From the NCBI RefSeq assembly GCF_051622035.1, contig NC_135367.1, positions 10,514,501-10,578,500 on the forward strand: 64,000 bases of DNA, written 5' to 3'. The stretch comes from Arctopsyche grandis (taxonomy: Eukaryota; Arthropoda; Insecta; Trichoptera; Hydropsychidae). Shown here one piece after another: positions 1 to 64,000 of this stretch. Below the pieces are notes generated by a model that did no database searches, was not told the DNA's origin, and saw nothing but the letters and a program-made list of their open reading frames with translations. Numbering within the stretch: position 1 is the stretch's first letter; each line of letters starts with the position of its first letter. The position numbers and the translations under genes are program-made.

Positions 1-628
1 AAGCAACTGTTGAAAATTTTCAGCAAGCGTCAAACGTCACTTATACGCATATGTGCATATGTATGTATTATAGTTGAACGTAAAACCACAAAATACGACC
101 ACTGCAAAATAATAAAAAGTCTCTTCACATTTATCGTTTTCTATGTAAATGTATGTAAACTAGATAAATTTGTATTAGTTAATCGCATCTATAATAAATA
201 CATGTTTTAGTTTATTGTCTCTCCGTTATCCGTTAACGACTTGCTCTTAATCTGCCGTTGGCGTTAATTAATTATAGCTTCTAGGTCGACGGTTCTATTT
301 CGTTCTATGACAATACGCTGTGTTGACTGCGCGAATTTTGACAACCTCTGTTCAAACTGATTTAAAATTAAAACATGCGTTATATTCACAATGTGCTGTT
401 CAACATCTTAATCATTTTGTAACAAAACACAACAGCTGAATTTTACAAATTTTTATTACTTAAGCAAATAAATAAAAACCAATATGATAAAATCACCTTT
501 AAGCATACAAATCTCTACGTATAAGAATTTTAAAATTAAATAAACAGCTTATTTTTAAGAAAAATGCTTCGATGCCAAGCAATGCCATAAGCCTTTAATA
601 AATAATTAATAGATAAAAAAAAACTTAC
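1..628. other. No gene seen (intron or flank)
   Basis: AT-rich sequence downstream, on the minus strand, of the exon at 629-693. That exon ends in a donor, so this is presumably the next intron of the same gene. I looked for a minus-strand exon able to take its phase and found none with an acceptable acceptor and an open frame. Confidence 0.5.
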
Positions 629-693
629 TGTGCAAAGCTGCTGCTCGTTCTTGTAATTCAGAAAATCGATTATCTTGACCCACCAGACCTCTC
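629..693 (-). CDS. 65-nt shared internal exon of an unrecognised minus-strand gene
   Basis: On the minus strand the segment is bounded by a good acceptor (TTTTTAATTGCAG, ending at 694) and a consensus donor (GTAAGT, 628-623). The first base completes a codon left with two bases by the upstream exon; the next 21 codons are open and read RGLVGQDNRFSELQERAAALH, a charged stretch that could start a helix or coiled coil, and one base is carried to the next exon. Joined to the 2692-5291 exon the frame continues without a break, the split codon becoming Met. The following exon lies outside the window. I do not recognise the family; the splice signals and frame continuity are seen directly, the gene assignment is inferred. 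Confidence 0.72.
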
Positions 694-2691
694 CTGCAAT
701 TAAAAAGTTAATGCAAAGAATATGAATAATAAATTTAGATTGAATTAGATATCACATACCTTAATCATTTTTTTTAAAAACTACCTATTATATACTTCAT
801 TTAATTTAATAAGACACTATGAAGAAAAATGTTCTTATGTCATTGGACCGAAAATTTCACCCAATCTACGTATGTATGTATGTATGTAAAATGGAACATA
901 GATAAAACACGACTATTAAAACGTATAATAAAAAAAAGATAACGAAAAATATATATGTGATCAGTGGAGATTACATTTCTTTCACTGTCCTGAGTAGCAG
1001 TCGAAGTCAGAAAATGTATCTACTGAAGTGTTTTGAACGGTGACTACACAACTGAGAGCATGACAAAAGATCATAAGTAAGGACCGGCCGACAAGATGCT
1101 CAACGGTTAACCATTGTCAATTTCTATTGTCAACCATTTTTTTTTGCTCTCCTGCTTTCTCGGACAATGGAGAGGTCTATTGTTATTTTATGGTGGCAAC
1201 TCGACCGCCGATCTCTAATCATAAGTATTTTCTTTGTATTACATACTATTTCAAACTTTTTGCAAGTTGTGTTTAGTGATATATACATAAGTTCACATGT
1301 CTCTGTGCGAACTTGTCGCTGTGTTCAGTTGTCAAGCCTTCAATAGTCGTGTGTTCTCTTGTCATGCGTTCAGCTATTATGGGACCGTTTTGAATTGTGT
1401 ACTGTGTTCATAAGAAATATTGGCCAATGACATGAAGATCTATTGTTCCTTCGCAAATAAAATTGAGTATACTGATTGATTCACATTTCACGTTTTTTAC
1501 GACTCACTCGCCGTAGTTTTGAAAAAAGAGAGCGTGGGTACGTTTATACCAATGCTACTATTTTGAGCTCCATTGAGAACGCAAGAAATCCAAATGCAAT
1601 AACAAACACGACATTATTTTTAAACTTAGCACGTGCTATCCCACTTGCTGCGTGTCTTCGGAAAAATTAATGTTTCATTGAAAAGATAAAAGACAAATTT
1701 CCACGGAAACAAAGACAGCAAAACTTCCACAGAGCCAAACATTTAAATTGCTAACGAATCGTCTGCGTTCTTCCACTTCTGGATATGAATAAGAAGCTTT
1801 GCACCTTTGTCTCCAAAAATAAATTTTCGACTAGAGGTCCTGTTTTTCGAATTCTTCCTCGATTTATCTTGGCAACTGACTAGAATGTATATTCTTTATT
1901 ATACATTTTTATTTTCTTAGAATGAAATATTGGTACAACGTGACTACGCTTATTTTCATCGGAATTGTTTGAAAAAATATGACTAATACACGTTGACAGA
2001 TCACCGTTTAAAATGGCGATTCGATATATTGTCATATTAACTTTGCGAAAAAGAAAGCATTTCTATTTCGCCCTTGAAGCATGCAGACCGTGAGCGTTAA
2101 TATCCAAGACCTTCAAATTCCGCAAATTTTTCTAATTTTCATCACATAATATGTTCAAGAGAGTTACACGATATTGCTCCAGGTTTCTATTCTGAACACT
2201 TTATTAATAACAAAATGGCGGCATTTTCCTTACATCATAAAGAACATAAATTCAAGCATACAAATTCAAGACGCATTTACGAATATAGACACAGAAGCGT
2301 AATTAGCGCCCCCGCAATACAACATCGAGTCCAAAGATTCAAAAACCGAAATAAAACGCACTGCAAAACTGATTGCTGCAAAAAGTGTTTTTTGATCGCT
2401 ATGTTGGTAGCACATATAACCTCCATCGCCATCTGGTGAATATCCACACCAAGTATAATATTATAACAATATCTACCAGAAATCAACATTGCGAATTAAT
2501 TCACAAATATACACGTGTTGAAACTGAAGAGAGGCAAAACATTAAAATAGAATCGCAGTTTATTAAAGTTTATAAACATACCAAATACCCATCAAAGTGA
2601 AAGATGAAAACATTGGAAATGCCAAAGCAGTATGACGTATAAGCAGTTGCCAAACGAAATAGTATGTATGTAAACGCTTCACAATACTTAC
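694..2691. other. Intron of the minus-strand gene
   Basis: Two kilobases between the 5.3-kb exon's donor and the 65-nt exon. It holds no convincing exon. About 1065-1225 carries one decayed unit of the repeat keyed by TACTCATAAC that is arrayed at 49.8-50.6 kb (here GATCATAAGTAAGG, a poly-T run before GCTCTC, then AATCATAAG). CATATGTATGTA-type short repeats are present. Confidence 0.55.
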
Positions 2692-5291
2692 ATTTGCTTC
2701 TCCAGCACCAGCAAAAGTTCAGTATACGCCGACTCTTCTTCTTTCTCACTATTGCGGAAACAGTCATATATTTGAGTCACTTTCTTTTCATTATCTTCAT
2801 CGTTCGTACATCTGTCACACGGCATTATCACTTCACAATCCTGAATTACGTCGTCTTCACTTGTCGAAACGTCACTACTCGAACACTCAATTTCTTTCAA
2901 CAACTCTTCCTTTCCTTCTTCATATTCTTCTTCGTCTTCTTCTTCTTCCTCCTCCTCCTCTTCTTCGGTTTCCTCATCATCTTCATCTTCTACAACATCT
3001 TTAGCTATATCTTTAATTTCTTGTTTGATTTCTAATTTAATTTCTTCTTTAACTTCTTCTTTTATTTCTTCTTCTTCATCCTCTTCTTCTTCCTCTTCCA
3101 CTTCCTCTTCGAAAGATTCCGAATCTTCACTTTCTTCTTCAGTTTTCTTTTCAACTACCACAACATTTTCACTGTCTTCAGTCCTACACACAACCTCACA
3201 TTCTTCAATCGGTTTATCACTCAATTCCTTTGCAATATCATTATGTTCAATCACACAAATATCGCTAATGTCCGAATCACTCCCTTTCTCGAAACCGGCA
3301 TTTTCATCATTTTCCACATCCAACTCTTCTATCAGTATAGCATTTGCTATGCTGTCGAGAGAATTATCCCTTTTGACCGAAGACGAATGCAGAGTAATAC
3401 TAGTCCTTTTGAATTTGTCTTCTAGTGAATCTTCTTCAGAACTGCTCGTATCTACAAACTCCACAATCTCACCGTGGTTCTCCTCTTCCGATTCCGGATT
3501 CTCATCATTCTCGACTTCAATTTGAAACACACTACTTTCTTCACTTTCTTCTTCGTCCAAAGAAGCGAAAGATTCATCATCTTCCACGGCATCGTCTTCT
3601 ACTCTACCACCATCATCGAATTCGATGAAGTTGTGAAACGTTACGTGCTTTTTAAAACTTGAAGATGCCTCGATTGGTTTTTCCTCTTTTAAAATATTCT
3701 TTGGCTTGATATCAACGGCACTTTCTTTTTTTTCAACGACGCCATTCAAAGAATACCCTTGCGAGACCTTTGCAATTGCTTCTTCTTTCTTTTCAACGAT
3801 ACCATTCAAGGTATACCCTTGCGAAACTTTTGCAATAGTTTCTTCTTTATTTTCTAACTTGATTTCCAAGTTAAGTGAACCTTTAACTATTGGTTCATTC
3901 TCTTGCGACGAAGAGACTAGTTCATAAGTGGTTATTGTTTGGGTAGCCATTTTCTTTTCGTCTATATGGTTCCCAATATCACTAACACTAACAAAACCAG
4001 AGACTTTTTCCGGCGAGTGGTTCAGCACTGATATCGTCTCTTTGACAGGATATGGTATATCTTCTGCTTTGATTCGAACTGGTTCACTCTTAGTTCCATT
4101 TTCTTGATTTTTACCATTTTGTTTGCTATCAGAAGTTCCCATTTGCTTATTGTCCTCCGGTTCGTCAGATTCTTCGACGATCTTCAAAACACCATCGTAA
4201 CAGTTCACAAATTCAGTATCACTGTCTGCTGCCGCGTCGTCTGTGTTTTGATAAATGTCACTCAAATCTTCAGCGTTCGCTTCTTTGAATTCACATGTTG
4301 CTCGGTTGGACGGAGCCGGGTCTCGGACGTTTGTTTGCTCTTGTTCTCTGTCAGTTTCTACCGATGTTGTTCTTCTATCAGGGTCGTCTACTGGGTCGGA
4401 GATGCAGCATGTCTGCTGGGGTCGTTTGGTATCGCGTTTCGCGCCACACTGATGATCCTCAACTCCAAAATACCACCTGCCTCCTTCTCCAATCTCGTCT
4501 TTGGCACACTTCCCGCCGGTTGACGTCAGCGGTTCGACTTCTTCTTCAGCTCTTTCACTCTCTACGCTGAAGACCTGCTCGCCCACCACACTTTTCAGAA
4601 ATTCAGTTGGCTCATCGATCAAGTCCACGGTGGCTGACCTTGGTACGTCAAGTTCATCAGTCAGTGTATCGTTGTTGTTCTTCTCATTGAAACCTTTCAA
4701 ATCGTCCAGAGCGTCTTCGTAAACATCCCCAATGTTAGAAAACACATTTGAAGATATGTAATTCAGGTTTTTATCCGAGCCTTCGCTGATCACTGACCTT
4801 CTATCAATTGGATTTTCATCCCGCTTCTGTCTATTGGCTCCGAAGGACCAACTCCTACTATTCTTCTTTTTCTCACCCTTGTTTCGCTTTTTACCTCTAC
4901 CCATTATGTCTAGCAGATTCTGAACTCCAGACAAGTAAGACGTGTCCTTTTTGTACTTGACGCTATCTTCTGGCAGCAGTAAATTGATGACTTCCTTGCT
5001 CGTCTTTGAATCCCTTCTGACGACACTATTCCTGTTAGAATTTTCCGTCGATTTTTCTTCGCCACTATCGTAGGTCGATAAGGGACGATGGTTCGGTTCG
5101 AGGGTCGTTTTTTGATCGTCGGTGATCGTCTGCTGTTTCCGCTGACTATTCCTGTCTTCATTGTAGTTCTGTGTCTGTGAAACACTGTCGAGACTGTTGT
5201 TCGTTTTTTGATCTCGCAGCGAGCCCTTCTTAGCGTCTCCATCGCCATCTAACGTCTGTTTAGTGGACTTCCGTCTGAAAAAACTGAACAT
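2692..5291 (-). CDS. Large acidic low-complexity first coding exon
   Basis: A 2.6-kb open frame of about 866 residues from an ATG at 5291-5289 (MFSFFRRKSTKQ). A formal TAA lies inside the donor: CAAAT then GTAAGT at 2691-2686, so this is an exon rather than a whole gene. Roughly residues 1-165 are basic and Ser/Asn-rich with a Lys/Arg cluster (GRGKKRNKGEKKK). The centre is acidic. A near-perfect tandem repeat of about 24 residues carries the core KVSQGYxLNGxVEKKE. The last 200 residues contain long Glu/Asp runs, encoded by a TCT/TTC-rich tract on the plus strand at 2920-3110. The end (ESAYTELLLVLEKQ) is helix-like and leads into the shared exon. No signal peptide, membrane segment or catalytic motif is visible. 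I do not recognise it; a disordered cytoskeletal or scaffold protein is possible but unproven. Confidence 0.8.
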
Positions 5292-5503
5292 TCTACAGAA
5301 TTCGGCTCAGTTTCAACGCGTGTCGATCTACTTCATATCACAGTAAAATACACTAAATAAATTTATTCACTTTAAATGCAGCTCTAGTTTATCAGTCAGT
5401 CTTGTATTTTTAAATGCAACCGGTTATAGATAAATTCTATTGATTTTTCACATATTTTAGCTGAAATTAAATCATGAAAATTATATTCGCTGATATTACT
5501 TAC

Positions 5504-5535
5504 CAAGCAAACAGATTCAGAGCACATGAGCTCAT
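5504..5535 (-). CDS. Candidate short alternative first coding exon (MSSCALNLFA)
   Basis: On the minus strand an ATG directly preceded by an in-frame TAA opens ten codons ending TTGCTTG at a strong donor, GTAAGT (5503-5498). It leaves two bases over (phase 2), the phase required by the exon at 693-629; joining would give Trp then RGLVGQ. It lies just upstream of the large acidic exon. So short a peptide proves nothing by itself; the support is the donor strength and matching phase. It could equally be a chance donor. Confidence 0.3.
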
Positions 5536-7309
5536 TTATTTTTAACGCGACACTTTGAGAAGTTGTGATGTCACAATGCAGAACCAAAATACGCACAAAG
5601 AAACCCTTTGTTTTACTACGCATATCAAATGTTTCAAGAATAAAAAAATCAAACAGTGATTTCAACATTACATATGATGCTTTTTATAATCAATAATATT
5701 GACTCTTCGTTGTGGAAAATCGTACTCAATCATGTTACAATCAACAGTCATATATATATTGTAGAAACGTGATTCACATCTGTAGGTAAACAGTAGATAA
5801 AACCGAGCTCAAATACTGTCGACCTGAATACAAAATTAAGTAATGAACCTGATATTTTTATGACTTCTCTGTTTCAAACACTTATCACTTCGCAGTGTTT
5901 ACCCACATTTTGTGGGGAAATTGTGTCATCGATATAACGAGCGCTATTTTCATCGAAACTGTACAGACTTTACGTAAAACTCAAAGTGAATCTTCACAGG
6001 ATATAATTATCATCAGCAATGGTTGTTGTTGCTGGCTGTTGCTTCAGGCACGAGAGGGTTATGAATTACGACTTTGGCGTGACTTCAAATCAAAGCGCCA
6101 CAAATCATCCTAATTGACCGTTGCTTTTTTAGCGAGAAATTCACTAATTGATTAATTAATCGACTATTTACTAATCAATTGACCGTCGCTTGCTATCAAA
6201 TTGCCATTAGATGCATCACATTGTTGCGAACTCATTGTTTTCCTTTAAGACTTCAATTTATTTTAATGCGCAACCGTCTTGTGTTTTTCAGTGACTCGTT
6301 CCTTTCTTTTCTTTACACATGTGGACCGGTTTCACTATTGTTCGTGTTTATTTTTCAGCTTCGTCTTTGTTCTGAAGTTGTTCGCCATTTGATAAGTTGA
6401 GGTCGCCAACTCCGTACCAACCTGTTGTGTATATTAATTTGCGTCTCTTTATGTACATATATATATGTACATAAAATATAAACAAATGTGACGTATTTTT
6501 TCTATTGTTCATTAATGGAGCTGTGTTTTTACTTCTATTTCAGATAATCCATTTTTCAAAGACGAAACTGATGAAAGCAAACTTTATTTCGAGAATATAG
6601 CATACAAAAATGCTATTTAGATTCACGCTGATGTTCTTTGCTTACGTCAGAGATTCTTAAACTCCTTTTGTCTCAATCGCAGACCAAAGTAAATCTTCTA
6701 CTTTTAGTTTTATGTGACGTTGACCTGCTGTTTTTAAATGATCATTTCTAGATTGCATAAGACAACCATAAATTTCATAAACAAGAAAAAATACGACGCG
6801 GAAAAAAATTATTTGAAAACCATATATTATATATAGATAAATAATAGCTTCTTCTGAAATCCCCATACATTTTTCTGAAACATGTACCCCAATGCGCTCT
6901 TTCTATACTTGTTTGCCTGTTTATTCATATCTTTGCTGATTTTGTAAAATCCAAAAAGTTTGGCGAACATATTTTTAAATAAAATCAATCAAGTAACAAT
7001 ATTTCATCATCGTTCAAATTTTTTTTACTAATTTTTATATAGCCGCAAAGTAGCTTACCAGTTAAGCAATCATTTACTAGTGAAAAGGTCGAAAAATTGA
7101 TTCGATTTTCTCGATGATTACGAGAATGTCTATCGCTGCTGGCGTGATCTGCTTGGTTATTAAATCCAGATAGACCGCCTCTTGTTAGAGTTTGTCATTT
7201 TATCTAACTTAATTGTTGTGACGGATACAATACAATTGGCATTCCCTCCCTTTCTTTGTTGATTGTTGCCAGTATACAAATGCTTGCGGTTTGTAATGAA
7301 TATCCATAC
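5536..7309. other. No gene seen
   Basis: AT-rich intronic DNA upstream of the acidic exon. Short open frames occur on both strands but none has a splice-bounded or family-like translation. A short TATATATATGTACATA palindromic microsatellite lies near 6460. Confidence 0.5.
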
Positions 7310-7985
7310 CTACATTGTGATTCACGGTCATTTTATCGTATCCGTTTTATCGTGGACATTTCACCGTGTGTTTTTTCACCACGAGGACATTTCACCGTGT
7401 GAAATTTTCACTGTGCAGACATTTTACCGCGTGGTATTTTGTCTATACATATACATACATATACTATGTACAATGCTGCGAATTTTGGTATAACCGAGTA
7501 CGGGTCCACCTTACGGCACAAACTCTAAGTTGATGAAGACTGGTAAAATGAACTCGAAAAAAATGAAATTGTACCAAAGCATTAAGATTAGGAGTGGGGG
7601 TAGACAGCTTACGGAACAAATACGCGTGTATGCGTGAGATTTATGGTAGGAGCCGACGAAACCATCTACTCCCACTTCTAATCTTAATGCATAGGTACGA
7701 GTTCATTTTTCGAGTCTTCATCAAATACGAGTTTATGCCGTAAGGGCCACCGCTGAGTACAACTACATATATATAAACATGAACATATACTATTTTTTTC
7801 AATAAAACGCAATGAATTTTTCTCACGAAATATTGCCTACATGGTAAAATGTCCGCACGGTGAAAAGTCCCACGGTAAAAAGGTCCCGCGGTGAAATGGC
7901 CTCATGTTGAAAAGGACGCGCGGTGGAATGTCGGCACGGTAAAAAGGTCGCACGGTAAGACGAATACGTAAAATTTTCGGACACG
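7310..7985. repeat. Composite foldback element with nested inverted arms
   Basis: Outer arms (about 7326-7440 and 7840-7975) are inverted copies built from a degenerate short unit around CACGGTGAAATGTCC, repeated several times per arm. Inner arms (about 7500-7610 and 7650-7752) form a second inverted pair containing TTGATGAAGAC, AAAATGAACTCG and GCATTAAGATTAG. The organisation, long terminal inverted repeats themselves made of short tandem units, recalls Foldback-type elements. An isolated arm-like piece (CATTTTACCGTGTCC) occurs near 11014. No transposase is visible. Confidence 0.6.
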
Positions 7986-8001
7986 CTACATTGTATAATA
8001 G

Positions 8002-8386
8002 TGTTACGTACGCCGCGGATTGAGCGAATTGCACTTAGACCAACGGATATCTGTTATCGGATTAACTAAGAGCATGCACTTACTTCCAAGGATAATATCT
8101 GGACTCTAAGTGCATTTAGGCTAAACAATGACCGTTATTAGTTATTTCTCAGAATCGGTACGGGGAGACCCAATGTCGTGGAAATACATATCCGAATACG
8201 TGACTATACAACAGGTAAACAGATTAGGCGTCCTGAGAGATCTACTCTTTATAAGGCGGTACGTAGGCGATATCATGTCATTCTGGACTGAGCAGTGACA
8301 GTGCGTGTATCTCCTTAATCATCAATAAATGCTGTGATACGACTGTTGGCCTTTTACTTGGATCCTCCACCCACCCCTACGCAACA
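8002..8386 (+). mobile_element. Solo LTR
   Basis: Starts TGTTACGTA and ends TACGCAACA, giving short inverted termini, and is flanked by a 4-bp direct repeat ATAG (7998-8001 and 8387-8390). An AATAAATGCTGTG segment near the 3' end is the likely polyadenylation signal. There is no internal region, so this is a solo LTR left by recombination, or a very small LTR element. A second copy, with its own duplication, is at 45811-46204. Confidence 0.75.
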
Positions 8387-8390
8387 ATAG

Positions 8391-9500
8391 GTTTTGGTTA
8401 TGAACACAGATATCTATAGTGTCGATTTAGTGTGACTATGGCATAAACATATGTACATAAATATCAAATATAACTAAGTACCACTAATGAGGAAGTGATT
8501 TTGATAAAATTATTTTTTCAAATAAGAAGACTCGGTCTTATATAAAATGACCCCAAAAAATAAATGGTATTAGTGAAATGTAATATTGAAGAATGAGGGT
8601 AGAAATTTGTATTTAAATAAAAAAATCATGAAATTCCTCATCTGAAATAATTTGAGTTAATTCAACGTAATATATTACGACCCGTAAATAACACAGTGCT
8701 TGTTTTCGTGTAAAACTTAATATACTGCGATATCATCGAATGCTTTCGAGGCCATAAATGTTGGAACAGTATTCGGTCAGTGGATTGAAAGCCGCAATTA
8801 CAATCTGGAATTCCGGGACGGGAATCACATGTGGCCATCGAGAATCCAACAGGAACACAAGTGCTTCTCTGTTCTCAATCACTCGAGTAGGGTGAGCCCG
8901 CTTTCCGCTTTCACACGGGACATAGCAAAAAAAATCCACATACATATGTATGTATCTACGAAATTAATATTTTTGAAATGTCATAATTTCAAAGTTCCGG
9001 TCCAACTCGAGTGATAAATGTCGTCTGCGAAGGCGCTCGACTCTTTTTTCCCAGAAAGATAATTATGTAGAACATCTTTCCGGGGAAAAACTACTACTAC
9101 TTCTTATCCCAATTTTCAAAATGTCTCGTCTAGAACGCGAACACGTCTTCCGGTGATGCGAGGTTTAAATATAATTTATTAGTGTGACTGTGCTTTCATC
9201 GGCGGCCCGGCAAGTCGACAGTGCGGGGGTGTTATGAGTTTTATTTATCGTTATTATGACTCGTTGGTTAAATGGTCAACGACCAATGCGAGTGAGCAAG
9301 CCGTCAGTCACGTCAACCCAGATTTGAATGACGTTGACCTGAGCTTTGATATATCAATTTGAAAATTTGCGAATTCACTATTATTTGTGTGATTCAAATA
9401 ATCAACTTTGCGAAAGAAAATTTCCGTTCGAAAATTTCTATGATAAATGTATTTAGATTTGTCTCTCAGTATGTATGTATTTAGATTTGTCTCTCAGTAT
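8391..9500. other. No gene seen
   Basis: AT-rich unique-looking sequence between the solo LTR and a LINE fragment. Open frames near 8733-9014 overlap on both strands and have no recognisable content. A duplicated phrase (TATTTAGATTTGTCTCTCAGTAT) occurs near 9449-9500. Confidence 0.45.
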
Positions 9501-9504
9501 CTAT

Positions 9505-9849
9505 AGGCGTATGCTGAAGATTCCGTGGACCAAAAAGATATCAAACGAAGCTGTCCTCGGCATGATGGGGAGAGGCAGGGAACTTGTTTCTGTCATCAAG
9601 CGGAGAAAGATGGAGTACCTCGGACACATGATACGGGGTCCAAAATACGAATTTCTCCGTTTGATAACCATGGGGAAAATAGAAGGAAAAAAATGGATTG
9701 GCAGGAAAAAGTTATCTTGGCTTCGAAACATGCGCATGTGGACCGATATGAGCGCCGAAGATCTGTTCCGAGCCGCTGAAGACCGATGCGGATATATTCA
9801 AATAATCGACGAGGTGGTCGCCAACGTCCGGATGCGGACAAGGCATTAA
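9505..9849 (+). pseudogene. LINE endonuclease/reverse transcriptase C-terminal fragment
   Basis: The plus-strand frame reads RRMLKIPWTKKISNEAVLG, then IKRRKMEYLGHMIRGPKY, GKIEGKKWIGRKKLSWLRN and a Trp/Asp-rich tail. This order (RMLKIxWTxxxxNEEVL, KRRKLEYLGHxxRGxKY, GKIEGKRxxGRxxxSWL) is the usual C-terminus of insect non-LTR reverse transcriptase polyproteins. Only about 110 residues remain and no palm domain or endonuclease is present nearby, so it is a 5'-truncated dead copy. Confidence 0.85.
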
Positions 9850-10194
9850 CAAGAAGAAGAATGTAGTTTAAATATAAATTATTGGAATGAGCTAGGTATG
9901 ATCCAAAAGAAACGTTTAACTGCGAAAGATAAACAATCTGTTTTCCGAAGTTAATTTGCAATTTTACTGATAGTTTTTGTACAACTCAGATGATCAACAT
10001 TGTATAGTGCGTAATGCGTATTGCCCAGAGACCTGGTCTGATTTGTGCTCATTGCTATGGGCCATAAATTTTGCCGCAGTGGCATACATTTATTAAACAA
10101 TTATTTTCCAAAACTATTCCTTAGATTTTAACCGGTGAATCACTAATTCATTAAATTGCCGAATTCTTGACATATTCTAAACGACATGAACAAA

Positions 10195-10356
10195 AATTGA
10201 CGGGCTGAAAACCATACTGGTACAAGTGAAATTTAAAAAAAAAGCTGGTTTAAGTGCTAAAATAATAGCATTTCATATATACTATTATTTTAGCACTTAA
10301 ACCAGATTTTTTTTTAAAATGTCACTTTTACCAGTCTGGTTTTCAGCCCGTCAATT
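10195..10356. repeat. Near-perfect palindromic MITE (hairpin)
   Basis: Inverted arms start with AATTGACGGGCTGAAAACCA on the left and the reverse complement on the right, run for about 70 bases with few mismatches (CTGGTTTAAGTGCTAAAATAATA in both arms) and leave a centre of about 15 bases near 10275. No open frame. The superfamily is uncertain because the target duplication cannot be separated from the palindrome. Confidence 0.8.
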
Positions 10357-11688
10357 ATATGTATTTATTAAAATAATAAAAATAAAACAGATATTTGCTA
10401 GATACAATATAGATATATACCTATATGTACTTCTTATGAGTAAATCCCGCCAAATCTTCTGCCCTTTCAAGAAGAACAATGAATAGTGGAAGGGGGGAAA
10501 GGGTCGAAGAATATTTGTATTATTAAGATTCAAAAATAAACTATTTCATGATAACATGACTTCGACGAAACATTCGATTTTTTTAGCAGGATATGAGGTC
10601 TAAATTCTTTTAGTCGAAGAACAATCTTTGCATAGCCGATAGGATAAAAGTTGGAAATAATCACTTCAAAAAGACTTCGACCTATTCTAAAACTCGTTTA
10701 CAGTTAAAGTTAGGATACCATTAAGTCATGTTCCCCAACAAAACGGTCTTTCAGACTGTATTCTTTGGGGGATGTTGGCCTCATGCTGAGGGTTTTATAG
10801 GTTACATCCATTGACCTTAAATAATAAATCTGCCATAAAATTAGATTAAAAAAGATAATTTTGTGTATACCTATACATATGTATAATATAAATTAGTAAA
10901 AAATGAAATTGTTTCAAATTTGAATAAAATAAAATAAATGATAATTATTTTACATAAATATTGAAAAAATATCAACACATGCACCAAATTTGTTTTGGTT
11001 GGTTTTTGTAACATTTTACCGTGTCCATTAAATCGTGCGGTCGCCCCAGTGACGGGAATGCAATAGTAAAGCTCTCGACTGCGAATTTACGTCACACGGA
11101 CGTCACTGGCGTCTGACTGAATTCGAATTTAACATTTTGTACGCAATAAAGTGGATTTGTTATATTAGAAAGTGATTTTTTCGAGCCAACGCTAAAGTTG
11201 AGCTTCCTGTTTTTCTCGCGGGAAAATTTCCTTACGTGTCACCCCAAAGCGAATATGATAAATTGATTCAAAGTGTCGAAGCATATCCGCTCGATGTAAT
11301 TTACAACGGCAACGAAAGGGTTATATATGTATACGTATATAATAAATTTCGTGTTAAATGTTTGACGATAGTTAACCGCCAGAACGACATCCGTAATTGA
11401 CTTTTATTTAGTTTTAACTTAAACCATATGGCACACAGTCTGTAGAAAACTTAGGATATTTGTTTACAAACAGAAAAAAAATTAACGTTCACAGCTTCCG
11501 TCACCAAGACGGTTAATTTCCAGATGGTGATTTTTCTTAATTGATGTTTTTTTTTTGGACTTTCGTTCTATTAACGGCCATTTCGTTATATTATGCAACG
11601 TTTATATGAAAAACTTTCAGTATACATATGTATAATCACTCGACACTCAGTATAAGAGATGTTTAATCATGTCATGCCACGGTATTTT
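10357..11688. other. No gene seen
   Basis: AT-rich intronic sequence. One arm-like piece of the CACGGT foldback family is near 11014-11042, and a moderately GC-richer stretch lies at 11040-11130. No splice-bounded open frame was found. Confidence 0.45.
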
Positions 11689-11689
11689 T

Positions 11690-11880
11690 CATGTGTAAAA
11701 AAACGCTAGCACGCCTACATAGTCTATACAGTTACGATCCAGGTCAAAGCTCACCCCCTGGAGTGTTGGTTTGATAGTGATCGATAACAGTGTTTCCCAT
11801 ATTTGAAGAAATATAGGAGAAAATTGCCGAAATAATAAGATCGTACAAATTATCAATGACATGAGGATACGCCCATCACA
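11690..11880. repeat. Dispersed repeat shared with 60.05-60.24 kb
   Basis: The segment with TCACCCCCTGGAGTGTT, GTGATCGATAACAG and CCCATATTTGAAGAAAT recurs, diverged, at about 60050-60240 (CATCCCTGGAGTATTTT, GTGATCGACAACGG, CCCATATTTGAAGAAAT) in the same orientation. Family unknown; no coding content. Confidence 0.6.
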
Positions 11881-12449
11881 GCTGTAAACTACGAGCAAGT
11901 TCCATGCCGCACGATTCAGTGTGGTTTTATCATAAATCGACACTACGGCTAACAGTGTACATATGAAGTACACATGAAGTAATTTAGGTATACAGATGTT
12001 GATTATAAACGCAAACATATGGATGCTTGCCACAATCAACGAAATCCGACAAGCTGGTTTGAGAGAGGGAAGAAGTGCTGATTTTATTGGAACCGTCACA
12101 AAAATTAACGTAGATAAATTGGCAAATTCTAATAGAGGACGGTCGGTCTGGATTTAACAACTATCCAGATCTTGCCACAAGTTTCAAATATGCATATGTA
12201 CTTGAAAAAATAGAATAAACTTTTCGATTCCGGCTAGGATTTGAACCCATGACCCACCTAATGGAAAATAATTGCATAATGAGCTATGATGTATCGATTT
12301 AAAAGCGAATAGAATTTTTCTTTTATTTTGCGATTGGTTTTTAGGAAAAATCAGTCAAAATAGCATAAAATACAATCCTTATACCAGAAATCTTATTAAT
12401 GTATGAACAAGTTGAAAATATTCTTATTTTTTATGGGCCCTACGATATG

Positions 12450-12560
12450 GACGAGTTTGGGTAGCCATCCTATGAGTTGTGAACGATTCGACCATCTTGG
12501 TAGCTACCACTTTCCTTCCTTCCCGAGCGTCACACTCAATGGTAAACAGACAATTCCACA
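12450..12560. repeat. Short dispersed repeat shared (inverted) with 54.73-54.84 kb
   Basis: CGATTCGACCATCTTGG followed by a TACCACTTTCCTTCC block and GTCACACT is matched in inverse orientation near 54750-54825 (CGATTCGACCATGTTGG, TACTTTACTTCCTTTCC, GTCACATT). About 70 bases align. No coding potential was recognised; probably an old transposon fragment. Confidence 0.45.
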
Positions 12561-12830
12561 AATGACAATTCCGACACGACAATCGCGAATACGAAATATC
12601 TGGCACTCGAATTTTCGTAAGTGTGATAGTTCGCGTGACTGACTCTCGGTGGGTGGAATTTTCAACTGCCAAATATTCAATGATTGAGATTTTAGTGACG
12701 TGTGCGATAAGCACCATATGTGAAATAGTCACCGAAATATATTAATTTCATTTCATTCCTTTCGTCCCCATATATTATTAAAAAGTATTACATTTTGTAT
12801 CAAACGCATTTTTTTGGTATATGTAGTAGA

Positions 12831-13262
12831 AGCATAGAATAGCTCGGACGTTAAGCTTCTGCTTACCGTCAAGAAGGTGCCGGGTTCTATCCCTGAATGA
12901 AAATGAATTTTTCAGAGTATGCTGTTGGTCAGACCTGGATTTGTGACTCCAGGTTGATCGTTTCCTATCAGAGTTTGCCAATTTTCTCTGATTTCATTGT
13001 TGAAACGGTTCCCGGAAAAAAAAATTGGCTAAAAATCCTTCCTACCTCCTATGTCACCACTATTTGAAAAATTTGATTGATGTACAATAAAAATTTATGT
13101 ACAATTCATAGATGTCTCGATAATTTGCGAGTTTTTTCAGTGTCTCGCAATTCAACGACTTATAATAAAAATGCTGTATTTGTATTTGTAATTGGCCAGG
13201 AAGGCGCATTGGGATTTACCTGTAAGGCCTTCCTGGTATATATGTAAAAATAAAATAAAATA
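12831..13262 (+). mobile_element. tRNA-derived SINE, plus orientation
   Basis: The head resembles a tRNA gene, with an A-box-like AATAGCTCGGACG and a B-box-like GGGTTCTATCCC about 45 bases later. The body has TGCTGTTGGTCAGACCTGG, CCAGGTTGATCGTTTCC, GAAACGGTTCCC and GTGTCTCGCAATTCA. The tail is GGCCTTCCTGGTATATATG then A-rich. At least four related copies are in the window (20991+, 26745-, 44785-, 62585-). Confidence 0.85.
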
Positions 13263-17500
<4,238 letters not shown>

Positions 17501-17812
17501 TGGATATATGTATGTATATCGAATCCATCACAACACTGTACAGATACGCGTCACGGATCGGAAAAGCGGAAAAGCCGGAAAATTCACAATGGTTGTATGT
17601 GTGTAGTGAGCGCGCAACAGTAGATGGCGGCGCGGCGGCTGGCGTGCGACTGCCGGTGGCTCTATTTGTGTCTCCGCGGATACGAACAGACTATACACAC
17701 TGCAGTCTGTCCACACTGCAACGGGGTGCATTCGATGCACCAGGGCGCAAAACAAAAACAAAACAAAACAAAACGACGCGCCGGCTATAAGCGATAATGT
17801 CAACGCACTCAC

Positions 17813-17871
17813 CCTGCACCAGGCTGCAAGTGATTGTCGTCGAACCAGAGGGTCGTACGATCATTTTTCAT
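17813..17871 (-). CDS. Candidate alternative first coding exon (MKNDRTTLWF...)
   Basis: On the minus strand an ATG at 17871-17869, preceded three codons earlier by an in-frame TGA, opens 19 codons (MKNDRTTLWFDDNHLQPGA) ending at a consensus donor (GTGCAGG then GTGAGT). Two bases are left over (phase 2), matching the acceptor exon at 693. The surroundings (17540-17880) are GC- and CpG-rich compared with flanks, as expected of a promoter. I infer an alternative promoter of the acidic-protein gene; it could be the first exon of another gene. The peptide is not recognised. Confidence 0.42.
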
Positions 17872-17872
17872 T

Positions 17873-17880
17873 TGACGTCA
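17873..17880. promoter_or_regulatory. Perfect CRE palindrome TGACGTCA
   Basis: The 8-bp CREB/ATF consensus lies immediately upstream of the candidate ATG at 17871, on the edge of a CpG-rich stretch (17540-17880). The motif is seen directly; regulatory function is inference, and the position so close to the start codon would place it in the 5' leader unless transcription starts nearby. Confidence 0.35.
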
Positions 17881-18191
17881 ACTACATCTAAGCATGAGGG
17901 TACATTGTATATGTGTACATATATGTAGATTGATACAAGTAGTATCATACCGGACAACATTCATAAAAACTTTGAATTTGCAGCGTTCACTGACGGAACA
18001 TTTCACTAGGTGAAAAATTAAAATGAATATAAAAACAAACGCAATCTTTATTAGTGTAAAAAAACCAATTTCAGATTTGAAAGTCACATCTGGAGATTGT
18101 CTGAAATGGCAATCGGAAATAAAATATTTAGGAATAACATTCAATAGAGGCGGAGAAATGCAAGGCGATACGTGGTATGTCTTCAATATAG

Positions 18192-18733
18192 CCAATTACA
18201 CTGTTCGACACTAAAAATGTTTCAGAGACGAGATATGACTTTTCTTATAGATCTATGCCCAGTGAACATGAATCTGGTAATAAAAAAGGTTGATTGGCTC
18301 GAGATTCGAAGATATATGTATGTGTTTTTTAAATCGCGCGATTTTTCTATATCTTGGTGTTGTTCGGTCGATGTCTCAAAATCTGTTAATTTCCTGTTCA
18401 AAATGAATATTTAAATCTATAGTCGGGTATTTTATCTTTCATTTATAGTACTTTTCAGCTTTCAAATCTCTCAAAGTAGTCGTCCAGTTCAAATCAAAAG
18501 TCAAAAGTACGTATTTTCACTTGGGATTTTTTCCCACTGTTAATACTATTTTATATTGAGTTTTTTCTATTGAAACATGTTTATTTGGATAGTGTTCTGG
18601 CCACACTTTTTTGTTTGTGTGCTGAATTTTAAATCGGTAAAATTTCGAGCTAAAATCTCGTACTAGTATTTACTTGTATTTACACGAATCTGAATTGAAT
18701 TAATGGGGATAATATATTAAATTGTCTTTATAT
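18192..18733. repeat. Mariner-linked repeat, copy 1 (interrupted by a SINE)
   Basis: From ATTACACTGTTCGACA onward this sequence is closely repeated at 44072-44750 in the same orientation, with about 90 percent identity by eye. Copy 1 continues after an inserted SINE (18734-19230) with ATGAGAATTAAATAAAATTC and then runs into the mariner transposase remnant, so the repeat is probably the non-coding part of a mariner-like element. Confidence 0.75.
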
Positions 18734-19230
18734 TAGCCAGCAGTTTGGCTTAATGGTAGCGTATATATTTAGCACCACTGAGAACAATGGTTCGAGTCGT
18801 CAAAGTGCTGGTTAGATTTGGGGGCTTTGTGATTTCAAATCGATCGTTTCTCTATAAGAGCCAATTTTATCTGATCATTGTTGAAACGGTTCCTGAAAAT
18901 TGGTAATAGATCATTTCCTGTTGTCACAAATCTGTGTGTTTAATTTGTAGAAATTATGCACAGTAATCTGAAATCTATAGACATCTCTATAATTTCGTGT
19001 TTATTATGTTTATAAAAATTGTAATAATAATTGTGCACAAAATCTAAAATAATCCATAGATGTCTCTATGATTATTATTTCTGTACTTCATTAATTATTA
19101 TATTATATGTATTCTGATTGTATTCTACATATGTATTGTTGTATTCTGACCGTTATCGTATACTCGTCGCATTGGAGCGATCTGTAATGACGAGTATTGA
19201 TTGTAATAAATAAAATAAAAATAAAATAAA
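18734..19230 (+). mobile_element. tRNA-derived SINE, divergent subfamily, with visible empty site
   Basis: The head contains AGTTTGGCTTAATGGTAGCG (A-box-like) and ATGGTTCGAGTCG (B-box-like), followed by GATCGTTTCTCTATAAGAGCC and GAAACGGTTCCTG as in the other SINEs, and an A-rich TAAATAAAATAAAA tail. The paralogous repeat at 44.6 kb reads straight through this point (TTGTCTTCATATGAGAATT), so the insertion limits are defined by comparison to within the short repeated TATAT. Confidence 0.8.
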
Positions 19231-19257
19231 ATATGAGAATTAAATAAAATTCCACTT

Positions 19258-19640
19258 AGAAAAGTCATATTTCGACTTGTGGATTAATAACAAAAATTCT
19301 ATTGATAACTGGCTTAACTCGATAAAATAAACGAATTTTTGTCCATAAAATTAAAGTCCAATATTGGACCACTTTTTCGAACAGCTGGGGCCGTATATCA
19401 GCAATAACGCGGCAAATTTTGGCTTCCAAGTCATCCATTGTCTCTGGTTTATTGATGTAGACTAGCGACTTCACATATCCCCACGGAAAATAATCCAAGC
19501 TGTTAAATCACATGATCTCGGAAGCCGATTCACAGGTCCATTACGAGAAATTATGCGCTCATCGAATGTTTCCTTCAATAAATTAATTGTGGCCACGATT
19601 TTCGAAATAAATTTGCAGGCATCATTCTGGCATAAATCCA
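19258..19640 (-). pseudogene. Mariner transposase C-terminal remnant
   Basis: The minus strand encodes ATINLLKETFDERIISRNGP, VNRLPRSCDLTA and then, after a one-base frameshift near 19500, LDYFPWGYVKSLVYINKPET and DDLEAKICRVIADIRPQLFE. This is the known end of insect mariner transposases (RTFGxRxISRNxPVNWPPRSCDLTPLDYFLWGYVKS). The frameshift and loss of the catalytic core show it is dead. Confidence 0.88.
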
Positions 19641-20594
19641 CTTATAGTTAAATGGCAAACCAAATTAAGTACAAATCGGCCGTCAAATTTCAAATTGGCT
19701 ATTACTAGAAAAAATGTTGTTGATTTGAAAAACAAACCTCTAAAAACAACATTCTATACATACATAAAATGTGCTATGAACATTTATAAGAATTGTATTA
19801 GTAATAATTAACTTGGTTACTTAGTCGGTTCATAGTATATTAAAGTTATGCTTTAAAAATTACACTAAACTTATGTTAATTGCCGTAATAAAGAGACACA
19901 TCCACACGCACAGAAAGAGTGCACACAGAGTGTGTGCGTTGTGTCTCCGTGTTTCTCTGTGAGTGCCTTGTGTCTTCGTGAATACTATGTGTCTCATTGT
20001 GTCTTATATACATATTTCCGTGTGTTTGTTCGCTAGTTTTACATTCAGAATTACATCGAAGATTTCCACAATAGACGACTCGTAATATTTTAACGATGTG
20101 AGTAAATTTTAGAATTGTTTTAAATCAGTTTCACCCCCCCCCCCTCTTTTTAATAACAATATTAAGTAAATATTGAACTAACACGTTTCGTATTAGATCT
20201 GTATACTATGCTATATCTTTCGCATATGTACCTACATATATATGTATGAGTATCAGCAGCGTGATTTTATCAGGATTCATCAGTCTTTCTTATCCTTTTG
20301 AAGTATTAACGAAATCCAGGAATATTGAAAAATAGACTGAAGAAAATCATAAGAATTGTGCGTGAAATTATATTGAGAACATTCGACACGTTTCCATGTA
20401 AACATTGATTTTTCTGTTGTATGATATATTATACATGTCAAAGAAAAAAAGAGAGTATAATATTTTACATATACATACATATATAAGGATTATTAAAAGC
20501 CCCAGGACGCCTACTGAAAAGGTCTTCCGATGATAATCCCTTCAATCGTTGACGTATTTATATACATATGTACTTGTTATTTGCCTGGTATAAA

Positions 20595-21783
20595 CAGAGA
20601 AATGTTACAATAATAGAAGTGGCTATAGGCGTTACATATATACATATATATTGTTGTCAAGTGAAGATTGTCCACATACATTCCTAAATAATTTTAGCAT
20701 CAGTCGTATTTGATGGGCAAGTGCATCGTTAAAAATTGCACTATACATTCAAAAAGACACAATAAACAACATGGGATACATTTTTATAAGTAAATTGATC
20801 ATTTAAGTAACATATTATTCAATTAACATCGTAGTTTGATGGTTTTTAAAAGTGTCATGGCGATCGCCCGCATTCTACATAACATTTCAGGGGTGGCACC
20901 GGAGAAATGTAAAAAATATTTTTAAATAAATGTTACAACATTTCTCTTGGTGGCGCCGAATACTCAATTACATTATATTATAGAAAGTAACATAGCTAGG
21001 TCGTTAAGTTTCGGCTTAGCGTCGAGAGGCGCCGGGTTCGATCCCTTGAGCTGACCTCGATTGAAAAGAATTTATATCTGTAGTGCTGCTGGTCAGACCT
21101 GGATATTTGTGACTCCAGGTCGATCGTTTCCTATCAGAGTTTGCCAATTTTCTCTGATTTCATTGTTGAAACGGTTCCCTGTAAAATTGGCTAAATACCC
21201 TCCCTACCTACTATGTCACCACTATTTGAGATTGATTAATGTACAATAACATTTATATACAATTCATAGATGTCTCGTTAATTTGCGAGTTTTTCAGTGT
21301 CTCGTAATTCAGTGACTTGTATAATCAAGAAAATGCTGCAATGTTTGTAATTGGCCAGGAAGGTGCATTGGGGTTACCTATAAGGCCTTCCTGGTATATA
21401 TGTAAAAAATAAATAAATAAATATTAATAACCAATTATTTAAGTTTGATTAATAATATTAACATCGTTCATTTTATATTATACATATTTTTGTTGAAACT
21501 ATACATTACACGTTAATTTAAGAGTTCCCAAGGATAGACAAATACAAAAAAGTGAATAAAAATAATCCGCCAACTGAGAAAAGAAACGGATTGGCCACCA
21601 ACGCCCAACACCACCAAATTGTAAATAAATCTATATTAAAATAAAACTTAAATTTCTGTAGTGAATATGTGATGACCTTGATTGTATTCCATGCGTTTTA
21701 GCGTAGTTATGGAGACGTGCCGCGTAATATTGACACAATTTATTTATTCGTAAAGGCACTTCTATTATTATAACATTTCTCTG
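20595..21783. mobile_element. hAT-type MITE split by later insertions
   Basis: The left part (20595-20800, starting CAGAGAAATGTTACAATAATAG) and right part (about 21677-21783, ending TTATAACATTTCTCTG) together reconstruct the element seen intact at 38219-38580 and 45394-45753; the break falls between TTGATC and GATTGTATTCC of the intact copies. The intervening 0.87 kb contains a SINE and unrelated DNA. Flanks are GGTATAAA and GGTATGCT, an eroded 8-bp target duplication. Confidence 0.75.
20991..21420 (+). mobile_element. tRNA-derived SINE, plus orientation
   Basis: The best-preserved head in the window: CATAGCTAGGTCGTTAAG (A-box region) and GCCGGGTTCGATCCC (B-box). The body includes CTGGTCAGACCTGGATATTT, GTTGAAACGGTTCCC and GTGTCTCGTAATTCAGTGAC, with GGCCTTCCTGGTATATATG and an A-rich AAATAAATAAAT tail. 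It sits inside the interrupted hAT MITE. Confidence 0.87.
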
Positions 21784-22399
21784 GGTATGCTCAAAAGTCC
21801 TTCAAATTCAAATTGTGAGATTTTCAATATAACAATATGTCATTTGTCGTTCAAAATGATCAATATAATAAAACTGTTGGTAGATTTTATATATATTATA
21901 CAATATATACATATGTCTGTACATCGTACTCATAATACTTAATTTGATTTATATGATTTACGTGATAGTAAACAAGAACAGATTGTTTTGTTGCTATGCA
22001 AAGTTTATTCACCGGTTTGATCGATTCAATGTGATACAAAGTCAAATCATAATGCAATAAAATTCGAATCATTTGCAAAGTGGTGTAACTGAATAATGTA
22101 ACGAGACGTTGAACCTATGCATATATTTTGAGACGAACGGTTTGCATCAATTGAAATGCGGCCAAATCAATTTTCGTCAAAGTAACTGAGTAGGTATGAC
22201 CAATCATAAGATGACCAGACGTCCCTGATTGGGCGGGACAGTCCCGGATTTGAATAGTGAGTTCCGTATTGAAAAGTATCCTGGATTGGATTGATGTAAC
22301 CATTTTCGAACATGAAATACTTATTTTTTGAATTTGGATTTTCGTATTGCATTTTTGCTAAACCTATTTTTAAATACTTTAATTTAACGTTGCAATGTC

Positions 22400-22590
22400 A
22401 CTCATTTCTGTTTTCCAGTTCCCGTTTCCGTTCCCGTTTCCGTTCCCGTTTTTGAGCGATTTTTTTTACAGAAACCATCGTGGGCATACACACAATAACT
22501 CATGTAAATTTCATCACAATCGGTTAAATAGTATAGGAACGCAGGTGTGACAGACAGACAAACATTGATTTTTATATTAGTACTGTTTTT
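22400..22590 (-). mobile_element. Helitron-like terminal segment
   Basis: Contains a CCCGTTTCCGTT tandem stretch, TTTTTTTTACAGAAACC, ATACACACAATAA, AATCGGTTAAATAGTATAGG and ACAGACAGACAAACATTGAT followed by TTTTATAT. The module read on the minus strand (TATATAAAAATCAATGTTTG, TGTCTGTC) is a common 5' end of insect Helitrons. A second copy is at 27190-27395. No Rep/helicase is present. Confidence 0.55.
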
Positions 22591-23599
22591 ACTAATACTT
22601 AGTAATAACACTGATCAACAAAAAATGACGTTTTTACTTATCGGAGCAAAGTTTAATCAATACTAACTAAATTTGACCCACTAAATTCGAATATGACAAT
22701 GATTTTTGCTGGCTTTTTCTCGTTTGTGAGATATAAGCGTTTACATAAATGCTCAATTTTTGCTAATTTTTGGATTTTGCTGCCTTTAATTAAAAATCTA
22801 GTATTGCTATGCCAAAAGTGAGTATTGGAACCAATAGTCAGATGTTTTTTCTATTGATTGGGATTATTTATTGATTTAAAATACTTTTCAATCTCGATAT
22901 TTTTTATCTGGAAGTACTAATTCGAGTGGCAAATGATAAAAATGGCAAAGTATGAAAAAAAGCCAAAATTTTTCCTTAATAGTGATCGTAAGTGAAAGTA
23001 AGAAGAGGTTAGTAAATAGTAATATTCACGCTTTTATTTTCAGATTATTTCTCGTGATTTTTCATATTTGTTATTAATATTATTGTTTATATATTGCTAA
23101 TTTATATACGTATATACTCGTGGTCTGTAATACGTTTACTCTTATTTTTGGAGATCTGGACATATCGTATGAAAAGAAGTGATAACGATTTGTGAATTAA
23201 GTCAAACAGAGATATTGTTTTTGAAACTGAAAATTGGATTTCCGCCACTTTCAAATATAACGGCTCATATGTGTGTAGATCTAACGATGGTAAACGTATT
23301 TTCTTTTATTTATAGCTTCGTTATTTCGTATCCTAAAATAGCGCCAGTCACCAAAGCAATCTCATCACTCCTTGAGCGAAGGCTAGTGACAGTTCTGAGC
23401 GAGAAGAAATTAGGCCTTATCTCAAATTTTTGCTTTGCTAAAGTTTGTTGTGTTATTTTTGTGAAAATTACTATTAAATTCTTCAAAAAGGATCATTGTC
23501 GTGAAGACTTCTAATTGCTTCAGTTGTAACAGTTAGTGGTAATAAAAAAATCGATTCCAATTTATGTCCCAAGTTGAATATCGCAAAATTTATGTTGGA
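22591..23599. other. No gene seen
   Basis: AT-rich. A 111-codon plus-strand open frame (23179-23514) has no recognisable motif, no splice context and low-complexity hydrophobic content, so I do not call it. Confidence 0.45.
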
Positions 23600-23835
23600 A
23601 AAGCTGCAAATTTGTCACCTCTTCTTCTTGTTCCCTCCACACTACCAACAACGATTTGGCTCACAATTTACCTCTCCTCTCTCGACACGTGTCCAAATAA
23701 GTTGAAAAAATCACTAGCAACGACAAATTGCATCTTTGACCTTTCATCTTCACAAGTCTGTTCAGATACGCGCAATATACTGTTGACTTTCAAACTGAAA
23801 GTTTCAGAGTTCGCCTTTTGCGATGTTTTCATACA
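23600..23835 (-). pseudogene. Reverse transcriptase (LINE) C-terminal remnant
   Basis: The minus strand reads SKMQFVVASDFFNLFGHVSR and, in another frame, SQIVVGSVEGTRRRG. The pair FGHVxRxxxxxLEKxVVxGxVEGxRxRGR is a typical tail of insect LINE polyproteins. At least one frameshift separates the halves and there is an in-frame stop, so it is inactive. Confidence 0.55.
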
Positions 23836-24149
23836 CGTGTTTTAAGATGAACGCAAAAATATTGATTGGTCGATGAAAAATATTCGTGTCACGTGCAAAT
23901 CATAGCACGTGTTAACTTTTACGTGTTATTCTCCAAACATTCAGAGACGGAATCTAATTTGTCTCGCATTAGTATTGATTATACCAAAATTAAAATGCGT
24001 GTATTCTTTTAAATTGCACACAACCCAAAGAGCTTCAGCTCCTCGAGAGTTCTTAAAAGTAAACGTAATACAGATTCCTCTGGGTTTTTTTTATTTAAAA
24101 TGTATTTTTTTAAACATCTACTTTTTTAATTGAAAGTTATATTATTACA

Positions 24150-24305
24150 AGAGGTAGGATAGTCACAGTGCTATCCATTGTTGCATTGTTGTAAATCCTT
24201 TGTAAAAAAGGTTCGGCAAACCTTTAACAATGCATTTACAACATTTGAACAATACGCGGCACCTTCTGGGTCCGGTGACTAATTATTACTAGTGTTGTAC
24301 CCGAT
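24150..24305 (-). repeat. Single inverted unit of the TACTCATAAC repeat family
   Basis: GAGGTAGGATAGTCACAGTG followed by CTATCCATTGTT, AACCTTTAACAATGCATTTA and CAATACGCGGCACC is, in inverse orientation, the same text as 49.99-50.09 kb (CACTGTGACTATCCTACCTC). It shows the family is dispersed as single units as well as arrayed. Confidence 0.75.
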
Positions 24306-24789
24306 GACATATCATAGCATGGGTGTTAGAATATTAAGTTATTAAATAAAAAAAAAATAAAAGAATCGATCCCCACGCGTTTGAATTTTTTTCGAATACC
24401 TTTTAAATATATTTAATTAAATATTTATATTTAATTATTTAATATGAACAAAAAATTGATAAAAAACTATCTACCTACCTATGTACATATAAACAATATA
24501 AGTCACCGATAACAAAATTCATTCATTCATTAATTAATTAAATACATTTTCAATAGATGGCGGTAAATTTTCTGACAAACGGAAACATTGGTAGGAAAGA
24601 GTATATACGAAAGTTTTTTCTTTTGTTAATGTATTCGTATATGCATACGTTTTGGCAGAGGTTTAGCTGTGACACACATACATATGTATGCTGAATTGAA
24701 ACGAATATTATAGAACGGAAATTTTACGAATGCAAGGGATGTGTATAGTAAATGAAGAACAGTTGAATTTTTTAGTTATAAATTATCAT

Positions 24790-25085
24790 CATTTACACTT
24801 TTACAGCCTATTTTCATTCGTCTCTGCTTTACGCAACTTTCATCCATCTCACATCACATATTTTTATGACTTTGTCTACCCATCTTCCTTGCGACCTTCC
24901 TTTCACCCTTTAACGTTCTCTTGGGGGCCAATCTAGCACTTCCATTGACCACCTTTCGTCCATTTTTCTAGCTACGTGACCCGGTCATTGCCATTTGACT
25001 TTCTTCACTACATCCATACTCTCACCCACGTATTCCGTTTCCTATCTCTTCGTTATGGCGATCATACAGTGTTTCATACTCCTTT
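24790..25085 (-). pseudogene. Reverse transcriptase (LINE) C-terminal remnant
   Basis: The minus strand, with frameshifts and stops, encodes KKVKWQ, GHVARKMDERWSMEVLDW and PPRE, then KMGRQSHKNM-like sequence. This matches the known LINE tail RIKWxWAGHVARMxDxRWTxxVLEWxPRE. No intact frame remains. Confidence 0.72.
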
Positions 25086-25143
25086 GAACGCATTATAAAT
25101 ACAATAATAATATATCATATTTTAAATGATATATCATTATAAA

Positions 25144-25374
25144 CAGTGGCGGCTCGTGCATTGCAACTGCGGCGCTGCAGCACCCCCAGAAAAATTACAA
25201 AATATCGCATTTACAACTTGTATTTAGATATATTTGACATACTCATTAATAATGATTATGTCAAATATCTAATCATTCTTATTTAAATTATATTCACATG
25301 TTGTAAATGTATACAAATGTGATTTTTTTTGGGGGTGCTGCAGCGCCGCAGTTTCTATGCACGAGTCGCCACTG
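25144..25374. mobile_element. hAT MITE with perfect 8-bp target duplication
   Basis: Terminal inverted repeats CAGTGGCGGCTCGTGCAT (left) and ATGCACGAGTCGCCACTG (right) differ at one or two bases, with an inner GCGGCGCTGCAGCACCCCC also inverted. The direct repeat ATTATAAA flanks both sides (25136-25143 and 25375-25382). CAGTGGCG-type ends and 8-bp duplications define the hAT superfamily. 231 bp, non-coding. Confidence 0.92.
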
Positions 25375-25837
25375 ATTATAAATATAATAATATAGCATTT
25401 AACATATACAAAAATAAGATATAGCATTATAAATATAATAATAATATATCATATTTTAAATGATGCAATATTTTACATGTGAACTATGTATGATAAGCCG
25501 AATAAAAATTTAAGTATGCACAAAGAAACGAGTAAAAATTCGTTAAACAAATAACACAATCATAATTTCATTATATGTGTACATATAATAGATTAAATAT
25601 TTGAATAAAAATATTTTATATTAGAATAAAATTCAAAAACATTTACGTGTGTATTAAAAAGACCTTATCAATAGAGTACATACCAATTTTGAAATTCCAA
25701 CTTAATATATATGTAAGTATTTGTTTTCAAATTTGATTTAAACGAAAACAAAATCAGCCATACTCAGTCATAATACGTACGTGGATATAATTTGCGATTG
25801 GAATTTTATATGATACAATTGCACAGAATCAACTCAC

Positions 25838-26010
25838 CAATAGCCGAAGAAGCTGGCCAGGTCCTGATAGTCGAAGGGTCTTTGCAAGTTAGGTTCCTCA
25901 GCTATTCCACTGTCGACGTCTTCGCCTTCGGAAGACGACGTCGAAGAAGAAGCATCGTCGTCCGCCGCCATCTTGTTCATCTCTTCGACATTTTCACTTT
26001 CCACTTCCAT
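25838..26010 (-). CDS. Acidic first coding exon (MEVESEN...)
   Basis: From an ATG at 26010-26008 the minus strand codes 57 residues rich in Glu, Asp and Ser (MEVESENVEEMNKMAADDD, SSSTSSSEGEDVDSG, then RPFDYQDLASFFGY) and stops at a consensus donor (CTATTG then GTGAGT). Two bases remain (phase 2). GC content and codon pattern stand out from the surrounding AT-rich DNA, so I regard it as real coding sequence. A second in-frame Met (MAADDD) could be the start. Nothing downstream on this strand before 17.9 kb looks like its next exon; its phase fits the exon at 693. I do not recognise the protein. Confidence 0.65.
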
Positions 26011-26740
26011 ATTGTACACTTTTCAGTCCCACATTTAATTTTCGATCATTTCAATTGAACTTTGACACACACAAACACACGGAGAGAGAGCTGATGAGTT
26101 CGTGTGCAGTATGCAGAAATGCAGGCGTGATGCAGTCGCCGTACTCCGTGTACTACTGCACCAGTGTTACGGGAACCAGAAACGGTTATTTTTATCCAGA
26201 AGCAGATCAATAGCCATCTGCACGTCTTACATAGTCGATGGTGCCATTTTTAATTCATAATTTATATTTATAACGCCCTCTTCACGTTTACACTTGAAAG
26301 TTCTGAATAAACTGAAGATTTGAGATTATATTATTTATATCTATGTTGAATAAAATATTGAAACATCTCTACTTTTCTTATACATATACCCTTTCCAGGT
26401 TATTACGGACACTCAATCCCAAATTCTACATTTACTAGCATATTTTCTATAGTAGGCTTATGAAATAAAATCATATATGTAATTTGGTTTTTTGTACAAT
26501 ATAAATATATACCAAAATAATATATTATTTAATACTTTGTGATCTCAAAAATTATTTTGAAAGTAGGAAGATACTATTAATTGAAGCTATTGTGGTTTTT
26601 TTCTGATATCTGAATCTCCCTGCCACGCTGAAAGGATATTTTGTTTGAGAGTGAACTTATTAATTTAACATTTCAGAACATGCTAAACATTTACCATGAA
26701 ATTCAAGTATTCAATTACGTATACATACGTAGGTGTAGAT
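26011..26740. promoter_or_regulatory. 5' leader and probable promoter of the 26.0-kb exon
   Basis: From 26040 to 26240 the sequence is less AT-rich than its flanks (CGGAGAGAGAGCTGATGAGT, GCAGTCGCCGTACTCCGTGT), as expected of a minus-strand transcription start and leader. No TATA box can be placed with confidence. Beyond 26300 it is AT-rich with no gene. Confidence 0.35.
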
Positions 26741-26744
26741 TTTA

Positions 26745-27030
26745 TTTTATTTTTATTTTACATATATACCAGGAAGGCCTTAAAGGTAAACCCCAATGCG
26801 CCTTCCTGGCCAATTACAAATTTACAAATTATAATTCAGCATTTTTATATAAATTTCAACAGTGAAATCAGAGAAAATTGGCAAACTCTGATAGGAAACG
26901 ATCAACCTGAAGTCAGAAATCCAGGTCTAACCAACAGCATACTCTGAAAAATTCATTTTCATTCAGGGATAGAACCCGGCACCTTCTCGACGGTAAGCAG
27001 AAGCTTAACGTCCGAGCTATGCTGCTTGAT
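26745..27030 (-). mobile_element. tRNA-derived SINE, minus orientation, internally shortened
   Basis: Begins with the tail-end block ACCAGGAAGGCCTTAAAGG and GCGCCTTCCTGGCCAATTAC, then CAACCTGAAGTCAGAAATCC and AGGGATAGAACCCGGCACC (B-box complement), ending GTCCGAGCTATGCTGCTTGA (A-box complement). It lacks about 150 bases of the body found in the copy at 44785. Confidence 0.85.
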
Positions 27031-27189
27031 GATTTGTTGATCAAAGTTATATATAGCAAAATAATTGAATCCTGCATGCGTTGCAATGCCACAATAACGA
27101 ATGCAATTCCTGTTCCCATTCCCGAATTAAAGTCGCAGTAACATGACTTATCCAGCGTTTAACACATTTGAAATTATTCAATTGTTTAT

Positions 27190-27395
27190 TCAATAAACGT
27201 TTTTCCCGTTCCCTTCCCATTTTTCCCGTTTCCGTTCCCATTTTTTGGCCGATTTTTTTTTTACAGAAACCATTGCGGACATACACACAATAAATCCTGT
27301 AAGTTTCATCGCAATCGGTTGAATGGTATAGGAACGCATACATGACAGACAGACAAACATTGATTTTTATACATATAGGTGTATTACACGTATCA
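27190..27395 (-). mobile_element. Helitron-like terminal segment, second copy
   Basis: Same order as 22400-22590: CCCGTTTCCGTTCCC, TTTTTTTTTACAGAAACC, ACATACACACAATAA, ATCGGTTGAATGGTATAGG and GACAGACAGACAAACATTGA then TTTTTATA. No replication protein is coded. Confidence 0.55.
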
Positions 27396-29493
27396 TCTAT
27401 TGGATCATCCAAAAAGCAGAAATTTATTTAAGACTTCCATCGCAATTAATCTTCATTTGATGTGTGCTTCTAATATAAAAATAAATTAAATCTTTTTCGA
27501 GGGCAACTCACTTGAAAACGCCATTTTTCTGGTCAGTTGTATCTAACTGAATTGTGTGGGTATTATATGATCATCAATAATCCTGAGCTTACCACTTTCA
27601 CTTACATAAAAAACCTTTTAAAAAAATAGACGACTGCCGACAAAAAGACTTCTTTGTATTATAAATAATGAATTTTAAACACACTTTCATTCTTTCTCAT
27701 TTATTTCATTCTTTCGTCAGTCCGCAATGATTTTTATTTAATCCAGTGTAAATGATTCTGAATTAAAATTTAATATTATTTAAGCTTCTACATTTTTATG
27801 ATGAATAATTTAATGCATAATGTATCAGCTTGTAATACGGGCGTCGTGGCCTGCATTGTCGTTTGTCAAGAGTGTTGCACTCGCCCGGCCATCGGTGCAC
27901 TAAAATAGACAAGCATAGTGCATTCTTACCACTGCCATAGCTGCATCACGATGACATTTCCCCGCTGCTTTGATATTTACTGCTAGAAGACTCTCCCAAG
28001 TGGTTCCGGTAGAGCGAACGCGTCTTCTTCACCCTCAAAAACTATCAACTTTATTAGCAAGAGTCGAAGAAGGCAAGAAGTGCAAGTTAAAAGCAGCTCA
28101 CCCTAAAAGAATCCACTCCGAAAACTTACCACACCTATGTATTTTCGCTTTAAAGATCGGCAGCATAAACAAATTTGTTGCATTTCATATGTCAAAATTA
28201 GCAGTGATGCTGAATTCAATAGAAATTGAGAGTGAACATTATGCTCAGTTATACATACATAAGCAAATCAATTGACGATTATTACTAAGATTTATGTGTA
28301 TTAGCATAAAAGGCTACCACAGCAAATGAATATGCCCTATAAATTGAAGTAAATGTATAAAAGTCATTATTCATTTTAAATTTTGCTCAACTTATTTGAA
28401 AGCTATGGAGTTGGTAAGATATCCTGACATGACTGTAACAGCTTCGACTATAGGCACATACTCACTTAATTGCTCGCGCAAATTAAGTGAGTATGTACGT
28501 GAGTATGTGCCGTTTACCATGCACCCTTTTTTTTGAGCTTTCGACTTAAAATCTTTCGATTTCGATCTTTGCCTTCCGATATTTGCGTTTTCGGGCGTTT
28601 CACATTCAGGCTCAGGCTCAGGAAATATGCAGATAATGAAAAATTTAAAATACTTTAATAATATTGATCGTGATTCAAATGATCCGGGTTTTCTATTGGT
28701 ACTTTAATAACACAAACTATATCAAAAATTTGTAGTTCGGAATATCTCCCGAATAGTTCGAAGTACTCCCCAGAATTAGCCCGGATAATCGAGAGTAAAT
28801 TGTGTTATAATTGGTGCGAAAAACATCCCATGGAATTTCATATGAAACGCTTTTAAAATATACACATAGGTGGCACTCCATAGATTCTTAGTATGTACAT
28901 ATATTGATAGGATATTGTTTACTTTGTCTAATCTTGTCTATTCACTATCTAACATCCTACATACATTTGTTTAGTACGTGGTATTGGCACGTACTTTTCA
29001 AACTGGATTGGGTTTATTTAATTCCAATAAGAAGGCTTAACTTCAGGAAAATTAATAAAACATAATGCACGGACTCAGAAATTAATAAAAAATCACTGTA
29101 ATAAATATCAACAATTTTTTTTAATTTTGAAATGCTTTTTATAGTTTTTAAATTATGTTCATAATACATATTAGGTCTATTATAATGGTTTCTGATCTAG
29201 TGATTTATTTTTTACTAGGTATTTATAGGATAAAATCTTATTTTAATGTTAATGAACAGCATTATAGAAAAAAAAAGCTCAAAAACTGACAAATTTCCGG
29301 TATAAAAGAATCTTTCCGATCGGGAACAGGGACGAATCCACGTTCCATATCGTTATATAGAGTTTGGCGAAAGAGATGAATAATTTCGAAAATGTGCAAA
29401 TTTGGAAATTCTGCTATGTGAAGGGGGGGGGGGGGGATTGGGTCAATCGTATAATTATTTTCTGATCATAATTTGTATAAATTTCAGTTTGCA
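27396..29493. other. No gene seen; contains a hairpin
   Basis: AT-rich sequence between Helitron-like and Harbinger elements. At about 28450-28523 GGCACATACTCACTTAATT faces its complement AATTAAGTGAGTATG across a short loop, with the outer GGCACATACTCA repeated in the right arm. A 13-base G run lies near 29423. No splice-bounded exon found. Confidence 0.45.
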
Positions 29494-29496
29494 TTA

Positions 29497-30865
29497 GGCC
29501 TTGTTCATAGTCTCGACAATGACGCTGCGACGTCGCGACGACAATGTCGCTATAAAATTATTGTGTCCGCGTCACGACTTTGTCGTAAAATTATCCAGTT
29601 GCACGATGGATTTTGTCGAAATCGATATCGATATTCTCGTCATAAAAAATTGATTTTTTCAATAACGTCAACGATTCTTCGAACCAAATTTACATACATA
29701 CGTACATGCATATATAAAAAGTCTATTTCGAAATTGTATATTAGATTCTTATATGAATTCAAACTATTTTTTTCAAAACAATCGAATTTTTTTTATTGAA
29801 CAAACAAAACATTTTTTCTTTGAATTTGTTTCAATGGCGTTGTTGACATGCTAATGTTATATATGTTAGTAGTTTATTTACTAAAAAGTTAAAATATGAA
29901 AAAGACTCGTTTGAAATTAAAATTGATCGCCCTAAAATTACAAACTGGCTAAAATTATGCACTTGATATCCTCCAAACCAAGTGCCGCTTGGTTGATAGC
30001 TTGCAAGAACTGTAATTTAACTGTATTTTTTGACCAAATTGTCAACTTTTTCAAGTCACTTAAAAAAGACAACAAAAACAAACGGTCACTATCATCTTCT
30101 TCTTCTTTGGTTTTATTATTCTTTAAAATAGTTTTCCTCAAAGCTATTTTTTCGTTTAGTACCAGTTGGTGTATTTCTATTTTCATTCACACTTTGCCGT
30201 TCTGAAATGTTGCTTTTATTTTCATATCACGATTACGATATCCTTCATTGCTCAAATCGATTAAAGCAGGTCTCTCTTCCTATACAGAAATAAAAGCTTC
30301 TACGTCAAACATTCTTGAACGAAACAATACGTGAACTTCAGTCAGAACCTCGGGCGACAATGTCGCGTGTCGCGATGGTATGTACAAAATTGCGGCGCCT
30401 AATACAAAATACACTGAGTCGCGAGTTCCGCGACATCGCCGTGACGCGCGCTAGTCGCGCCGGCCGCTACTTTGGGCCGGGCCGCACCGTGCAACTTTGT
30501 CGGCCGACTAGTCGCGCGACAGGAAAAAATGTATGGAAATGTGTGCGACAAACAAGTTTATGGTTGTGGCATGTCCCATCTACCTGCATGCATTGGTCTG
30601 GTCGCCCTCAACCAAGTTGTTCGCGAGTTGAGCGGTGCGGCCCGGCCCTTTGCGTCTCTCGCGCTTACTATGAACACTATTTGACAATAGTATGAACTTT
30701 GCGACTTTGTCGCAGAAGTGTCGCTGTTCATACTAATGTCTAATAGTGTTCATAGTAAGCGCGACAGTTTGTCGCGCTTACTATGAACACAATTAGAAAT
30801 TAGTATGAACAGCGACACTTCCGCAACTTTGTCGCAGCGACATTGTCGAGACTATAAACAAGGCC
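29497..30865 (-). mobile_element. PIF/Harbinger-like element
   Basis: Ends GGCCTTGTTCATAGTCTCGA (left) and the near complement ending AACAAGGCC (right), flanked by TTA on both sides (29494-29496 and 30866-30868). GGCCTTGTT termini and 3-bp TTA duplications are the accepted signature of PIF/Harbinger elements. Sub-terminal regions are packed with GTCGC/GCGAC words and with several copies of TTACTATGAACAC and TAGTATGAACAGCGAC in both orientations. The interior carries MADF/BESS remnants on the minus strand, the usual accessory gene of this superfamily. No DDE transposase is seen, so it is non-autonomous. Confidence 0.85.
29938..30279 (-). pseudogene. MADF-BESS accessory protein remnant of the Harbinger element
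   Basis: In a single minus-strand frame, 30279-30190 reads EERPALIDLSNEGYRNRDMK, resembling the N-terminal part of a MADF DNA-binding domain (xRPxLxDxxxxxYRNRxxK). A TGA follows at 30189-30187, then 82 open codons containing DSDRLFLLSFLSDLKKLT and KLQFLQAINQAAL, matching the BESS interaction motif. The middle and end of MADF are missing between them. It is therefore a decayed, internally deleted copy; a spliced-out intron across the gap cannot be wholly excluded. Confidence 0.75.
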
Positions 30866-31529
30866 TTAGATCAAACTGGCACTTATTTTCATAAATACTT
30901 TAATTTTCTAATTTATAAACCATTTCGAATTTTTCGTATATAATAAAATATTTTTTTGCACAATTTCCTCTTTTTGTACTTCTCAGTTGGCAACCTTATT
31001 ATTATTATTATTTTTTTTTTTTTTATATCGCCACCCTTTAATATTTTTAATATTTTAATTCCTGAATCGGTCACTGATCCCGAATAACATTACAATTTTT
31101 TTCCAGTTTTGTTAGAACAATTTAACAGTTTGTTATACCGAAATTTGACTACATAAAATATATTTATTAGAATAAATGCTAGCAAATTGATATTTTATAC
31201 TGAATTTTTTCAATAAATAATATACGACATCTAAATTTTTACTACCGAGGCTTCCTATTTGTACAAGCTTTTAATTTTAGATAGATCATCCAATGAAAAA
31301 ATCAATTGAATAATTGAAAATATAATCCGACTCTGTCTCAGTCCGTTCAAGACATTTTTTACGAGATTGAATCTATGAGTATATATACATTAGATATTCA
31401 TCTTTATGATACGTACGTACTTGTATATCTAATCGTATTTGGAATTATCACGGTTGAAGCATATTGATTCAGTTGTATCGTGGCTTTGGACGAATAGTGT
31501 CGAGCTTTGAAAAAGCTATTTTGAATATC

Positions 31530-32053
31530 ATGGTTTTCGAAGTTTCATCTTTCGCCACAGTCACAGTGATATGGGCTGTCGTGGGCATCGTCATACCCAT
31601 AATCTTATTCGCATCTAAAAATCCTAGCAGACCGTTAGTTTACATAAATAACGTTCATCTTTGATTATATTTACTATATGTATGAATTATTCATCAACTT
31701 GCCTGATAAAATGTCACATTTCAGAATTGTCCAATCTTCAATGCTGTTAACGGGGGTTTCGTGTTGGCTTTTGTATGTATATTTATCACACAGGTCTGAT
31801 AATTGCCATTTTATTTCATTTATCTATCTAATTGTATTGGAACTTTTAAATTTTAGTTGGTTATGCTGTTACATGACTCAGATGAATCCACTCTTCGGAC
31901 CTAAAATGGGCAATCATACTGTTCTCATGATAGCTAAAAATTGGGTAAGTTTATTTTTTTTATATTAAATTAGTTTCTTATGTCCATGTTCTTATATATT
32001 TATTTAATTTTCCAATCGATTACTCATTTCAGGGAAATTTATATACAGAATAA
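31530..32053 (+). CDS. VhaM9.7: V-ATPase Vo subunit e, copy A (4 exons)
   Basis: Small hydrophobic subunit of the membrane Vo sector of the proton-pumping V-ATPase. Exons 31530-31633, 31725-31772, 31857-31944 and 32033-32053 join to 86 residues; every junction is GT-AG and the frame is continuous. Visible are a first membrane helix (VTVIWAVVGIVIPIILF), a second (SSMLLTGVSCWLL then WLCCYM), and the family motif CCYMTQMNPLFGPK followed by TVLMIA and NW. Both helices, the CCYMxQMNPLxGP block and the length match the ATP6V0E/VhaM9.7 family. The start at 31530 was chosen because it aligns with copy B; an upstream in-frame codon would add 22 residues that copy B lacks. The N-terminus diverges (MVFEVSS), and the usual APKGP loop is FASKNPS. 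An AATAAA lies near 32235. It is intact and probably functional, perhaps tissue-restricted. Confidence 0.9.
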
Positions 32054-33012
32054 TTTCGGTAGGTGTTACATTAAGCATATTTTGTATTTTTCTAAGATTG
32101 TATTGTCTTAACTTTAATTGCTTATTCCCCAGATTATCATCATCCAGTTAAAACTATTTTCGTATATTATATTATAACACGAAATTCTTTTTATCTATAT
32201 ACATAATGTGAATATATAAATAATAATTTAGATGAATAAATAATAATTTGGAACCAATCACTATGCTATTATTAATTTATGACATTTATATTACGAAAGC
32301 ATCAAAATTATGTACAACAGTTTTAATTTATTTTCGATTGACTGCGTCTTGTGAAATGAAATATGTCAGTCATCATTATATTGAAGGTTTGAGCCTGATC
32401 AATATATTAATTTACGTTTTTGAACTATCGTTAATGTGAACACTCTGCTTTCAGATTCTAATACAAAAACCAATGGACTGCATTTTCTGAATTATGTGCT
32501 TATATAGATGACAATAACACAAGAGTGTATCAACAAGCTCACACACTTTTACTCACTTACACGCACAATAAGAAGTACATCTAACCGAAAATAATATAGA
32601 ACTTTATATTACGAATAATTATTAACCCAATCTAATATTTCATGGTTTAAAAAACCAGGTATGTTCAGTTTGCTTTTTTATACCTATTTTATACCACAGA
32701 AATATGCACAGCAATGTTACTCATTCCAAAATATTTTGCGATAATCTTATGTGACGAGAGGTTATCTATCACAAGACTAATAAATGATTTTCATATTAAA
32801 TTTGAAGGTCATTTTAATGTGTACTTATAATTGTGTAACGATTAGCCACTTGTACTAAAATAATATAAGGACAGCTACATTTGTCAATATTGTATTTCTG
32901 TGAATAATAAGCAGGAACACCATTTGGGGCATAAAAAGCTAGCTGTAATTGCACAAGACGCTTATTTTTTTATTTTAAAATGCCAGTGGCCAATTTCTAT
33001 ACGTTGGCCAAC
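32054..33012. other. 3' flank of copy A, no gene
   Basis: AT-rich; AATAAA near 32235 is the likely polyadenylation signal of copy A. No further exon was recognised before the foldback elements. Confidence 0.5.
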
Positions 33013-33337
33013 AACGGTAAACGGACTACTAGTCATATGTGAACCAGTCACAGGACAACCGGTCGCTCTAGATCGGTCACACGTGATCACCCGTCACACT
33101 AAAACTGGTCAAACCTTAAAATCGGTCATGAGAAAACTGGTTAACCGATTTTAGGGTGTGACCAGTTTTCTCGTGACCAGTTTTAGGGTGTGACCAGTTT
33201 TAGGGTGTGACCAGTTTTAGGGTGTGACCAGTTTTCTCGTGACCAGTTTTAGTGTGACGGGTGATCACGTGTGACCGATCTAGAGCGACCGGTTGTCCTG
33301 TGACCGGTTAACATTTGACTAGTAATCACCGAACCCC
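33013..33337. repeat. Foldback element with GTGACCAG tandem core
   Basis: Arms are inverted copies (ACTAGTCATATGTGAACC, AGGACAACCGGTCGCTCTAG, ATCGGTCACACGTGATCACC in the left arm, complements in the right). Between about 33170 and 33250 the unit GTGACCAGTTTTAGGGT (17 bp, with a 15-bp variant ending CTC) repeats five to six times. A partial copy with the same right arm is at about 47737-47922. No protein is coded. Confidence 0.85.
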
Positions 33338-33373
33338 AACAACTCTATTCATTTTATTTACGGTCAAATTCCC

Positions 33374-33753
33374 GGGTTTGGTGCATCCGCTCTAAAATCG
33401 CCAGATTAACAGAACGGCAGCTTTAAAAGTAATTCTCGTTTTCTCGAATGATAGATTGCACATCAGATGACGAGTAACCTTTCGATGTGCACAGATGCAA
33501 TTATTAAAATTGAGTTGGATCTTCCTGGCAAGATTTAATAAGGCAAGATTCGGAACTTATCGAATCTTGCCTTATTAAACTCGCCTGAAAGATCCAACTC
33601 AATTTTAATAATTGCATCTGTGCACATCGAAATGTTACCCGTCATCTGATGTGCAATATATCATTCGAGAAGATGAGAATTGCATTTAAAGCAGCCGTCC
33701 GTTAATCTGTCGTTCAATTTGTCTGGCGATTTTAGAGCGGATGCACCGCATCC
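33374..33753. mobile_element. Foldback MITE with 9-bp target duplication (Mutator-like?)
   Basis: Two arms of about 165 bases are inverted copies almost throughout (GCATCCGCTCTAAAATCGCC, GATGTGCACAGATGCAATTA, AAAATTGAGTTGGATCTTCC and complements), with a centre that is itself palindromic (TTAATAAGGCAAGATTCG). CAAATTCCC flanks both sides exactly (33365-33373 and 33754-33762). Nine-base duplications with long inverted repeats suggest a Mutator-like (MULE) non-autonomous element; Merlin-type is the alternative. Confidence 0.85.
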
Positions 33754-34064
33754 CAAATTCCCACTATGTAGAATATTTGTGAAGTAAATAAATAATGATT
33801 ATCAGCAGAATTAAAGTGACACACTTAACAGTTCGATAGAATTTCAATTCGATATCGATCAGAAACAACTATATAACAATAAAGCACGCTGATAGTGAAT
33901 CGACGAAAACGATAAGATTCCGATATTGTGTTTGACACTAATATTTTTTTTCAATGGTAAATAATTTTATATGTTTAATAATATCATTTGAAACATGAAT
34001 ATTTGCATAATTTTCCAAAAAGGGGTAAAATTTAAGGGAAATATTTATGCTGGCAGCACTGTGC

Positions 34065-34074
34065 GTCACGTGAC
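34065..34074. promoter_or_regulatory. Palindromic CLEAR/MITF-type E-box GTCACGTGAC
   Basis: A perfect 10-base palindrome about 98 bases upstream of the copy B start codon, in a GC-richer stretch (34050-34170). GTCACGTGAC is the consensus bound by MiT/TFE factors, including insect Mitf, at lysosomal and V-ATPase genes. Copy A has no such site in its near upstream region. Motif seen; binding inferred. Confidence 0.65.
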
Positions 34075-34171
34075 GTATCGATCCCGTGCGAGCAGCTGTC
34101 ATGTGATATTTGACAAGCGTTAGTCTTCTGTAGTTCTGTTCGCGAAGGAGTTTACAAGTCTCAAATCAGCA

Positions 34172-37100
34172 ATGGGGGCTTCAGCCATAGCTTTCATCGT
34201 ATTCACGGTCATATGGGGTGTTGTGGGAATCGTTCTGCCCATCATCGCCCCCAAGGGCCCCAATAGAGGGTCAGTATCATGCCTTTATAATCAATCATTT
34301 TACCCTATACGACATGCTAATACTCATTATATATGTGATATTCCGATACATCCCTCTCTTATCGTTCACTCAATACTGAGAATTGTGGTGTCGTGGAGCG
34401 TCTAGGACCTGACTAACGACTCGCCTCCACTCCTAGTCCTGGGCAAGCTGATGATAGCGCACCAAAAGGATCCAACCGACCCTCTGATCTGATCCCTCCA
34501 TCATGTGGTGGACCTTTCTGAATGCGTCCCCTCCAAGGATCAACGTCTCTAGAATCACATTTGAACCTGAGATTTCAGGATTAGAATTAAACGATCTCGG
34601 GCGGTGGCCGTCACTGCAACGAAAGTGACTTGATCAAAAGTCGAGAAACCAAGATTTTTCGCGATTTTTATGACAATATGTGAAATAGTCCGTACATATG
34701 AAGAGCGGGTAGTATTACCATATATGTATAGTACCGTTTACCATGCATATATTCTTTTCGATCTTTCGGCTTTCGACTTTCGATGCAGTGAGCCAGACCC
34801 AATTTTGGGATACGGGATTGTGATTATTTTCAATAGTTCAAGAATTTACATTGATAAATTTATATAATTTTCACTATTTCTTTTTTTATTATGGACATGA
34901 GGCTGGTACAATTTTGAACTTAGGTTCACGTTATCTAGGTGTTTACGAATGGTTATCGAAAACATTATCTCACTTTTATTGTCATCAAATCATTTAGAAT
35001 TTAACCGTTTGCCCGCGGCCGTCTTCTATGGAAGCTTTGCGCGACAAGTCTGTAGCGCGGCTGTCTTCCATAGAATTTCTGAACTTTGCACGGGATTTTG
35101 AGCCTTATATGCGCCTATTTCAACTGTTTTAACGTTCAAAATTGGTTGAATATATTACTGAGAGTTGAATGCCATCTATTCAATTTGCTTAAAATGAATA
35201 TATACCAGTCGAAATTAGTTTTTTGTGGAACCATACTGAAACCTCGTTTATGTGACGTCACGTCTGTTGAACAATGGCGACGATACGTCTCAATTGTATG
35301 AAGAATGATTATTTGACAATTAAGCCAAAACTACGAGATATATTGTGTATTTTATTGTTTAAAATAATACTTTATGTGTTAATTAATATATCTGGTTACT
35401 TGAGTAAATATTAAAATCTGTATTTAAGGTCGAAAACTCGATTGCCAAATTCGCGAAAAAGGTGCCGCGTACAGGGCTTGTTCGCTATATTTAATGCGGC
35501 TGGCAAAGGGCTAATAGATAAGTGTAAGTGTATCGGTGAAATTTGGTCCTCTTCGTTTTTGTTGAGAAATTACTATATCTTCGCTCAATGCAGATTTAAA
35601 TTCAGTCAATTGTTTGAAACTGAATAATAAAATTATGTCGCCTGATATCACGAGTTGGTATCACGTCGGTAGAGTGCTTCGAGGACTAATTTTAAGGGTT
35701 TCAAAACGTCCATAATTTCAGCTATTTTTATCCAGTCATTTTCACTAAATGTCTAAAATTTTAAAAATAAAAATCACTCCAGCATGTTATAAAGACTATC
35801 CCACCTGGTTTTACAGTCTAATATAAGTAAATGTTGTTTTCCGTGCTCATTTCTAACGTACTTTTGTAGATTAGCATCATTTTTAGTCGGTGACCTTTTA
35901 AATATTGCCATGAATTCTCTCAGTTTCAATCCCGAGTTTTTCTGGATTACATTTACTAATGCCGGAATTCATAGGTATCGAAAAACGCCTGGGATTTCCT
36001 ACTTCCTGACTATACAACATGGCCGAGAATTCCCTACTCTTGTCTATACAACATGTCCGAAATCAGAAAGAATTCTTCTTCGGCACGCTGTGGAGAGTTT
36101 TTCTAATATTTTTAACTCCTAGAGGTGAATATGTTCGTCCACTTCGAACACCATATTTTAAAGGCTTCCATGGTTTGAGACAAATGTTGGTTCTTGTCCC
36201 GAATCGTTCCACCAAAAGAATTTTCGTTTATCTTCAACCTTAAATACATGCTCTCCACTTGTACTCTAAAGAGTCCTCATAGTTGTCTATCAACGTTGCC
36301 GATACATATTTTATATATACATATGTATATAACTTTTACTATATTGAATTACACAATTAAAAATGTTTAGAATATATGTATGATATTGTTGCGTAGGGGT
36401 GGGTTCAGGATCTAAATGAAAGATCAAAGTCGCTTCACAGCATTTAATCCGCAAAATAATCTGATTTACTGTATGTACCTCCTTATAAAATACAAGTTGC
36501 ACAGCACAGCTTCCCCGATCCATTAATGTGTCTTGCACGTAAAGGTCTACTGTGTCGGGTCTATTGTTTATGCACAAACTCGCCTAGGTATGTGAGAACT
36601 GCAGCGTATCCTTTATTCGGACACGTACGGAGTCCCGTTAGCCTAATCCAGGGTCTTTATTGTTCACCCACAAATTCACTTAGTGGATACTCTCTCTCAT
36701 GTTCCCACATTACACTATAATATTAGAATCATCGTTTTTTGTAACTGCTAACTATCTTTTGCTAGATTAAGGCATATCCAATCTTACATTTTTCTTAGTC
36801 CAATCATCTCATTTGCAGCCTTCCTTGAATCATTTTTTTAACGCTCTCTTATCTTCTGGTCCACACATGATCATTAGTAGAGACCTTTATTTTTAGCATT
36901 TTGTGATAGATGCTATTTGTGCGATTTTTTTTATATACATATTACTATTTCTAAATATTTTCATTGAACTATGACTCATATTTACAAATTCAATCGTTTC
37001 AGAATTATGCAAGTGATATTGATGCTAACGGGGGCGACTTGTTGGCTTTTGTAAGTATCATTTTTTTATTGTTATTTGAGTATTATATTATGCATTATCA

Positions 37101-37332
37101 TACAAATTAAAAATTATACTTTCTCTCGTTTTAGTTGGTTGTGTTGTTATATGGCACAAATGAACCCATTGATCGGGCCGAAACTCAGCAATCACACAGT
37201 TCTCATGATAGCTCGGGAATGGGTAAGTCTTTTATTTTTATTTTTCAAATTTGACGTCCTATATATTTCTATTTTTATTTCTAATGTGTGTATATATTTT
37301 TCTTTTTTCAGGGAAATACTATTCCAATGTAA
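34172..37332 (+). CDS. VhaM9.7: V-ATPase Vo subunit e, copy B (4 exons)
   Basis: Exons 34172-34269, 37003-37050, 37135-37222 and 37312-37332 give an 84-residue protein with all introns GT-AG and continuous frame. Residues 1-32 (MGASAIAFIVFTVIWGVVG, IVLPIIAPKGPNR) hold the first helix and the conserved APKGP loop; exon 2 gives IMQVILMLTGATCWLF; exon 3 gives WLCCYMAQMNPLIGPKLSNH, TVLMIAREW; the last exon gives GNTIPM. This is the canonical sequence of the family and closer to consensus than copy A. Introns fall at the same codons and phases (2, 2, 0) as in copy A, proving tandem duplication of a spliced gene. Intron 1 is 2.7 kb, against 91 bases in copy A. The upstream CLEAR palindrome suggests the housekeeping copy. 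Confidence 0.94.
34270..37002. other. First intron of V-ATPase e copy B, repeat-rich
   Basis: Contains dispersed text such as GTACCGTTTACCATGCA (near 34730, also near 28508), a short hairpin at about 35005-35070 (GTCTTCTATGGAA facing TTCCATAGAA), and an LTR-related piece at about 36387. No coding exon of another gene was identified. Confidence 0.5.
36387..36714 (-). mobile_element. LTR-related fragment, minus orientation
   Basis: Begins TGTTGCGTAGGGGTGGGT, the exact complement of the 3' end of the solo LTRs at 8386 and 46204, followed by a diverged TCACAGCATTTAATCCG. It departs from those LTRs further in. Possible limits are 36387-36714, but the flanks (ATAT and CTAT) differ, so the right end is uncertain. 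Confidence 0.5.
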
Positions 37333-37589
37333 ATCTGAACAAAAAATATTATGTTGTAAAAAATTCATTCCACAACATCAAATTATATGTAACAGTATTG
37401 TAATGAACATGTCAGTGTTGTTAATAGAATTCTATTATTCGCTTAGAAATAGGCATATGAGAATTTTTCAAAATTTCGGCATACTTATCTAAAATTGTAC
37501 GTTGTAAAATTTTAATTGCATCGTTGGCTATATACCTACTGTATTTAATGTATAAATGTAATTATTCTGTTGAAATTAACTCGTTTATA

Positions 37590-37595
37590 AATAAA
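37590..37595 (+). terminator. Polyadenylation signal AATAAA of V-ATPase e copy B
   Basis: AATAAA about 260 bases after the stop codon of copy B and followed by a T-rich run (ATTTTTTTGTTG), the usual layout of an insect 3' end. Earlier AATAAA words are absent in the immediate 3' UTR. Confidence 0.5.
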
Positions 37596-37809
37596 TATAA
37601 CTATTTAAATTATTTTTTTGTTGTTTTTTAAGAGGTACTGAGATATATGATATATGCCTGCAAAAGGGTATTTGAATCAAACATGTATTTTTTTTTAAAA
37701 TACATACACATATATAAGATTTAATGCGAGAAAAACTTAAATATATTCACAATATTATAATAACAAAATCTGTTAAATAAAAAAACATAAAGGTCCTTCT
37801 ATATTATCC

Positions 37810-38200
37810 AGCACTGTACGTCAACAGCTCGTCACAAGACTACTACTATTCATACAATACAGCACTGTTTTCGGCACGTTCATACTTGTTTTGAATGAGT
37901 GCAAGGCAAAATCGGCTTACATGTACAATACAGAGCGCGACGATATAGCGCAATATTGCTTGCATCGAATCAATATTGTCACAATATGATGTTTTCGAAT
38001 ATATTCATATGCATATGTCAGTACTTTCGTTAGCACGGTGCACTCGCCACTATGGCGTCAAAGTAAACAGGTTCTACTGTATAATATGAATAGATTGTGT
38101 CGGCTACTGCTGTTGCGGATATATGTATATGAATGTGTGCTCATAGAATGTACTAAAAAATATTTTTTTGTATTGCTGTTTGCTGGCTCTAGCTGTACTG
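37810..38200. repeat. Dispersed repeat, inverse copy at 56.34-56.86 kb
   Basis: GTGCAAGGCAAAATCGGCTTAC with its neighbours (ACTACTATTCATACAAT, GCGATATAGCGCAATATTG) recurs in opposite orientation at 56.6-56.85 kb (GTAAGCCAATTTTGCCTTGC). Both copies contain internal inverted segments. Non-coding; superfamily not determined. Confidence 0.6.
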
Positions 38201-38218
38201 GTATAAACGAACCTTAAT

Positions 38219-38580
38219 CAGAGATGTTATAATAATAGAAGGGCCCTTACGAATAAATAATTGTTGTCAATATTACGCGGTATGTCTCTATAAATACGCT
38301 ACAATGCACGGAATACAATCGGATCAATTTACTTATAAAAATGTATCCCATGTTGTTTATTTTGTGTTTTTGAATGCATTGTGCAATTTTTAACGATGCT
38401 CGCCCATCTTGCGAGTAATATAAACAAACACAAGTTTTTATCGGACATACGTCGAGCACCAAGCATCAAATACGACTGATGCTAAAGTTATTTAGGATTG
38501 TCTGTGGACAATCGTCACTTGACAACAATATGACGCCTAAAGCCACTTCTATTATTATAGCATTTCTTTGACCTTAATAC
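38219..38580 (-). mobile_element. hAT-type MITE, intact, 362 bp
   Basis: Ends CAGAGATGTTATAATAATAG and CTATTATTATAGCATTTCTTTG form imperfect inverted repeats, and ACCTTAAT is duplicated exactly at both flanks (38211-38218 and 38581-38588). It is the same family as 45394-45753, in the opposite orientation. Eight-base duplications and CAGAG ends indicate hAT. Confidence 0.9.
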
Positions 38581-38955
38581 GTTTCACAATTGCATTTACT
38601 TTTACATCTAAAATATCAATGATAAATAATGTATGCAAGTTTCACAAAATACTACATATTATAAAGTCAAAGATTTAAATATATTACTTATATTTTTAAA
38701 AGCATCACAGTCTGAAAACCTTGCTTAGATACTTATAATTTTAAGTACTTGTGATCATTCACATTTTTTTTCAAATTTAAAATCTTCATTTGTTTAGCAA
38801 TATTAAAACAAATGTATACATATATTATGGCGCGAAATTGAAATTCCGTTTTAAAATTGATGTTCATAAAAATAAAAATTAACACAAATAAATTAATAAT
38901 ACCATATTAAACATTTTCAATTAGATTTAATTAAAATATGTATGTGGTAACAGCT

Positions 38956-38961
38956 TTTATT
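38956..38961 (-). terminator. Probable polyadenylation signal of the SERAC1-like gene
   Basis: AATAAA on the minus strand about 180 bases past the SERAC1-like stop codon at 39138. It is the plausible 3' end of that transcript, which converges with V-ATPase e copy B. Confidence 0.4.
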
Positions 38962-39137
38962 CATAATATAGTGCAAAAACTAATATGAATAATATAATAT
39001 ACATATCTACTTATTCAATATATTGGAATGGTACAATGAGGTATTCTTTGATATTTTTAATGGCATGATATATATTACAACTATGTATAATATTACAACT
39101 AATAAGAATTAAGTTCCATATGCATTTTAATGCCAAC

Positions 39138-42100
39138 TTATACGATTTTCGTTTTGTGTGCCCGCTCCACCAACTGCACGAGATCTTTATACAGCACAGA
39201 ATCCCTGGATGCAAACTTGCAAATCATCCTATGATCCAAAGGTATACCGTACAACTCTCCAACTCCCAGATCTAAAATTTGAACAATTTAAATTGAGCTG
39301 TATTTTTGCGATCATATATCATTTTAATTATGTACATATGATGATTTACCAGCAGATGTAGGGAAAACGATCTGAAGTAATACTCCTGACATATTTGTCG
39401 GTATCGTTTCTGTGTACGACACTATCTTCGGTGGTGTGATTCTGCTTTCTTTTGAGGCTTTCAAAGCTTCTCGAAACTCCATTTGCAACTGCCTAATCAT
39501 TTTTGAGCCTAAAATTTAGAATTATCCTTTGAGAATAGATCCATTGAATAGGTTTTAAATTTTCAATAAGTTATATGCACCAGTTTGTATCTCTGTGATT
39601 TCTATCGACGGTATAACAAAAGGAGCTGTGAAGAAATGCGCCAAAATTGAACCATGCTGTGGCACCGAATAGAAAACCATCGTGTTTGTATTTGTAAAGA
39701 GACTATTGGATACTCCGCTGTTTTTACACCAAGCTAAATACAATTAAGTAATGTTATTTTCAAAGTTTTATTAATAAGAAGTTGATGTAAAGTACAAGTG
39801 TAAATAAATTACAATTTATAAACATCTGCTTGACGAAGAGGCCTCCTTTTGAATGAGCTGCCCAAACGATGGGATATTTACCGACATCTAATTTTTCTAA
39901 TTGTCGAGCCATTTCCAAAGACTTTTCTTGCAAAGATTTTCTGAAAAAAATAAAAATGATTAAATAATAGCCTACAAAATTAAAAATATACCTTAAATTG
40001 AATAAATACCTCTGGCTACGATCACTCCATATCGGATTCCACAAGAAAGTTGTATAATTAATGGAAATGACTCTTGCATTTGGACAATCGATCGGAAGCC
40101 AATCTTGAGGCCAACAATTGGATAGTTCCTCGCTGCGGTTCGAATAGTCCCACAACTTCCTGTACAGGCTATAGGCCTCTTTGGCAAACGAGAAAATAAA
40201 TCTAATAACGAAGAAAATTTGTTTCAACAGCCGAGGACTGTTGCCGTAGATGTCCACATATCTTAAGCACATGTCTTCATGGAAAATACTGGTATTTCTT
40301 TCTTTTGCCATACAATCGCAATAGTTATCATTTTGTTGAGCTTTTTGATACTCGATAAAGTCATTTGAGAACTTATCTTCCTCGCCTGAGTATTCATCAT
40401 CATCACAAAAATGTACAGATTGCCTTCTTCCTCCAGAAATGAAATTTCCTTCATAAATTACACGAGTGTTAGATACCGAGTCATTGTATTTGTAACTGTC
40501 ATGTCTCGTTCTTTGGTAGGTTTTATCAAACTCTTCGAAAAATCCGTCAGAAATACTCAAACTCTCAAAAGTAATACTATTTTCTTCAACTTTATTGGGT
40601 TTTCTTAAACGTGGAATCGACGCTTCTAGCTTCTGTCGCTTTTTACAATTTAGGCAAAGTTCTTCCAATGCGTTCCTTTTTCTATTATTAGAATATTTGA
40701 ACTGGTTACTTATTGTTAAATTTGAATCACAGAATATTTTTGAACTCTTTCCAGAACGAAAGCTATCCGTACTACGACTAAACATACAATCACAGAAATC
40801 TTCACCGAGACTACGTCCGTCTTCTAATATCAAAAAATTTGAATCGCTTTGAGCAATACCATCAGTCAATGCTTCAATACGTTCTCCAAAATCAGCCTTT
40901 GAGCTGCAAAAGCTATTTCTAATTAAATTTATATTACTGTATAAAATATCATCATCGTCTATCATTAAGTTATTCATATCGTACAAAGCGTTCGTTTCAA
41001 ACGATTCAAATAAATTTTGATTTGCTTGAGATTTCTCGCTACCCTGCGATTTATAATTTAACTTATTTTCCTCCACACTGTCGTTGAACTGTGATTTGAA
41101 ATTTTTAGTTTCAATGTATGAATTGTTACTTTTTTTGTGCAAATTGCACTTTGAACATCTTTTCTCTTCTTCGGAAGATACTGGAATATGCTGTCTGAGT
41201 TGAAACTTTTTAACCTCATCACATTTATACACACCCTGTCTCCAAGTTTTATAAGTGGAACCTGCAATATAATGATATACAAATTTTATACAAAATTATA
41301 CAATATACAATGGGTCAAAGGTGAAGACAGATTGAGCCACCAAAAAGACAGAAATTTCCCAGTTTACCCACGTTTAAGTTTCATATAGTGTGAACTTTCA
41401 AAATATCATATTTCCAACTTTACTGCACCATTTCAAATTCAATTTCTTTGTTTTTATATTTCAAATAAAATTTCAAACAAGCCTTTCGATTGTGTATGCG
41501 TAAAGAAAATTTATTCAAATAGCAATTTTAAAGATCAATGTCACAGATCTAAAAATAAATAACATAATCTTGTTAGTGGCGTATGAAATCTTACAACTTC
41601 ATTCAAACCGTCTTTAGATATTTAAATTTGAGCATTCCAATGTATTAACAAAATATTCTAGTTATTTTGAACCAAAAAATAATGATTCGACCCAAAAATA
41701 TACAAGTACTATGTATATAAAGATGAATGTTTGCTTGTCTCCCCTTTTTAAATGTATGGTTTTTAATTTTAGACCACCAAATTTGATACACATACATACT
41801 AGGGAGTCCATTACCGGTAAATGGCCCAAAAATAGCTCGGTAAAGTATTACTTTTACCGGTATATATGTATATTAAACATATTCACTGCGTTTTACAACA
41901 TTCCTCTCCTTTATTTTATCTTCTGACAAAACTGGTCCGACCGAGAAAAAATATACGATAATAAAAATAATAGTAGAAATTATAGAACGGATTTACAAGG
42001 AAGATATAGTAAATCTATCAGTTTTAAATTCCGATGATGATATTGCAGGGTATGTTATCAGTAAAAGAGAATCTTCAGTTAGCTATTAGAAATAAAACTG

Positions 42101-43639
42101 AAAAAAGTACTTGAAAAATTAGATTATAATTGTTGGACAATGGTGTAAATAGATTATGTTTTCTTCGTTGTTATTTTCTTAAACGACAAATAAAAAAATA
42201 TATAATTTAATTTATAAAGATTTCATTATCAGTCATTCCTTTCTTTTGGGGCAATAATGTAATTAATAATAAATAATGAATATTAGCGTTTGGTTAAATG
42301 ATAATAAACATTACTTAAAAAAAAATTAAAAAGCATATAAGGTCGTTCCGGAATTATTGTCGTTTTTCATAGTAAAATTCAAACTTAATTTTTTTAATTA
42401 TTTATAATTCATCAAGATATATATCATCAAGAGTCAGCATTGGATTTGCGATAATTGATCAAGAGTCAAAATTAGATTTGCTTCGATATCCGCCTTTAGA
42501 GATGCTTAATCCTCTTAAATGCACCGTCCACTTCGAGGCTCGTCATCCAAGCTGAGATTAGCCGATTGAAATTTCTTAAACCAACGTTGGCACTTCCTTA
42601 CATCCAGTATATCGCTGTATAAAATTAATTTTGAAACCTCTGCGGCACTTTTTTTCGCGTGAAACAACAATAATATACTGCTCCTTAAATGAGCTTCTGA
42701 TGGACACGTCTCTATCAATTTTTGGGGATGGGGTAGAAAAGATTTTTTTTGTTCAAAAGGAACGCAACGAATCCAGAAGAAGAAAAAAAACACAAGACAC
42801 GTCTTCACTTGTCAATGAACCGAAAGAGACCGAGTCAAAATTGCATATTACAAAAACGACATAAATTCCGGGAATACCTAATACATATGTATGTACTGTC
42901 TCATGGATTCAAACTAAGACTACATGCAATGAAAATCATTAATTTCAAATAACAAATTGCCCTTTGACCCAATTTTATTCATAACATGTATAATAACACT
43001 GGTAATTTGACACGTATAATTCGATAAAGTGTACAAACAAATAAATACTTGTCTTTATACCTGTTATATCAAATAAACAAACAGTATTTATCGCAAACGA
43101 GAGTTCCCTTGACAACAAAATAGATGTCATCGTGCAAGTTTACAACTTTTAAACAAACACACGACGTTTAATTATTAAAAACGCAATTGCAACATAGCAA
43201 TATTACCATGCAGTCCGTGTATGATGATGATATCTGCACAGTGCATTCCCGGTGGTGGATTGTACAAAACTTCGCAGCGGACCTCATCTTTGTTCTGCTG
43301 TTCTTCTGTGAAATACTTCTGACTTATCAAACGATGAACTGAAATAAACAAATTGAATCATTGTCTGTGTTGAAATGTTCATATAGATATACGTATATAC
43401 ATTTTGAACGTATACAATAATTGATACCTCGTTCAACGGGCGTGTTAAGAGCGTAAGTTTTGAGAAGAGTGATGGCAGATCGGAAAAACTCCGGGAATTG
43501 TATTTGAAGCATTGCGATATACTGTCTGAAATGTGACAATCAATCACTGTTATATGCAGAAATGTTGATCTGGAGAAACCTATATCTTTGTACTGACGAG
43601 AGACAATGATAGAGGCTGCTTTTGTCGGCGACATACAAT
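39138..43639 (-). CDS. SERAC1: SERAC1-like serine lipase, C-terminal eight exons
   Basis: SERAC1 is an alpha/beta-hydrolase linked to phosphatidylglycerol remodelling at mitochondria-ER contacts. Minus-strand exons: 43639-43580, 43525-43428, 43338-43207, 41261-40010, 39940-39813, 39733-39581, 39508-39350, 39271-39138 (stop TAA). All junctions are GT-AG and the frame is unbroken. Family landmarks in order: ADIIIIHGLHG then STYKTWRQ; CWPQDWLPIDCPNARVISINY; VWAAHSKGGLFVKQM with the nucleophile Ser; MVFYSVPQHGS; VSYTETIPT; LGVGELYGIPLDHRMICKF with the likely catalytic His. The oddity is exon 41261-40010: 373 residues lie between TWRQ and CWP, where I recall about 20 in the human protein. The insert is polar and holds Cys pairs (CSKC, CLNC, CDC twice). 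The 60-nt first exon listed could instead begin at an ATG at 43647; more upstream exons are proposed separately. Confidence 0.92.
41262..43206. other. SERAC1-like intron with transposon remnants
   Basis: Holds the mariner remnant at 42.4-42.9 kb. Near 41711-41750 TATATAAAGATGAATGTTTG then CTTGTCTCCCC resembles a decayed Helitron 5' end in plus orientation. The rest is AT-rich without exons. Confidence 0.5.
42420..42860 (-). pseudogene. Mariner transposase N-terminal (HTH) remnant
   Basis: The minus strand reads HLRSSILLLFHAKKSAAEVS, then VRKCQRWFKKFQSANLSLDD and EPRSGR, the classic paired helix-turn-helix and linker of mariner transposases. After RCI come two stops, followed in frame by LKADIEANLILTLDQLS, the next expected block (ADIEANPxQTxxELS). 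No DD34D core follows. It lies in an intron of the SERAC1-like gene. Confidence 0.85.
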
Positions 43640-44071
43640 CTAGACATATTGAACACTTGAAACTAATCATACCAATACTGATAAAGAAACATATATCTAA
43701 TTGTATACAGATAAAAATCTTACATGTATATGAATGTTTCTAAACTATTTTTACCGTGCTTTATTGTATGTATATTGTTTGACCATGACCATAAAAGGTG
43801 ATCATATTTTTACGTCGTTCTTTCATGTACAATTTTTATTTCACATTAACATAAAACATAGATAGATACATTGTAGCAATAAATGTATATAAATATTTAT
43901 CGACTCGTATATTGGCAATACATATAAATCTTTTTCTTGTTTGCATTGATCTGATTAATTTTATATACGCTTAGTATCATTTTGCACTTCACTAATCTTC
44001 GTATAAGTAACTAGGCATTCGTTTGTATAATATTATCACTTATTACTAAACTCTTCCTTTGCCTTTGATTG

Positions 44072-44750
44072 ATTACACTGTTCGACAAATGATGACTTTT
44101 TTTTGGTTCAGAGACGAGATATAACTTTTCTTATAGATCTATGCCCAGTGAATACGAATCTGGTAATAATGACTCGAGATTCGGAGATATATGTGTTTTT
44201 TAAATCGCGCGATTTTTCTAAATCTTGGTGTTGTTCGGTCGATGTCTCAAAATCTGTCAATTTCCTGTTCAAAATGAATATTGGAATCTATATTCGGGTA
44301 TTTTATCTTTCATTTGTAGTACTTTTCAGCTTTCAAATCTCTCTAAGTAGTCGTCCAGTTCAAATCAAAAGTCAAAAGTACGTATTTTCACTTGGGATTT
44401 TCTCCCACTGTTCATACTATTTTATACTAAGTATTTTCTATTGAAACATGTTTATTGGGATAGTTTTATGGCCACACTATTTTTTGTTTTCGTTTAAAAG
44501 GGTTAATCGGAAGTGTGCTGAATTTTAAATCGGTAAAATTGCGAGCTAAAAGCTCGTATTAGTATTTACTCGTATTTACACAAATTTGAATTGAATTAAT
44601 AGGGATAATATATTAAATTGTCTTCATATGAGAATTAAATAAAATTCCACTTAGAAAAATCATATTTCGGCTATTCTTGTGAATTAATAACAAAAATTCT
44701 ATTGATAACTGGCTTACCTCGATAAAATAAACGAATTTTTGTTATTAATC
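44072..44750. repeat. Mariner-linked repeat, copy 2 (without SINE)
   Basis: Same sequence as 18195-18733 plus 19231-19360, continuous across the SINE insertion point. It ends in AACGAATTTTTGTT, where copy 1 continues into the mariner transposase remnant, so copy 2 is truncated before the coding part. Confidence 0.8.
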
Positions 44751-44784
44751 CAAAAAATACGATGTCTTGTTTCGTATTTTTGGA

Positions 44785-45213
44785 ATATTTATTTATTTTA
44801 TTACATTTTATACCAGGAAGGCCTTACAGGTAAACCCCATTGCGCCTTCCTGGCCAATTACAAACAATGCAGCATTTTATTACACAAGTCGCTGAATTAC
44901 GAGACACTGAAAAACTCGCAAATTAACGAGACATCTATGAATTGTACATACATTTAATACTCAAATAGTGGTGACATAGTAGGGAGGAAGGTTTTTAGCC
45001 AATTTAATCGGGAACCGTTTCAACAATGAAATCAGAGAAATTGGCAAACTCTGATAGGAAACGATCGACCTGGAGTCAAAAATATCCAGATCTGACCAGC
45101 AGCACTACAGATATACTCAGAAAAATTATTTTCAATCAAGTTCAGCTTATGGGATCGAACCCGGCGCCTCTCAGTGTTAGGCAGAAGCTTAACGACCGAG
45201 CTATGCTGCTGGC
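44785..45213 (-). mobile_element. tRNA-derived SINE, minus orientation, near full length
   Basis: Tail-end AATATTTATTTATTTTATT then ACCAGGAAGGCCTTACAGG, GCGCCTTCCTGGCCAATTAC, CTGAATTACGAGACACTG, CGATCGACCTGGAGTC, GGGATCGAACCCGGCGCC (B-box complement) and ACGACCGAGCTATGCTGCTG (A-box complement). With 20991 it gives the best full-length pair. Confidence 0.88.
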
Positions 45214-45393
45214 TATAATATAATTTTTTCGACTATCATTTCTTTCGCCGCCTGTGTGCGTTTCACACATTTGTACATATGGTAGGCGCGGCCCTGCTAG
45301 TATGTTCATGAACGAACTGGAGTTAACACTTGAACTATAACATGCACTAACCATATAACATATTTTCTATAATATACAACAAACGTTCTGAAC

Positions 45394-45753
45394 CAGAGAA
45401 ATGTAATATTAATAGAAATGGCTTTAGGTGTTATATTGTTGTCAAGTGACATTCTGTCCACGGACAGATCTAAATAATTTTAGCATCAGACGTATTTGAC
45501 GCTCGGTGCTCGACGTACATATGTCCGATAAAAACTTCTCTGTTTGTTTATATTGCTCGCAAGACGGGCAAGCATCGGTAAAAATTGCACAATACATTCA
45601 AAAAACACAATAAACAACATGGGATACATTTTTATAAGTAAATTGATCCGATTGTATTCCGTGCGATGTAGCGTATTTATAGAGACGTACCGCGTAAAAT
45701 TGACAACAATTATTTATTTGTAAGGGTCCCTCTATTATTATTACATCTCTCTG
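45394..45753 (+). mobile_element. hAT-type MITE, intact, 360 bp
   Basis: Ends CAGAGAAATGTAATATTAAT and ATTATTACATCTCTCTG are inverted repeats; TTCTGAAC is duplicated exactly (45386-45393 and 45754-45761). The interior includes GACATTCTGTCC, GTCCGATAAAAAC and GGGATACATTTTTATAAGTA as in 38219-38580. Non-coding. Confidence 0.92.
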
Positions 45754-45810
45754 TTCTGAACAATCAATTTTTATATGTATGTATACTGTTACTATGAATT
45801 GACTTACATG

Positions 45811-46204
45811 TTTTACGTATACTAAAAAGAGCCGCCGAGTAATTGCGATCGGACTAGGCCGGGTAGCGTCCTGAGAGACCGTGTGACCGGTGTAAGTGGT
45901 TTTAAGGATTAGTGACAGGCTAAGTGCAAGTAAGCTAAACAATGATTGCACTTCCCAGAATTGACCTGTTCCGCGGGAACGAATGTCGTGGGAAGACATA
46001 TCCGTACGTGACCATAACAATAGGTAAACAAATTAGACGTCGAAGATGTCCTGAGAGATCTATCCCTTATAAGGCGATACTTAGGCGATATCATGTCATT
46101 CTGGACTGAGCACTGCCAGTGCGTGTATCTCCTTAATCATCAATAAATGCTGTGAGACGACTGTTGGCCTTTTACTTGGATACTCCACCCACCCCTACGC
46201 AACA
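45811..46204 (+). mobile_element. Solo LTR, second copy
   Basis: Homologous to 8002-8386 (CTAAGTGCAAGTAAGCTAAA, GGCGATATCATGTCATTCTG, AATCATCAATAAATGCTGTG, ending CCCTACGCAACA). CATG flanks both sides (45807-45810 and 46205-46208). The first two bases are TT where the other copy has TG, a likely point mutation. Confidence 0.78.
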
Positions 46205-46208
46205 CATG

Positions 46209-47400
46209 TATAGAAAAATAGCTCAAAAACAAAAAATAATACATTGACACTTCATGACACTATCGATGATTTCTATCTAAGTGATACTAAACACAATACA
46301 GCTCATCGAACTATGACTTTGTTGTAAAGCAATTCCAAAATACTCATCGATACTATTATGTACGGTAGATAAATATATTTTCCATTCATGCTTCAAATTT
46401 GGCACACTTCCAACATATGATTATACCTATACAATAGTAAAGGAAACTTAAGTCAAACGTCGAATCAAAAGTCAGGTCGCAGGTGAACGCTGCGACCTTA
46501 CAAGCCTATTCAAGATCAGTGTCGACTAACGAGATTTTCTCGACACATATTGGATTACACACACATTATGTATGTAGAAGCCAGTGCAACACAGTAATGT
46601 AATCCATGCAGGGGTAATCAAATCAATGGTTAATAATTTAACCCCACTAGAAGACGTACATACATGCGTTAAGTATTTATAGTCTTGCTCAGAAATGAAT
46701 ATCGCTAGTTTTAACAGTTTGAAACTAATTTGGCGAAATGCCTGAATACTTGCATTTAGTGCATATAATGTGTGCACAATGAAACGTGCACGCTCTCTGG
46801 TTATATTTATAGCTAAAATAAAATGCGGATTTTCCACAAACTCACTCTCGGTGGAAAATTTCGCCAAATTAAATGGTTCACTACTAGAATACTTCGAATT
46901 TATACGAATAATTTCAAATTGGGTTTTTGTCTTGTCAATTATATATATACAATTATCAAAATATTAAGTAATAATATAAGCAAGTATTTCATATTAAATG
47001 CTCTAGAAAAAAATTAGAGCACCATTTTGAGCTCGGTATAAGCTCATCGCCTTTCTATAACAACTTTCTTCAATTATTATGTAAAAATTAATCAAGGGCA
47101 TATATTTTATTCCTCAAAACGGTTTGACATAATAATCGCTTTCATTATTTTTAATAGTTATATTAGTAGGCAATGTGGACTTTCAGTTATTATTACGAAA
47201 TCATTACAATCGCGTTTACATACATATTAAACTTTACTATTTTCGAGGAACATTTACAATCTAGGAACTAATATTGTTTTATTTTTATCACAAACAAGTA
47301 ACTAACTATTATATGAATTTTGAATTATAACTACATATGTACATATGAACATATACATATATGATACAACAAGGAAAAACTTTAAATTTTTCATACCATT
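46209..47400. other. No gene seen
   Basis: AT-rich. A 113-codon minus-strand open frame (46526-46867) shows no motif and no splice context, so it is not called. Probably intron of the extended SERAC1-like gene. Confidence 0.45.
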
Positions 47401-48060
47401 ATTATTAGTTACAGTCCAATTGTACATTTCGTTCATTCATGAACATACTAGTTGCAATGTATTCTGATGATTCCTTACTACATATATATGTATATTCTAT
47501 TCAATGTATATGTTACAATCCAAGTTTAAATTTCGATTGTTCATGAACATACTAGTTAGTTCATACACGAACCAATCTTTCCAGTTACAGTGTACACAAT
47601 ATAACAAATTTATGCACAAACTGCTAGGCATTAGTTGAAGTATTTAAATTGTTTTTAATATTAGCGGAAACGGAAATAATAGCAACGTTGTAATGTGGTT
47701 TCCACAGGATTACCCAAAAATTAAAAATTGGTTGAATTTTTGGGTGTGACCAGTTTTTTCGTGACTAATTTTCGGGTGTGGCCAGTTTTCTCGTGACCAG
47801 TTTTAGGGTGTGACCAATTTCTCGTGACCAGTTTTAGTGTGACGGGTGATCACGTGTGACCGATCTAGAGCGACCGGTTGTCCTGTGACCGGTTCACATT
47901 TCACCAGTAATCACCGAACCATTTGAAGATAGCTTTTGACTTTTCACACTTAAACTAAAACCGCTAGTTCGTGTATAAACAAACTAGCATGTTCATGAAT
48001 GTACCGGACCGAACACTTGAACTGTGACACATTCAATACAATTAGTCACTAATACAGTTT
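47400..48060. repeat. TTACAGTCC-ended inverted-repeat element, with a GTGACCAG element inside
   Basis: Left portion TTACAGTCCAATTGTAC, TTCATGAACATACTAGTT, TTTTTAATATTAGCGGAAAC; right portion ACTAAAACCGCTAGTTCG, TGTTCATGAATGTACC, CACTTGAACTGTGAC. The same order occurs at 52195-52610 without the middle insert. About 47737-47922 is the right half of the foldback seen at 33013-33337, so it jumped into this element. A further end fragment lies near 45300-45345. Confidence 0.65.
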
Positions 48061-48298
48061 CAATGTACATACCTACGTATCCATTTCCTCTACAATTAAT
48101 ATCATATCAAGAGAATTTGTAAAATACGCCATCGCATATGATAACAGTGTATAAAAAATTATGATTGTACTCGGATGAGACCATTAAACTATCACAGGAA
48201 TAGTCAAAATGTACATATACATATATAGTTGCATATATATTTTTCAATTTAAAAAATGGTAGCCTTAGACTAATATCAAAGGTTTGTTCGCTTGTTAA

Positions 48299-48894
48299 CC
48301 CTTTGAATGCTGACAAACGTCAATCGGCGTTTTTCCAACAAGTCCATGAGGCTGAAATACGCCGATAGGCGTTGTATTTTGAGTATGTAAAAATAAACAA
48401 AAATACTACCCGCTAAGCTTTTCCAGGTAGCATTGAAAACAATTGCATTGAATATGGTTCGTGTAATCCGTGTCAATGTTTATAAAGTCTGGTTAACACC
48501 GGAATTTCTGAATTTATAACCATAGCAGAATTTCCCGATGGAAATCCCTAACTGCTGATTATTTTACATAGATTGTGGCTTGGCATTTAGATTGTGAGCA
48601 TTACATTTTAACAACAATGAAGAAGATGGAACTAGTTTTGGAAAAATACATTCACTAATAGACTTCTTTTTTTATTTTATAATGTTGCAAGATATATTAG
48701 AGACACTAAACACACCTTTACAAAACTCGAAATCCTCAGCGGTAGTTATCTAGGGTAGTGATCTAGGGTTTGTTTGGATTAACTACAATTTTTATACCCG
48801 ATTTCTATTGGATTTCTAAATAATTCTTTGGAAATGTTAGCGAAACTTTCAGCGGGGCGGGCTTTTAACAGAAAATACGTCAGCAATCAAAGGG
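48299..48894. mobile_element. piggyBac-type MITE with TTAA duplications
   Basis: Ends CCCTTTGAATGCTGAC and GTCAGCAATCAAAGGG are inverted repeats with one mismatch, and TTAA lies at each boundary (48295-48298 and 48895-48898). CCCTTTG termini within TTAA are diagnostic of piggyBac. 596 bp, no transposase frame. Confidence 0.88.
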
Positions 48895-48898
48895 TTAA

Positions 48899-49800
48899 AG
48901 CGTCAAACTATAACAGTTCAAATAGCTCGTGCACACGAGTTTGTCATCAATCCAATAAGTGGCTGACAATTTACGTAAGGTGCACGCGAAGCTCCTCCTA
49001 ATTGTAATCTATGACTTTTACATTGACAAGAACTAATATCGACCTTGTTAATTTACACTGCCTTTCAGTACATTTTCCAATCACACTTCCTGCTCAACGC
49101 ACGATATACCTATGTATGTATATGTAGATTTATGATTACCAATATATAGAAATGGTGCACGTGTAGACAATATAACCGGTAAAGTTCATAATGATCTTGA
49201 AACGGATGCCTCAGACCACTAGCTAGTATGTAGTGACACTCTATGAACCACTACTAAACTAAAGTTATCAGTGGCAAATGGAAGCATCCGCTCCTATGCT
49301 CCTCGTAACTACTGTTGACCCATGAGTGCACTTTTCCGAGACTATAAAGATCGAATCCTCCTCTGACTTTATGAACTTGAATCAAACTCGTACAATAAGT
49401 GCACAAAGGTTTTCGTCCAAATGGAACAATCAACTCCTCACTTCAAACCCTAGATCATTGGCGTGTCATACAACTTACTCCATACTCTATTCAACAAACT
49501 ACGTACACATAGACAGTGATTTTTTGGGCAATTTATCTAATAGTTAGCGGGAAGGGAGTCTTTCAAAGACTAAAATATTATTAATCAATGTACCATACGG
49601 TCTATGTATAGTCAAATATAAATATATTTCCAAAATGCCACTTTGCCTGAAGAAAAAAATCTTCGATCAATATGATTTGCAAGTAATGACGCATGAAAGC
49701 GAAACTTAGGAATTTAACGCGAGGATGTTCAATTCGATGGTTTACTATAGAATTAACAATGGTGAACCCATTATTTTGTCCAAATAGAAACCAACCATCT
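48899..49800. other. No gene seen
   Basis: Intergenic or intronic sequence before the TACTCATAAC repeat array. No splice-bounded open frame found; a 73-codon plus-strand frame at 49326 lacks recognisable content. Confidence 0.4.
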
Positions 49801-49805
49801 ATCCT

Positions 49806-50600
49806 TACTCATAACTAAACTTCGGCGCGACCCTGAACACCAATGTTCATTTTTATGGAATCTTTTTTTTTTGCTCTCTAGCTTTGTAGTTTGCCCTCTT
49901 TCCTGGAAAAATGTCCCAAAACTCAAATTTTTTATCCAAAATGCACGCTTCTCCGCCTATCTCTACTCATAACTAGTCACCGGAGCCTGAGGGGGCCGTG
50001 TATTGTTCAAAGGTTGTAAATGCATTGTTAAAGGTTTGCCGAACAATGGATAGCACTGTGACTATCCTACCTCTACTCATAACAGTCAAAACCAAATAGA
50101 CGGATATTCATTTTTAGAGCAACATGCTTTTAAGGCTATTGTTAACTTCGTAGAAAACCTTTTTTTTACTCTTTTGTTTTCAGCACTTTTAGAACTTGTA
50201 TAGTTATTCGGGTTTGCCTTAATGACTATCCTGCATATACATAGGTACTCATAACTAAAGGCCGGATAACCAAGGTGCCGTCTTGAAAAAAACGGACCCA
50301 CTGGGTGCTGCGTATTGTTCATTGCATTGTTAAAGGTTCGCCGAACGTTTTGTTTTTGGACTCTAACTGTGTAAATAGAGCTAAACCGCCCCAATTCCTG
50401 GAAAAAGCACTGTGTCTATCCGGTGTTTACTCATAACCAGGGATCGGCGGACAAGTAGTTTTTGCCCACAAAAAATAGTTCACTATTGTTAATTTCCTAG
50501 AAAAACTATTATTTTTGCTCTCATGCTTTGAACACTAATGGTCAGGTCTATAGTTATTTGCAAAATCATTCTCGACTAGCCGCCCTTTACTCATAATTAG
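49806..50600. repeat. Decayed tandem array keyed by TACTCATAAC
   Basis: The word TACTCATAA(C) recurs at 49806, 49964, 50074, 50246, 50428 and 50588, spacings of 158, 110, 172, 182 and 160 bases. Each unit shares, in order, a GCGA/CGGA block, TATTGTTCA or TTCATT, a poly-T run followed by GCTCTC or ACTCT, TTCCTGGAAAAA-like text and a CTATCC lead-in. Units are heavily diverged. Single units occur at about 1065, 24150 (inverted) and 56990. No protein is coded. Confidence 0.75.
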
Positions 50601-51388
50601 ACTTATGATTTCACTGAAACGTCAGTGAAAATATATTTTCACTTGAAATATAATTTCACTGTGACATATACATATGTATGTACATTGATAATCTTAAAAT
50701 ACCATTGGATTTTCGGTTTTTCACGAATTCCTACGATTTAGTAATAAAAATAAATTTACAATTATATTTTATCAAACTATTATCATAACTTATTGTCAAT
50801 TAAATCTTAAATGCTAAGAATTGGGAAAACAGAATAGAATTAATCAGCACAATCTGATACATTGATTCAAAATGTTGCCAAGACGACTTTTAGATCAAAT
50901 AATTGACTTTGAAACACATAGATAATATACAAAGAATAGCACAATTGACACGATTTTATCAATTTTTAACACATCAAAGAAGTAAAAAAAAAATGCAAAC
51001 GTAAAATTAATACTAGCAAACTATGCATTACAACCACTGCAATTTTATACAATTTAAAATAGATTACACGAGCCGACCAAAGTACGTTAACGTAATAAAC
51101 GTAAGTATTATACAAGTTGATAATTAGGACGATCACCTTGAAAGTACACTTAGATTATCTGTAGGGTAAATATGTACATACGAATACTCGACATCTAATC
51201 TATAAAGTCGATTTAAAATGTCCATATATTGATCGGAAGGAAATGCATTCGATATCTATTACAAGTCCAAGTCACTGTGGGTACAAATGTACAATCAATT
51301 GAATAGATTGCTCATCGCCATTGTTGCCAGGTGGCAACGAACCCACACTGACTATCTTCATTGCGAAAATTTCTCGTGATGAACTCAC
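50601..51388. other. No additional gene seen
   Basis: AT-rich until about 51290, where GC-richer sequence next to the 51.4-kb exon begins. If that exon's donor at 51388 is not used, an alternative minus-strand frame stays open to a TGA at 51274-51272, which would make it a terminal exon. Confidence 0.4.
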
Positions 51389-51483
51389 TTTGTCCACAGT
51401 GCTACGAATTCCCGTGATACGTCCATGATGTCCATCGTCTCGCACTTCGCAGCATCTACATGGTAATGGCCAACCAGGAAAAT
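51389..51483 (-). CDS. SERAC1: Probable upstream exon of the SERAC1-like gene
   Basis: Minus strand: acceptor TTTCTTTATGCAG ends at 51484, donor GTGAGT begins at 51388. The 95-nt exon opens in phase 0 and reads IFLVGHYHVDAAKCETMDIM, DVSREFVALWT, closing with two bases. The next exon at 43639 supplies the single base needed (AA+A = Lys, then LYVADKSS), and the exon at 62.0 kb ends in phase 0, so both joins keep frame. The stop of this frame falls inside the donor, as expected of an exon. A second frame is open too (PGWPLPCRCCEVRDD...), but its Cys/Arg/His-rich composition looks less natural. I do not recognise the residues as a known SERAC1 N-terminus, so the link rests on phase and position. 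Confidence 0.6.
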
Positions 51484-51539
51484 CTGCATAAAGAAATAAA
51501 AATATATTAGGGTGTTACTTCGGCGTACCTACATACAAA

Positions 51540-51780
51540 TGAGTTACAGTTAAAGTGTATCTTCCAGTTGTAATATATTTTGACTAGTTCGAATATGTTC
51601 CAACTAACCAGGTACCAAATACCGTTATAGTTGAAGTGTATTTTCAGTTGTAATATATTTTGACTAGTTGGAATATACTCCGTCTAACCCACGTACGTTG
51701 ATTCGTATGTATGGCGAATTACATTCCAATCGGTCAAAATATATTGCAACTGGAAAAACAGTTCAATTATAAGTTGGTAC
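51540..51780. repeat. Local direct and inverted repeat block
   Basis: CAGTTGTAATATATTTTGAC then TAGTT(C/G)GAATAT occurs twice in direct orientation about 75 bases apart (near 51568 and 51636), and its inverse (GGTCAAAATATATTGCAACTGG) follows near 51742. This can fold into alternative hairpins. Probably a remnant of a small foldback element. Confidence 0.65.
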
Positions 51781-52194
51781 CAGGAAAGATGGAGAGGTTA
51801 GGTTTTCGTGAAAAAGCCATTCGAATAGTAAACTGAGTTGGAAAGTCACATTTTTTATTATTTCGAACTCACTCTTAGAGCTATCGTAATACGGTACTCA
51901 TTACCTTTATTCGCAATATCTAGCGAATATTAACGCATTATTGAATTCTAAAGCATTCGAAAAAACATCAGAGCTGTCAAAACTCGACTGTTATACATAT
52001 TATAACAAAACTCAACTGTTATAAATACACTTACATTGTTGAAAGTATATTTGCGCTCGTAGAGATAACATTTACTAGTTTAATTGTATTCAAATATGAA
52101 TGACCTAAAACGCCAGTTCAATCCGAAAATACACTTAGACTGTAACATGTACATACATACACGTACATACTATGTATGAAAAATGCGTTTCTGG

Positions 52195-52610
52195 AAATGT
52201 AGGTACAAAGTTTGTTACATTTTGTTCGTTCATGAACATACTAGTTTTCATATAAAAACCACACAAAATAAAAAATTGACTAACGAACTAGTTTGTTCGT
52301 GCCCCAATTATTAGGCATAAGTTTAAGTATTCTCAATCGTTTGCTATGTATTTTTGCAATATTTTTAATATTAGCGGAAACGAAAATTACAACAACGTTT
52401 GTAATGGGGTATCCATAGGATTTCCCTTTTAAATATTTGGTGTTCTGACATCTTAAAGGTTTTGACAGCTAAAAGTTTCATGCGACACCTGGTGAGTTTA
52501 TGTATTTGGAGATATCTTTTAACTGTTAAACTAAAACCAATAGTTCGTGTATGAACAAACTTTTATGCTCATGAACGATCTGGAGTGAACATTTGGACTG
52601 TAAAATATAT
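52195..52610. repeat. TTACAGTCC-ended inverted-repeat element, second copy
   Basis: The left portion has TTCGTTCATGAACATACTAG, AATATTAGCGGAAACGAAAA; the right portion ACTAAAACCAATAGTTCG, GCTCATGAACGATCTGGAGT, ATTTGGACTGTAAAATAT. Left and right ends are partly inverted around the palindrome GTTCATGAAC. It matches 47400-48060 except for the foldback inserted there. Non-coding. Confidence 0.62.
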
Positions 52611-54335
52611 ATTATATTGGTAGATCTATAAAAAAGTGATTCGGTAAGTATAATACAATGATATATCTAAGTATGTATGTACATATATACAATGATACAC
52701 ATACATATTTCGCGTCACGTCATGCCACGTCTAGTAGTGCCGCGTCGCATTGCGACACGCTGAATAATTGTGTATTTTTTTAGTAATTTGTAGCACTGAT
52801 GATATTTCTTATTTTTTTGTTTAAAAATAAATAATTCTATTTTGATAATAATAACACAAAACATATTTTATGAAGTTTTTTTTAAATTTAGTTCGATTTT
52901 AAATTGAAAATTTACCAGAAAAACACAACGGGTAATCCCGATGTGCCTCCTTGGAAAATTTATACAAAAAATATTTAGAACATAATTGAATACCGGAAAT
53001 AAAAAATGACCTGTGTCATTTTTGTGTGCCAAAATCCAAAAGAAATACATTCTATATGCCGGCGACATTGTTATAAAATATGGTTTCAAAATCATTTTTT
53101 TTAAGAGTGTACATATATCAAAGCAAGTTTGTATTACTTTTACAATTGTTGTACAATATATTGGACAAAAGCCGAAAATCTAAAAAAAATGTTTCCGGTT
53201 TTTATATGTAAGTAATAAAAATTTGACGTACAATAATTAAATATTATAAAAATACAAAAATTAAATTAAAAGAAAGCGTTTTTTCCGCAAAAGATAAATT
53301 TATTTTAAAAAAATAACTACAAAACCTTGTGGTCGAATTTTTATAAGATCACAAAAATTCATCTCTTGTTACTGAGTAATTATAATAGAGTAATTACCAA
53401 ACTGACTGCAACAATTATCAAAATTCGTGTCTGATTGATAAAAGAAATAGACGTAGTTTCGCATAAATGATAGGATATATCAACACGAATAACACAAAAT
53501 GGTTCTTTGACATCTGCAAATTCTAATATCTAACCCAAATTGACCTTAAGCCAAGTTTTCTCATCCTTTTTCACTGATCGATATGAATTATTAATTATTG
53601 TGGGTAGTTTTCTTGGTTATGAACCAATATTTTGTAAGAAAATACTACTGTTGAACAGATGCAAAAATTATTATTTTATTTAAAAATAAATTCACAAAAG
53701 GGCACAAAATTGGATGCTACTTACTATTCCAAACACGTGTGAACATACATATATACGATCTTATATAAAATGTATGCAGTAGAAACATGCACAGAGAGCA
53801 CACGCTATAGTACACACTAGCAAAAATTCTGAAATAAAACATTGGCAAGCTTCTCATCATATTATATCAGTACAAATTAGCATTGTATCTTATCGGACGA
53901 TTTGGATTAACAAAATTTTCTTTTGTATGCATTATCGCAGTATAATGCGATCAAAGGGTTACCTTGTTCATTATTATCGGCCATGTGCGAGCGTATCATA
54001 GTTAACACAATTGTGTAGAACTGCATATTTATATCTACAAACTCAATCCTATCTCTCTTAAAATATATATATATGTATATGCATTTTTACATACCAAGTA
54101 TCTTCAAACGTGCCGTCTAGTACATGTGTACATATTTAAACATGGTTTATTCGCATGTACCTCGCAAAATAGCTTGGGTTTAAAGGGTTAAGATCTTATG
54201 AAGGAATGAAATTACGGTATTCTTGTAAACACGAATGTTAAGAGGGCTGTATACCCGAAGTCTTCATTTTGTTTCCGTTCCTTTCTTCGATATATTTATT
54301 GAGTGAATGTATATATTGAGTGAATGCGACAATAT
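52611..54335. other. No gene seen
   Basis: AT-rich sequence with poly-A/T runs and short CATATGTA repeats. Isolated AAAGGGTTA words near 53953 and 54182 resemble piggyBac ends but have no partners that I can define. Confidence 0.45.
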
Positions 54336-54339
54336 ATAT

Positions 54340-54393
<54 letters not shown>
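54340..54393. repeat. (TA)n microsatellite
   Basis: About 54 bases of AT/TA dinucleotides flanked on both sides by the phrase TATTGAGTGAAT, so the flank is itself duplicated around the microsatellite. Confidence 0.93.
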
Positions 54394-54395
<2 letters not shown>

Positions 54396-56330
54396 AGTGA
54401 ATACGACAGTTGCGCTTCGATCAAGGTTTCGTATTCTCCAGTTTTCTCCTCCAAAACTCGACCAATTTAGAAAAAAAAATCATCATCGATATGAGAAAGA
54501 TATTTTCTATGTTTGTGTGCTCGTATTTTTTAAAAAATCAACAGTTAAATAAGCACGCTGGACTCTTTGCGTGGGTGTAAAAAAGAGACGATTTTATAGA
54601 TGTTTGGCGGCTTCTATAAAAAATAACTAATCAAAAAAATAAAACCACAGAAACATGCCTATGGTGGATATCCATAGCATATTAAAAAATAAGTTCTCTA
54701 GTGCCATAATTGAGGAAGGGAGAAGTGTAATACGTTTGTATGGACAAGACGCTGGTGTCCAGCCCTCTTAAATGTGACGGGTGGAAAGGAAGTAAAGTAG
54801 TCACCACCAACATGGTCGAATCGGTCCCTACAATCTCTATACTTATATCCGAGATTATGATAGCAATATGTATTATATTTCTTTTTTCGTAGAAAAAGAG
54901 TGACGTTGGCGATACTTCTGTATAATGTTTGACCATAGATGTCGTGTTTAATGTAAATAAATGAGTGTATACCTGTATATATAATTATAATTCTTAATCT
55001 GTATAGCACGCTCGTCGCGTTGAAGCAACCTGTTAGACGAGTGTGCAATTTTTACCAAAACGATTTGTAAAATGAACAGTAATTCTAGTACTAGCATTTT
55101 CGCAATAAATCCTTAGCTAGAACGTATGTACGTAGTAAAACGACTTCTGCCTCAATATAAAAGCAAACTTATAAAATTTGATAGTGCAGACAACAGACAA
55201 CAGTACGTACTAACAATATAGCATACTAAAGTTCATTGTTAGTACTATCATTTAATTATACGAGTGTGCTCATATAACTTGATTAGTTCCACTAAGCAAT
55301 AAAATGACCATTTATTCATACTAAAATTAGAATTTAATACTGTAAGGACAAATCAGTCAATATATAATATTTGTATGACTAATTGAATGACATACATTTT
55401 GAGGCAGAATCCTACTCTCAATTTATCTCATCTAAACGTGTCGTTTATAGTGAAAGTTTTCATGACCGTGTATGGTCAAACAGTTTGCACAATTAGGTCT
55501 GCGGCACGCGTGCATTTCATATGCAGAATGTTGTGATGAATGGTACTTATATAATCGTATTATATTTGCAATGAGTCTTCTTAATTATTATACACATAAG
55601 TTCGATTTGAGTTTTGAAAACTTTTATAATTTTCCAAGTAGAAAAGTTTTCATGAATGGTTTCTCATTCGAGAGCAGAATGAAAACTGAAACGGGCAATG
55701 ATTTTTTATTTGAAATATTGAGTACAAACTCTGGAAGAATATTAATTTTAAACATCCAAATTACCCGCTTAAATATACATATGTATTTTGTTCTTCGATT
55801 TAGAATTTAAGCCCATGATTTCTAACCGGTAGGAAAATGCACCAACCAATGATATCAATTACTATCTTCTGCATGAAAAAATTCTAATGTTTTTTTTTTC
55901 GATTGATTTTTATAAAGATAACATTGAAGGTTAAAAAAATTGTTTGTTTTTTTTAATTGAAAAAGTCGCATATTATCATCTTCATAAAATTATCACACAG
56001 TTCATGTAACGAAATTAAAATATTATAAAACAAAGATAGCCTAGTTAGTGAAGTGGATACGGAAAAAAAATCGACTAAAATTAAAAAAATATATATTTAT
56101 AGATAAAGATAGATAAAATAAACCGTTTCACCGAGTGATTTAGGAAAATAATTGCAATATGTATACATACATAAGTACTAATATACAATACTTTAATTCG
56201 ATGCGTCCAATAAGAAAAAATTAAATAACCAAGTCATTTGTCAAGACGTTTGTTTGTATGCCTTTCACGCAAACATTTACGATTTTATTAGAAAATTAGA
56301 AAATTTAGCCCGTCGTCTGAATGTCTCACC
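54394..56330. other. No gene seen; one hairpin
   Basis: AT-rich. GTACTAACAAT at about 55207 and its complement ATTGTTAGTAC at about 55236 form an 11-base stem. The 54.73-54.84-kb part is the inverse copy of the short repeat at 12.45 kb. Open frames of up to 116 codons here have no recognisable content. Confidence 0.45.
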
Positions 56331-56339
56331 AATATAGCT

Positions 56340-56860
56340 CAGCACATACTGGCAAACAGCACGTAACGAGCATGACGACGAGAATCTTTTGTAAATTGTA
56401 TATGGACACATTCATGTCTAACGTGGCGTAGACGTAACAGTAACAGCAGTAGCAGACAAAATCTATTCATACTATACAGAAGTACATGTCACCGTATCGT
56501 ATCAAGCAAAACCTTTTTTTTTTGGCCACTGTGGAAATATTTTAACATTTCGTAAAGTCATAGTAGCTAGCGCGCACCAATTAAAGTGTGCGTGCGCATA
56601 TGAATATAAATATTCGGAAAAGTCATATTGTGTCAATATTGATACGACGCAAACAATATTGTGCCGTATCGCCGCGCCCTGTAATGTATAATATAGGTAC
56701 GTAAGCCAATTTTGCCTTGCACTTGTCTGGACGTGCCTAAACGTGCGTTGCTGTATACAATGAATATAAACTGTCGTTTACGTGAGCTGCCGTGCTGTAC
56801 TGTACCCGTGAACTGCTGAATAGTATGAATAGACCTCGATTTTTACATATGTACGTAGAC
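56340..56860. repeat. Dispersed repeat, inverse of 37.81-38.20 kb
   Basis: Shares GTAAGCCAATTTTGCCTTGC, CAATATTGTGCCGTATCGC and TCTATTCATACTATACAGAA with the inverse of the 37.8-kb copy. It is longer here, with several GCGCACGT-rich inverted words (CACCAATTAAAGTGTGCGTG). Superfamily unknown. Confidence 0.58.
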
Positions 56861-56989
56861 TGCAGAGAGTCGGTATAGACATATTTATTTTTAATCAATC
56901 ATGCACACTCGTCATTACAGATCGCTCCAATGCAACGAGTGTTCTATACAGATCAAGAAATATCAATTATAAATACATAATTACTAATC

Positions 56990-57115
56990 TCCGGCGCTGT
57001 GATGCGCCAGCTCGAAATAAATGGGTTCCTTTTTCAAATTTCTATTGTTAGCCTAGAGAGCAAAAAAAAAAAGAACAATAAGAACGCGTTTCAGCCCCCT
57101 CGTCTGCTTATCTCT
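56990..57115 (+). repeat. Single unit of the TACTCATAAC repeat family
   Basis: ATCTCCGGCGCTGTGATGCG, TTTCTATTGTTAGCC, GAGAGCAAAAAAAAAAA and CCTCGTCTGCTTATCTCTG resemble parts of the units at 49.8-50.6 kb and 1.07 kb. Diverged; the orientation call is tentative. Confidence 0.4.
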
Positions 57116-57189
57116 GATAATTACTTTATATTTTACATTAAATATGACAAACTTTGTAAAAATTATACAAGACAAATACAATCAGCACC

Positions 57190-57455
57190 CACAGAGACAT
57201 CTTTGGAGAAATTTGCAGCATTTATAGAAATCAGCGAAAAATCGAGATGCTGAATAACTCCAATGTTTGCGAGATAGGACAGGAAATGCCAATTTGTACT
57301 AACCATTTTAGATAAATTGGCAAACTCTGATAGACAGCAATCGACCTGGAGTCACATATCCAAGGTTTGGTCAGCAGCAACCAGCGAGAATCGAACCCGT
57401 GACAATTTTGTTCGAAAGCATTATATGCTAACCATTAGTTCATACTGCTAGTTGG
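57190..57455 (-). mobile_element. tRNA-derived SINE, minus orientation, divergent
   Basis: Contains GGCAAACTCTGATAGACAGC, AATCGACCTGGAGTCACATA, TTTGGTCAGCAGCAACCAGC, GAATCGAACCCGTGAC (B-box complement) and GCTAACCATTAGTTCATACT near the A-box end. It belongs with the 62585 copy and 18734 rather than with the main subfamily. Confidence 0.72.
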
Positions 57456-60425
57456 TCTATATGTACTAAATTAGGAAAATACATACATATATGTGTATAC
57501 ATATATACGTATATACAATTATATTAAGTTTTCCATAATGTACATTTATGACCTTTTTAAAATAGAAATTGAATCAAACTTCCGTCACGATACGAAACTA
57601 TGCGTGCACACCCACTCAACAATGCATGTATTATGCACCAGGCTCTAAAGAAGCGCGTGTATCGTCAAAACCACAACAATTTAGAAATTTAGATAGTCCA
57701 TTCCATTGTGGACGACATAGGAAGTCGTTTGAAAAATTTATCTAAACGTCTCGCGTCGTTTAAAAATATAGACGCAACGTTACGCAACATCAGAGGTCGT
57801 TCCCTTCACAGAAGTAAAAACAAAAAGAAATAAGAAATTGCCTTAGATATTATTTCAGTCTAAAACAGTGGAAATAGCAACGGTTTTGGGTCAACTAATC
57901 AACGTTGACGAGAAACCTAATCTGATTGCACAACACCACTTTATATACAAATTAAAACTTTTCTATTATTATCATAAAACCCAAGTTATAATGCTCGAAT
58001 ATGTATTATGCCATATTACGTATTCGGTTGAACTTAACCATAAGTAATTGTATCGCGTAATCAGTGACCCGTTAATTGAAATATAATACTAAACGGCGCT
58101 ACTGAATACAATAATTATCTTCGTAATTATGTCGATAAGTAACATAACGTAATCTATTGTTTGCGTATTCAAAATACAAATATTCCATATACATGTTTAA
58201 CTATTGCATGCAACATAGGGCACAACACGCGCAAGGAGACACAAACAGCACATCGGAACACACGGGGCAGGGCGCACGGAGACACAATGCGTTCAGAATT
58301 CACTCTTTAAATAACAATTATTGAAAACACATGATGCATTCACACACTATAATGCAAATGCGTAATGTTGATTGATCGATATGGTAACCAAATAAACAGA
58401 TACCGTTTACCAATATAACTGTTTTGCGATTAAATATTTATTGTATGAATGAAAACATCAGTTGAATACTTACTTCGTATACTATTTTCATGAACTTGAT
58501 TATTTGACATGATGCAGAAGCAATATGTACTTTTAATCAGAGTAAATATGTACATGTATCAGTGACTTATAAAACAGGAAGAAAAAAATATTTTTAATTT
58601 TTGAATTATATGTAATAATCTGTCTTGAAGTGATGAGTGTATTTTTTTGATTTTTGTGCTAAGAGAAATATTCTAAATAGGCTACTTTTCTTAATAACAT
58701 CTTGTTTGTCTTCAAAACTTAATCTTTTAAATGATTTGTCGAACATTCGATCGAGAATACAACATTCCAAAGACTTACTGATTTGTTCTGAAGGAATCGT
58801 TTCGCGAGCCGAGTCCCTTGCCATATTTGTACTGTGTAAATATGTTGTCATATAATTTGTGTGTAAATACGTGTTATTTTAACAAAAAAAATTTTTTCAG
58901 AATAATGTTTGATAGACACAAATCAGAATATTCCATAAATGCTTGAAGATACGAATAAATTAAAAAAATGTTTTGTCTTCGACAGAACGCCTATACATCA
59001 TAATTTGCCAGTGTCGTGTAGGGAACAGCATTGAGTTGGCGAGTCCGTGAAAGCGAACGACGCGGCGAACCATACCATAACAATCCACTGCTACAGGTAG
59101 GGCCGATCCTGATATCTAAACTTCGCTAATTCGAGTGACCAATATCAATTTGAATAAAGATTTGAATTCATTGTAATTGAATTGTTGGTATTTTCAAATT
59201 TAAATAAATATATTTTAATACAATTGTAAATATTTTTAAAATATGATAAAATAAATTAAAAAAAAAACAAATTTTAATGGACTAGCCTAGTCCCTCTAAT
59301 CCAATAACGTCACGTCGCTGGTATCTACATACATATGTATACATATTTGAATGAAGATGAGTAAAGTGACTGTTAATCTTTAAGGTCAAAGCTCAACCTC
59401 AACACTATCCCTTCACGTCGAACGCACAAACAGCCATTTTATCAATATTGCCATGTATTTGCGTTCGGCTTTTTTAAATGTTACGCAATTTCGACAAATC
59501 GACAGAATCGTATTTCACTTTCATTTTCATCACAATGAACGGATGGAGCGCGGATTTTGTAATACATCTACATATATATACATATGTATATATGTATTAT
59601 ACATCCGGTTCGGAAAGTATAAATCTACTGTGTATGTAGTATAAAATAGATAGATCACAAAAATAAATCGTAAAGAAACTAATGTTTTAAATATGTAGTT
59701 GTAAAACTTTTACAGTAAAAGTATAAATATGTATGTATGTACATACTATGTATATCGTCATTTCTAGAATTATTGCTTGAATCAGTCAATTAAGATAGTC
59801 ATTTATGATTTGTCGTTTTATGTCTTTAAAGAACTTAAAAAAATATTTCGAATAGGGGGACTAGATTTACTTTCAATCAATGACAGCATATGTAAATGCA
59901 TAATTTAATATACAAAAGTATATTAAAAAAAAACAGCCCAACTTCCAGTGTATTCCGTTTTTTAAATATAATTTATATCTGGATACAATTACGGTGCAGA
60001 CCACACAGAATAGTAAGAGGCACGTGTTTGTTTTTAGACAGTTTTGGACATGTAAAAAACCGCTACCGCGCCTGATCTATACCAGGCCAAAACTCATCCC
60101 TGGAGTATTTTCAATGATATATTTTCCTTGTGTTGAAATAGTCTTGACAGTGATCGACAACGGTGATTCCCATATTTGAAGAAATGTAGAAACTTGTTGA
60201 AATAATACGATCTTTCTAATTAAAAATGACATAAGACACGTCCATTCTATCTAGGCACGCCATGCCGTATGGTTCTGCGTGTCCACGACTTTGGCGATCC
60301 GTATTTTTTTTAAATCGATTTATTTCATTATCATTTTAGCGAATAATATATATTTTTTAGAAATGAATTTCAAAATAAAGATAGTTTCAATACTTGTAAT
60401 AAACTTCATGGAATACATCTAATAT
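57456..60425. other. No supported gene
   Basis: Mostly AT-rich. A minus-strand segment at 58775-58830 has a donor-like GTAAGT but fails the phase test for the SERAC1-like chain (see rejected list). A CpG-rich patch at 59020-59100 (GAACGACGCGGCGAACC) has no convincing coding frame. Segment 60050-60240 is the repeat shared with 11.69-11.88 kb. Confidence 0.45.
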
Positions 60426-60429
60426 ATAA

Positions 60430-61143
60430 TTTCGAAAGAGACTTTGTATATGTATGTACATATGTAACCTTCGTTCGTTGGTTTGTAGACGACACATTCG
60501 AATTTTTTTTTCGATTCATAGGCGCCGATTCGATTTTTTTCGTTTCAAAGGATTCGAAGTTACCGGGGGCGAAGGCGCCGAGGGCGCAGGCACTACCGGG
60601 GGCGCAGGCGCCGGGGGTGAAGACGCCGGGGGCGAAGGCGCCGGAGGCGCAGCCGCTAGGAGCACAGGCGCTGGGGGCGCATCCGCTGGGGACGAAGGCG
60701 CCGGAGGCGCAGCCGCTAGGGGCACAGGCGCTGGGGGCGCATCCGCTGGGGACGAAGGCGCCGGGGGCACAGGCGCCGGATTCTAGTATACATATAATTT
60801 CGAAAGAGACAGTATATATGTTTGTTTGTACGTGACAGTCAATTTAATAAAAAAAACAAATGAGTATTCAAATAAATTTAATAAAATGTTTACTATTAGA
60901 ATACCGAACTAAGCCGGGTAAAAGCACTAGTACAATATAAAGCTAACATCTAAAATATAAATTCGAAAACTATCGTTGGTTCGTAGAATCCGTGACGTTA
61001 AATTTAATAAAAAAGAAATTAATATTCAAATAAATTTAAATAAAACTATTCATATAAATTTAATAAAATATTTACTATTAGATTAGTCATGTTTAAGCGA
61101 TTTATATTACAAATACCGAGCGAAGCCGGGTAAAACCACTAGT
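60430..61143 (+). mobile_element. Helitron-like repeats ending in CACTAG, two adjacent copies
   Basis: Two related terminal blocks, ACCGAACTAAGCCGGGTAAA with GCACTAGTA (to about 60932) and ACCGAGCGAAGCCGGGTAAA with CCACTAGTA (to about 61143), both follow AATTTAATAAA-rich text. CTAG ends next to T and a GC-rich subterminal palindrome resemble Helitron 3' ends in insects. TAATTTCGAAAGAGAC occurs near 60430 and again near 60794. No Rep/helicase is coded. Confidence 0.45.
60601..60780. repeat. GC-rich 60-bp minisatellite, three units
   Basis: Units 60601-60660, 60661-60720 and 60721-60780 align without gaps; the second and third are nearly identical (ACAGGCGCTGGGGGCGCATC, CGCTGGGGACGAAGGCGCCG). 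Each is built of shorter GGCGCCGGG-like words that continue back to about 60561. GC content is far above the surroundings. Gly/Ala- and Pro/Ala-rich open frames on both strands are by-products; I do not call them genes. Confidence 0.9.
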
Positions 61144-61997
61144 ATTAAATAAAAAATAACATTAAATGACAATTTTTAGTTTTAGACAACGAAAAATCGG
61201 ACAAACGTAAATTTTAACTATCGCAAGATGCTACAAATGCAGATTTCTACTGTAGTTAATATATTGGACAAAAGTTTTGAAAAAAAATACGCCGCAGACA
61301 ATTTTTTTAATATAAAACAAATGGCACATGATTTTTGATAGAAAACTAATGAGAAAAAATGCGTTGCTGATCATTTTTTACAAATGTATCGACATTTTCA
61401 CAACAATACCACAAAATTTTCATAAATTTATATTCTAAGCATCTCCATTTAAAACCATTTAATTGTACCGTCCTATTTACCATTACCGAGCGAACAGTAA
61501 ACGACACTCTTCGGTGACTTACTGTAGCTTTGTTGTGCAAAATACGAAAACAGAAAAAATAACAGATGGGAAATTGATTGCATTGCATAACCACCGATCT
61601 CAATATACACACATATACATACATATGCAAACGCACACCCACTAATAAAAGGTTGCAAGCATCTGACCCGATATATCACAATTATACTAACAGGTGGCCA
61701 TAACGATTGACTCCGTGACCCAACCAGAATGAATACTTCCAGTTACGGCATTTTGTAAATACCTATTATTATTACATATAGTGTCTAGAATTTTTATTTA
61801 ATTAATACAAAGTAAGTGCAATAAATTGTGTTTTTTTTACGATTTTGTGCAACGTCCGCTTAAATCGCGATGGATAGTGAAATCAATTGAAATTGCGTAT
61901 GATATGAATGTTGTTGATAAGTAGGGCAATTCGCATAACTACCGAACAAAGGGCTCGTCGTGCACGTTACGATACAATGATAGGTTAAATATAATAC
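61144..61997. other. No gene seen
   Basis: AT-rich with CATATGTA/CACACATA short repeats around 61605-61640. Probably intron on the minus strand between the exon at 62.0 kb and downstream exons. Confidence 0.45.
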
Positions 61998-62091
61998 CGT
62001 TACTTTTGGCGGACTATCGTCGAAAATAGTCTCAACTGGTGATAAATCAACGCTGAAGATGTTGTAGAATTTTTGAATTTCAGACAAATTT
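61998..62091 (-). CDS. Probable upstream exon, possibly SERAC1-like N-terminus
   Basis: Minus strand: acceptor TTTTTAATACATTCAG ends at 62092 and a donor GTATTA begins at 61997. The 94-nt exon takes one base to finish a codon and then reads 31 residues, NLSEIQKFYNIFSVDLSPVE, TIFDDSPPKVT, closing in phase 0. That phase fits the 51.48-kb exon (phase 0 start). The composition looks like ordinary protein, unlike nearby chance frames. The upstream exon must supply two bases and lies beyond the window or was missed. The protein family is not recognised; attribution to the SERAC1-like gene is by phase and order only. Confidence 0.55.
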
Positions 62092-62149
62092 CTGAATGTA
62101 TTAAAAATCTATAGAATACCCCGATTTATATTTTATGTATAACACGAAT

Positions 62150-62460
62150 ATTTTAGGTATAACATAATATATATATAAAAACAGACGGATGTATGTATGT
62201 ATGTTTGTATGTGCGGATGCGTGGATATACAACCAATCAGAGTCACAGAGGCGCACAGCCAATCACAGTAGAATGGTCGAGGAGACGCGGGGAAGCGGGG
62301 AAGTGGGGGTAGGTGTGGAGTGACACATACAAACATACACGAAGACACACATACACACACACATTCATTCATCATTTCGAATGGGTTGGATCGGCGAGCG
62401 TGTAATGCGCGCACTCAACTTTTTACGATTAATACGTGCGCGGGCGCGCCTATAAATTAC
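62150..62460. other. GC-richer repeat-like patch
   Basis: Begins AATATATATATAAAAACAGA then (TGTA)n, followed by CCAATCAGAGTCACAGAGGC and CCAATCACAG, a GGGGAAGCGGGGAAG purine run and CACACATACACACAC. It resembles the 5' end of a Helitron-like element followed by short tandem repeats. CCAAT boxes are present but no transcript start is evident. Confidence 0.35.
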
Positions 62461-62584
62461 CTTACATTATATTTATTTTAATTCGTATGCCAATTCCTTT
62501 CCGAAACCACCCATTGAAATCAACAGGCACAACACTAGTTTTTATCTACATTATTTATACACATCTACCTATATGTATGTATAT

Positions 62585-63005
62585 ATATATATATGTATAT
62601 ACCAGGAAGGCCTAACAGGTAGACCCCAATGCGCCTTCCTGGTCAATTCCAAACATCGATATACAATAATTTTAACAAAGCATCACAGAGACATGTATAA
62701 ATAAATTTTGACAAATTTTTGATAATAACTTTTTTCTTATAAATCGTCGAATTTTGAGATGCTGAAAAACTCTTGAGACATTTATGCACAAATTTGCAAC
62801 ATTTTTATACGAATCAGCGAAATTCTAGATGTTGAAAACTCGAAAATTGTGAGAAATTGGTAAAGGTAGCCAATTTGTTGGAACCATTTCAATGAAAATC
62901 AATTAAACGACCGACCTGGAGTCACAAACCAAGGTCTGGCCAGCAGCAACCAGTGGGGTTCGAACACATGACCACTACGTTCGAAAGTATGAATGCTAAC
63001 TTGTT
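62585..63005 (-). mobile_element. tRNA-derived SINE, minus orientation, diverged
   Basis: ACCAGGAAGGCCTAACAGG, AATGCGCCTTCCTGGTC, CGACCGACCTGGAGTCACAA, GTCTGGCCAGCAGCAACCAG and GGGGTTCGAACACATGACC (B-box complement) identify the family. The head end (TGAATGCTAACTTG) is decayed. Confidence 0.78.
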
Positions 63006-64000
63006 GTTCAAGCGTTATTCGTCTCATTTAAATGAGATCGGACATAAATTGCGAGGCGTAGATTACAATTGACACATTTTCATCTAAACAGAAGCAATGT
63101 ATTTTCTAAACAATAGAGGAATTGATGTCATTTTGATTATTTTTCATGTGAATTGCCACAATAGGAGTGTTGAAAAAATTCAAGGTTCAAAAAACAATTA
63201 AACTTCGGTTAATGTCAAACATTGGAAAATTTTGTTGCCTATTCAATGCGACTGAAAAATAAATAAATAATGAAACCTAACCTATAATCCTAACTCATTG
63301 GGCAAAATAAAGACAAAAGTCTTTTAGCTTTTTATAATTATTATCATCCCATGAAATTTATCACTCTTGTAACATATACAAGTGCTTTAAAGAAATCGCA
63401 ATAAATTCTGCGTAGCTTATCGCCAGAGTTTATTGCACTGTATAAAAAAAAATCATTTTATCAAAATTTAATATCACTCGACATATGTATGTATGTATGT
63501 ACTTAACACATTAAAACAGATAGTGCGCTCTCTATCTTTACAACATAATATGACATATGAATTTTATATTTACTAAATAAAATATCGGAGCGGTCAAAGT
63601 GGTTTCGAAACAATTTTCATCATATGTGAAAATTAATCTATCTATCCGTTTTTACACAGGCAAATGTTAAACGAACAAAACAGATGTGTCTCCACAAAAA
63701 AACTACTATCTCTCGAATATAGGTCACACAATGTATTATATTTTTCACGGCGTATATAAAAAGGAATTAAATCAATTTATCGTGCAAATCTGTTAAGAAA
63801 GCGACCGTGACCTGCATATATTTGATGCAAATATAAAACTATTCATATATATGCACGAATATGCTAATACGTTAGAAAGAGAAAATTAAGTATCTAGATA
63901 ACTTACATATTATGTGTTTATATGCACATTCAAATTGCGATTGGAGCTCTCTCGAAAAGAACAAAACTGGTTTTTTAGTGACAGTAGTACATTTTATAGT
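63006..64000. other. No gene seen to the right edge
   Basis: AT-rich with CATATGTATGTATGTATG short repeats near 63482. I searched the minus strand for an exon able to feed the 62.09-kb acceptor (ending with two leftover bases) and found none I trust; the gene's start probably lies outside the window. Confidence 0.45.

Follow-up and report, generated by a model that had tools for sequence, protein, structure and literature searches.

On the minus strand of the window, the whole stretch of 64,000 nucleotides of Arctopsyche grandis DNA that was analysed, we find what is probably a gene in which two putative promoters would place two different N-termini on one shared downstream region, while the shorter first exons proposed for it would be chance matches or non-coding. 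According to this model, built from sequence, the two alternative first coding exons would lie about 20.7 kb apart: a distal promoter near 26.0-26.2 kb would give transcripts with a 57-residue acidic N-terminus, and a second promoter, within the first intron at about 5.3-6.5 kb, would give transcripts whose N-terminus has 866 residues and is acidic and probably disordered. From their phase-2 donors, the two exons would both splice to the exon at 693-629, the start of a shared coiled-coil-like region some 600 residues long, which would close with either of two possible phase-2 last exons. The two promoters, and the use of both junctions, are what we infer from the features below.

25838-26010, minus strand: candidate distal first coding exon, 57 codons plus TG, acidic; ends at GTGAGT, phase 2 being the only open phase
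17813-17871, minus strand: proposed 59-nt first exon; unsupported as coding, codon score 0.06
8084-8115, minus strand: like segment absent from the original list, 32 nt; phase 2, GTAAGT, codon score -0.20
5504-5535, minus strand: proposed first exon, 32 nt; unsupported, codon score 0.10 over 10 codons
2692-5291, minus strand: candidate proximal first coding exon, 866 codons plus AT, acidic; ends at GTAAGT, joined ORF open
629-693, minus strand: exon of 65 nt common to both forms (RGLVGQDNRFSELQERAAALH); entry phase 2, exit phase 1, with AG and GTAAGT borders
About 1325 of L009 and about 9750 of L010 (DNA beyond the window), minus strand: two candidate alternative last exons of the gene, phase 2

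Judged from its sequence, the minus-strand gene with its shared downstream region looks real. It was traced through 11 more exons on the same strand past the window, where 120 kb were read. Together with 693-629 they form a shared region of 12 exons, 1,797 nt and 599 codons, which has no stop when entered in phase 2, whereas entry in either of the other phases meets 53 or 35; the borders of the 11 downstream exons were set by eye at frame-keeping AG/GT pairs, so that the frame agreement was in part a criterion. The original prediction that exon 693-629 needs exactly one base, i.e., is entered in phase 2, was borne out, since the 11 downstream exons require this phase. Its acceptor ranks 13th among the 1232 AG sites in 560-26010, when scored with a matrix built from the other 11 acceptors; the codon score of this exon is circular, as it was contained in the training set. 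Two last exons fit the gene, both in phase 2, the short one ending in PYQQQKKWKL and the longer one in QKRRKN, and the exon at 5291-2692 joined to the shared exons gives an uninterrupted frame of 1,476 or 1,556 codons.

By eye, the shared region of about 600 residues appears coiled-coil-like. The Pfam scan of its 690-residue version, which includes the longer last exon, returned no family at E 0.1, and the search of solved structures returned a single non-significant match, CtIP/RBBP8 (E 0.75). A collection of bacterial and archaeal genomes, searched with the first 323 residues, produced 147 pattern matches and no relative. On the minus strand, Pfam found no family in two of the three frames of window positions 1-13201; in all three frames of the 10 kb downstream it gave two matches, both under their cut-offs. 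Klarsicht/nesprin, tomosyn and several centrosomal proteins were considered as candidates, and the general Pfam and solved-structure searches gave none of them.

The two long candidate exons are separated from the remaining ones by their coding character. To train the codon model, the shared exons were combined with downstream open frames judged to be probable coding (nine for the scoring of segments, eight for the scan of the two strands), while the 866-codon exon was left out. Both strands were scanned, and the only minus-strand stretches with a summed score of at least 20 in 694-39,000 were 2694-5306 (321) and 25852-26007 (31), although a model trained partly on charged protein may favour acidic segments. 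The 866-codon exon scores 0.36 bits per codon. The 57-codon segment scores 0.51, a value reached by none of 67 null segments (best 0.15). These were stretches of 57 codons, open from an ATG, in regions of the window assumed to be non-coding, and some of this DNA had also fed the non-coding model. Coding score was the sole ground on which the two segments were chosen; each terminates precisely in G/TRAGT, as do 6 of the 342 ATG-initiated ORFs of at least 50 codons when they are counted in and 4 of 340 when they are not; for both to do so by chance would be an event of about 1 in 7,000, if the two are independent. As far as the sequence goes, the 866- and 57-codon first exons have coding character and borders that keep the frame, and both fit the shared acceptor in phase, as alternative first coding exons would. 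The alternative N-termini that had been proposed for the shared region thus stood for the 866- and 57-residue versions, but not for the segments at 17.9 and 5.5 kb. The description of the N-termini as acidic and unrelated likewise applies to the two long ones: D and E make up 28% of the 57-residue N-terminus and 27% of the 866-residue one, where they reach 62% in residues 721-780, and BLASTP found no similarity between the two (E 0.88).

Pfam recognised no family in the 866-residue part at E 1, and by eye this acidic N-terminus is probably disordered. Its sequence includes a single RVxF-like motif (KHVTF, residue 548), which we take to be of the type tied to the docking of protein phosphatase 1. 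The last 1,009 bases of the exon were searched against the animal's own genome (an assembly of 475.7 Mb in 189 contigs) and matched themselves and seven other places, over 62-87 bases at 77-82% identity; these matches to the acidic repeat part look compositional. Searches with 5292-6000 and with 25700-26200 each matched the query itself alone. In the same assembly, seven contig ends were sampled for TTAGG, a repeat linked with arthropods: five carried hundreds of tandem units, and the remaining two about 80 copies that were mostly scattered, a picture that fits an insect.

Both long segments can also be read as complete ORFs, of 867 and 58 codons, that stop inside their donors, and two other explanations follow from this. 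The 866-residue ORF could be a separate intronless gene of 867 codons, the coiled-coil-like gene starting only at the distal 57-codon exon; the ORF is complete by itself, and its stop is followed, some 125 nt on, by an AATAAA at 2564. However, that stop (2690-2688) falls exactly inside the GTAAGT donor, a coincidence seen with GTRAGT in just the 4 of 340 other long ORFs mentioned above, and the acceptor at 693 is in phase with the 866-codon exon. A heptad pattern could, weakly, run on over the junction (L-7, L-4, M0, L3), and AATAAA has a background of about 1.6 per kb in the intron 25837-5292, all of which makes a separate gene unlikely.

The reverse arrangement, in which only the 866-codon exon itself starts the shared region, would make the 57-codon segment a stand-alone small ORF, a part of another transcript, or an exon joined to the big exon upstream of it or inside it. 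The segment is indeed a complete 58-codon ORF, 25 kb from the shared exon. Five of the 12 best acceptor-like sites in the big exon fit the phase of the distal donor; those at 5274, 4347 and 3603 lead to a stop at once, while at 5283 and 4476 the distal exon could be joined to the big one with the frame open to its end. These last two sites are weak, however, with scores of 4.9 and 4.8, while none of the 12 accepted acceptors scores less than 5.5. Against a separate segment are also its strong coding score and GTGAGT end, the absence of AATAAA for 1.7 kb after it, and the lack of a minus-strand stretch of comparable score between 25,837 and 5,307 to take the distal donor. We regard this second explanation as improbable too, and keep to two first coding exons that would share the acceptor at 693.

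The common phase of the candidates says less than it seems. Four segments had been described as ATG-initiated, open and ending at GTGAGT or GTAAGT with two bases left over, which is correct (173, 59, 32 and 2600 nt from the distal one on). The list was right in its coordinates but not complete, for it missed the segment of the same kind at 8115-8084. All four are readable in phase 2, as stated, but the donor at 17813 is open also in phase 1 (52 nt), and that at 5504 also closes a longer open segment in phase 0 (165 nt); the phase of these two segments was therefore chosen, since each donor has a second open phase. The estimate that the phases would agree once in 27 trials does not hold. An exon that reaches GTRAGT in phase 2 reads xxG-TAA or xxG-TGA, so that any ORF observed to terminate at this kind of donor is in phase 2 by construction; indeed, among the GTRAGT sites on both strands of 184 kb, phase 2 met an instant stop at 160 of 160, against 0 of 160 for phases 0 and 1. 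The shared phase 2 is thus mostly a matter of ascertainment. The corresponding rule is described for the yeast Yarrowia, whose introns give an in-frame stop in phase 2 when they begin with GTGAGT or GTAAGT (PMC2911113); in the same way, every ORF that ends at GTAAGT or GTGAGT looks like phase 2 here. In the Yarrowia account the stop is discussed with the nonsense-mediated decay of retained introns (PMC2911113), whereas here it explains a bias of reading. The trap is a general one: where ORFs run into GTAAGT or GTGAGT, agreement in their phase is no evidence of shared splicing.

The number of such segments was compared with chance. The minus strand of 694-26100 holds eight GTRAGT sites, five of them with an ATG-open segment, and all five are readable in phase 2; by phase, the eight donors are open in phase 0 at one, in phase 1 at two and in phase 2 at five. 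When 300 sequences were simulated with neighbour frequencies kept as in the real one, an open phase-2 segment was present at 24% of the donors, and at least three, four and five open phase-2 segments of 30 nt or more occurred in 46, 13 and 5 of the 300 sequences, respectively, the real count being five. With five or more of eight donors open in phase 2 at a chance of 0.024, the real sequence exceeds the simulation, which speaks for all four proposed exons being real coding first exons, as does the fit of each to phase 2. The excess vanishes, however, when the two supported exons are set aside (three or more of six, 0.16). Moreover, ATG-initiated ORFs of at least 10 codons that end in G/TRAGT occur anyway at 1.3-2.4 per 25.4 kb per strand, as counted in four strand-stretches that include the present ones. 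The 17.8-kb segment has further points in its favour, as its region is CpG-rich (26 CpG per 300 bp at 17.6-17.9 kb, the 99th percentile of the window) and its donor is the best of the five candidates (8.2); the surroundings of 5504-5535 have 7 CpG per 300 and a GC content of 0.31. Donor strength was dropped as a means of telling supported from unsupported candidates, since the scores overlap: 5.0 at 25838 and 5.5 at 2692, versus 8.2 at 17813, 5.3 at 5504 and 7.0 at 8084.

The two short proposed segments are thus not supported as coding first exons, with coding scores near zero, a second phase open and a number near that expected by chance, and it is very improbable that all four proposed exons are real. 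The segment at 8115-8084 is taken as a chance match. Those at 17.9 and 5.5 kb are most likely chance as well, or at best non-coding first exons; given its richness in CpG, a non-coding first exon at 17.6-17.9 kb is possible.

Other elements were seen in the same DNA. A repeat at 17920-18100, which stops some 50-65 bp upstream of the 17813-17871 segment, is presumably part of a reverse transcriptase, judging by its motif; the genome contains at least 26 other copies of it. On the plus strand, open frames match V-ATPase subunit e (Pfam ATP_synt_H) at 31458-31661 (E 0.0082, under the cut-off), 34124-34402 (3e-6) and 37055-37489 (8.1e-9), and are probably exons of tandem copies. The minus-strand open frames at 39300-43360 carry motifs by which we presume them to be SERAC1 exons; Pfam gave no credible match in the two frames of this region that were scanned. 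The stretch 60561-60779 is a GC-rich tandem repeat with a unit of 15 or 30 bp and has several frames open on both strands.

The arrangement of alternative first exons is ordinary in kind and well known. Dystrophin genes combine promoters inside the gene with alternative first exons (PMC1790709), and, as proposed for the gene here, several first exons, some of them intragenic, provide differing N-termini for one C-terminal region (PMC1790709). Unlike dystrophin, the shared region found here is without spectrin, WW, EF-hand and ZZ domains, as judged from the Pfam scan at E 0.1 reported above, and an identity with dystrophin was dropped on this ground.

If both first exons are used, the isoforms may differ in the binding partners of their N-termini. 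A more far-reaching and improbable proposal is that, in a coiled-coil protein belonging to none of the recognised families, a promoter switch would add or remove the 866-residue acidic module with its possible docking motif for protein phosphatase 1 (KHVTF, 548), and that the CpG-rich region at 17.8 kb would serve as a third start, giving a form with neither N-terminus, through a non-coding first exon and translation from the first shared methionine. The preferred reading, with two putative promoters and one shared region, would provide a usable model of a gene unrecognised by Pfam.
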